Assembly: GCA_029964075.1 (NCBI GenBank)
Contig: CM057135.1
Location: forward strand, 17,634,863 to 17,698,862
Direction: 5' to 3'
Length of the DNA: 64,000 nucleotides
Source of the DNA: Patiria pectinifera
Lineage: Eukaryota > Echinodermata > Asteroidea > Valvatida > Asterinidae
A program made the translations under genes and the position numbers. This document shows, piece by piece, positions 1 to 64,000 of the stretch; positions within the stretch are counted from its first letter, which is position 1, and each line of letters begins with the position of its first letter. The notes beneath the pieces were generated by a model. It worked only from the letters and a program-made list of their open reading frames with translations. It was not told where the DNA came from and did not search any database.

Positions 1-335
1 TGCATTGGAATGGATAATTGGGCTGGACGGGAAGCGTGGGCGGTGCGCCTGGCTGTGATGGCGCCATACGGTTGCAGGGAGAGCAGCGTGCCCGTGTGTC
101 GGTGATGGCGGGGGTCATACCTGGCCAGAAGAATGAGGACTGAGCTCGTGCGCACATCATGGTGATGCTCTGGTGGGCCGAGTGTAGTGCTTCATGGACC
201 CGGGCATGGAGGGACGAGGGGATGATGATGCGGTCATTGTAAAGGCATACGCCATCAAACTCTGACAGGTTCTCACGGAACTGGTGGTATGGCCGGAGCT
301 CACGGGGGAGGTCACCGGTGAGTGGGAAAGCCCCC
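1..335 (-). pseudogene. Integrase N-terminal zinc-binding (H2C2) region of element A
   Basis: Downstream of RNase H, a different minus-strand frame stays open from about base 325 to the window edge. It shows an H-x3-H pair (HSAHQ context), an aromatic FFWPGM segment and a C-x2-C pair (CSPCNRM), which together form the zinc-binding domain that precedes the retroviral-type integrase core. A TAA and a frame change near 320-336 separate it from the RNase H frame, so this copy cannot make an intact Pol. The catalytic core would be to the left of the window. Confidence 0.7.
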
Positions 336-1946
336 TTATATCATCTCAATCAGTCTGCACATGGTGGGATCACTGGATGTGGCGAGGCGGACATCGTTCC
401 ATGTGACTGATTTGATCACCTTAGCAGCTGTGGTGGCAGACTGACTGCATACTTGGACAGGGTCTGGGCCACTGGTGCGGATAGCAGTAAGGAAGTCATT
501 TGGCAGCACAGTGGTCGTTGGTTCGCTTGAGTCATGGAGCACAGGTGCGACATCGTCAGGGAGCTGTAGCGGTGTGCCTTTACCAACAGGGTGGCGGGAT
601 ACCCCATCAGCTGCAGCGTGGCGTGCACCAGGTATGTGGACGATGCGGAAGTGGTAGCGCAGTGACTTCTCCTTGAGGTTGCGGAGGCGAGGGTTTGGGA
701 TGTCCTCGAGTGAGCAATCACCGAACACCTTCAGGAGGGGCTTGTGATCCACCGCCACTATGAGGTCAGAGCAGCCAAGGACAAAGTGGCCGGCCTTGTC
801 AAGTGCATCGATGACAGCAAGGGCCTCCCCCTCCACTGGGGCGTAGCGGGACTCGGCACCTGAAGTGAAGCGGCTCCCGACCAGAGTCACCCTCCAACCA
901 GTCTTGCAGCAGAAGGGTTTTGAGGAGGAGCAGTCGCAGTGCTTCTGGAGCAGCCAAAATCCAAGACCATCTTTGCTCCAGTCAGTTGCAAGGCAGGTCG
1001 GCTTGGTCTTGTCGAATATCTCCACCCCTTTGTGGATTTCGCTGACGATGAGGGCCTTTGATTCCTTGAATAGGCAGTCCAGCTCATCGGTCCACGAGAA
1101 GGGGGTACCAGGTTTGAGGAGTTTGCGGAAGGGCAGCATGCGGTCAGTCATGGCGAAGGCGTAGGAGACCTGGTTGATAAGCCCGAACCAGCTGCGCACT
1201 TCTGTGATATTAGGAGGCGTTGGGAAATTCTGGATCGCCTCAAGGTGCTCAGGGCAGGGGCGTACAGAGGTTGGGGTGATCTCAAAGCCAGCAAACTTGA
1301 CAGTCATCTGGGCGAAGGCAAACTTTTTGGGGTTCAAGGTGCTGCCATGTCTGCCACAAGTGTCGAGCCACTCAACTGCCTGGAAGAAGGCCTCCTCGAT
1401 GGAGTCAGACCATATCAGGGTATCATCCACGCACTTGGTCTTCTTCGGGATGTCAGACACAATCTCATCAAAGCGGCGGCTGTAGCCATCACCGGAGGCG
1501 ATGTACCCCTGTGGGGCGACACAGTTTCGGTAGCGGCCCCAAGGTGTGATGAATGTGGTGAGGTGGCGGTCCTCCTCAGCTAGGGCAATGCTGTGATACC
1601 CGTTCCATGCATCGAACACGGTTTTGCGAGTCTGGGGAGGAACTGCACGTGCTTGGTGGAATGGTGATTGTGTGTGGTGGGTCTCACGAACAGCGTGACG
1701 ATTGAGTGACTGGAGGTCAACCGTCCGTCTGGGCTGGCCTGACTTTTTGGGGCAGATTACAATCTTGTGGCACCATGTGACAGGTGTGCCGACTGGGACT
1801 GGCTCAATGACGCCGAGGCGGACGTCGCGGTCAAGGCCTGCTTTTACATTGTCCTGCCAGTGGACAGGGACAGGGATAGGTGTGTGACAGGCGACGGGCC
1901 GAGCGTCAGGGTCCACCATGAGTCGCAGTGGGGGGCCATCCATCAT
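336..1946 (-). CDS. Pol: reverse transcriptase and RNase H of element A
   Basis: A 536-codon open frame. The RT region includes the palm motif FDAWNGYHS, the PQGY segment and the catalytic CVDDTLIW, where Cys replaces the usual Tyr of YxDD. RNase H follows with its acidic residues in TDWSKDG, VEGEALAV and VDHKPLL, and a late Asp in ADGVSRHP. Family members copy the element RNA into DNA and degrade the RNA strand. The first ATG overlaps the gag stop, but homology-like sequence starts further upstream in this frame (about 2010), so translation probably depended on frameshifting or fusion with Gag. No protease is seen. The frame ends at a TAA just before the integrase frame. Confidence 0.85.
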   Translation of the reverse strand: MMDGPPLRLMVDPDARPVACHTPIPVPVHWQDNVKAGLDRDVRLGVIEPVPVGTPVTWCHKIVICPKKSGQPRRTVDLQSLNRHAVRETHHTQSPFHQARAVPPQTRKTVFDAWNGYHSIALAEEDRHLTTFITPWGRYRNCVAPQGYIASGDGYSRRFDEIVSDIPKKTKCVDDTLIWSDSIEEAFFQAVEWLDTCGRHGSTLNPKKFAFAQMTVKFAGFEITPTSVRPCPEHLEAIQNFPTPPNITEVRSWFGLINQVSYAFAMTDRMLPFRKLLKPGTPFSWTDELDCLFKESKALIVSEIHKGVEIFDKTKPTCLATDWSKDGLGFWLLQKHCDCSSSKPFCCKTGWRVTLVGSRFTSGAESRYAPVEGEALAVIDALDKAGHFVLGCSDLIVAVDHKPLLKVFGDCSLEDIPNPRLRNLKEKSLRYHFRIVHIPGARHAAADGVSRHPVGKGTPLQLPDDVAPVLHDSSEPTTTVLPNDFLTAIRTSGPDPVQVCSQSATTAAKVIKSVTWNDVRLATSSDPTMCRLIEMI

Positions 1947-2767
1947 GGGGAGTAGTTGGTGCTCACATACATTGAAGGTGCTTGACTTGTAGTATTCCAG
2001 CAGCCACGTCTCAAGCTTCTCCCGGTAGAGCGTTTGCCACTCTCTTTCGCTTCCACAAATTGAAGCACTTGGTCCAAATGCGTGTCCTGTTTGGATTGTC
2101 CGAGGACATCCAGGCGGATCTCCTCATCCTCCAGTCCACGGATGAGAGTGTCCCTGACTATGATGTCGCTGAAGTCAACGACTAGGGAGCACGTACAGTC
2201 CTTCTTGTAGTTACAGACGCTAGCCTGGGCACGAAGGCGGGCGGCAAAGGCCCTCACTGGCTCGTCGCGGTCCTGTCGCATTTGCTGGAGCTGCACACGA
2301 GCCACCATGATGTTCTCTCGGCGAACTGCCAAGCTCTTGATGTTTTTGAGGATGGTCGGTTCATCCTGCGACGTCAGGGCACCGAATGTTCTGGTCAGGT
2401 CTTTCCTGAGTCGGTCGTCGCAGCACTCAAGCAGTTCGTAGACTATATCGGTTCCTGTGAGATGTGTGGCTTCTTTGTATTCGGACCATCGTAGCTCGAA
2501 GTAGGACCATTCTTCACTCGTGCCGGCAGCCATGACCGTAGGTCGTCTGACCTTCTCCACTTTGGCGGCGCATGAGGCGGGAGTAGGTGCAGGGGCAGGA
2601 ATGGTTGGGTGGGCGGTGCGGGCGTGTAGGTTGATCAAGGCGAGCAGCACCTCTGGGGGTGTGTTGCTAGGCCAGGATGCCTCACAGTCAGGAGCCGAGC
2701 AGTTGACGTGAGCCATTGGGAGGGGTAGAGCGTGCCAGAGAGTCTGGACTGTCGCTGTTGTCATCAA
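1943..2767 (-). CDS. Gag-like protein of element A
   Basis: A 274-codon frame. The N-terminus has a C-x4-C-x19-H-x4-H arrangement (residues 23-53), resembling a degenerate C2H2 finger. Residues about 90-240 look like a retrotransposon Gag capsid region, rich in helices with WSYFELRWSEYK and DTLIRGLEDEEIR segments. The last ~25 residues are probably out of frame: the true frame appears to pass into Pol at an overlap around 1990-2010, and the zinc knuckle and protease expected there are missing. Gag forms the cytoplasmic particle of LTR retrotransposons. The ATG at 2767 is the first in frame and is plausible. Confidence 0.7.
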   Translation of the reverse strand: MMTTATVQTLWHALPLPMAHVNCSAPDCEASWPSNTPPEVLLALINLHARTAHPTIPAPAPTPASCAAKVEKVRRPTVMAAGTSEEWSYFELRWSEYKEATHLTGTDIVYELLECCDDRLRKDLTRTFGALTSQDEPTILKNIKSLAVRRENIMVARVQLQQMRQDRDEPVRAFAARLRAQASVCNYKKDCTCSLVVDFSDIIVRDTLIRGLEDEEIRLDVLGQSKQDTHLDQVLQFVEAKESGKRSTGRSLRRGCWNTTSQAPSMYVSTNYSP

Positions 2768-3854
2768 TAAGTCTAACTCTTTAGTCGATAGTTCGTGTGG
2801 TATTTATTAGTCATCAACCAATGACAACAGCGGCTGCAAAGTAAAGGAAAAGATTACATTATGAATCATAGTTCTATATTTGGGATGAGAAACTATCTCC
2901 ACACTTTAAAGTTATATAAACAGAGAAATATTACTATTTGTTGTACTTTTTTTTTAGATGCACGGCACACTTTAGTGACCAAGTATTGTACATATATGTG
3001 GAAATAGCCTCCGATGATATATTTTCTCAATTTCCAATACCGAGGGGAACTAATATCGCCTTCCAACCCTCACACCATGTTATACTTGTATACTCTGTTT
3101 CTTTGTAAGAAGTGTGACCTCGCGTATGACATATATATAGGCCAAACAAAAATAATAATTCTGCGTCCAGTTACCCTACCTACCCTATTTTGACAGCCTG
3201 ACCCTAATTTTGTTTTGGAAAAAAAAACAAAAAACCATCAATTACTACCTTTCACCCTCAGTCGGCTACAGGCAGACACCTATATGTGATCAAAACAAAC
3301 TAATTGCAAAAAAAAATTCCCTACCTAAAAAAGTAACCTAGCCTATTTCAAATGCCATGAAATCGGAAGCAGAAATATTTTTTTGGCCTTATTTAAATAC
3401 TGCATAACGTCATACATTCACTTCTTGCCAGCAATCAAAAAGTTAAGCCTCACAAATTTGTAGTGAAAAGCCATTTCAGATTTATTTTGATCCTTGATAA
3501 AAATATATTAAATTTGTTTTGTCCTCACCCTATGAGTTATGGGCTTCATTCACGAATCGGCCATATTAAATTGAAAATGAGGTTAAATCTTCATTTTTGG
3601 AACTTGCGAAGAGAAATGAAAGCAATGACATAAAGTTAATAAAAAAAAATTACCAGTCGGCTCTGATGAATAATTTAGAATTTGTGATCAACCATGCCCT
3701 AACGTTTGAAGCCAAATTTAAAAAAAAAATGAAAGTGAGGCTATAGTAAACAAATAGTCTAGCACCATCCCATTCAACAGTCCACAATTTATAAAATACA
3801 TTCAGGGAACACGACCAAAATGGCTTCCTTGTGAATAAGGCCCATGGTATGTGA
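2768..3854. other. AT-rich spacer, no supported gene
   Basis: This stretch probably includes the 5' LTR/leader of the gypsy fragment, but no LTR boundaries or primer site could be fixed by eye. The rest is AT-rich with short homopolymers. I see no coding signal. Confidence 0.4.
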
Positions 3855-4288
3855 CTATCTTGAAATGATACATTTCCTGAAGTTAACAAGCATAAAACAA
3901 ATAAATGCAATGTCTGAAGACAGAATTGTCTCTGTGTGATTCAGTGGCTGTGTCAATATTTTATATGTTTTCCCAAGTCCAATAATCCTTTCAACATGAA
4001 CTCTTTTGCTAGATATTTTTCTATCTCTTGCAACAGATTCACCTGTCATTCTGTTCTTGTTCTTGAAGAAAGTAGGAATGTTCACTGTCACATCCACTGG
4101 TGCAAACAAGTCCTGTACATCAAAACCTTTATCAGCCATTATTGAATCACCTTAGTTGACTTTATTAATTAATCCACTCCTCTCGATCATCTGTCTGTCA
4201 CTGGTCGAACCACCATATGCACCGGACATGTGGGACATCAAACCTCCTGGCGTTATACCAACCAGTGCTTTAGCAGTGTTACGGTTTT
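3855..4288 (-). pseudogene. C-terminal DDE_4 transposase core
   Basis: After the frame change near 4289 the frame reads KNRNT, a GGSTSDR motif carrying the second Asp, then a TAA near 4150. The rest (MADKGFD to the stop at 3855) carries a third Asp in DKGFDVQDLF and the Glu in RVHVERIIG. The ending FMLVNFRKC matches the family's usual end. The piece is homologous along its whole length, so decay here is by point lesions rather than truncation. Confidence 0.8.
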
Positions 4289-5067
4289 TTAAGTTGAAAA
4301 TGTTACCTGCTGGGCAGCAGGTGCCTTAGGCTTCTTGACTGGGAATTCAAATCCATCTAGGATAGTTCGAGTGCTTGGAAACTTGGCCTTGAAATCAGAC
4401 GGAGCATAAAAGCTGACCAAGTCACTATCTGGCCAGATATCTATCTCTCTCCACTGAAGATGCATGAATCTAATCCAGGTTGCAAAGATGCTGTATACCT
4501 CCGATTCACTGATCTTAAACATTCGACTCAAATCAAAATTGGCTGTATATCTCCTGCATTTAACTATAGTCAAAAATAGTTGATCTGGTACAGATACGGA
4601 TGGCCTTTTTCCATTAACATATGTTAACTCAAAGGCACATGGTCCTAGCGAAGCAAGTACATCCATGAAGTTGAGATAGTCTTGAAGCCCTGTGTAGTAG
4701 TGTACTCCTTTGGGGTCGTTCTTGAAATCATGAATTGTAAATCCCTGTACCTTAGTCCCAGAGTCAGTCTGTGTATTTGCAGATACTGATGCTGGCAGGG
4801 TTGCTGGCAGGTCTGTTTGGATGGCCTGGTCATGCACTTGTTGTTCTTCGCTGTTCACATTTACCACCATTACAATGTCCAGATTAAGGTCAACATCAAC
4901 ATCCAGAGACAGCTCATCAGAATTTCCATCACAGGTACCCTATATCTTTGTACAGCGTTCTGTATAACGGTTCGTCCTTGAGACAACTGCTGAAGTTGGT
5001 TGCTTTGTCCATGAGAACTGGCTTGGAACAGCATCTTGTTTCAACTTTCTTCGTTGCAGTTTAACAC
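4289..5067 (-). pseudogene. THAP end, linker, helix-turn-helix and start of DDE core
   Basis: From the acceptor at 5067 the frame reads a basic segment and AVPSQF, then hits one TAG (4942-4940) and is open to 4289. Residues after the ATG at 4870 include an HTH region (FDLSRMFKISESEVYSIF) and the first catalytic Asp in TRTILDGFEFPV. The frame breaks at TTTTCAACTTAAAAAACC, where a single base appears to be missing. Confidence 0.75.
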
Positions 5068-5197
5068 CTGCAAAAATAAAAAAGAAATCTGTAATTATGA
5101 ACATTTTATGTATGTATGTTTGGTAGGCTTTTTGAGGGGTAAATCTCACGATGGGTGTTTCATAGCTTGGGAGACCCAACTCTAATCAACGGCAGGG

Positions 5198-5335
5198 GCC
5201 GGGGGCTTCCCCCCCCCCCCCCTCCGCTTTTTCGACTAGGGGACATGCCCCTCACTTTTGACAGGTCCTACACAGTGAGCATCACTAAAATGGGAGATGG
5301 TCTCACAACTCCCCCCCCCCCCCACTTTGAAAATC
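5198..5335. repeat. Poly-C tracts within short repeat-derived DNA
   Basis: Two long C runs lie around 5208-5222 and 5311-5323. The same kind of G/C homopolymer recurs at 7432-7450, 16350-16365, 21704-21721, 46766-46776 and 49616-49632, usually near the edges of non-autonomous repeats. Confidence 0.6.
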
Positions 5336-6274
5336 GTTCTCAAAATAAGGCGCTGATGAAGGGAAGCGGATGATACACTCACTTAAATTGGGGCTGCCAT
5401 CCCCCCTGCTAATTCACGATAAGTATCCTGGGTTCTTTTACATGCATAAGGCTTGGTACAAGGGACCTCAAGCTTAAAGTCCCATCCAAAGGACGCGACC
5501 CTACAGATGACACATAGGAAGCCTTCTATATGCCTCAGATTAATGCCACATTGATCTCAGTCGGCCATCCAACCAAGGACTATACATGAAACTGTTTCCC
5601 ATCCAAGAATACTAAGTTGCTAATACTTTGATAATGTGCAACTGGCTCATCCATTGAGCTATTAAACTGTCTGGTCTCCCAATCTAGGTGATTCAGGTTG
5701 TATCTTGAGTGTGTCTTTATGCAGGATCATTGTCATTGTCAATGATTTTGGTCAAACATTTTCCAATCGAATGATTAAAAACATGTCCTCACAATGCGTC
5801 CGAGTTGGTCATGGTTGGTTCCGAGTTGGTCCCGAGTTGGTCATGGTTGGGTCCGAGTTGGTAATCCGTCCGGAAAAGATTCCCATATCTGGCCATCACT
5901 GAACACCCTGTGCACAAACCCTATGAGACTGGTCTGAACATTTCTAAGTGTTTTCTCAATAAATATTTCAATATTTTCTCTGCTAAATTTGACTCTTAAG
6001 GACATATTATCACTTTCTGATGGCTAATAGGTCACTGAAGGTTAAAATGAGAGGTGGCCAGATATTGGAATCTTTCCCAGAGTTGGATTAAAACCCCACT
6101 ACTACTACTAACTACCACTCTTCATCATACATGTACGGAAATCAGGTCAAAGTTAAACGTCAACGTTTAGTAAACTTTAACGTTGCCAAAGTCCATGGGT
6201 TTAATAATCATAAATGGTTGATTTAGAGTATGGGAGGCCCGTTAAGGCCTAAATATCGACAAAAAGTAACTTAC

Positions 6275-6535
6275 CTGACTTTCCAAACTGTTGATAGTCT
6301 GATGTTATGAAGTGTTCCGAGCAGACAACATCACTTAGAGACGGCCACCATGACCGGCCTGTGTCATCGCCAAGCATTACACCTCTTTCTTTCCTTTGGA
6401 AATTCATGTCCAGCTCTTCCTGAACACGTCGGCACCGCACACGGAGTATTTGGCATAATTCTGTATGAGAAGCGGGTGATTTTCTACAGCAAGCCAAGTC
6501 GAAAACCGACGTCGATACGCAATGTACACAAGTAA
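6275..6535 (-). pseudogene. Exon with THAP-domain C-terminal half
   Basis: The stretch WWPSLSDVVCSEHF is the W-x-PS-x4-CS-x-HF signature that ends the C2CH zinc site of THAP domains. The exon ends at a GTAAGT-like donor (6274-6273), and its phase matches the acceptor before 5067. The N-terminal half with the first Cys pair is ambiguous: two frames overlap and neither reads as a clean THAP start, so this part may have decayed. Confidence 0.6.
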
Positions 6536-6686
6536 CTTCAGACTATTTTTTTTCGTGTAGTTTACCCGGTAATGAGCGCCCTCTCTCGGTGACTCGCGGA
6601 GATTGGAAAGTCTCCCATTGTCTTGCCTACAATGAGCACAACCAATCAAGGACCAATGAGGTAAAACTGAGCAGAAACAAATTTAC

Positions 6687-7079
6687 TCATGCATGTTCTC
6701 CTCGGGCAATTGCAGGAAATTCTTGGTGCATCTTCTTGCCAATGTCATGATATTCAGATGAGCTGCTGATGTTGGGGAAGTTGGCAGTGTAATGTGCAGC
6801 GTCTGCAATCATTTCTTTCCAAATCTGAAATTCTGTCCCAGCCTTTAGATGTTGCTGAATGGTTGTGCTGAATGATGGCAATGAAGTTGCTGATGTCACC
6901 CGGGATGAAATCCCACAAGCAGTAGTGGGTGCAGGGAAGGTCTTTGTACTGGTAGATGGACCAACATCCACATCAATTAGTTTGATTTCTGAGTGCTCAT
7001 CCGGAGCATGACTTTTCCCCTCTTCAGATGGCAATTCTGCCACGTCTGTCCTGGTTGTAGAATTATCAGAATGGACTTG
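6687..7079 (-). CDS. Exon of a SAMD3-like cargo gene (acidic linker plus helical domain)
   Basis: An AG acceptor (7081-7080) follows a pyrimidine-rich tract; the frame is open to a TGA at 6689-6687. The first ~85 residues are an acidic Ser/Thr linker. The last ~50 (FQIWKEMIADAAHYTANFP, then ISSSSEYHDIGKKMHQEFP) resemble the middle domain of SAMD3-like proteins as I remember them. It lies downstream, on the same strand, of the CIDE-N-like exon and the CACTA-like transposase, and probably belongs to the same transposon's second gene. The early stop after ARGEHA suggests a lost downstream exon or truncation. Biochemical function is unknown. Confidence 0.45.
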   Translation of the reverse strand, partial: QVHSDNSTTRTDVAELPSEEGKSHAPDEHSEIKLIDVDVGPSTSTKTFPAPTTACGISSRVTSATSLPSFSTTIQQHLKAGTEFQIWKEMIADAAHYTANFPNISSSSEYHDIGKKMHQEFPAIARGEHA

Positions 7080-7109
7080 CTGAAATGACAGAAATGGTGG
7101 TACATGTGA

Positions 7110-7970
7110 AAGGAAAATGTTGCCATCTATCGGTATTATCCCCTGTAACCCTTTTACCCTAAACCTAGCACGCATTCCCTTCCTGCCACTAGTCCCCCCC
7201 CCCCAAAATATAAACAAACAAACAAACCAACAACCACCCAGGGTTACAACTTTCAGTTGTATGTGGGTGTTTTGTGTTATTTTTCTCATTTTGAATTTTT
7301 CATGACCCCAGGGGCAGATCCAGGAATTTTTGCAGGTTTTGTTTTTCATCAGCAAAAAACAAGTGTGAAATGTTGGCACCTTTTTCTTTCTCAAAACACT
7401 TGACCCCCGTAAAATCCGGGGGAGGGGAGGGTGGGGGGGGGGGGGGGGGGCAAGGCTCATACCATAATTTCAATGGGGGCGCTGTTAAAATGTGACGATT
7501 ATTAACACTTTATCAAAGAATAATGTACACATACCCCCTAACAAAGCTGGCTCTGTACGTATTTTTGGCAAGGCAGATAATATTACTAGCAAAAACAATC
7601 TGGGTGTCGGAGCAGGGAGGGTTCCTGATTTTTTTTTTCTCGAGAATTTCTATGGAAAAATATTTGTTGGACAGAGCTGGGGGGGGGGGCTGGATATTGG
7701 ACCCCAAATCTCCCCCGGATCCGCGCCTGAACCCCCCAATGCTCAGAAAGGGAATATTGACTAGCCACCATTCAACCATCCAAAATTAATTTACACTTCA
7801 TACATATTCAGTTGCCAATTCAGTTTTTGTCGCAAATCAAACTACCTTCCTATGATAATGTGCATGTGCAACTTTCAAAAAACTTCTACTAAGGGTTTAT
7901 GATTTAAGGGTTTTTTTCATATTAAATTTGGACAAATAATTTGTTACTAGTTTATGAAGAAGTGTGTAAC
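7110..7970. other. Repeat-derived intronic DNA with poly-G/C tracts
   Basis: This stretch separates the CIDE-N-like and SAMD3-like exons. It holds (AAAC)n, a long G run (7432-7450) and a CCCCCGGATCCGCGCCTGA-type repeat edge near 7713-7740. I see no coding signal. Confidence 0.4.
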
Positions 7971-7974
7971 ATAC

Positions 7975-8090
7975 CTTTAAGAAGTTCCTCATAGGAAATA
8001 GCTGGAATGCATTTTCTGGAAAGTCTGTCACTGCTCCAGACTTTGAAAACAGGCATCTTGTCAACCTTATACTGGTAACCAGACCAACAA
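7975..8090 (-). CDS. Exon encoding a CIDE-N-like domain start
   Basis: A 116-bp segment bounded by an AG acceptor (8092-8091) and a GTATGT donor (7974-7973). One frame reads VDKMPVFKVWSSDRLSRK followed by SYEELLK, which resembles the beginning of CIDE-N domains (F-x-V-x3-DR-x-SRK, then a helix with EELL). CIDE-N is a ubiquitin-like protein-interaction fold. The other half of the domain was not found between 7975 and 7079. Its position between the transposase and the SAMD3-like exon suggests that this second transposon gene uses CIDE-N where the 18.6-kb element uses SAM. The homology call is from memory. Confidence 0.45.
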
Positions 8091-8494
8091 CTTTAAGCAG
8101 AAAAATAGGGGATGTGTACATTTAGAGGAAAATGCATTGTAAAATCAGACAGAGTGGTTATTTTATGCAAGTGGCTCATTACAGCTTTTCTACAGTACAC
8201 TGCAAACAACTTTGACAAAAGTCATGACCCCAACATAATCGGGGACAGGGGAATTTGTCATCTCAAAAATGACAATCCCACATCTTGGTTAGGCAGTCTG
8301 GGGAAGATTTGGGGATACAGTAGGTGCATTAGTTATTTGAAACATTCACATTTTCTGTTTTTCTGTTATTAGAAAGAACAATTAGTTGGGGTTCAGAAAG
8401 GCGAGTGTGCGAGGACTTAATTGGCAGTTTAGATTTATTATGCCTAGCATAATGGAAGCTGGGCCTATTGTAAACTTTATGTTGTACAACAGAT

Positions 8495-10954
8495 TCAGAG
8501 AGGCTCGCATGTATGAGAATATTTGTTAATCACACCTGTCTGTCCAGAGTATGAGTGCACACTTAACGGCCACCTTGAAAAGAGCTGGGAATACTCAACT
8601 ATGGTTTGTTCTCCAGTGGGATCAAGAACATATGAAATTATGTGGTTGTCAAAATGCTTGACAGTCTGGCAGGAAACAACAAATAATTTCTTTCCTTCGT
8701 TGATCAAAATATCATGAAGAATTCCAAAGACGGGTAAATCATCACCTCTGTTAGAAAGAACAAGGCAGCATCCTACTTTGTAAGTGTGCCCAAGTATGGT
8801 AGCACAGTTAGCTGCGTACACTTGCAAGCCTTGTCCAGCATCAACTCCACAGATGCCCGACATGTTGTCAACAAGCTCAGGGTACTTATTATTGAACAGC
8901 ACAGAACTTCCTTCTTTTATGATGTCTCCTGGATACAAAAATGACTCTCTCTGTGTGAGTGACCCAAACTGTTTGTATGACATATATTTCTGGTGCTTTG
9001 TGCTTATGCTCAAGGGAAGATTCTTGAAACACTTCCACTTCTTGTTTTTGAAGAATCAATGCTTTGCTTCAAATCTCATGCACCAATGATGTCTCAAGGG
9101 TTCATACAAAAGGAGTTGACGTGGAAGATGCACACAATAATGCATTTTGGGTATAACACGGCCCATGGGGTAAAGTGTCACAAAATGACTGTGGTGTTCA
9201 TATATTAACTGAGACATAAGTGCAGCTGTAATTGCATTACAGTAAGGGCTTGTTGCAAGTAGGGTGAGCTGAACCAGCCTGAGAAAATTTACCCACTTTG
9301 GCTCATCTCTTGGCACTTTGCTCCCGATCATGTAAGGCAATGTAACAATTAAGGTCAAGATGGAAGCTGATGTTTGTTTGAATTTTCCATCACCTTTCAA
9401 ACAGCTCTCATAAACTTGTTCAGGTTTGGACCCTGCCTCAAGATATGTGTATGAAAATGAAACTATCATTGAATTCAGCCACTTCAGAGTGAAGTATTTT
9501 GAATTGTATATGAATTCATTCAGCATATATTTCAACTCATGGGGAACAATTCCTTCCAGAAATAGGTGCATAGGGTCCTGAACAAATCCAGAACAAAGCT
9601 TGTAGTCTGGAATTTCCTGGAGACAACTACGGTTGTTTATGCCCCACTGCCTGCTCCAGTACTTGCGTGCAGATTTTGACAAGTTGTCATCCAGCATGGT
9701 ACATCGTCTTCGGTGCTCTTCCTCATTCCTCAAGACAAAATCCCTTTCAACAAATTTTCTCTTCATTTCATGTCCTGTTGCTTTACAATTTCTACATCCC
9801 CTATGCGCAAATGAGACACCCTCCTTGAATCCTCCAAACCACTGAGCTGCTGGTGTGTCACATGCTACTACAACAATCTGTCCTTCTAGATGTACATTGT
9901 TTCCATTAACCTGCATGTCAAGACCTCCAGTGGACAGTGTTCTCATATGTGAAATGAAGTCCTTCAACACTACCCCTGGTCCACTTTCCCGAAGATCTTT
10001 TGTTTTAGCCACTGCAAGAAGTTGGATTGCTTGTAGACGTGATCGACATTCAGGTGGAATGTTGCCCAGTGTATAATAGAACATGCTCAACTTGTGCTTT
10101 TTTGTATGTGATCCGATAGGGTTGACAATTTCAATGTCATCAGTGTTTAAGATGACTTGCAAAGCCCTGGGGTTTCTTTCAAATACTGGATCCATCTTAA
10201 AGAAAGCCCCATCGCAAATGTCAAACATGTACTCAGACTGACTAGTGTGAGGATGATTCACAAACTTCCACACTTCTGGCATATGCAGCAGGTTTTTTAG
10301 ACTATCAATAAAGGGAACAGCATAGCCAACAACATCTCTCTTGACTAGTTCTCCCTTAACTGAAACATACTTATCTCCAAGTATTACACGCTGTGGGGCA
10401 ACGTAGCACAGTTCTTTACTGTAGTATGAATTCCTATTTTTCTGTGTACTGAAATCACCCAGAGAATTGCTAATTGGAATGCTGTTGACTGTGTTAATTA
10501 TGTTTTCAGGGATTCCATTTTGCCTGAACTCACTACATATCTGTGTTTTGAAATGTGCCAAGTGATCATCAATTAGTGATGACACCATCTGGACTACTTC
10601 ATTAACGGATGACGATGGCATATTGCAACCACACTCTAAACCTAATGCAAATGCAGCATTACGATGCCTAACATCAACTGCTACATCTCCGGCATGGTCT
10701 AAGTCATTGTCACTGTCCATTCCAGTGTCACTTTCATCATCGCTGACCTGTAAATTCTGATTATGCGGATCTCTGTGCTTTCTAGACATATGACATTTAA
10801 AAGCACCCCAGCTCTTTGTTGAATATGAGCAGTTGTCAACTGAACAAAACACAATGAAATTGGGGTCACTTTTATGAAAACGCACAACGTGACAGACATA
10901 TCTTTCATAGGATTTGCTACTAAAGACACACAGAGAACACTTGAATTCTGTCAT
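8495..10954 (-). pseudogene. CACTA-like (CMC) DDE transposase, copy 1, one in-frame TGA
   Basis: About 820 codons interrupted only by a TGA at 9058-9056. The N-terminus has two C2H2 fingers (FKCSLC...H-x4-H, then CSVDNC...HMSRKH; residues 5-60), followed by an acidic linker. The catalytic region shows DDIEIVNP (~276), an Asp in VVACDTPAAQWFGG (~377), a CxxC in RGCRNCKAT and DPMHLFLEG (~477). A CxxC between the second and third acidic motifs is the established mark of CACTA/Mirage/Chapaev transposases. FEAKH immediately precedes the TGA. Copy 2 at 41.4 kb shares the same order of motifs at low identity. Presumed role: binding terminal repeats and cut-and-paste in the nucleus. Confidence 0.75.
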
Positions 10955-12300
10955 TTTGAATAGACCCTACTGATGAGGTGTAGATAATTTAGCAAGGTAG
11001 TTACAGAGGTAGGCCTATTGTCATGAGTATGAATGATGAATGTATGAGGTATTCAGATATTAAGCAATTTTGAAACGTGAAAATGTATGCCAATACTACA
11101 GTAAGACTCAGAGTAGGCTTATGCCAAGGTAAATTCTAAGGCCGTGTGACTTTATTACTGTCATGACTGTTCCCGGTCTATCATCATGATCATAGCAATG
11201 TGACCCTCCACTTCACTCCAGCAAGATAAATAAAACCCCAACCTCAGACTCTGTCAGAGAGAAGTACAAATCGAAAAGACCTAACCAATGAAATTTAGCC
11301 TGGGCTGGGTTTATGCCAAGTATGCCAATCTGAACATCAATCCTGACCATACAACAACCAGACAACGATCTGACTTTAAACTTCGGAACAACCGGGATGC
11401 CCATGTACACGCAAGACATGTAGGGCCCGGGGAATTGATCAAAACAGGCCCTAGGCTAGGATAGGACAATGTAGGATAGGCCTAGGCCAAACCACTGAAC
11501 CAAACAGCATCCATTGCTGAGGCTAGGCTCAAACTAAACTGCCAATATTAAACGTATGTCTGGTCCTGATGTTGATATTCATTCACATTAATTGCAGTGT
11601 GACTAACCTGTCAAAATGTACTCCACATTCACCCTTCTTTTTCTGCAAGTTAAGTTGTTGGCTAGCTAGAAAGTAGAAGTGAGCTGGCAATCGATCGTGG
11701 TGCCTTCACATTTAGTACATGCAGCACTAGTTTGCTGGTACCCATACAACGCCCTTAATATGCATATTGCGCCAGTACAGGCTAATTACCGCTTCGCAAA
11801 ATGTTTGCAGAGGAAACCCACGGCATTCTGGATAACTTACGGTGATCTCCTATTGCATTGCTTTCAGCAGCTAGTGCGCAGTGAACAATGATTATCCAAC
11901 GAGAGCGCGGAACAGATAGCCTTTGCCGACGGTCCGTTTGACACGGTGTAAATCGCCGGGTACGAGCGAACTGCAGCATTAGCGATTCCAGGGCTGTTCC
12001 TTTTGGCAGGATCCTTCCCTCTTCCCGTCTCTTTATTTTCCAAACTTTATCTGCATGAAAGCTTAGCTTTGGTGATGGAAAGTGTACCAGTATTAAGTGT
12101 AAAAGTATTTAAGATTACAGGAACTTAACATTCAATTTGGTTAACTACCGTTATTACTCTGATGGAAACTCGGCATGTGTATTTTCAGAATTCCGGCGGG
12201 CGCGCAGACAATGAAACGACACGGATTTGTTCGAGCGTTCCCGCGTATTTTGTTCGCGCGTAGTGCGTGATCTAATTTTAGAACATGTATCCATGGGCCT
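10955..12300. other. Upstream region of transposase copy 1, no supported gene
   Basis: By analogy with the 18.6-kb element, a first exon of a second gene could lie here, but I could not find one. The sequence is mixed, with no convincing splice-bounded coding segment. Confidence 0.35.
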
Positions 12301-12329
12301 GAGAAATGGTTTGCGCATGGTCAGTCGTG

Positions 12330-12863
12330 CAATCTAAACACTGTGTTAAGATTGGCAGTGAATACAGTGTTTACTGCAGTGTTTACTGCGCACTGGCATA
12401 AAGGCCTTGACTATAACTTAACACACTGTTCTTCTGGGTAAAATCAGTTTTAGTAGCAAATGTGATGCGATTCGTTATTAACTACACTTTCTTTACTTAA
12501 ATAAATAAATTTTGGTTTTTCCATCTTATAATTCAATACATTTGATTTGTTATTGTTTAAATAATTATTTCCGGTATTTAAATTTGTGGTCTATTCATCG
12601 CAACATCACGTATGCGTCTGTTCTTTCCATCATTGTCATTTGTGCTTGTTTTGAAGTTGGTTTTGATCTCGCAGTTTGATTTTAATTAGGCCACTGCAGA
12701 AAATGCTCTTTTTTTAAACGCAGTGCTTAGGTAATATAAACATGTTCCAAGCACCACTGTTTAGAAAATACATATTATGTTTAACTTTATAAACATGTGC
12801 ATTCATTTCATAAACGCGTTACGCAATTTATAAACACGTCATGTGTTCTCTGGTTTTACAGTG
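12330..12863. repeat. CACTA-type right terminus with subterminal repeats (element 1)
   Basis: The segment ends ...TTTTACAGTG at 12863, the reverse complement of CACTGTAAAA, followed by TA. Just inside lie repeated motifs: ATAAACATGT, ATAAACGCGT and ATAAACACGT at about 12737-12838, and CAGTGTTTACTG at about 12366-12388. CACTA elements carry short terminal repeats beginning CAC plus many short subterminal repeats. This may be the right end of the element that holds transposase copy 1. I could not find the matching left end. Confidence 0.5.
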
Positions 12864-12936
12864 TAGGTGCAGAAATATACGAAAATCAAGTCTGGTCCAA
12901 TCATAGTTTCCTAGCTAACCATAATGTTTGTTTAAA
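12864..12936 (+). repeat. ~70-bp direct repeat, copy A
   Basis: TAGGTGCAGAAATATACG and the following ~55 bases recur at 17550-17622 with about five mismatches. The two copies flank the virus-like block. Copy A starts exactly at the TA next to the CACTA-type terminus at 12863. Confidence 0.7.
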
Positions 12937-13550
12937 AGATCGAATCCAACACCGCAGCCCGTAGTAGCGCAATAGATTGCAAAATTTAATTGATTTTGAT
13001 AAAACGACATTGGGTGTGATTTCCAACGGTCTACATCCTCATCCGTTGTGATGCGAGGCAATTTATAGTCCGAGATAAGTCGGGAAACGAGCTTAAAAAC
13101 CCGTTGGTTTTATTAACTATAACTTCCAGTTCACTGGGTTCAGTGTTGTTTAAAAAGTTTGCTTGGGATGCAACTTGATGCCTTAGCTCGGTTGCCTTGG
13201 CTACATTTTGATTTATTTGTTCCGTTACCTGATCAGCTATCGACTCTATCCGCTTTTTAACAACATAAAAGCAGCCATTATTTTAGTTTCAGTTTTAATA
13301 TAAAAAAGACTTTAAAATAAATGCATTCACGAAGGGACAATTTTGGCCACGGGGCGTTGAAACATAGTTTTGAGAAAATCGACTTTAAAGTTGAACCCTT
13401 TTTAAACTGAAGATTCCGCCTATTTTTAGAGGACATGTTGATTGTTTTTTTTTATACTGATAGTAAGCTGCAATCTCACACTAACACATTGTACCAAATG
13501 CGAGTCAATAGACCAATTAATTGAGGAGCAATTAACGTTCATAGTTAATT
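12937..13550. other. Non-coding spacer left of the virus-like block
   Basis: Moderately AT-rich, with no open frame of note. It may hold the left boundary of the virus-like insertion, but I could not identify terminal repeats. Confidence 0.35.
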
Positions 13551-13847
13551 GTCTCTTTGTGAAAACTTAAAATCCACAGGCGATTGGTTTTGCCGGGAAA
13601 ATTGGCAATGATCCTTTGTCTCTTCGTGAAAACTCAAACTCTGCGCTATCCAAACACGCACAAATTGGCTCTTCGTGAAAACTCAAAATCCCACACGCGC
13701 TTCGTTTTGTCCGCACGCGTCGTTTTGCTTGCGCGCGCTTGAAAATGGTCTCTTCGTGAAAACTTAAAATCGCACACGCGCGTTATTTTGTCCCTATAGA
13801 ACAACGTGCATTTTTGCTACCATAGTCTCTTCGTGAAAACTGAAAAA
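13551..13847 (+). repeat. Five direct repeats of GTCTCTTCGTGAAAACT
   Basis: Copies start at 13551, 13619, 13668, 13748 and 13825. Each reads (g)tCTCTT(C/T)GTGAAAACT followed by an A-rich stretch. Copies 3 and 4 are followed by CACACGCGC. Spacing is 49-80 bp, irregular for a satellite. They sit just upstream of the first plus-strand gene of the virus-like block, so they could be promoter or replication-protein binding sites (inference). Confidence 0.75.
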
Positions 13848-13983
13848 TACGACTTGGGTGAAATTTTCTCTTTATTGATTCTCATGATCTCAATGATTTC
13901 ATCTGTGACGAAATGAGCAGACGTTTAAATTAGAAGACGTTGTAGATAATTTAAACGGTCAAAAATCTGTACGCGTAAAAAGG

Positions 13984-14286
13984 GTGATGTTTAACCCCAG
14001 ATATTTTAATATTTCCAGCGCCACGGAGATTGATTTGTATACGCAAATAGACGGACAACCAGCTAAAAGACGTGATGACTCTATAAGACACAGTGAACTC
14101 GACCCAGATGCGGTAATAAGAACGGATAGAGATTTTATCGCGCAATTGGTACCCGAGTACCCCTACGACTTTTTAATTAACGACGAAAATGATTTCAATA
14201 GAGTTATAAACGACCTTATAGAAGCGTACGAAGAAGAAAGACTAGACTTTGCTTTAGAATCGATCCAGGAAAAAAAAATCAAATAA
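13984..14286 (+). CDS. Small acidic virus-like protein (~100 aa)
   Basis: A 100-codon open frame starting with tandem ATGs. It is acidic, with segments EIDLYTQIDGQPAKRRDD and DRDFIAQLVPEYPYDFLIN and a Glu-rich helical C-terminus. No signal peptide or membrane segment is seen. I have a memory of similar short proteins beside the capsid-like and coiled-coil genes of cnidarian virus-like elements, but no named domain. It lies 94 bp upstream of the capsid-like gene on the same strand and about 140 bp downstream of the last of the five direct repeats. Intact here; function unknown. Confidence 0.55.
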   Translation: MMFNPRYFNISSATEIDLYTQIDGQPAKRRDDSIRHSELDPDAVIRTDRDFIAQLVPEYPYDFLINDENDFNRVINDLIEAYEEERLDFALESIQEKKIK

Positions 14287-14379
14287 GTGACGCACATGAA
14301 GTTGTGTACAATAAAAAACGAGAAGCTTCCCTAAACAGTGTAGAACGCAATACGCTTACATTTTTATTAAGACATTTAT

Positions 14380-15052
14380 ATGAAAGATACTATCAAGTCT
14401 CTGAAGGTAAAAAAGATAGCGCTAGAATATATCGAAGGTATAATAAGCAAACCTAGGGTGAGAACAATTAGAGAGGCAGGTGTGACAATTCGGGGAAGTC
14501 TTATCGTGTTGGGTGATGATTTAAATTTTATTTCTCCGAGTCATTTAGCGCCGTTACCAGCCGAAGTCGCCGGTTCGGTCACCATACCACCGGGGTGGTA
14601 CGACGTCTATTGGTTCGATTATTTCATTTTCAATTCTATACCCGGGGTAAGTTTTCGAATATTTAGAGAATCTAAAAAGGTGACGTTAGCGGTAACCGAC
14701 GTGAAACTCAAATTGCGTTTATACTGAGGAGTTTCTCGATTACTCAATTTACCCAAAGGAAGACTGGTACCCAAAATGGTGTATACGGGGTCTTACGACG
14801 TTGATCCGTTTAATTGTTTGTTTTATTCGCTGACCGCTATTAAGAACGAGTGAAAATTTCCTCGATGGTAGACAGTCTGTTATCTAAAAAATCGTACCCG
14901 CGGGTACGCGCGAACCCGAGCCTGATAGAGTCGAGTATTTCAAAAAACTTAAAAACGGTATAATCGACAAACTGACATTTTCAATCATAAGTGAAAAAGG
15001 ACATATCATCAACAAAGGTGTGAATATAATGATAGAGTTAGAGATCTTTTAA
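14380..15052 (+). pseudogene. Minor-capsid-like (penton/PY-like) virus-derived gene, frameshifted
   Basis: The first 115 codons are open to a TGA at about 14725, with TIPPGWYDVYWFDYF and a beta-rich VTLAVTDVKLKLRL. A second frame then reads a segment with LVPKMVYTGSYDVD to about 14850. A last frame from about 14890 (after a TAA) to the TAA at 15050-15052 ends with GIIDKLTFSIISEKGHIIN and a hydrophobic beta tail. That order matches a family of ~300-400 aa proteins that I recall from virus-like elements in cnidarians and other invertebrates, plausibly the Polinton/adintovirus minor capsid protein. At least one frameshift and one stop break it, and the length is short for the family. Confidence 0.55.
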
Positions 15053-15077
15053 TTTTAAAATCTTTTTATATTAAAAC

Positions 15078-15704
15078 ATGAGTTATAATGTATTATACCC
15101 CGATATTTCTGGAGATGTACTCCGATTAAATAGTAACGAAGAAACAATTTCTGGAGATGTACTCCGATTAAGTAGTAACGAAGAAACAAAAGTGTACAGA
15201 CTTAAAAAGATTGAAGAGATTCGATCTTTAATCTTGAAAGAGAGAGACCACCGAGAGCGCACTTATAAAAAAATAAAGAGAATGATCGACACTATTAGTT
15301 ATGAAGAGATAGGATTAGAAGGATTGGGGGCTATAGCGGTGGCTGTCAGTATTCCCGCTCTCTTGGGTGTTATATCAGCCCCCGTTGGATTGGTGTTAGA
15401 AGGAACGTTTATAGGCGCTTTTGGTGTAGATATTCTGCTTAAAATCGCGTCTAAGCGATTATCCGCCAAGCTAAAAAAGCACGACCAGATTAAAATAATA
15501 GCAGACTCCAGACTTAACACGATTAAAGAATACGTGTCTCAAGCAATCAATGACGGAGATATATCGCACGAAGAGTTCTTATTGATTACGAGAGAGCTCG
15601 CAACATTTAACGATCTTAAGCAACAAATTAGAACAAAGACCAGCACAAAGCTTCAAAAATTAAAAACGATACAGACTTTGAAAAAGAAGTTAAAAAACGG
15701 GTAG
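15078..15704 (+). CDS. Hydrophobic-hairpin coiled-coil protein of virus-like elements
   Basis: 208 codons, intact. Residues 6-35 contain a tandem duplicated 14-residue unit (ISGDVLRL). Residues ~40-75 are a charged helix. Residues ~80-125 form two hydrophobic segments rich in Gly/Ala/Ile/Val (GLGAIAVAVSIPALLGVISA, then GLVLEGTFIGAFGVDILL), likely a membrane hairpin. Then comes a basic KRLSAKLKKHDQIK helix and an amphipathic end with HEEFLLITREL. I recall this layout as a common companion of capsid-like genes in invertebrate virus-like elements; the role is unproven (membrane-active or virion protein). A second frame continues with FEKEVKKRVDKRLAKEK just past the stop, hinting at a C-terminal frameshift. 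Confidence 0.6.
   Translation: MSYNVLYPDISGDVLRLNSNEETISGDVLRLSSNEETKVYRLKKIEEIRSLILKERDHRERTYKKIKRMIDTISYEEIGLEGLGAIAVAVSIPALLGVISAPVGLVLEGTFIGAFGVDILLKIASKRLSAKLKKHDQIKIIADSRLNTIKEYVSQAINDGDISHEEFLLITRELATFNDLKQQIRTKTSTKLQKLKTIQTLKKKLKNG
15105..15188 (+). repeat. 42-bp in-frame tandem duplication
   Basis: ATTTCTGGAGATGTACTCCG and the next 22 bases occur at 15105 and 15147 with one mismatch. They give two copies of a 14-residue unit near the N-terminus of the coiled-coil protein without breaking its frame. Confidence 0.9.
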
Positions 15705-15820
15705 ACAAACGCCTGGCAAAAGAAAAAAATTATCTAAGTTCGAATTCTCGGTAAATAAACATTATGAAGGCGATCCGCCGAGTTATACCTCTATTTCACC
15801 TCTTCGGGCTTCACCCTTGG

Positions 15821-16218
15821 CTACACCCTTTGATTTTGAGTTACTTTAAATAAATCTCTAACTCGTTCTTTGTTTAACCCAACTACATAATAAAAACACG
15901 CCGCTATTAACGACCGTTTTACGCATCCGTTTCCCCTCAATGTTTTGTAATTAACGAGCTCGTTGTATTTATTGATTGTTTCTTGGACATCTTCTGAGTC
16001 TTGTTCTGGACACCCCCAAAAAATAAGTTTCTCCACAGTTTTTCTTTTATTTCTTTTAAAAAAATGACAAATTGATACGATCTTCTTGCGCATTTTCTGC
16101 CAAAAAAATCAAAGTAACGTGAGACTACTTCACCGCACGTTTCACAAACTAAAAAAACATTCTCGATGATTATATGATGATCGCACTGATCTGTTTTATC
16201 AGATAGCTCGAGGTTCAT
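15821..16218 (-). pseudogene. TFIIB-like transcription factor of virus-like block, one frameshift
   Basis: Starts at ATG 16218. The first frame has a TFIIB-type zinc ribbon (CDHH-x9-LVCETCGEVV: C-x2-H ... C-x2-C). The second frame (to the stop at 15821) has one cyclin-like repeat: KYNELVNYKTLRGNGCVKRS followed by LIAACFYYVVGLNKERVRDL, typical of TFIIB core repeats that touch TBP/DNA. The frames join at a T run around 16103-16109 that seems to lack one T. The ORF would be ~130 codons, with one cyclin repeat instead of TFIIB's two. TFIIB homologues occur in several large DNA virus groups. Gene ends converge with the coiled-coil gene, separated by 116 bp. Confidence 0.6.
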
Positions 16219-16331
16219 TTATTAAAAATGATTTTTTTTTTTAAATAAAGTTTTTAATCATAAAAAAAACCTCTCTATCCCTTTAATAAAGAGATGGTAA
16301 GAGCCTGGTCTGGTGCCTAGATAGAGGAGAT

Positions 16332-16580
16332 ATGGGGTTTGTCGCCGTAACCCCCCCCCCCCCCACTTATAATATCACAACTCGGAGAGAGAAGAGATAT
16401 ATTTTGGGAGCTAGAGGGGGAGATATATACATTAGGGGAAGGGGGATCTATTTTGGGACAGAGTCATTTGGAGGGGAAGGGGTGGGGAGGAGGAGGGGGT
16501 GGGGGATTATATTGGTGGAGAAGGGGGAGGGGTGGGGGGATCATAGGGGTGGAGAAGGGGGCGGGGAGGGGTAAAGTCTG
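16332..16580 (+). repeat. C run followed by G-rich tract
   Basis: A 14-16 base C run near 16350 is followed by more than 200 bases of G-rich purine strand with many GGGG groups, a good candidate for G-quadruplex structure. It marks the right flank of the virus-like block. Open frames across it are compositional artefacts. Confidence 0.7.
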
Positions 16581-17133
16581 GTATCCGCCCTTCTCCCCTA
16601 CTCCTATGTCTGTATGTCAAGTGTTGACAATCGATGTACATTGTTCTGCACAACTGCCTATTATAATGAGCTCCCTCTACATTCCATCTCTCCTTGGTTA
16701 TGACGCACTCAATTTCGAGTTGAACCTTTTGGATGGGGGAAACGAGCTGTGGTCATGGCATCTCTGATCAAGTTTGTGCTTTCAATTCTCAAGAATTATT
16801 GTTTTCTCACAAACAACTGGAACAAAAATCACCAAGGTTTAGTTTAAGGTTTGCGGGTACACCATGTGATCAGATATCTATTTTATGGATGTGGCGGTTC
16901 TTCCACCATGCATAGCTTCAAATCTTACTTAAAAATCACCAAGCTCGTTTGGGCCATGGTCAGCAGTAATTTTTACTTCTTGCACATGCACCGACAGGTA
17001 GCATGTACATGTACATAGATCACTAGGTGACCCAGTGATGAAATTTGTACGTAACATTTTTCATGGCATAGAAAGTGTCCAAAATGCTGTTTGAATATGC
17101 TGTTTAATTGTACACTTGCTCTGATTATCTCAG

Positions 17134-17406
17134 GTGAATGTGCCTTTGGAAGAGATTCTGCATGATAAGACGACCAAGCAACCCACCCTAGTAGTCCTCG
17201 GCACCAGATCTTTGATGGAACAGATTCTGCTGAAGATAGAAGAGTACGGGTTCCACCTCCCATCAACCAACATCACAGCAGCAGTCGACCTACTGTTCAA
17301 AAGCCACTATGTCTGCAATCTTGAATACTCATCTCAACTCTTCAACTTCTTTCTGTACTTACAGACACAAATCTATATTGCCACTATGTTAGACCCTTTT
17401 GAGTAG
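17134..17406 (+). CDS. C-terminal exon of a SAMD3-like gene
   Basis: An AG acceptor (17132-17133) follows a pyrimidine-rich tract; the frame then runs 91 codons to a TAG. It contains QPTLVVLGTRSL, a short linker, ITAAVDLLFKSHYVCNLEYS and LFNFFLYLQTQIY. The minus-strand last exon of the SAM-domain gene at 31787-31464 has the same layout (QPFVLTLG, IIEAVDLCFKAVYVLWVDYP, NIWDFLQKVVYEL). This is the conserved end of SAMD3-like proteins as I recall them. No further exons were found upstream on the plus strand. It lies about 1.2 kb inside the CACTA-type terminus at 18578, so it may be cargo of a third, decayed element. Confidence 0.55.
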   Translation: MNVPLEEILHDKTTKQPTLVVLGTRSLMEQILLKIEEYGFHLPSTNITAAVDLLFKSHYVCNLEYSSQLFNFFLYLQTQIYIATMLDPFE

Positions 17407-17549
17407 AGTCCAGTAATTTAAGTGAAATGTTCATGATTTTAGACAAATATGTATATCTCAATCTGGCTATCAATTAAAAAAAATTCAAATCAATTTCGGG
17501 GAGCAAAGAAACTTTGACTACACATGTTTTCAAACCCAAGACAAGTATT

Positions 17550-17622
17550 CCACAGTAGGTGCAGAAATATACGAAAATCAAGTCTGGTCCAATCAAAGTT
17601 TCCTAGCTCATCCTAATGTTTG
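17550..17622 (+). repeat. ~70-bp direct repeat, copy B
   Basis: The second copy of the repeat at 12864-12936, in the same orientation. Here it is preceded by TTCCACAG rather than by a transposon end, so it may represent the uninterrupted version of that repeat family. Confidence 0.7.
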
Positions 17623-18389
17623 TTAAATAAGCCAATCAACAAAAACACCGAGCCGAGGATATATGACACCCTGCATGTTGGCTGCATTTCAGTTCAGTGG
17701 AGGGCTTAATTAGTTTAACAGTTGTTTTGGATGCAAATCATATGCAAATAACGCTCATGCCTAGGCTTGTGTTCGCATACGTGAAAGCTCGTGAGCTTGT
17801 AGAGACTCCATTGGAAAAAAATGACGATTGTTTAACCTTTCTGCTGTTCTAAATTCTGCAGAGCAAAATGATTGGACTGAACGAGTAAAAAACCCATTAA
17901 TCATGCAGTATCGAAGGTTTGTGTTAAATCAAAGTGAGTTTTTAAGGAGTCCAATTTGCCCCACTTTAGTAAACCATGTGAATGCAAATCGCATTTTTTA
18001 AACTAACTTTCATGTGATGACGACTGTTTATCCTTTCTGCTTTTCTAAATTCTGGACAGAGAGAGCAAAATGCTTTGACTGAAACGAGTGAAAACTTCTT
18101 AATCACGCATTTTCTATCGAAGGTTTTGTGTTAAATAAAAGCGAGTTTTATAGAGTCTATTTTTTCTCCCTACTTTAGTAAAACATGTGAATGCAAATCG
18201 CATGCGAGCAAAATACTTGTAGCAAAGGTTTCTTGAAATCAGAAGATGTTGCCCTCTTTGGGCTTTTGTTCTACCTGTTTTGAAATTAAACTTTTGACGA
18301 GAGCTTTTCGTGTTTTTTCCTGATTTATTTTGCGTTTTGTGATTTGTGAAAAGTTGCACTTAGAGGGATATAAGTTAGCGCCTTTTCGG

Positions 18390-18578
18390 TGCTGCCAGAT
18401 GCAGTGAGTAGCACTGAAGTGTATCTTGAATTGCTCCTCCTCAGTGCTACTACTATATATAGCACTACATTGAGTGTTGAATTAGCACCATGCGTGCAGT
18501 CACTATACAGGCACCTGGAAGTGCTACTTTTTAGATCTTGAAGTGCTAAATTGGCACTTTGTTTTGTTTTTTAGGGTG
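18390..18578. repeat. CACTA-type right terminus with TAGCAC/GTGCTA subterminal repeats
   Basis: The segment ends TTTTTTAGGGTG at 18578 (reverse complement CACCCTAAAAAA), followed by TA. Inside lie many short motifs in both orientations (GTAGCAC, AGTGCTA, TAGCAC, GTGCTAA) between about 18395 and 18557. This is the pattern of CACTA subterminal repeats, with a different motif from the ends at 12863 and 27180/45788. Confidence 0.6.
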
Positions 18579-18580
18579 TA

Positions 18581-18690
18581 TTGCGTTATTTCGCAATAAG
18601 TATTGCGTTATTTCGCAATACTATTGTGTTATTTCCCAATAGTATTGCGTTATTTCACAAAACTATTGCGTTATTTCGCAATAACTATCC
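18581..18690. repeat. Five tandem ATTGCGTTATTTCGCAAT units
   Basis: Five ~22-bp units, each nearly palindromic (ATTGCG...CGCAAT), start right after the TA at the CACTA-type terminus. Each ends in TA-containing linkers, which would offer repeated TA targets. Confidence 0.85.
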
Positions 18691-18699
18691 CAGCCAGCA

Positions 18700-19110
18700 C
18701 ACTGACGTTGGCCCGATGTCGTGTTCAGTCGGGGATCAGTCGGCAAAATCGGTAAATGGTCGCGGTCGGCCAAAGGCAGTCGCAAGGAAGTCGTACCAAC
18801 GTCCCTGAAACGGACGTTGGGCTCTAACCGTCTTGCCGACGTTGATGGGAATGCAGTTCATCGACATGCCCCCCCCCCAAAAAAAAACGGCCAGCCGACG
18901 TCGTCTATCGTTCCTCTGGCCGGCGTCATATTATTCAGATTCCCGCCGACGTCGGCGGGATGATTTACAGCTACACGTCCAATCAATTACGTCGGAGAGT
19001 AGTCCTGGCATAGTCCTACAGCCAACGTCGGGTTGTTACCGATTTGCCGACGTTGGTGGGAAACCGGCTAACCGTTAGGACTTATAGAAGCCGTTTCGCC
19101 GACGTCGGCT
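18700..19110. repeat. Cluster of CCGACGT/ACGTTGG palindromic motifs
   Basis: About a dozen copies of GACGTTGG, GCCGACGTTG, CCGACGTCGG and related words are scattered over 400 bp, some perfectly palindromic (CCGACGTCGG). Compositionally distinct from flanking AT-rich DNA. I recall such words from non-autonomous transposons of marine animals; the family is not assigned. Confidence 0.6.
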
Positions 19111-19360
19111 ATCGTGCAAATATATGTATTATTTGGTAATGAATTAGGGAGTTATCTAAGAAATTTGGATTCTTAGCTTGGGTTTTATATGTGTCTGATA
19201 AGAATTAAGGATAATCGTAGTAAATAAATGAAACTCTGTCATTTTGGCTATTCTACTTTCAGTAGGTCACAAGTTTTCGAAACACAAAGGGGTGTGACCT
19301 TATCGACAATTTTATTGGATGAGGAAGGTTGCTGCGCGCCCTAAAACTATTATGGTATAT

Positions 19361-19432
19361 CGCGCGCGCGCGCGCACGCACGTACGCATGTACATACATG
19401 ACATTTTATGTACATGTACCTATATGTACACA
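19361..19432. repeat. Alternating purine-pyrimidine tract (CG, CACG, TACATG)
   Basis: (CG)8 grades into CACGCACGTACGCATGTACATACATG and then palindromic TGTACATGTACC. It is a Z-DNA-prone simple repeat. Confidence 0.8.
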
Positions 19433-20405
19433 GTACGCCCGGCCATTCTAATCTTCATCGCTTGCGCGGATTCCTAGTGCTTGCATCGAGCTAGACTTCG
19501 ATGATCGGTGCGTTGTCAGTGCTTGTGCGCCCGAGAGGCCGGGATTTGTGGTGTTTTGCTTGGGTCACTGTGTCAGGTAGGGACCTAGTTACAGCGTAGA
19601 TTATCAATTACTTAGTCTAGGTAGGGTTTGTAGTAAACTGCTATCATAATACTTGCAATGTAATGATCCACAGTAGTAAATATACAGTGCGTCCTCTATT
19701 GACAGTGTGTTTAATAAACGAAGCATTCTTCTGACATGACAGCCATTTTCGTAGACCTCGTGTCTTTCAGTGTCCGTGTTTCTTCTCAATATATGACAGG
19801 GTTAATAAGTTAATAATAGGCTTAAGCATAGTACAGTAGTACCCTGTTGGCGGGACAAACGCCTAGTATTAATTTACTAACCCTAAAGGCCTATGATCCC
19901 CATACTGCGGTTTGGGTACTGGCACAGTGACCCGACTGTCTCAAACCTTGTGTTTTTTCCATGTCTGTTTTATACATGAACATGTGTAGATAGTTCTGTA
20001 ATAAGCTTACTATACTTTTTCTCAATTTTGTTTATGTGCAACTGGCACAGCGTTTATTATTGGATAGGCATATTGTGTGAAACTCAAGCATGATGAAGCA
20101 TAGCCCAACACAGCATACTTTTGCATCTGATGGGTGATAATTGCTTTGGTTGATTGGAGTATTTTTCAGTGAATGGCTTATGTGAAACCGCTGTCATACT
20201 GGGCAAAGAGACGTAAAATACAGCATGAGCTTTTGGATTTCCATGTGGCAAGGCAGGGACCCAGGTCTAATGAATCACGTTGTTGCTGGACAATATCAAA
20301 ACATCCAAAGAAAGGACAACCACCATGATGTTGGTGGAGGTGCTCTGTCTGATGATACTACTTGTTTGGTGGCTGACTCGGAGTAAGCTATTGATGTTGC
20401 ATCTT
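19433..20405. other. No supported feature
   Basis: Unique-looking AT-rich DNA. Short open frames show no recognisable product and no splice support. Confidence 0.4.
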
Positions 20406-22513
20406 GGTCATTCCATGTCAGACCAACGCACTTTTTACCTCATGTCTTCTGATTTTGATAACAATTGCTGTGCTGGTAGGTCCTGATGAGCAATGAATGC
20501 ACACCAATTTTTAGCCCGATCCGACCTACCATGTGGTCAGGGCAGAAACCACAAAAAAACAGACATTTTTAGAATAAACATACCATCCTTTTGGTAGAAA
20601 TATGTCAAAACCGTGTCAATTTTCATCGAATATATGCGAATTTGGTATTAAAAGAATAAGAATTGTATGCTCAAATCAACTGTTTTGTCAAAATTAAATT
20701 TTGTGAAAATGAGGTCATGTGACCTTTAATATGTTATCGTGACCTGTGACCCAATGTATGTAATAATGTATCATTCCGAAAATCAACGAAATGAAAATGA
20801 CTTGATAGAGCATGTCTTCCTCTATCAGAATCCACTAAAAATCAATTGGGGTCTTTAAAATTTACAACTTTATGACTATTTTTGTACAGTTGGTAGGTTA
20901 CAAATTAGTCAATTTATGGACTTTACATTAGAAATCCACCCACACAACTTACTATTCTGTTTCTAAAGGTACTTAAATTAATCTTGGTTTGGGAATTTCT
21001 TATGTTTAGGGCTGATGAGGTATAACCAGACTTATAAATTATCAGCAGTGGCGCACCCAGGATTTTGCTGGGGGGGGGCGGCTCATAGCTTTTTGTTGTC
21101 AAATTTCTGTAGAATATTGAAAAAAAAATCAAACAAACAAACCGACAACCTTGGAGGGGGTGGGTTCAATTAAGCCCCTCGATCCCCCCATCCCCACCAT
21201 CCCCCCCCCGGTGCCACTGATAATTAGTTATCCCACGAGCGCGCTTGGAATATTGGAATATGGAACAATGCAATGCTGCTGTGACCCATATGCCACCCGA
21301 CGCACTACGTTATTCCGTGTTCCACGAGCCATAACGAATTTATCTTCAAGGAAACTTGACGTCGAATGCGTACATTGCACGGGGCGAGGGATAAAGGTGC
21401 ATAGTAAATAGGACCGTTCACCAGCAAATAAAAACAACACAATACATACATGTACATTCGTTATCTGGGGCGCAATATAGCTGTGCAGTATTATATCAAA
21501 TCACACTGTCGTTGCTATAGATTGACTAATCAGGGTCTAGGATTCAAAGTTACCTTACTCATTCAACACTACGCTTCTTGAAATTTAATGAGTCTCACAG
21601 ACTTGGCCATTTTTTCCTTCAAGATCAATTTCACCTGGATGTGTGTTCACTGTACTGGGTCCGGGTAGAAAGCATAGAGCTGTTGCGTACCCTAAACAGT
21701 AACTGGGGGGGGGGGGGGGGGCCGGAGGGGCTGGAATCCTCCCCCCTCCAAGGTTGTCAATTTGTTTGTTTGATTTTTAGGTAATTTTTTTTTCAATCTT
21801 CGACAGAAATTTGAAAACAAACAAATTATGAGGCCCCCCTCCCCCACAAAAAAGCAATATCCTGGGTGCGCCACTGCTGATAATTTATATTATGAGTCTG
21901 GTTATACCTCATCAGCCCTAAACATGAGGAATTCCCAAACCAAGATTAATTTAAGTACCTTTAGAAACAGAATAGTAAGTTGTATGGGTGGATTTCTAAT
22001 GTAAAGTATATAAATTGACTAATTTGTAACCTACCAACTGTACAAAAATAGTCATGAAGTTGTAAATATTAAAGACCCCAATTTGATTTTTAGTGGATCC
22101 TGATAGAGGAAGACATGCTCTATCAAGTCATTTTCATTTTGTTGATTTTGGAATGATGCATTATTACATACATTGGGTCAAAGGTCATATTAAAGGTCAC
22201 GGGACCTCCTTTTCACAAAATTTAATTTTGACAAAAGATTTGATTTGAGCATGCAATTCTTATTATTTTAATACCAAATTCGCATATATTCGATGAAAAT
22301 TGACACGGTTTTGACATGTTTCTTTAAAAAGGGTGGTATTTTACTCTAAAATATCAAATTTTTTGTGGTTTCTGCCCTGGCCACATGGTAGGTCGGATCG
22401 GGCTAAAAATTGGTGTGCATTCATTGCTCATCAGTACCCACAAGGACATCATTTTTTTATCAAAATCGGAAAACATGAGGTAAAAAAGTGCGTTGGTCTG
22501 ACATGGAATGACC
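20406..22513. repeat. Large inverted repeat (two ~0.8-kb arms, ~0.5-kb centre)
   Basis: The left arm (20406 to about 21210) begins GGTCATTCCATGTCAGACC. The right arm (about 21705-22513) ends with its exact reverse complement. The arms match by eye along almost their whole length with scattered substitutions and small indels, including the CACATGGTAGGTCGGATCGGG, GTGGCGCACCCAGGAT and AAACAAACAAA segments. The centre (about 21211-21704) is unrelated single-copy-looking DNA with G/C homopolymers at both edges. The structure could be a fold-back transposon or an inverted duplication. Confidence 0.85.
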
Positions 22514-23139
22514 CATCTGCGTCATTCCGTGCTTCTCTCCTTCATGCACCCTCATGCTCTTTTAATCAGATAGATGATTGTTCTAGTTCTGATGAGGATA
22601 CAAGTTGTGCAAGTGATAAGTGCGAGTTGGAGATGAAAACGTTTCAATTGCAACATGTCTTGCTGATCGGGCCGAGTCATAATATTCCACATGCAGCGTT
22701 ATCTAGTCTGTTGCATATTCTACAACCATTTCACTCTGAACTACCAAGAGATCTGCGAAGTCTCTTAGGAATAATAAGACACATTGATGTACAGAGTATA
22801 GCGGCTGGTTTATATTATCATTTTGGTCTGTTTAATGGAATCCAATCAAAACTTGGTGTAAGTTCTGATGTGAAAGGAAACACAATATCTGTCAAAGTAA
22901 GTGTGGATGGATTACCATTGTTCAAAAGTTCTAATGCCCAGTTCTGGCCAATTTTAGACATAATTGATCAACTTCCTGTAAAACTTCCCCTCGTAATTGG
23001 TCTGTTTTCGGGGAACTCCAAGCCTTCTCCAGCAGACGGTTTGGTCTTTCGGATTAGCCACCAAAAGCATCCAGTGCTGGTTTTTAACATTGATAGGGAG
23101 AAGCAGCCAGTCGAATGTAGTGAATCTTTTCTGTTTTAA
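22435..23139 (+). CDS. Transposase-like exon with DGLPLFKSS...FWPI signature, truncated
   Basis: After an AG acceptor at 22433-22434, 235 codons stay open. Residues ~75-190 show a region with HAALSSLLHILQPFHSELP, YHFGL, then VSVDGLPLFKSSNAQFWPIL and VIGLFSGNSKP. I recognise this as the core of a transposon-encoded protein family (putative DDE transposase) common in insects and cnidarians, but I cannot name the superfamily. The motif expected after GxSKP (a CDAPAR-type segment) is absent, so the gene is cut off near 23030. The first ~25 codons lie in the right arm of the inverted repeat, so that arm supplies part of the exon. Confidence 0.5.
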   Translation, partial: YPQGHHFFIKIGKHEVKKCVGLTWNDPSASFRASLLHAPSCSFNQIDDCSSSDEDTSCASDKCELEMKTFQLQHVLLIGPSHNIPHAALSSLLHILQPFHSELPRDLRSLLGIIRHIDVQSIAAGLYYHFGLFNGIQSKLGVSSDVKGNTISVKVSVDGLPLFKSSNAQFWPILDIIDQLPVKLPLVIGLFSGNSKPSPADGLVFRISHQKHPVLVFNIDREKQPVECSESFLF

Positions 23140-23149
23140 AAAAAATGTA

Positions 23150-24074
23150 AATGTTCAAATCAATATGCAAAGGTTGCATGCAAATATCAGAATTGTTAAA
23201 CTGTGTTATCTGCAGCCCAGGCATTATCCATTGAAATCAGAATTGTCCAAAATTGTGGGTTGCAATCTATAACAAGGATGAATTATGTCCAGCAAAGGTG
23301 ACTTATTGATCCTGAATGCAGGATGTCAATGTACATTGGAATGCCGCTTTATCGAACACCGCTATACCGAACATCATCATTGGCTCCCGATATTTGTACA
23401 TACCGAGCATTGTGTTGGAAATAAATTTACAGATTGAAAAAAAACAGCTAGCTATTGGCGGGTATCCGACGCTATTTGGGCCGCTTGTAATTCACAAATG
23501 TCAATGAACTGGCCGGTTCTTGATGTGTAAAAGCAAAAAAAGCAATTACTGAACTTTTTAAAAGTAAATAAACAAAATGGGTGCACTTTAAGTTGGGCAC
23601 AAGAGGGCAATGTTTAAAAATAGCCCCTGAAGCACCAGTGGCTGGGACTGGTTGTCTGGCAGTTTAACATCACTGTAACAAAAAAAACGCTATACAAAAC
23701 AATTTATGCGGATCCCGTAACGCTCCACTGTCTATGTGACTAAATGTATGTACATTTCTCTTTAAAATTGAAGTACCTTTGTGAAAAGCCACTCAAACTG
23801 CTCGCCAAGCCACTTATCCGCACAGAAGCAGTTAAGAACATGTGCATGGGGATGCTTGCGGGTGCAAATCTGCAAAAATGCATGGATAATCTGTAAGAGA
23901 AATACATTTACATGTAATTAGCGTTACGAAAGTAAACTGTTTATACAGCAACAAATCATGGTTTTGAATTACAATCATTCAGTGGGAATGCACAAGCTAC
24001 ACTGACATTACAATCATCCAGCTCTTAAACCAAAGGTACACTGTACAGATTTTGTCAAGATGTGATACTACATG
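23150..24074. other. No supported feature
   Basis: AT-rich sequence between the truncated transposase exon and the gypsy B LTR. No gene, terminal repeat or RNA was recognised. Confidence 0.4.
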
Positions 24075-24079
24075 CTTAG

Positions 24080-24183
24080 TGTCACATATGGAACACCGTA
24101 GTTACATTTGACTCGTAACCTGCGTGTCATAATAAACGACATGTTGATTCCCGTAAACTCATCTCCGTAGTCAGTACTTAACA
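24080..24183 (+). repeat. 5' LTR of element B
   Basis: 104 bp, starting TG and ending CA. Identical to the 3' LTR except for two A/G differences. Preceded by CTTAG. Confidence 0.92.
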
Positions 24184-24204
24184 TGGTGTCAGACTTAAGG
24201 AGCC
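24184..24204 (+). promoter_or_regulatory. Probable primer-binding site of element B
   Basis: TGGTGTCAGACTTAAGG directly abuts the 5' LTR, the position and TGG start expected of a tRNA primer site. The tRNA species was not determined. Confidence 0.6.
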
Positions 24205-24584
24205 CTGAAAATTTTCTCAAAGGGTAAAAGAACCAGACAAGTTCGCCAAAGGAATGCAGATAAATTCCTGATTTCGTCAGTAGAAGGACAGTGAGTGAGT
24301 AGCCAGAAATAACTGTGAATTTTCGTGCAGAAAATTGAGCCTTTCCACACGTGCTCGACAACACGTAGCGATAGATTGGCACATGTTCGTGACCAAAGGT
24401 GGATGATAACTCGCAGTAAATCACCAAAATAGTGAACGGACAGCCGTACGACTAATTCTGAGTAACTGTAGAGTTAAATAACTCATAAATGAGCCATAGT
24501 CACCGAACTTAAATCGAATTTCGGCGCATATACTCACACCATCGGCGAAAATAATATCTACGGAGGCCTGTAAAAGACATCAAG

Positions 24585-25590
24585 ATGTCAAAGACGGACA
24601 ATCCTAGCATGAACTGGCTTGCCACTGATCTGCACAAAGAGTGGAAACGTTTCAGGCAACACTGTGAGTTCACCTTCAAAGGCCCTCTTGCTGCTAAGAA
24701 AGAAGTAGAGAAAGTCAACTACCTGATGACATATATTGGCGATAAGGGGAGAAAGATCTATGAGAATTTCACATGGACACCTGCAGTTGGTGACACCCCA
24801 GCGGAGAATGACACTCTGTAAAGAGGTGTGCTAAATACGAGAGCTAAGTGGCACCAAAGAAAAATCAGATCAGAGCTACAGTAAATTTCCATCGCAGAAA
24901 ACAACAAGACGGTGAGAAATTTGATGCGTTTGTCACTGATCTGAAAATTCTGGTCAAGGACTGCGGTTACACAGATGAGGACTGCATAACCCGTGATGCC
25001 ATTGTATGTCGTGCATGGCATTCCAAAGTTCGAGAAAAGTGTCTTGACAAAGGTGATGACCTGACTTTGGACATAGCGATAAGTATCGGGCAAAATCACG
25101 AAACGTCAAAAGAAAGCCTGAAAATCATCAGCAAGGAAGAGGACTCGAAAATTCATTCCATCAAGAAACATCACTTCTCGAAACCAGCTTAACAAACACG
25201 GAAAGGAGGAAATACCAAAAACCCTCCACCCACACGTTCTCGAGCTGGCAAGACACCACAACAGCAGACCAAAGGCTACCAAGGTACCCAATCAAGTGAG
25301 CAACTATGCCACAAGTGTGGATACAGTTCAGCACACAGCAAGTGCCCAGCTAAAAATCAACGATGCAGCAACTCACAAATTGCACCACTTTGCAGCAGTG
25401 TGCCGCCAACGCCAGGCGACACATCAGGTTGAAGAGAACGAGATTCTCACATCAGATAACGACTCTGCATCAGACAATGACTACGCACACCTGGTCAGCT
25501 CAGTTGTCGATCAGAATGCTGACGAATGGTATGAGAATGTCTCCAGTCACCCACTGGAAGTGAAAGGATGTGTGACGATGGCAACTCAAT
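24585..25590 (+). pseudogene. Gag of element B (capsid region and zinc knuckle), broken
   Basis: From ATG 24585 the frame reads a Gag start (WKRFRQHCEFTFKG) to a TAA at 24819. A second open segment (24848-25192) continues the capsid-type region (FHRRKQQDGEKFDAFVTDL and a late ARDAIV-like helix) to another TAA. A zinc knuckle C-x2-C-x4-H-x4-C is encoded at 25307-25345 in a different frame from the neighbouring 25296-25592 segment. At least two stops and two frame changes are present. No protease follows before the RT linker. Confidence 0.75.
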
Positions 25591-25652
25591 AAAAAAACAA
25601 ATCAGTCGATGTTCTGTATTACGTTGTCAGTTCCAACAAGAAACCGCAACTC

Positions 25653-26567
25653 TTGTCCGGAACAGCCAGCCAGCAGCTACGCCTCATCCACGGAATCTTC
25701 AGCATTGACCGATATCCAGAGCTGAAGAAAACAACTGGCACACTCCCAGGAACATACTCACTGAAAATCGACCCGACAGTCACTCCGGTAGTACACGGCC
25801 CAAGGAGACAACCACAGGCGCTGAGACAGAAGATTATCAGCAAATTAGCAGAGATGGAGCAAGATGGCCATATCACCAAAATCACAGAGCCCACAGACTG
25901 GGTCAGCTCGATGGTGACGGTGGTCAAGAACGGCAAAGTCAGAATATGCTCAGACCCAAAGGACCTGAACAAAGCCATTCGAAGGGAGTACTACCCCATC
26001 CCGACAGTTGAAGAAATAGTAGCGGTGGCTCCAAACACCAAAGTATTCTCCGTCATTGATGCCAAATCAGGATTTCTTCAAATCAAACTCGACTACGAGT
26101 CCAGCCTGTTGACAGCATTCAACATGCCAGTTGGACGCTACAGATTGCTGAGACTCCCATTTGGCATCGAAAGCGCACCAGAGATGTTCCAACGCATCAT
26201 GGATACTATGCTCGAAGGCATAGAAGGCGCTCGTGCAGTGATGGATGACATACTAGTTGCTGGCAGAGACGAAGCACACCATGACAAGATCATGAAGGAG
26301 GTCGTCAAGCGAGCAACAGAGTGGAACCTCAAGCTAAACTTTGTCAAGTGTCAAGTCAAACAAAGGGGAGTGAAGTACGTTGGATACGTGCTAACAGAGA
26401 ATGGTCTCCAACCCGACCCTGATAAAGTGAGAGCAGTCTAAGAACTACCACTGCCCAAATCCAAAGAAGACATCTGACGGTTTTTTGGAATGGTACAGTA
26501 CCTGGCTAAGTTCATCCCAGACCTTAGCGCTATCGATGCTCCACTACGAGAGGTCAAAGCAAGGACA
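25653..26567 (+). pseudogene. Reverse transcriptase of element B
   Basis: An open RT segment to the TAA at 26439-26441, then the connection region to ~26567 with a further TGA near 26475. Visible motifs are ICSDPKDLNKAIRREYYP, FSVIDAKSGFLQI, LPFGIESAPEMFQ and the catalytic VMDDILVAG (usual Y replaced by V). After the TAA, RFFGMVQYLAKFIPDLS is the standard segment before RNase H. A typical K02A2.6-like Ty3/gypsy Pol; two nonsense changes in the thumb/connection region. Confidence 0.85.
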
Positions 26568-27179
26568 CAGAATTCCACTGGGACAAGCCGCAACAGCAGA
26601 GTTTTAACAAGCTCATCGAGATATGTAGCAGCGCACCTGTACTCGCCTACTACAACGTACGCAAACACGTCACAATTCAGTGTGATGCCAGCAGCTTTGC
26701 TCTCGGAGGCGTTCTCCTTCAAGATGGCAGACCGATTGCGTACACTTCCAGAGCCCTGACTCAGACCAAGCAGCGGTACGCCCAGATAGAAAAGGAGATG
26801 CTATCCATAGTTCATTGCTGTAAGAAGTTTCACCACTACATCTTTGGCAAAGAAGTTTCAGTAGAGAGTGATCACAAGCCACTCCAAGCCATCTACAGCA
26901 AGCCACTTCTTGCAGCACCAATGAGACTTCAAGCGATGCTACTCAGACTCCAACCATACGACTTAAACGTGACGTACAAGCCTGGCCGAGAAATACCGAT
27001 TGGAGATGCACTCAGCCGTGCCAATCTACGAGAATCCGAGCCAGACATGAAGCCAGTAGTAGTAAACATGACCGACTTCATTGCCGTGACGCCAGCACGA
27101 TACACCCAGTTCCAGAAATGCACAGCGGATGAGCTCAATGAGTTGCATTCCATTATCCTCAAGGGATGACCTGATACTA
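26568..27179 (+). pseudogene. RNase H of element B, up to the transposon insertion
   Basis: A frame change at ~26567 leads into an RNase H fold carrying acids in IQCDASSFALGG, IEKEMLSIV, VESDHKPLQ and GDALSRANL. The frame ends at a TGA (27167-27169) where related elements have Trp, then runs ten more bases to the insertion point at 27179/27180. The same frame resumes at 45791 on the far side of the transposon. Confidence 0.8.
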
Positions 27180-27345
27180 CACTCTAAAAAAGCATTAGTC
27201 AGATTTGACTAGAAATCAGTCAAATTTGACTAGCCAATAAGGGTCAGCTGGGTGCAACTGAAAATCAGTCAATCTGACTAGATTTTTCTAGTCAATATTA
27301 TTGACTAGGAAAACTAGTTATGCAAATGACTGAAATTGTAGTTAA
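27180..27345. repeat. Left terminus and TAGTCA subterminal repeats
   Basis: CACTCTAAAAA is followed within 150 bp by about a dozen copies of TAGTCA, TGACTA, CAGTCA or GACTAG in both orientations, several making CTAGTCA...TGACTAG palindromes. In plant CACTA elements such subterminal repeats are bound by an element-encoded protein (TNPA in En/Spm). Confidence 0.8.
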
Positions 27346-27650
27346 ATCCAACTACTTTTTCTAGTCATAGCATGACTAAATCCGTGGTAAATTTTTCGAT
27401 TTCAGCGAACTAAAATTTGAGTCAAATGCAACTACTTTTTCTAGTCATAGCACGACTAAATCCGTGGTAAATTTTTCGATTTCAGCGAACTAAAATTTGA
27501 GTCAAATGCAACTACTTTTTGTAGTCGTAGCATGACTAAATCCGTTGTAAATTTTTCAATTTCAGCGAACTAAAATTTTAGTCAAATCCTGCTACTTTTT
27601 TGTTTGTAATGACTCAATCCGTTGTGGCTTTTTCAAATTTCAGTTGTACT
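27346..27650 (+). repeat. 80-bp tandem repeat, about 3.8 copies
   Basis: ACTACTTTTT recurs at 27351, 27431, 27511 and 27591, an exact 80-bp period. Each unit contains TAGTCATAG and GACTAAATCCG, so it multiplies the TAGTCA-type subterminal motif. Confidence 0.9.
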
Positions 27651-27739
27651 TGCTTCCTATTGCCTTGTAGTGGGTGGAAAAGTTACAACCTTAAAACAAT
27701 AAATAACAAAACAAACATATAATTGACAATTTTTCTTTT

Positions 27740-28755
27740 CAATTCATTCCTTTAATACTCAAAGCCATACGAAGATGGCATAATTGTCAAGCAAATAATT
27801 ATTTTCAAGTAATTCCTTTTTACTCCGAAAGCCATGACATAAAATGTATATTAAATAAATGTTTTCAAGTAATTCCATTACACTCAAAGCCATGTGAAGG
27901 CATGACATGTCAATTAAATAATTGTTTTCAAGTCATTCATTTATACTCAAAGCCATGTGAAGGCATACTCAAAGCCATGTGAAGGCATAATGCCAATTAA
28001 ATTATTGTTTTCAAGTAATTCCTCAATACTCAAAGCCATGACATAAAATGTCAATTAAATAAATGTTTTCCAGTAGTTCCATTATACTCAAAGCCGTGTG
28101 AAGGCATGACATAATGTCAATGAGATCATTGTTTTCAGGTAATTATTCCATTAAACTCAAGCCATGTGAAGGCATGACATGTCAAATAAATAATGTTTTC
28201 AAGGTATTTCTGTACACTCAAAGCCATACGTGAAGGCATGATATAATGTCAATGAGATCATTGTTTTCAGGTTATTCCATTAAACTCAAAGCCATGTGAA
28301 GGCATGACATGTCAAATAAATAATATTTTCAAGGTATTTCTGTACACTCAAAGCCATATGTGAAGGCATGATATAATGTCAATGAGATAATTGTTTTCAA
28401 GTAATTCCTTTATACTCAAAGCCATGTGAAGGCATGACATACTGTCAATTAAATAATTGTTTTCATCTAATCCCTTTCGAAGGCATGACAAAATGTCAAT
28501 GAGATAATTGTTTTCAAGTAATTGCTTTATACTCAAGGCCATATGAAGGCATGGCATAATTGTTTTAAAGTAATTCCTTTATACTCAAAGCCATGTGAAG
28601 GTCAATTAAATAATGATTTTCAAGTAATTCGTTTATACTCAAAGCCATGTGTAGGCATGACATAATGTCAATTAAATAATTGGTTTCAAGTAATTACTTT
28701 TTACTCAAGGCCATGTGAAGGCATGACATGTCAATATAATTGTTTTCAAGTAAAT
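27740..28755. repeat. ~62-bp minisatellite, about 16-17 copies
   Basis: Units contain CTCAAAGCCATGTGAAGGCA, then TGACATAATGTCAATTAAATAA and TTGTTTTCAAGTAATTCC. Length varies around 55-70 bp because of deletions. Short open frames here are repeat artefacts. It lies between the left terminus and the 3' end of the SAM-domain gene. Confidence 0.9.
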
Positions 28756-30349
28756 CGCCAAACGTACAACGTCAACAAGTTAACCACCAATAGCAACAAA
28801 AGAGGCAATCAGGAAAACATGCACATTAAAAAGCCCAAAACATCAAACGGCATATATTTTTTTGTGAGGCTTACTGGCAGAATGAGACAGAATTGGCATA
28901 GGTTCAAATCAGGGTTTGTGGGTATTGGGAAAGAGTTAAATTCTCCTTGCTGGACTTCAATCTGACATTCCATTGACAACTCATTGCTGTTTAAAGTTCC
29001 CGTTTATCAACATGTCAAAAGTAAATTGAAGGTACTGAGAAAACGGCCTTTAAAGTAAAGTTTAAGTTTTGCGGTCTTGAAAATGAAACATTTTTCTGAC
29101 ACTTTTTGTATTCAACAATTTTTCATAATATTAAGGGAATAAATGTGTTCTTGTGAGCTTTTTTTCAGACCTGTTGGAGTCTAGATGCTGATAATAACTT
29201 GAGCTAGCCAAAGCAAAAGCGGACTCCAACCGTTCTTAAACATGGTGTTTAATAGACCAAGCACAAGTTTATTTCCATTCATAAATACCTTTTCAGTCAA
29301 AAAATTTGGTCAAAAAGTCAAAACGAGTCAAAAAAAAAAATATAAAAAAAATCGATTTGTTCAAAAATCTTTACTCCAGACACCCTTCTACATTATGGGG
29401 TGGCCTGCTCGAGAGTAAAAAATAAGTTATAAACAACTCCTTTTATGGAGATATTGCATGGTATGCAGCTGTTTGGTGTAAAGAACCACTTACTCACTGA
29501 TAGTATTGCGCATGCCTACATTACTGAGGATTGTGATGAACATTCATTCAACCGATAAAACTTTAAAATGTGGGCACTGGGTTTCACAGGAGTCCAAATT
29601 TCATGTGACACTGGAAAAGTGTTTAAGACAGCCAGCTGGTCTTTATCATCTGTTTAAGACCACTCGGGTACATATAGGACCAATAGGAATAAGTGAACTG
29701 TCTTAGGTATTTATGAATTTCTGTTTAAACTATCAGGTCAGAAATATCAATAAATCTTAAAATCAAAAAAGGAAATCACCCCAATAAACAGTTTCTTGCA
29801 TTTGTCTTCTGCTACAGCCTGTGCCCAGTCATTTTGCCAGAACACCGCACATTATTTTTTTAATCATTACTGTCCTTTCACCATTGCTACATGAACATGA
29901 GCAATTCTGTGTTTCTCAAAATTCTTAAAGACAACATCAACTGGAAATTGATTGTTCAAAACTGAACAAAGTCAAAACTGAACACTCATAGAATTCCTCA
30001 GGGGCCATTCTGAATAGTCAATGTTAACAAATTTCGATCTTTTTTTGAAATTGTAGGTGGGCGGTTCAAGGAAATAACTGAAAATCGAAATTCAGTTTAC
30101 AATTAAAGTAAAAACATAAGTTCCGTCTGTTTCTTCTACAAAGTTGAATGAAAACTCCTGAGCTGCGAGAGCATAATTGACATAAACTACATGTATCTGC
30201 TTCATATGAAACATTACTTGGTCTTCAGTGTATAGGACATATTAATTAGTCATTCAGCATTTTAAAGTCAAAATTTTTGGTTGGTGGGTCACAACAATTT
30301 CGACAAAGAAAAGATAAAAACTGTTTAACATTGACCCTATGAATTGCCC
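28756..30349. other. AT-rich 3' flank of the SAM-domain gene, no supported gene
   Basis: Long A/T runs (e.g. about 29328-29345) and no splice-bounded coding segment that I could recognise. Confidence 0.4.
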
Positions 30350-31443
30350 TTAAAGGTGGAGTACATCATTTGTCATTTGTGCATTTTTTTGTTGGAAACA
30401 AAAGTCCAAAAGAAGGGTAGTTAAAGTATTATACAACATTCGCAAACATCCAGAAAAAAAACAACAAAACTACCAAATTATTATAGAGTACCTTACTTGA
30501 GTGTAAGTGAACAATAGTGATTAGTCCCAAGCATCTTGTAAATTGATCATGGCACCACAGTGCTGACATTTGAAAGAAATGTGGAATGTTAGTATAAATT
30601 TCCAACGGTGGTCTGCCAACCATCTTTGGAAAAAATGTTGTTTTCAAATACTGCCCCCAATTTATCAAATTTAGTTAGCCAACAATTTGTTTGCAATTGG
30701 TTGCACATCTGTATATGGGTACAAGCTATCTAGACTAGTTCCCTGACCTTTCAATTCTTTGGCCTCTAGTATAAATTTCTCAGTTCCATTTGAAGTGGTG
30801 TTAAGTACCCAGACTACAAGAACATTTTCCCCTTGTTTTTCTAGCATCTCAGAACACAAAACGAGGTCAGTGTAACATTATATTTGCTGTATAAAATAAA
30901 CCCAAAAATCCATCCATTTCCGAAAATTACAGCTAAAGCAAATGTTGTATATTCCCTTTAACAACTAATTTTTAACTAACCTGATGCAATTTTAGTTCAG
31001 TAAATGCTATATTCCGAGAAACACAATATAGTATCTTGATTTCAAGTAAAAATTTGCTGAGTTGTACATTTTGAATTGCGCTCAAACTCAGTGTTCGGGA
31101 CACATTTTCATTCAGCCGACAGCATGCGCGTATGTCGCGCGTTGAAGTGATGAATGATAGCAACCGCACATGCTTGAACATGCATGTGCGCTGTGTCAAC
31201 ACTCGCGCGCACCAGTTCACAGCTTCGCCAAATTGAAAATAAACTAGTGAGGGAAATTTCCAAAAATGCGTCTTTAGACACATCTTTGCAAATGACCTTT
31301 TATTGTTTTCTTCAAAATCACAGCATATGCCAGAAAGAATAATTTCACAGGGAGTTTAGTGCCATGTTGCTATCTTTCTTTTCAATAATAATTTTGTCAC
31401 TTACTTTTTGGTTAGCTGCATAATGATGTACTACACCTTTAAA
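30350..31443. repeat. Possible ~1.1-kb non-autonomous element with inverted termini
   Basis: TTAAAGGTGGAGTACATCATT at 30350 pairs with AATGATGTACTACACCTTTAA at 31422-31442 (inverted, one mismatch). The interior includes a minus-strand open segment (30859-30671) and a GCAAATGTTGTATATTCCCT motif shared with sites near 50811 and 55432. It sits just past the last SAM-gene exon. Confidence 0.5.
30671..30830 (-). other. Unidentified exon-like open segment
   Basis: About 50 codons read VLVVWVLNTTSNGTEKFILE and then AKELKGQGTSLDSLYPYTDV before a stop. Composition is protein-like, but I do not recognise it. A segment at 51187-50915 has a vaguely similar start (YIWVYARSHHGELT...ASEFKAYRG), so both may be relics of one family. 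Confidence 0.3.
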
Positions 31444-31463
31444 GACTTTTTTATTTGTCAGAC

Positions 31464-31787
31464 TTAATTGGCGGCCCCAATAAACGCCCTTAGAGAAATT
31501 GTGCTTGAAGGAGTGTTACCCTTGCCCCCTGGTTTGCCATCCCCGAGCTCGTATACCACCTTCTGTAGAAAATCCCAGATATTTCTTGCCTGCCATGGGT
31601 AGTCGACCCACAGAACATACACGGCTTTGAAGCACAAATCCACAGCTTCAATTATGGACTTGCAGGGCAAGGCAACTGAGTCTGCGATAACAAATACCTG
31701 ATCCGGTTTCAGTGCTTGTCCAAGTGTCAACACAAATGGCTGTTTTTGTGTTTTCTCTTCCAAATATCTTGCCATGTTAGTCCCAAT
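31464..31787 (-). CDS. SAM-gene exon 10 (conserved C-terminal domain and stop)
   Basis: 108 codons including TAA. Contains QKQPFVLTLGQAL, VFVIADSVALPCKSIIEAVD and an aromatic WVDYPWQARNIWDFLQ segment. Homologous in layout to the plus-strand exon at 17134-17406. Confidence 0.7.
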   Translation of the reverse strand: MGTNMARYLEEKTQKQPFVLTLGQALKPDQVFVIADSVALPCKSIIEAVDLCFKAVYVLWVDYPWQARNIWDFLQKVVYELGDGKPGGKGNTPSSTISLRAFIGAAN

Positions 31788-32534
31788 CTGCATAATAAAA
31801 ACATTAGACAATTAAGTATGCAAAAAGAAAAACACCCCAAAACAAATGCAGAAATGGTAATTTTTATTTTAACCTGTTGGCGCCTGAGACTGTGTATAAT
31901 TAAACACACAAAAGTTTTTAAAAATTAAGATCGAATGACTGATTAACCCGCAACAAGTTAGGCAAGAAACATCTGTCAGCAACTCGCTCGCATATATCAA
32001 GCGAGGCAAGATAATCAGGGTGTGCAACCCGCAAATGACAGCCTGAATCAGTCTGGGATGGAGGTTTGTGAATATGCCACCAATAGATCAATAACAAGCC
32101 TGAAACACTACTAAAAACCCTGAAACAACCCTTTACCCCTTTCAAAAGATGTGTTTTCTGGATGTTTCTGTCCAAATCCAGCACTTTTAATTGTCACGTC
32201 TGCTAGGCAGTTTGTGTCCGTCTGAGTTGTCAGCGACGCTTCCAGATGAAATGTTTTCCGTATGTCTATTCGTTGCAGTTTGGGTTCTGTTCGCGTTTCA
32301 CTTACATCGATATGTAAACTAGGTTTAAAATTCCTGAAGGGATCTGGATGCTCAATGCAATGCATATGACCTATGATTTCAGGCTGACAGATCAGAACAA
32401 TGGAACTATTGCCTGCCAAGCACAAATTGCATAGATTACACAGTAAAAAAAAAATGATGCAAGCATGTTTTTCTTTGTTAGATTAATTCAGTGATCAATT
32501 GAGGGCTACTGAAATATTCCACACAAAATCTTAC

Positions 32535-32677
32535 CGGGGCGATATCAATGAAAGCCTGTCGAGCTTCCTTGGCCGATGTCCTGCGGGACTGTTTGCCAGT
32601 TTTACACATTCCAGGTGGAACAGCCATCCCAAGAGCAAAAAACGCCAGGTTCAAGACCATCTCATCAGAAGAGTCAT
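32535..32677 (-). CDS. SAM-gene exon 9
   Basis: Reads DDSSDEMVLNLAFFALGMAV then a basic SRRTSAKEARQAFIDIAP segment. Donor GTAAGA, phase 0. Confidence 0.7.
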
Positions 32678-33608
32678 CTAAGATAGACAAATAAATGCAT
32701 ATCTTTGAAATGTACTTTTTGCAAATATATGTAGGAAAGAAAAAATCAGTACACACAGCTTTGACACTGCAAATATGCAAACTAAATGAAAACTATATGC
32801 AAACTTTCAATATACAAGGAGCGTTACTGTACAATGCACTCAAACTAAAACCTGACTGGAAGTGAGGAATTTGTTTCTTCTGTTTGTTGCAATATTAAAA
32901 TTAAAGTTTAATACGAAAGTCAAAAAAATGGTATTTGGCATGTTATCTCTCCGCACAAGGGACATACTTTATAAGCATACTTGATTTAATTTTATGCATG
33001 TATGGTGTGTGATGAAGACAATTAGATCAGGCATACAACTAGGAAGTTGCAAAAAAGAGCAGATTCTACCATTTCCAAGACATTGCATTTTTCTATTTTA
33101 ATGGCACACATATTGGAAGTCAAAATTGAGGAAATCAGATGATCCAAGCAAAAGTTGCATGCCTGGTAGTTATAACAACATGAGCACATCAACACTATCA
33201 GGTAGTGCCCTTAAGTACCCGCCTCCCTATTACTATAGCTTAGTATAAATTAATGTCTGTGGATGCAAAGAACATTTTCAAGAGCTGCCAGATGAAATGT
33301 ACATCATTCCATTTAGGCAAATGTAATTACATTCCATCTCATAAAATGCCAAAATTAATCTTTCCACTGCACAAATGTGAAACATTCATTATCTGTTTGA
33401 TACATCATCTGAATACATCCTTGTCACCTGACGGTCAGATAGCCGCCAAAACTGTGACTGTGCAATGAACCTTCCATTACAATTTCATTGAATAATTCAA
33501 TGACACGCAATTAACTACCCACCAATCAGATGATGGGATGTATATTCAGGCATGTATTTCACAAATATTGTCTGCTCTGAGCAGTGTAGTTAAACTAGTC
33601 TTCTGAGA

Positions 33609-33673
33609 TGATCCGTTGAGCATTCTTCCAAAGGCTAATTAAGCCAAGGGAAAGTAGAATGCTCAACGGATCA
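33609..33673. repeat. Perfect 18-bp inverted repeat with 29-nt loop
   Basis: TGATCCGTTGAGCATTCT at 33609-33626 and its exact reverse complement at 33656-33673, in intron 8 of the SAM-domain gene. It could fold as a hairpin RNA. Confidence 0.9.
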
Positions 33674-33986
33674 CAGGGCGTGATTTTCAGCGATAAAGGA
33701 TTAATTTTATCCAAACACAATTAAAATGCACTTCTATTCGAATGCAATATAATAGTTGAAAATTTACTAGCACTTTCAAAACCACCCCTTCACGAAATGT
33801 TTGAACCGAGCTCTGTAGCGTAAACGCTTGGGAACAATACGTATATATGCATTGGCACCCAATGCAGGTACAGTACTTTTGGCTGTGCAGAACAAGACAG
33901 CAAATGCCATTTGACTATAGCTCTCAGCCAATCAAGATACATGCAGAATCTGAGGATGATGTGTTATGAAATTCATTGTAACAAAC

Positions 33987-34122
33987 CTGTTAATTGGAAA
34001 TCCTGCAAGGCGTCTAGCCACTTCATGTTGTTTAAATCAGCGTACTTCAAAACATTTGGTGCCATCCGCGACCAGACTTTAAACATTCTGTCTGCTTGTT
34101 TTGGATACAGAATTCGAAAGTC
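33987..34122 (-). CDS. SAM-gene exon 8
   Basis: Reads DFRILYPKQADRMFKVWSRM then a helix with NNMKWLDALQDFQ. Donor GTTTGT, phase 1. It follows the DTPGM end of exon 7, as in SAMD3-like proteins. Confidence 0.7.
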
Positions 34123-34392
34123 CTGTTGAATCTAATACAAAAATGTAGTGATAATATGAATGATTATCACTATTTGATCTGGACTCGATAACATTCTCCT
34201 TTCTGAGAACACTTCCAACACAACACAATCTCTACTCCTAAAAAAAATGTCTTTGACTATCATACAATGTGGGCTTGTTAGCTTTGTTTTGTTTATTCTT
34301 ATATTTACTCCGTAAAAGCACCACGGTCAACCCTACAATTATGTTCAATTAAATAGAAGGCAAATGCAATGTACGATGGGCACCTTCAGATT

Positions 34393-35034
34393 AATGATGT
34401 GCATCGGGTCAGATCGAGCAGACCAAACCGACCCAAAACATTAGAGATATAAACCGAATCCGAACCTTAACTTCCTCAAACCGACCCGATCAGACCCGAC
34501 AAAAAATGAGGTAAGACCGACCCGAATCGACACGACCCCCCAAAAAACCTGGCTTGGACAAAGTGATCACCTTTTTGTGCCTGCCCTATACCCACGTGGC
34601 ATGAAATCTTTTGCAAAACCATCGTCTCTCTCTCTGTCATACTGATGATCGAGAGTAACTCGGCTTATTGAACAAACGCATGGTGACCACGTGATATCAT
34701 GAAAACTGTTACAATCTATCTATTTCACTGTCAGTCCCAATCCGACTGGAGAAACTAAACACCGTGGAAACTTGATAGTGCGCTCATTGGCCACACCACA
34801 CTGGGCTGTGGTCACAGTGACTGTCAATAATATTGCATCACCTGAATGTCCCAACTGTTTCCGTTTATTTCGGTTTATTTAGGTTTTTCAAAAGATGGCT
34901 AAACCGACCCGACCCGAAAATGTAAATGTAAAACCGAAACCGACCCGACCCGACTGAAAAGATGGCAAACCGACCTGACCCGACCCGAAGTCGGTTTCAG
35001 GTCAGGTCGGTTTCGGGTCGGGTTTGCACATCAT
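34393..35034. repeat. Fold-back MITE rich in CCGACCCGA words
   Basis: AATGATGTGCA at the left pairs with TGCACATCATT at the right. Both flanks carry CCGACCCGA/TCGGGTCGG arrays. It lies wholly in intron 7 of the SAM-domain gene. Confidence 0.7.
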
Positions 35035-35107
35035 TCATGTCATTACTTCAGATATCATGTCACAGCATGTGTATAAAATGGAAATCAGACTTCACTCTGC
35101 AACTTAC

Positions 35108-35283
35108 CATCCCAGGAGTATCAAGAAGGCGGGGCCATTCAGAGACAGGTGACTCAATGGTTTCTCTTATCCAGGATGCTCGTGCCTTACGTCCTTGCCA
35201 TGTATGTGCTAACCGTCTGTTTGGGTTCCTTGTTGTACTTTAACCAGGCCTTCATTTCCCCAGGTCTTCATCAGGCAAGTCAT
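35108..35283 (-). pseudogene. SAM-gene exon 7 with two cancelling indels
   Basis: Outer parts read in the gene's frame (DDLPDEDLG; ARASWIRETIESPVSEWPRL). The middle ~75 bp reads as protein (MKAWLKYNKEPKQTVSTYM) only in another frame. The expected frame meets TGA and TAA there. Losses of one and two bases would explain it, leaving the exon's overall phase intact. Confidence 0.6.
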
Positions 35284-35687
35284 CTGTTACATTAAAAAAG
35301 GGAGGAAAAATGCACAAAAGATGTGAACATAGAAAGGTATCTTCCATGTACATTTGTATCTTGACTGTATTGCGTACAAATATATGCCATATATCACAGA
35401 TTCTAGAGTCCAACCTCATGGTTTTATAATACAGTGCACAAACTACTATCCTACAGATGGATCCAAACTTTCAACGCATTTCCAAATTCTTGGTTTCATC
35501 ATGAAATTTCGGAAATTTATTAGATGAATGCCAAATTGACTTAAGCATAAATGTGACTTGACTCAACCTTCTTCACCTAATACTCTACTCGACTTGCACT
35601 TCCTTGAAATGACCGAATCAATTAAGTCACAAAATTCCGTGACTTGTTACAACTCTGGCTGACTGTAGGCCCTACATGTACATGTAC

Positions 35688-35850
35688 CTGTTAAGTCTCC
35701 GGTACTACTCTCCAGTTTCGTTCTCTTGGGAGACAAGGAAGTTGAAGATGTAGCCTGATGAGTCTGTGCCCTCTTTCGTACGTTGACTAGTCTGTATTCA
35801 AGATAGCCTGACGCTTCTCGTTTGCCCTTAGATGGGGAGAACCATGCCTC
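35688..35850 (-). CDS. SAM-gene exon 6 (tail of helical domain, basic Ser-rich linker)
   Basis: EAWFSPSKGKREASGYLEYR is followed by a basic NVRKRAQ stretch and a Ser/Thr-rich, possibly nuclear-localising SPKRTKL segment. Donor GTACAT, phase 1. Confidence 0.65.
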
Positions 35851-36534
35851 CTGTATGTGTGCATTAAAAAAATAAGTCAACTAGCTTTCCAAAGGCAATT
35901 TTGGTGTAATGTTCAGTTGTGATCTACCTAACAACTGAAGTAAAATGACAGCTTGGAACAAGTTAATACTTTAGTGTAACATGTAAAACAATCTATATTT
36001 TTATCCTGCAATTTAAGTGTCTTAACTACACAATTAAGAGAGCACTAGCTATTGTAAAAATTATCCAAACTTCTCTCTAAGACTGCCTTCACATGGCTTT
36101 TCAAGTCTAACATTCTGTCCCCTAACTAATCTATCGTGGTAGAATTGGTCCGCGCAGCTTGTGAAATACTGTCAAATATGATACACAAAAGGACGAGGAA
36201 ATGCGCAAAATGTGAGACAAACTGAACGTATAATGAAATAAAAAACACAATGTAATAGTGTGTGATCAAGATTTTTGGATGATGATTGGAGGAAAATATA
36301 TTTTAATTATATATGTGCTAAAACTGCTTAATTAAATTAATATATGTGCTAAAACTGCTTATTTCATGCTTTGAAATGAGCAAATTGAAAAAAAAAGTTT
36401 TGTTTGAATGTCATCAATACTAGTTTTAATCAAAATGGTGCCAGTCTAGACAAATTAAGCTCATAGAAGGTATAAATGAAATTTACATAAATACAGGAAA
36501 ACTCGCAATAGAAAGGTAGCCGTTATGTACTTAC

Positions 36535-36619
36535 ATATCCTTCTCCGTCAGAGTCTTTAAGCTTTTGGAACTGATTCACCACAGCTTTGGCAAGTGCAAT
36601 CTTTATGTTGGTTGGTGGC
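36535..36619 (-). CDS. SAM-gene exon 5
   Basis: Completes the split Lys codon and continues PPTNIKIALAKAVVNQFQKL. Donor GTAAGT, phase 0. Confidence 0.7.
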
Positions 36620-37168
36620 CTGGAAATTGATTAATAAATAATGCAAATTTGTGGGATTTTCAAGTATCACAAGCTGGAAAATTGCAAACTCCTTTCTACA
36701 AGTTCGCAAGCTTTTGTCTCAAACATTGAACCTGTGCAAGCACAGCAAGCTCGCAGCAAGCTCGGCGTTACAACACTATACAGCAGAGCTCACTGAAAAC
36801 TTGCTTTTCTACGGTATAACTAGAGTTTGAACCTGTTGGCTGACCCGGCTGGATCAGTCGTTGAGTGTTGATAATTAACATCTGCACTAGCAGGCAAAAG
36901 GGCATGGGTTCGCGTCCTGCTCCACCCCCACAAAGGATTGTAAATTTTACACTAGCTGTAGCTCCAACGAATACACAGTGCTTATTAAATTATGTCAGTG
37001 ATAAGGGAAAAACCAAATCTTAAAAACACACATACTGATGCACTTCTTATTTTGACTAATGAAGTTCTTGCCCTTATTCTGGCATTCTTCTCTATTTTTG
37101 TTTTCAATATTTTTTCGCGAACCAAACTGTAAAAAATTCACATGCTTCATATGAATCGGCTCACTTAC

Positions 37169-37308
37169 TTGCTGGTATATCGCTCAATCATCCAGGCAAC
37201 CAGTGTACGCACCACCATGATTCGAGATTTCACAGACAGTTGTCCTGCTTCCATTTCGTTCAAGATCACTGCTTTCTTTGGTATATCCTGGAGAATTGCT
37301 CTCACATC
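37169..37308 (-). CDS. SAM-gene exon 4 (helical domain)
   Basis: Reads DVRAILQDIPKKAVILNEME then SVKSRIMVVRTLVAWMIERY. Donor GTAAGT leaves phase 2. A helical segment conserved in SAMD3-like proteins by memory. Confidence 0.7.
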
Positions 37309-38042
37309 CTAGTCAAAGGAAAAAGAAAATATAAAAAGATAAACCTAGTGCTTAATGTTTCCAAATCTTCCAAACGATCATTGTAAACTTGCGCACTCAA
37401 TTAGCAGGCGTACATACGTGTGCCTCGTGTGTTGATTGCTTTTGAATCCAATGGGTGTGTTGAAAATTACATAGGGGGGACATTTCAGTTGCTGTAAGGT
37501 TAGCATTACAATGGCTTTTATTTAATTTTTTTTTAATTTTAAAATGAAATGCCGCGGTATCCTGATGAATATTTATGAGATATAGTAATACATACTGGTA
37601 ACTGCACGGGCATAAACAACCACCATTCGTCACCGACTTGAGTTGAGTGAAAGTAAACTGAGAATTTCAAACGTGTCTCATAGGTCACATGGTGGTCCAC
37701 ATGCACGATCTTGCAATCAACAAATTGACAATAGTCGACGTGCATGGCAAATCTGACCGCATCTTAATTTATACTTGCAATGTCTGCAAGTAACACATGA
37801 CTATATGGAAGCGTCTGTATATACCACAAAAAAAATAGTTGCTGTTTAATGCCAATAAATATTTTTGGCAGTCGGCGATTCTGACCAATTTTGATAGGAA
37901 GTTGGTATAATATTTGTTTTTCTAATAACCAATAACGTTTTGTTGGATTCCATTTTATTACTTAAAAAAAAAGGTCGGTAGGGTGACCTAAACAAAAGTT
38001 GTTGTTTTTGGTCTGGCCTTATTTTATACATCATATACTTAC

Positions 38043-38165
38043 AAATGCACCGTGGCAATCATAGCGACTGTGGCCCTGAGCATCTGGTCTTGATGTTGGA
38101 GGTACGTTTCCATCATCTGATTCAATTTGTAGGGCATTCCTTGGGGCATCGCCCTTTGCTTGGTT
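38043..38165 (-). CDS. SAM-gene exon 3 (hydrophilic linker)
   Basis: 41 codons, phase 0 at both ends, GTAAGT donor. Hydrophilic (IESDDGNVPPTSRPDAQG), no known domain. Confidence 0.6.
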
Positions 38166-38929
38166 CTGACAGAAAAAAAAAACCAAGAAATGAGCATAAT
38201 TTGATATTGGCTATACTGGACAAGACTAAAGACCACTGTCTATTATGATGAAGCTTACAAAAAATGACATTCGAACCATTACCAAATGCAGTCAGTTTCA
38301 ACATGTTCAAGAACAAAAAGTGTCACATGTACAAACTAATTAGATTTGACAGTGCATCACTAGTGTTTCAAGTATGATGGTATGAGGTCCAATAGTTCCT
38401 CTAATAGTATTAATTTCCTCAGTCTGGAGAAAAACAGGTTTTATGGGAAATTTCCTCCCTCTTGTAAAATAATTTGGAACTAGCTAGAATATATCCAAAA
38501 TTAAAATGTGTTTTATACATTTTGTTAGACCAAGTCAAGACAAAGACATTCAGTTGCATTTCTCTTAAGATCAAGTAACTATATGGAGTTATTAACAAGG
38601 AACTTAATTGTTGATGGCTCGATCACAATAGGTCTCTCTCAAATGACGTCACAAAACTTCTACAGTTTGCAACATGCACGGCCATTTTTATGTGTCAAAT
38701 TTTCATCTACGCATCAGCTGCGTCGTATTTCGAAGAAATTTCTCATACTTATATAAGTGTTAAGAACATTTTGCACACTGCGTGCACACACACCTGATGG
38801 CATTGAATACGCAGTTGTTACCTATATGGTGTCCTATTAGAGATAATAGTAACACAAAGTACCTTTATTTAAGTAGACGTTGGCACCTTCATGCATGCAG
38901 TAGACCTCCAAAGATGAGCACTTGAGTAT

Positions 38930-41446
38930 TCAGGGAATTTTGCTCCTCAAAGTGATGAAGTGCAGTTGCTTTTGGGGATCCAAGTTGACAGCTTGCAAAG
39001 GATGGTAATCTATCAGAGAGTTTACGCTGATTACTCCTATCTCATGCATCCCTCTTGGCTGTACTTCATGGGAATGAAAGTGCTGATTATACCCTGAAGT
39101 ATGCCATTTGTCCAACACAAAGAACACATCGACCTCCCTGACAAGAACATTGGTTACTTTTCCAAACATTGGCTGGTGGTCATCATCATATTTGTCAACA
39201 ATCAACATCTGGTTCCTTTTGTACTCAATTCCATTGACCTTGCACCAATTAGCAACAAATATGTCATCATACAATCCAACATGCAGTGCCTCTGAAATCA
39301 CTTCAGCAAAGTCTAATGACAAAAGCAACACTGATGACCCTGGACCTACTTCAACATGCTTCTCACGATGCGATTTCTTGGACAACATATTATAGCACAG
39401 CTGTATCTGGTGTCTGTAAGCAAAGGTTTTGCCAACGTTTTGGAAGTTGCAGATTATGTGGGACAATCTCCTCGAGAAGTTGTGTTTAGCTTCAAATCTC
39501 ATTACCCACAGATGTAGAAGAGGACCTACTTGCTCGACTGCATGAGGATAATGTATCATGTGGTGGTGTTTAGGCCTAAGATGACGATCACCGAACAACT
39601 CCAGATAGTACGAGTGGTGATCCCTGATCAAATGCTTCATGTAGATGAGTTCTTCCTTGCTTATGACTGGCGCAAATATTAGCTGCATGCAGTCCAGCAA
39701 GAGAAGAATTAACTCCCAATGAGTGTCACCTTCTGGCACCAGCTGCCCGATAATCAGAGGTAGGTTGCGAATTAGACACCACATTTGTGCCGCATTTTGT
39801 CCTGGCGAAGAATCTGGGTTGTTGACAGCACCCTCACTTAATGGTGTAGGTTTATCCTTAACCTCATGACTGCCATAATTGAAACTCATAATTCTTGCAT
39901 TCAAAGTGTCAAGAGTGAACAGGCCTTTTCTGATAAGCTCTTTCACCACTAGCTTCACTTCCAGAGGACAAACCCCCTCAAGCATATCATGCATTATATC
40001 AAATGTTACATTGTTCACAGTGTGAAAATAAGGTAGTTCATTAAAGGGGGCATGGACCTTTGATTCCAGTGATCTGAAGGTTGTTTTGCTGAAGGTCAAT
40101 TTCATAGTTCTCCCTTGTGCGTAGGCAATCAGGATTCTCTGTTGTTGCATACCACACTTCATCACGGTGCATTTTGCATCTCCGACAAGGATAATTTGCT
40201 GTAAAGCCTTCAGCCAGGCCAAAGAGTGAGTGGATTCCCAAATTATCGCCCACCACCTGAGCAATCACAACTTTGACAACTCCATGGAACTCAGCAGAAT
40301 TTACCTCTAGTCCAACGGCACAGAGGTGCTTCAAGTCTCTGATCAGTGGCTCAAATAATGGTCCGTATCCAAAATATTTACTGTGGCCACTATTGAACAG
40401 CATAAGCATTAATATACTACTGAGAACAGACCTAAGTTTTGGTGGCACATTCAAAATGGAGAAGTACACAGCAGTCAATTTATGAACACCTGCCTTTGGG
40501 CTTAGGGGATTCGTAACTTCAAAGTCATCAATGTACAGAACTAATTTGATTGTTCTCTTTGATGAAAAAAGATTACTTTCTTGACATAACCGTCCATCAT
40601 GAAAATCTCTCAGGCAGCCATCGTCACTTGGTACGTGAGTGTCCATCAGTTTCCAAATATTTTCAGCCTCCAGCAACATTTTCAAAACAGCTTTTATAGG
40701 TATATATTGAAGAGTTAGTTGATGTACTGTTTGCTGAATATTACCTGTGATTAAATTGTTCCGTTGATAATATCCAACTCCAATTGGTACTTCACAAGGC
40801 TTGATAAAACTCTGACAGTTTTCGAAGTATTTTCTCTGCCTGTAAGCTGTTGAAAATTTTCCATATGGATTATTAATTGTCGGGTTTGCAAAACACTGCA
40901 TCAATTGAACAAATTCCGGATCTTCAGCCCCAATTTCTTTTTTCTCAGCAAAGCTTACTGTTTTCATTTGAAGAAAAGTTACAATGTCGGATATTAAATC
41001 TGACGAATTGTTTACCACTTTTGTTACACTTGATTGCACCACGCTACTGGAAGCTAATAACTCTGCAACAACTGAAGCAGCTTTTTCTTCAATCTCAGCC
41101 TCACCAAATTCATCCCAATATTGCAAGTTCTCATGAGCACCTACATTATTATCATCATCATTTTCATCAGAGTCTGAATGAATTGCAACGTCATCTTCTT
41201 CATTATGCTGTCTGTTTTCAACTTGGTGATCACCATCTGCATTGCTATTTCCATGTTTTGAAATTAAGTGGCGGGTGAAAGTGGTGATGTATTTATCAAA
41301 ATTTCGTTCACATCCATCCTGGCTGCATATCACATTCTCAGTAAATATGTGGCCATCCAAGCATCTATGAAAGTTTCTCAAGTGCCACACCAAATTTGCA
41401 GTGTCTCCTGGATGACGTTTCCACATTTTGGACAAATGAAACCCAT
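38930..41446 (-). pseudogene. CACTA-like (CMC) DDE transposase, copy 2, two frameshifts
   Basis: From ATG 41446 an N-terminal C2H2 finger (FICPKCGNV ... HLRNFH) is split by a missing base near 41412. A second finger (CSQDGCERNF ... HLISKH) and an acidic linker follow. The core has IDDFEVTNP, a Gly-Asp in VVGDNLGIHSLFG, the CxxC CRRCKMH, FDIMHDMLEG, HHMIHYPH and FEAKHNFSRR, the same order as copy 1. A G/C run at 40046-40050 carries one base too many and shifts the frame. About 835 codons. Presumed to cut at the CACTCTAAAAA ends. It sits inside intron 2 of the SAM gene on the same strand, so both may come from one right-end promoter by alternative splicing. Confidence 0.8.
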
Positions 41447-41815
41447 ATCAAGAACTACTTCGTATTCACCTCTTTCTCAGCATGCTCAGTTGCCAAAATA
41501 GACAAACAACTTTTAAGTTAAGCCTACATCCTGGGACAGGAACCATCTCCCTCAGAAGTCCTCATGACATTACAGTCATCTCAGTAAATACATGGCCATC
41601 ACAGCATGGTAGTTTCTCAAGTGCCACACCAAATTTGCAGTGTCTCCCTGGATGACGTTCCCATATTTTAGACAAATTAAACTCACGTCAAGAACTACTT
41701 CGTATTCACCTCTTTCTCAGCATGCTCAGTTGCCAACGAAGACAAACGACTTTTAAGTTTAAGCCTGCGTCCTGGGATAGGAACCATCTCCCTCAGTAAG
41801 TCCTCATCACCTGCC
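41338..41815. repeat. 242-bp tandem duplication over SAM exon 2 and the transposase start
   Basis: CTCAGTAAATA starts at 41338 and again at 41580. The two ~235-bp copies differ by substitutions and small indels (CCTGGATG versus CCCTGGATG). The right copy keeps an intact SAM exon; the left copy keeps the better transposase finger. Confidence 0.85.
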
Positions 41816-41849
41816 AACAGCATGAAGGCTTCAGTGTCAATTTCATTTT
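41710..41849 (-). CDS. SAM-gene exon 2 (rest of SAM domain)
   Basis: Acceptor AG at 41851-41850 after a pyrimidine tract. In phase with exon 1 it reads IDTEAFMLLAGDEDLLREMV followed by PIPGRRLKLKSRLSSL, matching the helix 3-5 end of SAM domains. Donor is GAG/GTGAAT. A damaged duplicate of this exon lies at about 41562-41470. Confidence 0.7.
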
Positions 41850-44800
41850 CTAGAAGAAAAAGAAAGGGTTCAAAAGAAAAGCTTTACTTGTAAATTACCT
41901 CTAACATCATAAATAGTAGCTTATATAACCACTGATATCAGTCACTGATTTCTCCGGAACTACTCACATTTTTACCAAACCAAAAGGTTATACATTCTCT
42001 TTGTACATTCAGAAACATTGTGGGAAAATTTCATTTCAATCGGGTTTTTGAGGACAAACGTGAAATAGTCTTGAACATAAGTGCCACGCCATATCGTACG
42101 CGTGTACAGATGGCCGGCTGTATACTGTATGTGCACAAATCTGCATAACGCATTGAGCTGCATGCATGTATGAAAACACATGGGCGTGTACGTGCTAGTG
42201 CAGCAGTGACTGTTCCCACCGCGCCGCGCACTTAGGGCCAAATAGCAATAGTCCCGCTGTGCATGCATAATATTTGTCTTAGGGTGACGACGGCTGATTT
42301 TCGGCTAACTTTGACAAATGTTTTGTTAAAAAACGAGTTTGACAAATAGATTTGACAGAATGGATTTTTTGGCAGATTTCTTCAAAAATGGTTGACAGAA
42401 AAACATAGGAAATTTGAAGGGAAAAAAAGGTACAATTCATTTGTTTTAAAAAGCTGCGATCTTTTCAACCAAGCCTAGCCTAGTTCCAGATTACGCGTGC
42501 ACTTGCGACCCAACTACACGCGTGTTAATCAATTTCGTGTGACGTATTCTGTGCTGGGTCAAAGGTTTTCAGTTTCAAAATCATTTACGTTAATTCTTTA
42601 TTCAAAATTTGCAGGAATTCTCTCGAATGAACTATTTTTGGAAAATTAAATAATACTTTATCAGAAAATGTGCTTGATCCATGGTGGTTCTGGCTGAAAA
42701 ACTGATTAAACCGATCCGGAACTAGGAAAAGTGGCATGATTGGTAGTTTGATGTCGTAAAGTCAAAATAAAAAGAGCTTAAATTTGGAAAATTAGTTTGT
42801 AAACCTTTTAACTAATGTCACTTAAATTCATATGGAGTAGGCTAGTTGAGCTGAAAGCAGCCTGAACATGTTGAAAATGACTGTAGGCCTATCCTACTCC
42901 TTTTTGTACGCAAAATAATCACACTTTACTCTGCATCTAGCCTTAGTTTACGGCCAGCACTCAGTAGACTCTACATGCTGGGCCATACGAACATTGATTC
43001 CTGCCAAAAGTGAGGATTTGAAGGGGAAAACAATATTTCAATCTTTCGAACTCATACTCGGAAGGTGCGTTCACTTACCCGTACCTATCAATATTCCCCC
43101 CAAATTAGGACTTTCCCGGGCTTCCTTCTGGTGAAATTCGTCTCTTAAAAAAATTAATTTGTCAACCGAAGTGGTCATGACATATGACAGGCAGCTTGCC
43201 AAGTATAAGTAGTCTGGTTCCGCTCCGACCAAAATATTTCCCTTTCTTTAATGTACACACGTGAAGGGGAACGCGTCTGGTTATGGCCGTATCATATCCG
43301 AAAAAAAAATCGCATGCGGGATCAGAACAGCCAGCCAATCACAGTGCGCGCATCTTAATTATAATATGCTAAATCGAGGAGCGCCGCACTGTGGGTTTTT
43401 TGGATATGATATACCATACGCAGTACCTTCAAGTGTGAGAAAGGGAAATATCTTGGTCAGGACCAGACTACTTCAACTCGGCTAAAACCGCCTGTCATGA
43501 ACGCCTCATGAACTTCCACTTCGGTTGACAATTATTTTTTTAAGAGATGAATTTCACCAGGAAGGAAGCACGGGAAAGTCCTAATTTTGGGGGAATATTG
43601 ATGGGTCATATAGGTGCCGGTAAGTGAACTCACCTTCCGAGTATGAGTTGGAAAGATTGAAGTAGGCCTATAATTTTTTATTTATTTTTTATTTTCAAAC
43701 CCTCACTTTGGGAATCAATGTTCGTATGGCCCAGCATGTAGAGTCTACTCAGTGCGGGCCATAGACTAGGGCTACTCTGCATCAAGCGAACAATCAACAC
43801 ATTTCACTTTTCAGAGTTGCAAAAAATCCCTGCTTTAGGCCTAAAAAAAAAATACTCGGTCTCTGGTCAGCGCGCGCGTCGATTTTAATCATGCGCATCA
43901 ACCTTTTTATTTCTTCAAATTAACACGGAAGCTACAACAGCGCCCTCTATTGCCGAGCCTCCTCAAATTTTTGTAGCAAGGAGCACCAAGGAATGGGGAA
44001 ATTGCAACAAGGCAAATGATAAAGGGTACCAAGGCAAATTATGGAGGACACCAATGTATAATGAGGACACAAAAAAGCAAAATAGTACCCACCTTGTCTG
44101 TACAATACAAGCTTGGAAAAAAAAAGCCAACCCCCCCCTAAAAAAAAAAAACCCTGCATCGCCGCATCAATTCCAAAACTTTGGTCTGACCAGAGACCGA
44201 CTATTTTTTTTTTTGGCCTTATCCATTTTTCTCTGGTTTGCATATTCCGACGTTAATAACCACACTTAAAATGTTTCTTTTATTTTTTTCTACAAAATCA
44301 AAAACAAATGTAGAAAATAGGCTATATTCAAACAATTTATAGCCTCCCTAAACATGCTAACCTAGATCAGGAACTTGTGATTTTGACTCAAGTTTTAAGG
44401 CTTAGGCCTAGGCCCTACTCAAATTGTAAATCATATTACAAGATTCTAACATTCTGAGTTGAAACCATTGTTTGTTGACTCCAATGGAAGTGGTCCTCCA
44501 GAAATTGAATAGCCTAAGTAACAAAACTTTTTTTAAAGTGTAGTCCTAGGGCCTAATGCTTTGAATTCAGACCGGGAATAATTATTTTGACTGAAAACAA
44601 AACGATAAATAACCCAAACGTTAGTTTTCTGCTGCCGTTGTAACAATGTGACACACCCCCTCTGATCTACGCGCTAAACAAATACTTCAACGGGGAGGAA
44701 GTTTTTTAGATATAACGAACCGCAAATTTTCTGAGGTGTTTCCCGCGCGCATTGCGGCACGGCTTGGCTGTTCCAATAAGTGACACAACCCCTTCTATTT

Positions 44801-45378
44801 ACACGTGTACGATATAGCAAAGACAAGGAGGAAGTTTTGCATAATCAATCAACGATTTGATCGCGTCGCGCCCAAATGCCACGCCGGCGCGCGGTGGGCG
44901 GCCACGGCCGGCCCGGCACAGGCCCCGTGGCGCTTGCGGCTAGTCTCCCGCCACGGATTTGCACTGAATGATATACGCAGCCGCGTATTTCGTACTTAGG
45001 CCCGGCTTACTTTGCATTCTTTCAAAACTATATTGTGAACATTTCAAAGGCTTTTAAGATTTCTTTAAGCTTAACGTTTAGGTCGACATGGATCTGTGTT
45101 TCAGGGAGTACATTTTCTCGCCTGTCGTGGTATTTTACTGTTATTTTTGCCCTCTTTTTTAAGCCTGGTACTAGAAGTAGAACTAGTTTAACGTACTGTT
45201 TTTTCGCCGAGCCTAAATTTATAGGCCGAACTTAAGTCATGCATGCCGTTCTTCTGTACGAACGTACGTCGTTCGCGTTACGAAGCCTAGTAGTGAATGT
45301 CATGACTACATGTACTTCAATTTACCTATAGCTATACTATACTACAAGTTCAAAACCACAAACTTTTAATAGACCTAC
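41850..45378. other. Intron 1 of the SAM gene, with GC-rich patch and fold-back
   Basis: Holds the fold-back at 42951-43760, poly-A/C homopolymers near 44109-44151, a GC-rich CpG patch at about 44865-44945 and T-rich stretches. No other coding segment was recognised. Confidence 0.5.
42951..43760. repeat. Fold-back element with ~350-bp arms
   Basis: The left arm (42951-43300) and right arm (43402-43760) are inverted copies sharing AGACTCTACATGCTGGGCC, GGACTTTCCCG and AATATTTCCCTTTCT segments, with many substitutions. The ~100-bp centre contains CGCATGCGG and GCGCGCATC words. Confidence 0.8.
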
Positions 45379-45445
45379 CTTTAAAGGTATTTACGAGACA
45401 GCCCATCCCCCAGCTCTCCAGCTTTTCTGCTACAAACTCGTCCAT
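45379..45445 (-). CDS. SAM-gene exon 1 (start codon, SAM helix 1)
   Basis: ATG 45445-45443, then VAEKLESWGMGCLVNTFK, the typical first helices of a SAM domain (W in helix 1). Donor GTAGGT at 45378. It begins ~340 bp inside the transposon's right end, so the promoter must lie in the terminal region. Confidence 0.7.
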
Positions 45446-45469
45446 GACCCGGCCGCCCTCGCTGCCTAG

Positions 45470-45600
45470 CCTGCGCTATCGATACATGTACATGTACATA
45501 CGTACGTACACGGCGGTGTGCTAGTATAGTGCAGTGTACATGTACATACTACGTACGTATACGTACGTACGCTAGACGTATACGCGCGCAATAAATTAGT
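45470..45600. repeat. ACGT/TACATG palindromic simple repeat upstream of SAM exon 1
   Basis: Alternating TACGTACGTA and TACATGTACATG words lie between the transposon's right terminus and exon 1, in the probable promoter interval. No TATA box can be assigned with confidence. Confidence 0.6.
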
Positions 45601-45654
45601 CTCGCCCCTTTGAGCAGTGTTGGAAACCCATCTGCGTGACGTAAAATACACTGT

Positions 45655-45788
45655 GACTAGATTCTCAGTTACACTAGTCAAAACGATTATCGGTCAACGT
45701 GGAATTTCGCATGTTTAATTAAATTCCTAGTCAATTTTCGATAACTAGGAAAACCAGTCAATATTCTGACTATGTTGTTTTTAGAGTG
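45655..45788. repeat. Right terminus and TAGTCA subterminal repeats
   Basis: Ends TTTTTAGAGTG. The preceding 130 bp holds GTGACTAG, ACTAGTCA, CCTAGTCA, ACTAGGA, CCAGTCA and CTGACTA, the same motif family as at the left end. Confidence 0.8.
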
Positions 45789-45790
45789 TA

Positions 45791-46330
45791 GGGGTGAAAC
45801 TCCCCACTCCATCCGACAATTCTGGACCTCAAGAGACGAACTGTCAGTAGCTGATGGCATTGTCTACAAGGGTATACGCATTGTTGTACCACCAAGCATG
45901 AGAGCTGACATGCTGTTTGCAAATCCACGCATCACACCTTGGCATTGTCAAATGCAAACAATGAGCTCGAGAAGCCCTTCACTGGCCTGGCATGAACGAA
46001 CAGATCACAGACCTTGTTCAAGACTGTCATCTGTGCAACACCAACCAGAACCGTCAACGTGCAGAAACACTGAAGCCCACCAAGCTTCCAGACCTACCAT
46101 GGAGCGAACTAGCCTGTGACATATTTGATTTTGAGCGACAACAGTACATTGTCACGATCGACTACTACTCAAAATTCATAGAGGTAGACAAGTTGCCTGA
46201 GAAAAGCTGAGAACGGACAACGGCACACAAGTTCTGCAAGGACTACGAGATACAACACATCACTTCCTCACCTTATCATCCACAGCCAAATGGCGAGGAA
46301 GAACGAGCCGTACAAACTGTAAAATAATAA
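45791..46330 (+). pseudogene. Integrase of element B, internally deleted
   Basis: The segment resumes in phase with the RNase H side. It reads TPHSIRQFWTSRDEL and then breaks frame in the zinc-binding part (CHLCNTNQN in another frame). The core shows the first catalytic Asp region (CDIFDFERQQYIVTIDYYSK), but the next catalytic motif (RTDNGTQ) follows only a few codons later instead of the usual ~55-60, so about 40 residues are gone. The last part (PYHPQPNGEEERAVQTVK) carries the catalytic Glu and ends at a TAA near 46327. Confidence 0.75.
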
Positions 46331-46382
46331 GCTACTAACATCGAAGTCACTACTGCAGCCAAAGCTATACAGCACCCCAGAA

Positions 46383-46868
46383 GTGAAGCAGCGCTTCGAC
46401 AACGACAAAACCAAACAGCAGTTCTACTACGACAAGAAAGCTGGCCAAAACCTTCCTGCACTCATCTCTGGAGATCCAGTCCGAATGACCCCACTTCCTG
46501 GTACAAACCGCTGGCTCCTAGCTACAGTTGTTGATCATCACTCAACACCTCGCTCTTATATGGTCGAACACAATGGCCGAAAATACAGGAGAAACAGACG
46601 GGATCTTCGTCTTGCCACCAATGGAGCTAACAAGCCTCTACATCGCACTCCTGCAGATCCAGACCACGTAACCTTGCCAGTCACTACACCAGTTGCCACT
46701 CCAGCAAACTCACCGGCAGCCAAAACCCCAGAAGGATGCCCCACCCCAACTCCAAAGCCAATGCCCCCCCCCCCCGAGTCCACCACGGAAACCAGCATTG
46801 CAGCCCCACCGACCTATGTGACGAGAAGCGGACGCCTCAGCAAACCACCAAAACGCCCGGACTTATAA
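46383..46868 (+). pseudogene. C-terminal domain of element B Pol
   Basis: 161 codons to the true-looking Pol stop at 46866-46868. It begins with a helical RFDNDKTKQQFYYDKKAG segment, continues with a chromo/SH3-like beta region (GDPVRMTPLPGTNRWLLATV) and ends in a Pro/Thr-rich tail with YVTRSGRLSKPPKR, the usual end of this gypsy clade. The frame is intact but detached from the integrase core by a stop and indels. Confidence 0.7.
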
Positions 46869-47251
46869 AGGATCTACTTCAAAAGTTCTCCTTCAGACAG
46901 ATTCTTCTTCAGATTACTTAATGCACAGTTCGGTTCAGTGATTAAATAAAAGCATTTAGTCACATCAAAAAAAAAATAAGTTTTCACATTTCATGTTTTT
47001 TTGTTCCGCCAAAAGCGAATGGCACAACCGAACAGATTTTTTTCCCCCTTTTATGTTTTTCTCAAAAAAGGAGGAAAATAGTTCAGTTGATTGGACTTTG
47101 AACTTACGCAAGAAACATTTCAGTTTGTAGCTATAAGAACAATTAATGTTGAGTTCTTCATGAACAGTTGGAAATTTGTCTAAATCACACTTGGACTCTT
47201 AACAATTTCCCAGACACTTCATATAGTTGTTTTTTGTGTGTTACAAAAATT

Positions 47252-47265
47252 GAAAGAAAAGGAGA
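47252..47265 (+). promoter_or_regulatory. Polypurine tract of element B
   Basis: GAAAGAAAAGGAGA directly precedes the 3' LTR, as expected for plus-strand priming. Confidence 0.75.
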
Positions 47266-47369
47266 TGTCACATATGGAACACCGTAGTTACATTTGACTC
47301 GTGACCTGCGTGTCATAATAAACGACATGTTGATTCCCGTAAACTCATCTCCGTGGTCAGTACTTAACA
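47266..47369 (+). repeat. 3' LTR of element B
   Basis: 104 bp, two differences from the 5' LTR (positions equivalent to 24117 and 24169). Followed by CTTAG at 47370-47374. Confidence 0.92.
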
Positions 47370-47374
47370 CTTAG

Positions 47375-49438
47375 TAGAGAGATGTGAAAAAGTATCTATG
47401 GCAGACTGCAATGACTTTTGAAACCCACATACCAGGTGATTCACCAGCTCTTTCAGTGTTTAATGAAAAATAGAAACACACACGTATATGTGAAAGTCGT
47501 TAACTGTTATAACTTCAACCTTGTGCTAGTCAATGGTACATTCAAATTAGGATAGTTTAAGCATGACTCACTCGGAATAAAGTGATAAACACAAACCCAG
47601 ACACACATTGAGCGAGGAAAAACTATTATTTATACCCCCCCCCCCCCAACACACACACACTACTGCATTGCTGGGGAAGGGGGACATAAATGGAAAAGCA
47701 ACACAAATAAACAAAATAGAAAGAAAGGTGGATGCTGCAGTTTGTAATATTCTGTTATTGTCCAGGCCCAACGAAACAACTAAACCATCACCGGAGACCA
47801 TAATGTTCGCTGAGACATGTGAAAATAGCCTGAAAGGGTTAGTTCAAAGTTGTGCAGGAGTTGCATAATCAGGTGTCAGATGCACCAATGACAATTGCCA
47901 CACAGGGCTGTTCATTTTGACCGACCCTGTCACATGTTGCACGCAGAGTGAGAGTGTGCCAGTTAAAATACATGCATGTGCGCTGTGATTGATGTGGTCC
48001 GCTCATTGTTCCATTGCCCATAGGAACGATTTTATGTAACCATTTCCTGCCTGTCGTGTGGAGCTTTTGGTTTTTGAATGTTTCGTCGTGGATTAATTAA
48101 CCCTAACCCTATGCCCTTTTATCCTCAATCCTCCAACATCTTTCAATTGCCTCCATGTGAAATTGGATTCAGCCTCAATCCTCCAAAATCATCCAGTATT
48201 TCTTGAATTTATTTATTGGAGGGGTAACCATTGACTCAATCCCCAACAAATCCTCCTCCATTCACTGCCATGGGTTGAGTCAGTACCGATGACATTCGGA
48301 AGAAATGCAGATGATATCGAGCTTAATGCACGGTTCCATTATGCATGGCTGAATGAAAGGAATGCTGGGTACATCCTACGACCTCTACCCATTGCATCCT
48401 CCAAAATCAACTGGCACTTTTTGCCATTCATCCTCAATCCTCGAAAATCCTCTAAAACTGCAAAAAGCCCTAGTTGGTAATTTCATTAAAATATACCGGT
48501 ACCTTGTCATCCAAACATTCATCCAGGGTTCGCCTACTTCCTGCCGTCACAAAAGTACTGCCAATGCTGCACCTTCTGAAACAGTGGTCTGGCATGGTTG
48601 ACATCTGGGTCAAATGGGAAGGCACTGGCGCTGCAGTCTGCAGTTAGGCCAGGGGATCAATATGCAAGTGAAGAGAGTAGGCAATAACTGCAGAAGCTAG
48701 CAGCAGTTGTTCTACCGTCAAATCCATCCAAGTCACCACTTCATTGGCAATCATCTATCTGTTCTTCATGATTTTCACTTATTTCTGATATAAATGCGAG
48801 AGCAGGATCAGAGAGCGTAGCTTCCAAAATAGCCGGTGCTGACTTTGGAGATGCGATGACCATTACTGTGACGTCTTGGAGAAACATGCTCGAGCTGAAA
48901 CCTCTTCAGTTTGACTGTAAGAAAGGATGCAATAAATAAACAGTGCAAACGTATTAGTGACAAAAGTTTTGAAATGAGTTATATAAAGTACTCGTTTGGA
49001 AAAAAGGGAGAAGAAAAATCCTAAAGGGTGAATAAAAAAAGCAAAACCCACACCCATAAAATATTTTTCATATTTATAACAATTCAGGTGTGTTAAAAAA
49101 ACACAAATGCCCTGCAACCGTGACTGTTCCCATGACATAACACCACTTTTTAAACATCAACTTCCAAGTACTTGGGTCACATGTAACTTCATTGACATCA
49201 TTATTCTTTGCTGTAGGCTTTATATGATTTAATACCTATGTTTTCAAGATAAATAAGAATTCTATTGTTGTAGCCATTGTGACCTTGACCTTTCGGCAGA
49301 GAATGCAATAGGCTTCTTAGGATAACCAAGAACAATCTACAAACCAAATTTGAAGTTCATATGTTCAGTATTTTTGAAATTATCGCACTGACGAGACTTT
49401 TCCAGACACATCCACCCACCCACACACATGTGTATATA
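47375..49438. other. No supported gene; simple repeats
   Basis: Contains a C run followed by (AC)n at 47632-47660 and several scattered CTCAATCCTCCAAAATC words at 48120-48440. No recognisable coding sequence. Confidence 0.4.
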
Positions 49439-49602
49439 CCGGCAATCGTGGATGCCCCATTGTCCCTTATCTTCATTCCTTTGTTTTCACTTGAACTTTT
49501 TAGCAACAGCTGTCATTGGTTTTGAGATCTTGGACGTTTGGTCAATCGTGGTCAAATATTGTTTGTTCCCCGATTTTTTTGTCCTACGTCCACGATTGCC
49601 GG
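49439..49602. repeat. 164-bp MITE
   Basis: CCGGCAATCGTGGA at 49439-49452 and its exact reverse complement at 49589-49602. Interior AT-rich, no coding capacity. Confidence 0.8.
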
Positions 49603-50914
49603 TGTTTACACACGCAGCCCCCCCCCCCCCCCGGGGAAAGACAAGGCTGAAACAGTATGCCCCTTCAGTACTCTACAATACTTACCACTCGTACATGGGG
49701 AAGGTCCCGTATCAGTCATGGAGGCAGTGTTTGATTTTCCTGATATTTTCCTGTTTTGACCTGGAAGCAAAATACAACTTTATGAGGTGAATGACATTAT
49801 GACTGTGTGTTCTTGGAAGCCAACCCTGTTTCCCTAAAAGTGGTGTTAAATTGACCCAAAGACATTGGTAGAATATTTTACAGGCAGCAAGAAAATAAAT
49901 CGCTTCTTTGGTCTCTTCAAGCAAACTTAGGGTTTTTAAACTGTTTGGATTCCTATGGGTTTTCAACTGACTGATGGAGACGAGACCAACTGATCGCTTC
50001 AGTGTCACAAATGTATACAATTGCATTTACAGTGGAATGCGTATTCATTTTGTGCGCCCCCAAAAAATAAAGCACACCTTAAAAAATTACACATAAAAAT
50101 ATAACAATGTATAAACACTTTTGGATCAAAAAGGAATGTTTCAGTCAGGAGACAATTGCACCTTACCATGCACTGTTCGTGTAGTTTTTGTCTTTTTTTT
50201 CGGTTCTTGTCACCTTGATCCTTTGTTCGTTTTTGCCCTCATTTTAACAAAAGAACAAATACATGTACTCCTAAGACTCAAGTAAATAGTTGGCCGTTTG
50301 CCTGGCTTTCCTCAACAGGCACTGGACTTTACTGAATGAATTGTGCCATATGCGAATTAAACTCCAGGTACACGGGAGGGAGGGCGCAAGGGGGATGTCA
50401 TATAAATGTACAGTTTGGGGTTAGAACTTGATAGCGCATATTGTAACATTGTTTGAAATTTTGGGGTTCATAAAATGCTGACAAAACCTAGAAAAACTAT
50501 CATGTTCTTGTAGTCTGGTTCCCTGACCCAACTTAAGATAAAACAAAGTATTTTATAAATGTTAGGGCGTTGTGCGCTCAGGAATGTGTCTAGCTTTCGT
50601 GAACAAGTCCGCAGGTTTGTGATTGATGGCAAAGACAGTTTTTTCCAACGATGGTCAGCCAACAACCGTTGGAAAGCGATGAAAACAAAACAGGTTTTTT
50701 TTAACTGTCAGCACACACCAGTTCTGATTTAACAGAATGCTTTAGACAGTGTTAGTCACCAATAGTGCAGAACAGTTTGCGTTAAACTATGATAATTTTG
50801 TTCTGTTTGCAAATGTTGTATACTCCCTTTAACTACACACGTATGTTGGGGGGGGGGTAACACAGAACTACAAATGTTTCAGGCAGACAACTCTACCAGA
50901 AAACATGCCCATTC
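49603..50914. other. No supported gene
   Basis: A C run at 49616-49632 follows the MITE. Remaining DNA is AT-rich with no convincing exon. GCAAATGTTGTATACTCCCT near 50811 matches a motif at 30943 and 55432, probably shared repeat ends. Confidence 0.35.
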
Positions 50915-51187
50915 TTAAAATTTTTCCTGAATTAAGTTTTCATATTTGATATTTAGTCCACCTTTTGCTCGTTTATTTTCCATCCTAACTGCTGTGCGTA
51001 GAGGTATGGTGGCTTCATCTTGCCAATCAGAAGTGTCAATTTCAGGACCACCTCTGTAGGCTTTAAATTCACTAGCTGAATACTTGCATGTCAACTCACC
51101 ATGATGAGATCTGGCATAAACCCAGATGTAGGTAGCACCACACATAATAATGATGATCCGAAAGCCGATTTCAAAGCTGCCGTTAGA
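50915..51187 (-). other. Unidentified exon-like segment
   Basis: After a possible AG acceptor at about 51188, ~90 codons stay open to a TAA: a hydrophobic start (IGFRIIIIMCGATYIWVYAR), then a hydrophilic part with SASEFKAYRGGPEIDTSDWQ. It could be a last exon. I do not recognise the protein. Confidence 0.3.
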
Positions 51188-51587
51188 TGAAAAAAAAAAT
51201 CTGAAATTGGTCAATTCATTCACAAAATATAACTATTTAAACGCAATGACCCTAAAACCTGGTGTTTTTTTTCATAAAAGCGGTTTATTGTGTATTCTGA
51301 CTGTTTATTCAACAACTGGAGTACACAATCCCTTTAACAACCCTGGTTACCCAACCATATAATTTATAAAATCTACTTTATTTAAAGGACAAAATATTGT
51401 TAAATAATTTTAACTTTTAAACTTACTGTTTTTGTTTTTGTTTTTGTTTTTTTGAGGTAATCCAAAATGGTAGAGCGAAATAAAGGTACCAGGATTTCTT
51501 TTCTCAAGTTTGAGCAAACATTCTAAAAGTATGACATTCATTAGTGAATTATTAATGTTAACAACAGAAATATATGCCATACCTTAT

Positions 51588-51720
51588 AACTGAGGAATAG
51601 GTTTTCCTTCTTCAAAAACACGAAGTCCATCAAAATTTAGCTTCGTGCTTCCAATCCAGGCTACCTTTACATCAGTGGGAAGTTCCTCGTCTCCACGTGG
51701 CCAGCGCTTCAGTTGAAGAT
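51588..51720 (-). other. Unidentified exon-like segment
   Basis: About 40 codons (LKRWPRGDEELPTDVKVAWI, then STKLNFDGLRVFEEGKPIPQ) precede a TAA. Protein-like but unknown. The 114-bp tandem repeat directly abuts its upstream side and continues its frame. Confidence 0.3.
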
Positions 51721-52345
51721 GATCTGGTTGGGCAAATGAAATGGTGAGGATGGGTGTCTGCTTGCTTGAGGAAGAAGAAGTAGATACGGTCAGTGATTAA
51801 TGCCGCTGACCTGATGAGGGAGTGACCAGGAGATGATCTGGTGGGGCAACTGAAATGGTGCGGGTGGGTGTCGGCTTGCTTAAGGAAGAAGTAACAGATA
51901 CGGTCAGTGATTAATGCTGCTGACCAGATGAGGGAGTGACCAGAAGATGATCTGGTTGGGCAACTGAAATGGTGCGGATGGGTGTCTGCTTGCTCGAGGA
52001 AGAAGTAGCAGATCTGGTCCATGATTGATGCTGCTGACCAGATAAGGGAGTGACCAGGAGATGATCTGGTTTGGCAATTGAAATGGTGCGGGTGGGTGTC
52101 AGCTTGCTTGAAGAGGAAGTAGCAGATACGGTCAGTGATTAATGCCGCTGACCTGATGAGGGAGTGACCAGGAGATGATCTGGTTTGGCAATTGAAATGG
52201 TGCGGGTGGGTGTCAGCTTGCTTGAGGAAGAAGTAGCAGATACGGTCAGTGATTAATGCCGCTGACCTGATGAGGGAGTGACCAGGAGATGATCTGGTGG
52301 GGCAACTGAAATGGTGCGGGTGGGTGTCTGCTTGAGTGGTTGGGG
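51718..52345 (-). repeat. 114-bp tandem repeat (~5.5 copies), open in one minus-strand frame
   Basis: GATGATCTGG starts at 51718, 51832, 51946, 52060, 52174 and 52288, exactly 114 bp apart. 114 is 38 codons, so each unit encodes a similar 38-residue peptide (ADTHPHHFNCQTRSSPGHSL core) and the frame stays open over the array and into the segment at 51720-51588. Confidence 0.9.
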
Positions 52346-52399
52346 GGTCAGAGGTCACAGCCCCCAAATGGCATGGGGATTGTGTTCACAAAGGATAAC

Positions 52400-53290
52400 T
52401 GGCCCACGAATTTCTTGGGTTCCGCTTGACTGAATATTTTATTCTGTGAAGTGGCGGTCAAAGAGCACCGACCGATGACGGAGGCGGGAGATTTTGGATT
52501 TTGTTTCCTTTATACATGTTTTATTCAACCATAAACCTGATACAACAATAACCATAACCTTATGCTAAAGCCTTCACACTGTACATGTAGTTACCATAGT
52601 TTATACATGTATTGTATAATTCATTATAATTAATTTTTAATTTGATAAAACAATTATGAATTCATCAATAATGTTTTATCCCATTGTATTGTATTTGTAA
52701 TGTATTGTATACATGTTTGTAGTCATTTTTATTATTATCCAATGGAAACCAGTATAAAACTGTTTGGGCATACCCTGGGTAAAGAAATGTAATAAAGAAA
52801 TAAATAAATTAAATCTTTAGGCTGCAGGTGATATCATGAAACACATAAAATGGGCACAATGTAAAAGCCAGAATATATAGACTTAAGCTCTCCTGTTTTA
52901 TGCCCCACCTTGAACACTGCTATAGTTAAGGTAGGCCGAGCTTAGACCCAGTAACTGGGGTGCTTTTTTCAGACAATGCACATTATGCAGTATCCAGACG
53001 CCACTTTCTTGTTTGTGCCCAAAATCTATGGAGCTTTAGACAATTTTCAAACTAGCAAAGTACATGTATTTTACTAATCCTAACAAAATTATCAAATTTT
53101 CTCAGTCCCAGTTTCCCAGTGACCAACAATCATTGAGATGAAAAAAAAGTGGCGTGTCAGGACGCAACATATTCTTCCCCTTTTTTGGAACATTGTCTTT
53201 GATCGGGTACGACCGAGTGTTTAGCAGCTTTTTATGGTGCACATAATATTACTATTTATACAAATAGCTTAATTAGGAGTCCCATCCCAA
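52400..53290. other. No supported feature
   Basis: AT-rich; no gene or repeat family recognised. Confidence 0.4.
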
Positions 53291-53296
53291 GTACGG

Positions 53297-53800
53297 CCCT
53301 TCCAAGGCAAAACAATGCAACTTGAAAATGATCATTTTGAGAAAAAAGTCTTTGAAGTTCCATCCTTTGCCATTTTTATGCTGTAAATACCGTTGTGTTT
53401 CTTTTTTCACAGATTTGTGCCAGTTATATTTTCTTTTAATTCTAAAATTTTTAGACTGTTAAAAGCTCGATTTCTTATACTTATCACCATTTTTATAAAG
53501 TTGCACTGTTATGCCGTGCGTTATTTGTCATATGTGGTTTACACATTCCAAGGCAAATCAATGCATCTTGTTTTGACTAGAGCACTTTTTCAGAAATTCT
53601 ACGGCAAAACAATGTATCTTTGGTTGAGAGGCAGCAAAACTGTCAACTGTGTGATACATTCCACGGCAAAAGAATGCATCTTTATTTGTCAACTCTATGA
53701 TACATTCCAAGGCAAAACAATGCATCTTTATTTGAAGGACAGCCGAAATGTCAAATTTATAATAATTTCACGGCAAAACAATGTATCTTTATTGAAATTG
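53297..53800 (+). repeat. Dispersed tandem repeat with TTCCAAGGCAAAACAATGCA core
   Basis: Six copies at about 53297, 53548, 53601, 53659, 53706 and 53769, each (C)AAGGCAAAACAATGCATCTT or a close variant, spaced mostly ~50-60 bp. The open frame across them is a repeat by-product. Confidence 0.8.
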
Positions 53801-53959
53801 CCAACAAAATAACAACTTTTCCAAACTATCTCGCTGCTCTTTGAAACAGGTTCGATTTGAAAAATCCCAAACAGTAATTGTGGTTTGCCTAAGACATTTA
53901 AACTCAGCCAATCAATCAATTTGTGTGATTTATTTTTAATCAGACATTTAGAATCCAAA

Positions 53960-55341
53960 GTAATTACTTCAACACAATTTCATGAAGCTCACTTGTAACG
54001 ATAAAATTATTGTATTCATTGCTTCTCCTCTTTAACAATTATCCTTTACAAATGAAATTATAAATAGTTGCAAACTGCTTGCAAACTATCTGAAACGTAT
54101 GATAAAAAGGCAGAATTGTCAATTTATTTACAGTTATAAAAACAAAACGGATTGAGAATTAAAATGAATATACATCGATATATACATACACCAAATTTAT
54201 TAAATTTCATTCAATAATAATGCATTAAGATGGACGGCAATCGTTCGTAGAAGGATGTTTACACCCGTTCAGTAATCCAAACCCTGCAAACAAGATGGTT
54301 TTTGCTGACACTTGCCACTCCAAATCGATTTAAAACATGACTTGGATCAGCTTTTCCTCCCATCATTTTGCATATTTAATGGATGTTGTTAAATGAATGC
54401 CTAGTTTCAAGAATCAAAGAATGTCAAGTCTTAAGAACACACCTCAGAAATTCCACACCCTTATCAATTGGGACAATTTTTAGATTTTTCTTTACGGAAT
54501 ATTTAACCAAAATAGTTTAAGTTTCATAATGTCACACACATCGGTAGATATCAAAACCGAGTGAACCTAAAATTGGAAAATCTAGTTGGCTAGTTATCTG
54601 TGATGTTCCTCAACTCCACTTTCATGAAATGTTTATTAAAAGTTAAGTCATTGTTTGATCAGTAATTCTATTGGTGTGGCCATTTATTCATCAAGTACAA
54701 TAGGTTGGACATATTACTATTGTCTTACAAAACATGTTTACAAAAACAAAACCATACCTGAAAAACATTTGGCTGAAAAATTCAAAAGCATTGAACCTGA
54801 GCACTTAGGCCCATAAATCCAGCATTGAAGTCAAGGTCTACCTTGGCACCAAGATACACTACATACATTACTGATTAAAAATGTTAATACAATTTCAAAG
54901 TTTTAATCATGGCACATAAATTTCAGCAGTAAGGTTCACTCACCAGTTTACGGAATCTGATCTCGCGTAAGTGAATTGAAATATTTGATTGGCATGAGCA
55001 CAGGCTCAGTCCATGCTTTGTGACAAGATAACCTTTGTCAAGTCCAATATGTAATCTGCAAAGTAAATTTAAAATGTCTGTCAAAATGGATGGTAAGGAC
55101 TGCATGACAACATCCTTGCACTTACCCTAAATAATTATAAGGACCTTGGAAAAGGTCATGACAGTGACGACACTAAAACTTTAGCAAAGATTTCCGACCT
55201 TAAACATTATGAACATGACAGTAAAAGACTAACCAAAAGTTTCAAACCTTTAAACAACCTTCACTTACATGTCCCAAAATCCAACTTTTGGAAAAGGAAG
55301 AAAAGTCAAAGTATTTTGTTCATGTTATTTACTCGTAAATG
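53960..55341. other. No supported gene
   Basis: AT-rich. A splice-bounded 115-bp open segment on the minus strand near 55060-54945 is the only exon-like stretch; its product could not be assigned. Confidence 0.35.
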
Positions 55342-55447
55342 TTTAAAGGGAATATACAACATTTCCAGCGTTGGAAAATACAGTTTTCTTAAAAATGTTA
55401 GCACACCAGGAGCCACAATGTTTGCAAATGTTGTACTTTCTCTTTAA
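55342..55447. repeat. ~106-bp MITE with TTAAAG termini
   Basis: TTAAAGGGAATATACAACATTT at the left pairs with AAATGTTGTACTTTCTCTTTAA at the right, with a few mismatches. Confidence 0.6.
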
Positions 55448-55541
55448 GGACGATGCAAAAAAATTGTCACTGAATACTGACGCCTAGAAAAGCCATTACG
55501 GTAACAACAGCAAAGACTGAGCTAAAACAGACTTTCAAAAT

Positions 55542-57240
55542 TCAATCATTCTTCACTTCAAGATCTTCAGACGATTCGTTCAATGCCATCATTTCAAAGA
55601 ACTCCCGCTTGTATTTGGGAATACTGCTTGCCAGCTTTAGAACTTCTTCTTTTTTTATCTTTGGAATTCCTCTTGGGCACTTCATCTTGGTGACGCCTTC
55701 GAGTAGACTTTCACCCTGATGAATAGCTGAATGCATCTCTCTTATAGTGGACCTCTTAAAGATCTCAATCTCCCTGAACTTGGTGTCATCGTGCTGAGAC
55801 TTCACAAACATATTGACCGAACCACGCCGAAATTGAGCAACCTTGACATTCTTGAGAAGGACCTGTACTTTATTCTTTGTTCTATTTTCAAAGAGAAACA
55901 TATCATTGTGATCAATTGGAACACACTCCATCTGTCTACGGGATGATTGAATCACATCAACAAAGTCCCGGAAGTCATGTATCTCACGTTGACTGTTTAG
56001 TTTGGCAGTTATACTGCCGTGAACACTGTCTGCAGGCATAAAATTATGTCCCGGCTCTAGGTACTTCATTGTGATAGAGTTGGTATTAACAGACATGCCA
56101 TTGACCAGAAGAGGAAGTACAGAGAAGAGAGTCCAATTCTTGTTTTGCGAACAGCAATTGTCGGAATACAGTATTATTTCCGACTTGTCTATGTTTCGGC
56201 AGAGGAACTCTACATAAGAACTTGCCAAGTGGTGGGCCTTTCGTCCAGCCTCGCCTTCATGCCAAAGAATGCATGTGGCATGGCTATTTTTCCCAGGACT
56301 AGCAAAGGTTTCTTTGAACAGAACTACCTTTCTAGAGAAATAGTAATCCTTGGTCGGCAATTTAGGCATACATAATGCCTTTTGCATGTCAACGGTGCTG
56401 ACAATGACATTCTGGGGATCCTTCAACATCCTGTCCGCATCTTCATCAAGGGATTCCCGTGCCTGCCTTGCACTTTGCCTGTGAACAAGGTACCCTGAAC
56501 AATCTGAACAGTCACAAGTGCCACATTGATGTTCAACTACTGCTTGATGATTCTTGGGATGGGCTCGATCATGATCTAGACATCGTTTACATAAGTCGTT
56601 CTCAGGGGCAGCAAAGGAGATGTTCAATCCTTGAAACACTTTGGCATAGTGTGAATAAGAACACTCTGTTTCGCCGGTTGATACTTGTTTTTCAATGAAG
56701 TTGTTGTACATCTTAGTAATGGTCAATTCCGAAGGCAAATACCTCCTCTTCGGCGCATGTTCTCTTTTGTAATGAGAAACTTGCGGTCGATGGGATTCGA
56801 TGTGTGCATTTATCTTTTGACAATACTCTTCATGGAATTTATTCACTGGCTCATATTTCCCTCTAAGATCCCCTCAGATCCGACTACAACCCCACTCTCT
56901 GTCATAACATGCTTCAAAGCAAAATGCACAACGCTATCGCGACTGTAACCTAGTGTGTGCAGGAAGAATATCTTACATAAGAATATCTTACAAACTCTTG
57001 TTTGTCTAAATTTCCAAAGTAAAGTGTACTCTCTGTTCGAATTCTGTCTAGTATTGGTTACTGAGCGCTTTGGAATTTTATCTACGTTTTGCACTATCCA
57101 GTCCCTTCTTCTGTTATAATCCATTGTCCAGAAATCCTTCCAAATTGTTTCCCGTGGGGCCTCGGTGAACTGTTCCGTACATTTTCTTCTGCACTTGCAG
57201 GTGGGTAGCAGCGGATGTTTGGTTCTACTATGACAGCGTG
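55542..57240 (-). pseudogene. DUF7869-like transposase-related gene, one frameshift
   Basis: The N-terminal part (about 57215-56865) reads CKCRRKCTEQFTEAPRETIW, a DYNRRRDWI helix and VCKIFFLHTLGYSRDSVV-type sequence. After a one-base frame change near 56865 the frame is open to 55542 (434 codons), with RRYLPSELTITKMY, Cys pairs (CKRC, CGTCDCSDC), Asp in VSTVDMQKALCMPKLP, LYSDNCCSQNKNWT and YLEPGHNFMPADSVHG. The three acid-containing motifs suggest an RNase H-like DDE nuclease. I recall this family as transposon-related and annotated DUF7869; the superfamily is not certain. It abuts the LINE's 5' end on the right. Confidence 0.6.
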
Positions 57241-57354
57241 ACGTGGTACGATCCTGCTCTCCCTCAAAATATTGTAAAATTTATTTAATCGGCCGGAAGT
57301 GCCCACTGCCCACTATCAAGGTGACAACAGTCCATCAGCAATACATCTCTAACC

Positions 57355-58173
57355 ATGGCTGACAGTCAACCTGCCAAGAAAACAGGACGAAGACGCCGAA
57401 AACCGAGTTCTTCGAGACCACCATCGCCGTGTGCGAGCGACAGCGAACAAGATGGCGGCAGTGGTATGTGTTCGGCGTGCAGTGGTAACCTACCGGCTAT
57501 TGAGGACAAGCTCGACAAGATCTTAGCGTCCATTACTAATGTAGAGCAACGACTTAGGTCATGTCCAACAAGTCAGATATTGCTGACTTAAAGTCATCGG
57601 TGACACTTGTCAATGACATGTACGACAACACCAAAAAACAACTGGACAAAAAGATAGAATACATTCTCCGTATCATCCGAAACCTCGAGGACAAAATAGA
57701 CGACATCCACAACTGAAGCCGTCGCAATAACATTGTCATACAGGGGGTGTCTGAGGGTTCCGAAGCTGGCTCGGAGTCCAGCGAAGATTTCGTCCACATG
57801 CAGCTCGAGGGTGCCGACAGCATAGAAATCGACCGTGCACATCGCACGGGCCAACTACCTGCTACACCCGGACCACCACGACCAAGACCCATCCACTGTT
57901 GACTTCTCCGGTATTCAGATAGACAGTTCATCCTCAAGAGTGCTTCCAAACATCTCAACAATAACAAGTACAAGGGACACAACATTTTCATCACGGATGA
58001 TGTTACGCCGAAAGTGAGATCTGAGCGTCAGGAGTTGCGAGAAAATCACCTGCGACGTATCCAGAAGGACGAACGGGTCCACTTCGCATATATACCGTGG
58101 TCGGTACCAGCTTTGATCCGGTATAAGGTCCGAGATGGCCCGTTCAAATCATATCGACTTGGGGGAGCTGCAT
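57355..58173 (+). pseudogene. LINE ORF1 protein
   Basis: The start (ATG 57355) gives a basic, Ser-rich N-terminus, a CSAC pair and a coiled coil (IEDKLDKILASITNVEQRL). A frame change at ~57570 continues the coiled coil, with a TGA just before SRRNNIVIQGV. The RNA-binding part has IEIDRAHRTG and, after another break, FITDDVTPKVRSERQELREN, the layout of transposase_22/L1-ORF1-type proteins that bind LINE RNA. Three lesions are visible. Confidence 0.7.
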
Positions 58174-58360
58174 GATCGACCACAGTTTTCATGATTTTCT
58201 GTATACAAATGTATTTAATGCAATGTTGTTCTCTGTTATACATGTATGTTGTTTCCGTGTTGTTCTTTGTGTCCTGGTGTAAGACGGCATATCGCAAATG
58301 TTTACTCCTGTTCTATACCTTTGTGATATTCAGTAGTTTGTTCTATGCTTAATTATTTGA

Positions 58361-59240
58361 ATGAGTCAAGCAATTCATGACTCTGGTATAAATAACAATA
58401 TAGATCCAGATTTAAATCTTCAAGTACCGCAAATTCCGTGTCAATATTATGACCAAGATGAGTTCCTAAATGTTTTAAATTTCAACACCAATACTAAATT
58501 ACTGCATATTAATGCTCGTAGTTTGCCCAAAAATATAACAAGTATTGTTCAATATGTAAACTTATTGCAAACAAGCTTTTCAGTCATAGGGGTTTCAGAA
58601 TCATGGTTAAAGGACATAAATGATCCCTTAGTCCAGATTCCAAATTATACATTGGAAGGTTCCTGCAGACAAAATAAACGAGGTGGTGGAGTTGTACTTG
58701 ATATAAAACAAGATATTGTGTATAAAATTCGAAATGATTTATGTATAAACTACTCTGAAACAGAATCCTGTTGTATTGAGCTTGTTAATTCCCATAAACC
58801 AAATGTTATCCTGGAGTTGTCTATAAACCCCCGTCTTTATCATGTAATAATTTTATAGATCAGTTTGATGAAATATTCAGTCGATTAAATACTGAAAACA
58901 AAAAAAAATGTTATATTATGGGTGATTACAACATAAATTTATTGCAGTGTGATATCGATAATACTGTGCAAAATTTATGAATATTCTTGATTCTCAGTCA
59001 TTCTATCCCACCATAAACAAACCGAATAGGATAACTATTGATAGTGCAACCTTAATTGATAATATCCTAACAAATGATTATTTGAACCATACTTCAGGTG
59101 TTCTTATAACTGACATCAGTGACCATCTTCCGGTATTTTTAATTATTGATAACTTTAGAAAAAGTGCTCAGGCTAATACAAATTATAAAAGGCGAGTTTT
59201 TGGTACGATAATATTGAAATTTTTACTAATGATCTGAATG
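58361..59240 (+). pseudogene. LINE ORF2 endonuclease domain
   Basis: From ATG 58361: LLHINARSLPKN, VIGVSESWLKD and GGGVVLDIK, then the frame breaks near 58855. Later frames give MGDYNINLL (catalytic Asp/Asn), IDNILTND and ISDHLPVFLI (catalytic Asp-His). These are exo-endo-phosphatase motifs that nick target DNA in LINE retrotransposition. Missing sequence around the GVIYRPP-type motif suggests a small deletion. Confidence 0.7.
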
Positions 59241-59617
59241 AGACTGATTGGGATCGTATAATGTCATCGAATGATATCCATTGTATGTATAATAACTTCT
59301 TGGCTCACGTTAAACAACTCTATGACAGACATTTTCCTGTGGTTGAAGTTAAGTATCATATGATAAATCAAAGTAACCGTGGATGTCTGAGGGTATCTAC
59401 AACTCTATTAGGAGGAAAAACCACTTGTACAAGAAGTTTCTTAAAAACCGTACTTCACAGAACAAATCTAATTATACTTTGTATAAAAATAAACTTAACT
59501 CTGTAATAAAATAATCAAAGAAAAATTATTTAAGCAAAAAATTTAATCAACAAAAAAAATAACATTAAAGGTACTTGGAAACTTATAAATTCACTACTCA
59601 ATAGGCGCAAACAAAAA

Positions 59618-60780
59618 ATGAACCGTACGTATTTCTGTACTGATAGTAACAAAATCACTGATAGCAAAGAAATTGCTGATGCCTTTAACACGTATTTTGT
59701 TGACATAGGAAGCAAACTTGCCAGTGAGCTACCATTGTGTAATACTCCCATTGAGGCATTCCTAAGTCAAAGGTGTTCGAATTCACTCTTTTTGACTCCC
59801 ATTACGCAAGCAGAGATTGTGGACACTCTGAACAAAATTCCTCCAGAAAAGGCCCCTGGATTTGATGAATTAAACTCTTTTGTTATTAAACAGGCCAAGT
59901 ATTCATTGGCTAAACCACTGGCTTATGTCTTCAACAAATCCCTCACAGCTGGAGTTTTTCCTGATGGGTTAAAAATAGCTCACGTTATACCGATATATAA
60001 AAAAGGCTCGAAACATGATATTGGAAACTATCGACCCATTTCTGTTTTGTCAACATTTTCGAAACTATTTGAAAAGTTAATATATACACGATTAATATCT
60101 TTTATATATAAACATAACATTTTCTCGGAATCACAGTTTGGTTTTAGACGTAATCGCTCTACTGATTTAGCGACATCTTATGTAGTTAACAAATTGTGTA
60201 ATGATATCGATGACAAACATTTTTCTATTGGCATCTTTTTGGATTTATCGAAAGCATTTGATACAGTTAACCATGATATCTTGATTTGTAAATTAGAACA
60301 TTATGGTATCCGAGGAATAGCCTTAGACTTGTTTTAAAGTTATTTATGTGACAGATCCCAGTATGTCTTGTATAATTCTGTAAAATCTACAGAACAGCCT
60401 ATAACTTGCGGTGTACCACAGGGCTCTGTATTGGGTCCCTTACTGTTTATCTTGTACATTAATGACATCTGCAACACTTCAGATATTATTACATTTTGCT
60501 TATTTGCAGATAACATAAGTTTATTATATACTGACAAAAATGTAGACTTAGCGGTACAGAATCTTAATCTTGAGCTCCGGAAAATTACCACTTGGCTTTT
60601 AGCCAATAAATTATGTATAAATGTTCTGAAATCAAATTATATAATATTTTGTGCTAGCCAGTACAAGTACACTTAGTCTGTTCCTATAATTTTATATGAT
60701 ACTCATGTTGATCAGGTTAAGGGTACCAAATTTTTGGGAATACATATTGATGAGAACTTAACTTGGAAGAATCATAATTC
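59618..60780 (+). pseudogene. LINE ORF2 reverse transcriptase
   Basis: Reads [65 protein letters not shown], a TAA at ~60336, then GVPQGSVLGPLLFILYIND and FADNISLLY. The second Asp of the catalytic F-A-D-D is Asn here. A further TAG occurs at ~60675, and the thumb (KFLGIHIDENLTW) stops near 60777, where the next element begins. Confidence 0.85.
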
Positions 60781-61164
60781 ATTTGAGGCCGGCATACGGC
60801 TTCAAAGAATTTATTGCTCCCTAGACAGTTTTTGGTATGCTGTCCCCGGAACAGACCTCCTTTCTCACGCCCATGTGTGGTCACTGGATAATTGAAACAA
60901 GGCCAGTGCCTCCTTTATAAACAGAACATCCTTGGTGTTTGTCACATTTCGTCAGAGCAGTTTTTGCTGGATAGTTGTGTATTTCGTTCTCAAATCTTAT
61001 CAATTAATTTTCAAAGATTTACTTTTGCAGTTTTCAATTCTTGAAGTTCTCAGCTCATTTGATTTTTGTTGCCTTTTTTCTTCGAATTCAATAGTATTTT
61101 AGTTTCGTTCCTCGCCTTTTGTGTGGGCCGGATTAGTCCTTTTTAATTTCGTCTGTATATTTGT

Positions 61165-62379
61165 GTGGGACGGAGTATGCCGAAATCCAAGAAGAACGCT
61201 GCTGCTAGTGCTACATCAGGGCAGGCTTCTGGCGCGAGGAGGCCACGGGGAAGACCTCGTTCTTCGTCTACTTCAAGGCCCAGCCGACGCCGATCGGGGG
61301 CTGCAGTCTCTGAGACTCCGCTGATGCCGGCTCCTACATACGCCGTTCCTGCCGCACCGTTGGATGGACTGCCACCGGTCCAGGGAGGCCTGCCAAGTCC
61401 GGCTGCACCGCCTGTAGCTCCGGGGTTTGGTGAGTCCGGAGTTCAGAATAGTAATAGTGTTCAGTTGCCTGTAACAATTTCCCCGTTGCCTGTAACAATT
61501 TCCCCGGCCCCCAATCCTCAGGTTATTTCCGTCAGTTGTCCCACTTCCTCAATGGCTGTCACTTCCCTTCCTACATGTCCTATGACAGTTACTACTACTG
61601 CTAGTGTTAGTGCCGCGGCTGCGCTTGACTGCACGGCGCTTACTAGCGTTTGCGATGAGCTGGGGATGGGGGTTCCTAAAACAATCCAGGATAAGATTTG
61701 GAACGGGGAGTTCGTCGACTTCGGTTCCCTCTTACGGCCAGCCCGTAGTAGTAATGGTCCTCAAAATGACTGCGTGTTCATGGTCGGTACGCACGAGTCA
61801 CCCGCTTGGCAAATTCGCCCTCACGCTGCCCAAAATGTTCGCATAACGTCCATCGAGCAGTGGACCTCTGCATTCCTGGTTTTTGCGTCCATTTATTTGA
61901 TTCCTCATGCTGATCGTGCTCGCCAGTTACTGAAGTACGCGGATACGATCCGCTCGGCCGCTTTTCGTCGCGTGGGTTTTGGCTGGCGCGATTATGACAT
62001 ACAATTCCGATTGCGGCAAGCCCGCATGCCTGCCCGTTCTTGGGCCAGCATTGATGCTGAATTGTGGCTTACACTAGTGGGTGCCCCGACTCAGGCTAAT
62101 TTTCGTCCCTTCCCCAATAAGCCTATGCAACAGCGCGGCTTTGGATTTTCCGGCGCCGGAGCCGGTCGCTCCTCCCAGCTTCACCAGCGAGCCCCGTCCC
62201 TCGGTATTTGTTTCGACTTCAACCGCGGTCAGTGTTTCCGACTTGCGTGTCGATTTGCACACAAGTGCTCCGCATGCATGTCCCTCTGTCACTCAGCCAA
62301 CAATTGCCGAGGCAGTTCTCGCACCGCACGCGGCACAGCCAACCCGACAACAACTGCCAACCCCGGTAAACTTCACTAG
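61165..62379 (+). CDS. DIRS ORF1 (Gag-like)
   Basis: 404 codons from ATG 61165 (a second ATG at 61177 is equally possible). A basic, Ser/Arg-rich N-terminus, a Pro/Thr-rich stretch (residues ~50-150) and a folded middle (TSVCDELGMGVPKTIQDKIW to RMPARSWASIDAELWL). The C-terminus has a Cys/His cluster CFDFNRGQCFRLACRFAHKC followed by CSAC...CHSANNC, typical of DIRS Gag-like proteins. It likely packages the element RNA. Its 3' 300 nt overlap ORF2 in another frame. Intact. Confidence 0.8.
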   Translation: MGRSMPKSKKNAAASATSGQASGARRPRGRPRSSSTSRPSRRRSGAAVSETPLMPAPTYAVPAAPLDGLPPVQGGLPSPAAPPVAPGFGESGVQNSNSVQLPVTISPLPVTISPAPNPQVISVSCPTSSMAVTSLPTCPMTVTTTASVSAAAALDCTALTSVCDELGMGVPKTIQDKIWNGEFVDFGSLLRPARSSNGPQNDCVFMVGTHESPAWQIRPHAAQNVRITSIEQWTSAFLVFASIYLIPHADRARQLLKYADTIRSAAFRRVGFGWRDYDIQFRLRQARMPARSWASIDAELWLTLVGAPTQANFRPFPNKPMQQRGFGFSGAGAGRSSQLHQRAPSLGICFDFNRGQCFRLACRFAHKCSACMSLCHSANNCRGSSRTARGTANPTTTANPGKLH

Positions 62380-63937
62380 TATGCTCCCTTTTCTCAACAC
62401 TTACCCAGTCCGACAAGATGCACAAATATTGGTAGATGGCTTTACTTCTGGTTTTCGTTTGGGTTATTCCGGGCCGCGTTGTAGTTCCTTTGCACGAAAT
62501 TTTGTATCCGTTCGTGAAAATCATACATTACTGCAGGAAAAAATTGACCGCGAGGTACAGTTGGGCCGCATTGCCGGTCCATTTTCAAGCCCGCCTTTGC
62601 CTAATTTACGCTGCTCCCCAATCGGCCTTGTGCCAAAACAAACACCAGGCCAATTTCGTTTGATCCACAATCTTTCATCTCCTATAGGGGACTCAGTTAA
62701 CGATCACATTGACCCCTCCATCACGGCTGTTAGTTACACAAGCTTTGATGATGCAGTAACTTTGGTTTCTAGTTTAGGTCCTGGTGCCCTTATGGCTAAG
62801 TCGGATATAAAGTCGGCTTTCCGCTTAATACCAGTTCACCCAGATGACTTCAATTTGTTAGGGTTCTGCTTTAATGGGTCATTCTACTATGATAAATGTA
62901 TGCCCATGGGCTGTTCAATTTCTTGTGTCACATTCGAAAGGTTTAGTACTTTTCTTGAGTATTGTGCCCGCAAGGTAGCAGGATCTGTCAATATTCTTCA
63001 CTATCTTGATGATTTCTTTTTCGTTGGGAGTGCAGATTCCAGTGATTGCGCACGCGCCCTTAGGTCCTTTACAGTTGTCTGTAAGGAGTTTGGGGTTCCC
63101 TTGGCTTTGGACAAGACCGAGGGGCCAACCACTCGAATTACTTTCCTAGGCTTAGCGATCGACACTACTGCTCAGGAGATACGAGTTCCATCAGGCAAAG
63201 TCGCTGCGATTATGGACAAATTAGACATTGCATTGAGTAAGCAAAAACTTACCCTGCGGGAGCTTCAATCATTGTTGGGGAGTTTGAGTTTTATCTGTAA
63301 GGCTGTTCGCCCAGGCCGCGCGTTTTTGCGTCGCTTGTTTGATTTAACTTGTGGCGTTCAAAAGCCCCATCACCGTGTCCGTATTTCATCGGGGGCACGA
63401 GCTGACTTATTGGCCTGGCGGCAGTTTTTGAGCCATTTTAACGGTTCAGTCATATTCACTGAAGAAGTTTGGCACTCTAACGGTAACTTACATTTGTATA
63501 CTGATGCTTCAGCAGAGATAGGTTTTGGTGCATTCTTTGGGGGTAGTTGGACACACGGCCGATGGCCTTTGCCAGTTCGTTCCATGCAGTTGTCCATTGC
63601 TTTTCTTGAGCTTTTCCCCATTGTACTTGCGCTGCGTTTGTGGGGCTGTGTATTGCAGAATAAACGGGTTGTTTTCTGGTCTGATAACGAGGCAGTTGTG
63701 CACATCATAAATCGTCAATCTTCTCGCTGCCCCAAGATCATGAAATTGGTCCGCATGCTGGTTGTCCGTTGTTTGGGGATGAATATTCATTTCAAAGCAC
63801 GTCATGTTCCCGGCATTGATAATGGTATTGCTGATGCTCTTTCCCGCTTTCAGATGACCAGATTTCGGCAGCTAGCGCCCGGGGCAGACCCCACTATTAC
63901 TCCCTTGCCAGCAGACCTTTGGAGCAACTTCAGTTAG
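62081..63937 (+). CDS. DIRS ORF2 (reverse transcriptase and RNase H)
   Basis: Long open frame; homology starts near residue 100. RT motifs: IGLVPKQTPGQFRLIHNLSS, AKSDIKSAFRLIPVH, DKCMPMGCSISCVTFERFS and the catalytic ILHYLDDFFFVG, then ITFLGLAIDT. RNase H has LYTDASAEIGFGAFF, AFLELFPIVLAL, FWSDNEAVVHIINRQ and DNGIADALSRF, all four acids present. It converts element RNA into circular DNA in the DIRS pathway. The first 300 nt overlap ORF1, so frameshifting or reinitiation is expected. No lesion is visible. Confidence 0.88.
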   Translation: MPRLRLIFVPSPISLCNSAALDFPAPEPVAPPSFTSEPRPSVFVSTSTAVSVSDLRVDLHTSAPHACPSVTQPTIAEAVLAPHAAQPTRQQLPTPVNFTSMLPFLNTYPVRQDAQILVDGFTSGFRLGYSGPRCSSFARNFVSVRENHTLLQEKIDREVQLGRIAGPFSSPPLPNLRCSPIGLVPKQTPGQFRLIHNLSSPIGDSVNDHIDPSITAVSYTSFDDAVTLVSSLGPGALMAKSDIKSAFRLIPVHPDDFNLLGFCFNGSFYYDKCMPMGCSISCVTFERFSTFLEYCARKVAGSVNILHYLDDFFFVGSADSSDCARALRSFTVVCKEFGVPLALDKTEGPTTRITFLGLAIDTTAQEIRVPSGKVAAIMDKLDIALSKQKLTLRELQSLLGSLSFICKAVRPGRAFLRRLFDLTCGVQKPHHRVRISSGARADLLAWRQFLSHFNGSVIFTEEVWHSNGNLHLYTDASAEIGFGAFFGGSWTHGRWPLPVRSMQLSIAFLELFPIVLALRLWGCVLQNKRVVFWSDNEAVVHIINRQSSRCPKIMKLVRMLVVRCLGMNIHFKARHVPGIDNGIADALSRFQMTRFRQLAPGADPTITPLPADLWSNFS

Positions 63938-64000
63938 AAGTGCACGGTCTTTTAGTAGATTCTGTCGCTCCCGGTACTCATTCAGTTTACCAGCGTGCCT
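63913..64000 (+). CDS. Start of DIRS tyrosine recombinase frame
   Basis: In a frame different from ORF2, LLVDSVAPGTHSVYQRA reads like the SAM-like core-binding start of DIRS tyrosine recombinases (the L-x-D-S-V-A-P-x-T pattern). The catalytic domain would be past the window. Confidence 0.55.

What the first reader, a model, noticed from the sequence alone, without database searches (positions are those of the whole stretch)
27180..45788. Complete 18.6-kb animal CACTA-like transposon with a SAM-domain cargo gene
Matching CACTCTAAAAA termini, TA duplications, shared subterminal motifs, a CMC-type DDE transposase and a phase-consistent ten-exon SAM/SAMD3-like gene lie within one bounded unit. 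I know of no described function for a SAM-domain accessory gene in animal CACTA elements. It may replace TNPA as the subterminal-repeat binding protein, or modulate the host.
Basis: partly seen in the sequence, partly recalled or inferred. Interest (0 to 1): 0.9.

Follow-up and report, generated by a model that had tools for sequence, protein, structure and literature searches.

The report
Animal CACTA transposon with SAM partner
A decayed 18.6-kb jumping gene in an animal genome carries, besides its cutting enzyme, a second gene with a SAM domain (a protein-association module) whose relatives occur in corals, springtails, fish and sea urchins, and which looks like a built-in helper of the transposon rather than a stray passenger.

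Summary
The element is real. Both termini (CACTCTAAAAA, at 27180 and 45788), a TA duplication, a dense subterminal TAGTCA array and an in-frame empty site inside an LTR-retrotransposon pol gene hold up. Its transposase is a CMC-type DDE enzyme whose close relative is predicted to have a RAG1-like core. The ten-exon SAM gene is there with consistent splice phases; its start codon lies 343 bp inside the right end. Three corrections. The copy is broken: the transposase has two frame breaks, and one SAM-gene exon has two stops. The SAM gene is not cargo: relatives occur in coral, springtail, fish and echinoderm proteins, three proteins found with the transposase carry SAM or SAM-gene sequence, and a second CMC-type terminus in this window has the gene's last exon 1.2 kb inside it. 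The transposase lies on the same strand inside the SAM gene's second intron, as in maize En/Spm (tnpA/tnpD). Best reading: one promoter, two products, a transposase and a SAM-bearing accessory protein that probably works on the subterminal repeats. DNA binding, transcripts and copies elsewhere in the genome were not tested. I found no such gene described in the papers searched.

The parts
27178..27179 (.). left copy of the TA target-site duplication
   Evidence: sequence; in-frame empty site only when one TA is removed
27180..27190 (+). left terminal inverted repeat CACTCTAAAAA
27196..27600 (.). left subterminal region: 11 TAGTCA/TGACTA sites and an 80-bp tandem repeat (27329-27600, 3.4 copies)
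27736..28729 (.). AT-rich overlapping tandem repeats inside the left end
31464..31787 (-). SAM gene, last exon J (IGTN...QPFVL...AVDLCFK...), ends in TAA; AATAAA follows at 31455
   Evidence: family HMM built without the window, E 1e-39
32535..32677 (-). SAM gene exon H
   Evidence: E 4e-06 without the window in the HMM; GT-AG, phase
33987..34131 (-). SAM gene exon G
   Evidence: E 3.5e-08
35108..35283 (-). SAM gene exon F, with two internal frame changes and two stops in the spliced frame
   Evidence: E 2.4e-08 and 1.8e-04 in two frames
35688..35850 (-). SAM gene exon E
   Evidence: E 3.7e-10
36535..36619 (-). SAM gene exon D
   Evidence: E 3.1e-09
37169..37308 (-). SAM gene exon C
   Evidence: E 2.3e-08
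38043..38165 (-). SAM gene exon B (low-complexity linker; weakest exon call)
   Evidence: splice sites and phase; E 0.024 only with an HMM that includes the window, no hit without it
38930..41446 (-). CMC transposase: zinc fingers, DDE core and C-terminal domain (BAH-like in the model of a relative); broken in the first zinc finger and near 40045; inside the SAM gene's second intron; AATAAA at 38869
40527..40529 (-). catalytic D1 codon (DDFEVTNP), intact
   Evidence: position computed by hand from the ORF start at 41447
40245..40247 (-). catalytic D2 codon (GDNLG), intact
   Evidence: position computed by hand
39491..39493 (-). catalytic E codon (MRFEAKH), intact
   Evidence: position computed by hand
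41469..41561 (-). decayed tandem copy of the second SAM half-exon; the frame of its last part ends in TAG at 41457, 8 nt before the transposase ATG at 41446
   Evidence: E 0.004 with an HMM that includes the window
41710..41849 (-). SAM gene exon A: second half of the SAM domain
   Evidence: SAM HMM built without the window, E 3.1e-07, best of 2732 window ORFs; splice sites
45379..45445 (-). SAM gene exon 1: start codon and first half of the SAM domain (MDEFVAEKLESWGMGCLVNTFK)
   Evidence: score 58 against the Diadema exon, next best in the element 19; SAM HMM without the window, E 3e-05, second best of 2732 ORFs
45654..45772 (.). right subterminal region with 4 TAGTCA/TGACTA sites, 5' of exon 1
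45778..45788 (-). right terminal inverted repeat CACTCTAAAAA
45789..45790 (.). right copy of the TA target-site duplication

Best explanation
This is a decayed copy of an autonomous-type animal CMC (CACTA-like) DNA transposon that encodes two proteins on its minus strand, probably from one transcription unit beginning at its right end. Shown: the termini, TA duplication and empty site; the transposase with an intact D, D, E set, C(2)C and H(3)H, whose close relative is predicted to have a RAG1-like core; the SAM gene's ten exons; and the position of the transposase ORF inside the SAM gene's second intron, right behind the SAM half-exons. Inferred: the primary transcript starts in the right subterminal region. 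If the second SAM exon is spliced on to exon B, an mRNA for an accessory protein results, an N-terminal SAM domain followed by about 430 residues. If that splice is not made and the RNA ends near the AATAAA at 38869, the transposase is translated from its own ATG (reinitiation after the short SAM frame) or, in related elements, as a SAM-zinc finger-transposase fusion. Inferred further: the accessory protein does the job of plant TNPA. It acts at the TAGTCA arrays at both ends and, through SAM-SAM association, clusters the ends and helps assemble the transposase there, and it may regulate the promoter that lies in the same array. I hold 'integral accessory gene, not cargo' at about 0.9, 'shared transcription unit with alternative processing' at about 0.65, and 'acts at subterminal repeats through SAM association' at about 0.4.
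Against: No transcript was seen. P0022 and P0045 are gene models and could be prediction artefacts; P0022 skips the zinc fingers, and P0045 lacks the rest of the transposase and the SAM gene's C-terminal domain. The window copy is broken in both genes. Of 49 proteins found with the transposase, only 3 carry a significant SAM or SAM-gene match; P0035 (0.11), P0031 (0.28) and P0032 (0.29) are at or near the level of the best reversed controls (0.22), although P0032 has Pfam SAM_1 at 4.6e-4, below its cut-off. 8 of the 15 SAM-gene relatives show no SAM domain in their gene models, P0001 and P0002, the two nearest, among them. The close echinoderm relatives of the transposase start at the zinc finger, which fits a separate ORF and does not by itself show sharing. 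No DNA-binding fold was recognised in the accessory protein, and its net charge is near zero (-4 to +11 in 10 proteins). AATAAA is common by chance here (16 on the minus strand of the element). Exon B has no homology support. The second terminus has no matching left end, and the second transposase in the window points the other way. Genome-wide copies could not be searched.
Confidence: 0.6

Rival explanations
1. Cargo: a host SAM-domain gene was captured once by this element and has no role in transposition.
For: SAM domains are common in animal host genes (recalled); several fish relatives are annotated as ordinary uncharacterized genes.
Against: Relatives in echinoderms, fish, coral and springtail; proteins that join SAM or SAM-gene sequence and transposase; a second CMC-like terminus in the window with a SAM-gene last exon; transposase nested in the gene's intron.
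Confidence: 0.06
2. A host SAM gene into whose intron the transposase part was inserted, so the SAM exons are not part of the element.
For: Transposase and SAM gene share a strand and the transposase lies in an intron.
Against: All ten exons lie inside the terminal repeats, and the empty site restores a pol frame across the whole 18.6 kb.
Confidence: 0.02
3. Accessory gene integral to the element, but acting on the host (silencing, chromatin or repair) rather than on the subterminal repeats.
For: No DNA-binding fold recognised beyond SAM; SAM domains often scaffold (recalled); transposon proteins that counter silencing are known (VANC, abstract in the listing; TnpA, passage of PMC10398659).
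Against: The ends carry a dense repeat array of the kind that accessory proteins bind in plant CACTA elements; the transposase of a relative has a predicted BAH-like domain that could serve chromatin.
Confidence: 0.25
4. Two separately transcribed genes without a shared first exon; the SAM half-exons before the transposase are only exons of the SAM gene.
For: Close relatives of the transposase start at their own methionine before the zinc finger.
Against: P0022 and P0030 carry SAM sequence joined to transposase; in the window the SAM frame ends 8 nt before the transposase ATG.
Confidence: 0.3

Closest known systems
SmTRC1 and related animal TRC elements (Schistosoma mansoni; PMC1636069)
   Same: Animal CACTA relative with tnp2-type transposase, 2-bp duplications (7 of 14 copies in that paper), alternatively spliced transcripts that omit the transposase and encode other proteins; relatives reported in Strongylocentrotus, Ciona, Danio, Aedes.
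   Different: Reported TIRs begin with CCC; the non-transposase parts were said not to be detectably conserved, and in the parts I read (abstract, section 8, passages) no SAM domain is mentioned. Whether SmTRC-PrA is a relative was not tested.
En/Spm of maize, and Tgmt* of soybean (PMC2613891)
   Same: One transcription unit, transposase ORF from an intron region, a second spliced product, subterminal repeats that the second protein binds or is thought to bind.
   Different: Plant elements, 3-bp duplication in Tgmt*; their accessory proteins share little similarity even with each other, whereas the SAM gene is recognisable across animal phyla.
RAG1/RAG2 and ProtoRAG, Transib
   Different: Accessory protein is SAM-based, not kelch/PHD (recalled); 2-bp TA duplication.
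SAM domains of tankyrase, ANKS3/6, BICC1, Scm/Sfmbt
   Same: Predicted fold, rmsd 1.2-1.4 over about 60 residues.
   Different: Host proteins; that several of them polymerise is recalled, and whether the transposon SAM does is untested.

Membership tests
CMC clade of DNA transposons | DDE catalytic residues | tested here: met
   D305, D399, E650 of P0003 invariant in 29 aligned relatives and present in the window copy; RAG1-like core in the P0003 model. Which D of the DD pair is catalytic was inferred from invariance
CMC clade of DNA transposons | C(2)C and H(3-4)H between second D and E (PMC12730594, passages) | tested here: met
   CRRC and PKHHHMIH in the window copy; invariant C419, C422, H626, H630
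CMC clade of DNA transposons | 5'-CA..TG-3' termini and 2-5 bp target duplications (PMC12730594, passages, there for CMCT) | tested here: met
   CACTCT...AGAGTG, TA; empty site in frame
EnSpm/CACTA sensu stricto | termini beginning CACTA | tested here: not met
   termini begin CACTC; sub-lineage inside CMC left open
EnSpm/CACTA sensu stricto | Pfam Transposase_21 (tnp2) above its cut-off | tested here: not met
   best piece 16.4 bits, E 0.0054, against 28.6; relative P0016 27.6 against 28.6. A weak match only
En/Spm-type two-product organisation | transposase ORF inside an intron of the accessory gene, same strand | tested here: met
   SAM intron 41709-38166 holds transposase 41446-38930
En/Spm-type two-product organisation | both products from alternatively processed RNA of one promoter | not testable with these tools
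   no RNA; indirect support from P0022, P0030, P0045
En/Spm-type two-product organisation | accessory protein binds the subterminal repeats | not testable with these tools
   repeats present; binding needs an experiment
SAM domain proteins | five-helix SAM fold | tested here: met
   [not shown]
SAM domain proteins | Pfam SAM_1 above its cut-off | tested here: not met
   13.8 and 13.9 bits in P0054 and P0057 against 23; no SAM hit reported for the window protein, scanned without exon 1. Fold and family HMM, not the Pfam profile, support the name
SAMD3 (vertebrate host gene) | homology of the region outside the SAM domain | not tested

The most novel reading that the evidence does not exclude
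Animal CACTA elements assemble their transposition complex through a SAM module that alternative RNA processing can place both on an accessory end-coating protein and on the RAG1-like transposase, so that SAM-SAM association recruits the enzyme to the subterminal repeats. This would be an ancient animal counterpart of TNPA/TNPD built on an unrelated protein, and an accessory partner for a RAG1-type enzyme different from RAG2.
Probability: 0.25. Interest if true: 0.85.

Novelty: new variant of a known kind. Interest (0 to 1): 0.66.

Why it matters
Plant CACTA elements need a second protein, but what the animal ones use has not been clear; the SmTRC1 paper found spliced side products without recognisable relatives (PMC1636069). 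A SAM-domain accessory gene recognisable across animals, wired to the transposase through nested exons, would give that missing component, make transposition of animal CACTA elements testable with two defined proteins, and offer a comparison for how a RAG1-type enzyme acquires a helper. It would also mean that uncharacterized proteins of this family in fish, coral and springtail annotations may be transposon genes or domesticated ones.

Tried and rejected
Rejected: cargo capture and host gene with an inserted transposase (see rivals). A candidate exon near 32417 was considered and dropped because the exon H to exon J junction is in phase and lines up with P0001, P0002 and P0061 without it. The second transposase (10966-8495, minus) was considered as partner of the second SAM exon (17125-17403, plus); it points the other way and no left terminus was found, so they are kept apart. 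A first test with HMMs that include the window sequence was repeated without it; exon A, exon 1 and the coupling proteins held, exon B lost its weak support, and P0031, P0032 and P0035 stayed near the level of reversed controls.

Led nowhere: scans of viral contigs with A4 and A3 (no confirmed loci) and of prokaryote genomes with A4; solved structures by sequence for the SAM gene (only one row, E 0.56) and for the transposase (the rows lie in the zinc-finger part and the stretch just behind it); viral structure library (no E <= 0.001; a few viral SAM proteins at high probability but E 2 or worse). No fold was recognised for the SAM gene outside its SAM domain; one search warns that those parts were barely tested. 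Remaining exons of the second SAM gene: only the last exon was found. Nine paper searches listed no paper that by title or abstract treats a SAM-domain gene in a CACTA element; for I saw 25 of 35, for 12 of 13. Repbase reports and most subscription journals are not in that library. Papers seen: PMC1636069 abstract, section 8 and passages; PMC12730594, PMC10398659, PMC2613891 and PMC9004415 passages only; all others as listings.
Full report
THE ELEMENT. CACTCTAAAAA occurs exactly twice in the window, inverted, at 27180-27190 and 45778-45788; the mean in 100 shuffles is 0.05 and no shuffle has two. TA flanks both ends. The left flank is a retrotransposon pol gene (Pfam RVT_1, RT_RNaseH_2 and RT_RNaseH; 'Ty3/gypsy' or LTR type is my recall). 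Joining the flanks after removing one TA gives a continuous frame across the junction (one stop codon lies just left of it), while keeping both TAs breaks it. This supports a 2-bp TA duplication and shows that the 18,609 bp arrived as a unit. The two terminal 150-bp pieces hold 10 TAGTCA/TGACTA sites against a mean of 0.30 and a maximum of 3 in 1000 shuffles; the interior of the element and the rest of the window have about 0.5 per kb.

THE SAM GENE. Nine exons between 41849 and 31464 were read from homology and splice sites. With a family HMM built only from 12 database proteins, exons C, D, E, F, G, H and J score 4e-06 to 1e-39 among 2732 window ORFs; exon B has no support beyond splice sites and phase. 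The first exon was found with the N-terminus of a Diadema setosum protein (P0022): MDEFVAEKLESWGMGCLVNTFK at 45445 scores 58, the next best place in the element 19. A SAM HMM from four database proteins has only two hits at E <= 1 in the window, exon A (3.1e-07) and exon 1 (3e-05). All nine introns are GT-AG and all phases agree; the spliced length is 1506 nt including the stop. The gene is broken in exon F, which leaves and regains frame, giving two stops in the spliced reading. AATAAA follows the SAM stop (31455) and the transposase stop (38869), but 16 such hexamers lie on this strand of the element, so this is weak.

COUPLING TO CMC TRANSPOSONS. Inside the window the transposase lies in the SAM gene's second intron (41709-38166). 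In the decayed tandem copy next to it the SAM frame ends at TAG 41457, 8 nt before the transposase ATG at 41446. Of the 49 proteins found with the transposase, three carry significant SAM or SAM-gene sequence by HMMs built without the window: P0045 (Holothuria leucospilota, E 3.6e-33), P0030 (SAM half then zinc fingers, E 2.2e-06) and P0022 (E 3.6e-05); the best of 49 reversed sequences reaches 0.22 (the earlier run with the window in the HMMs gave 1.6e-34, 1.6e-06 and 6.9e-06). P0035, P0031, P0032 and P0051 look similar by eye but do not reach significance. Finally, the window holds a second terminus of the same type: TACACCCTAAAAA at 18580-18568 (0.018 exact matches to TACACNCTAAAAA expected per window, 3 found), with its own subterminal motif (AGTGCTA, 5 of 7 window occurrences within about 170 bp of that end). 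The last exon of a second, divergent SAM gene lies 1.2 kb inside it (17125-17403, E 5e-14). Its left end was not found.

HOW IT PROBABLY WORKS. Shown: two genes, nested, within one bounded element; a transposase whose relative has a RAG1-like predicted core; an accessory gene with two SAM half-exons. Inferred: one transcript from the right subterminal region, processed either into the SAM protein or into the transposase, as in maize En/Spm, where the transposase ORFs come from the intron-1 region and TNPA binds the subterminal repeats (PMC2613891, passages), and as alternative splicing was shown by RT-PCR for SmTRC1 (PMC1636069, section 8). The SAM protein most likely acts at the TAGTCA arrays and clusters ends and enzyme by SAM association. 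Against this stand the lack of RNA, the near-neutral charge of the accessory proteins, the absence of a recognised DNA-binding fold, SAM-less models in 8 of 15 relatives, and the broken state of this copy.

NOVELTY. The element is a new member of the CMC clade, which is known in animals. The conserved SAM accessory gene and its nested layout are what is new as far as I could see: searches combining CACTA or EnSpm or transposase with SAM domain or sterile alpha motif returned nothing on point, and neither did the broader ones (19, 30, 80, 84). Repbase reports are not in that library, so an entry there may exist. I therefore call it a new variant of a known kind.

Noticed in passing
8495-10966 (-): A second, divergent CMC transposase (about 25% identity to P0003, E 1.3e-66; HMM E 8.4e-125), in two ORFs, with D, D, E, C(2)C and H(3)H present.
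   Followed up: partly
17125-18580 (+): Last exon of a second SAM gene (E 5e-14) 1.2 kb inside a terminus CACCCTAAAAAAC followed by TA, with an AGTGCTA subterminal cluster; left end not found.
   Followed up: partly
[not shown]
   Followed up: partly
42938-43774: A largely palindromic stretch of about 840 bp (longest arms 91-93% complementary) in the SAM gene's first intron; looks like a foldback element nested in the transposon.
   Followed up: no
20432-22486: A 2-kb foldback structure with arms up to 201 nt at 95% complementarity, overlapping the start of an ORF at 22315-23139 without a Pfam match at E <= 0.01.
   Followed up: no
41380-41860: Tandem duplication of about 240 bp covering the second SAM half-exon and the transposase start; the upstream copy has lost the transposase ATG, the downstream copy the full SAM exon.
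   Followed up: yes
27736-28729: About 1 kb of overlapping AT-rich tandem repeats inside the left end of the element.
   Followed up: no
51717-52334: 114-bp tandem repeat, 5.4 copies, 90% matches, open in one frame.
   Followed up: no
55542-56873 (-): 443-aa ORF with DUF7869 (E 3.2e-07).
   Followed up: no
59534-60337 and 62078-63937 (+): Two further reverse transcriptase ORFs (Pfam RVT_1) outside the element; the window is rich in transposable elements.
   Followed up: no
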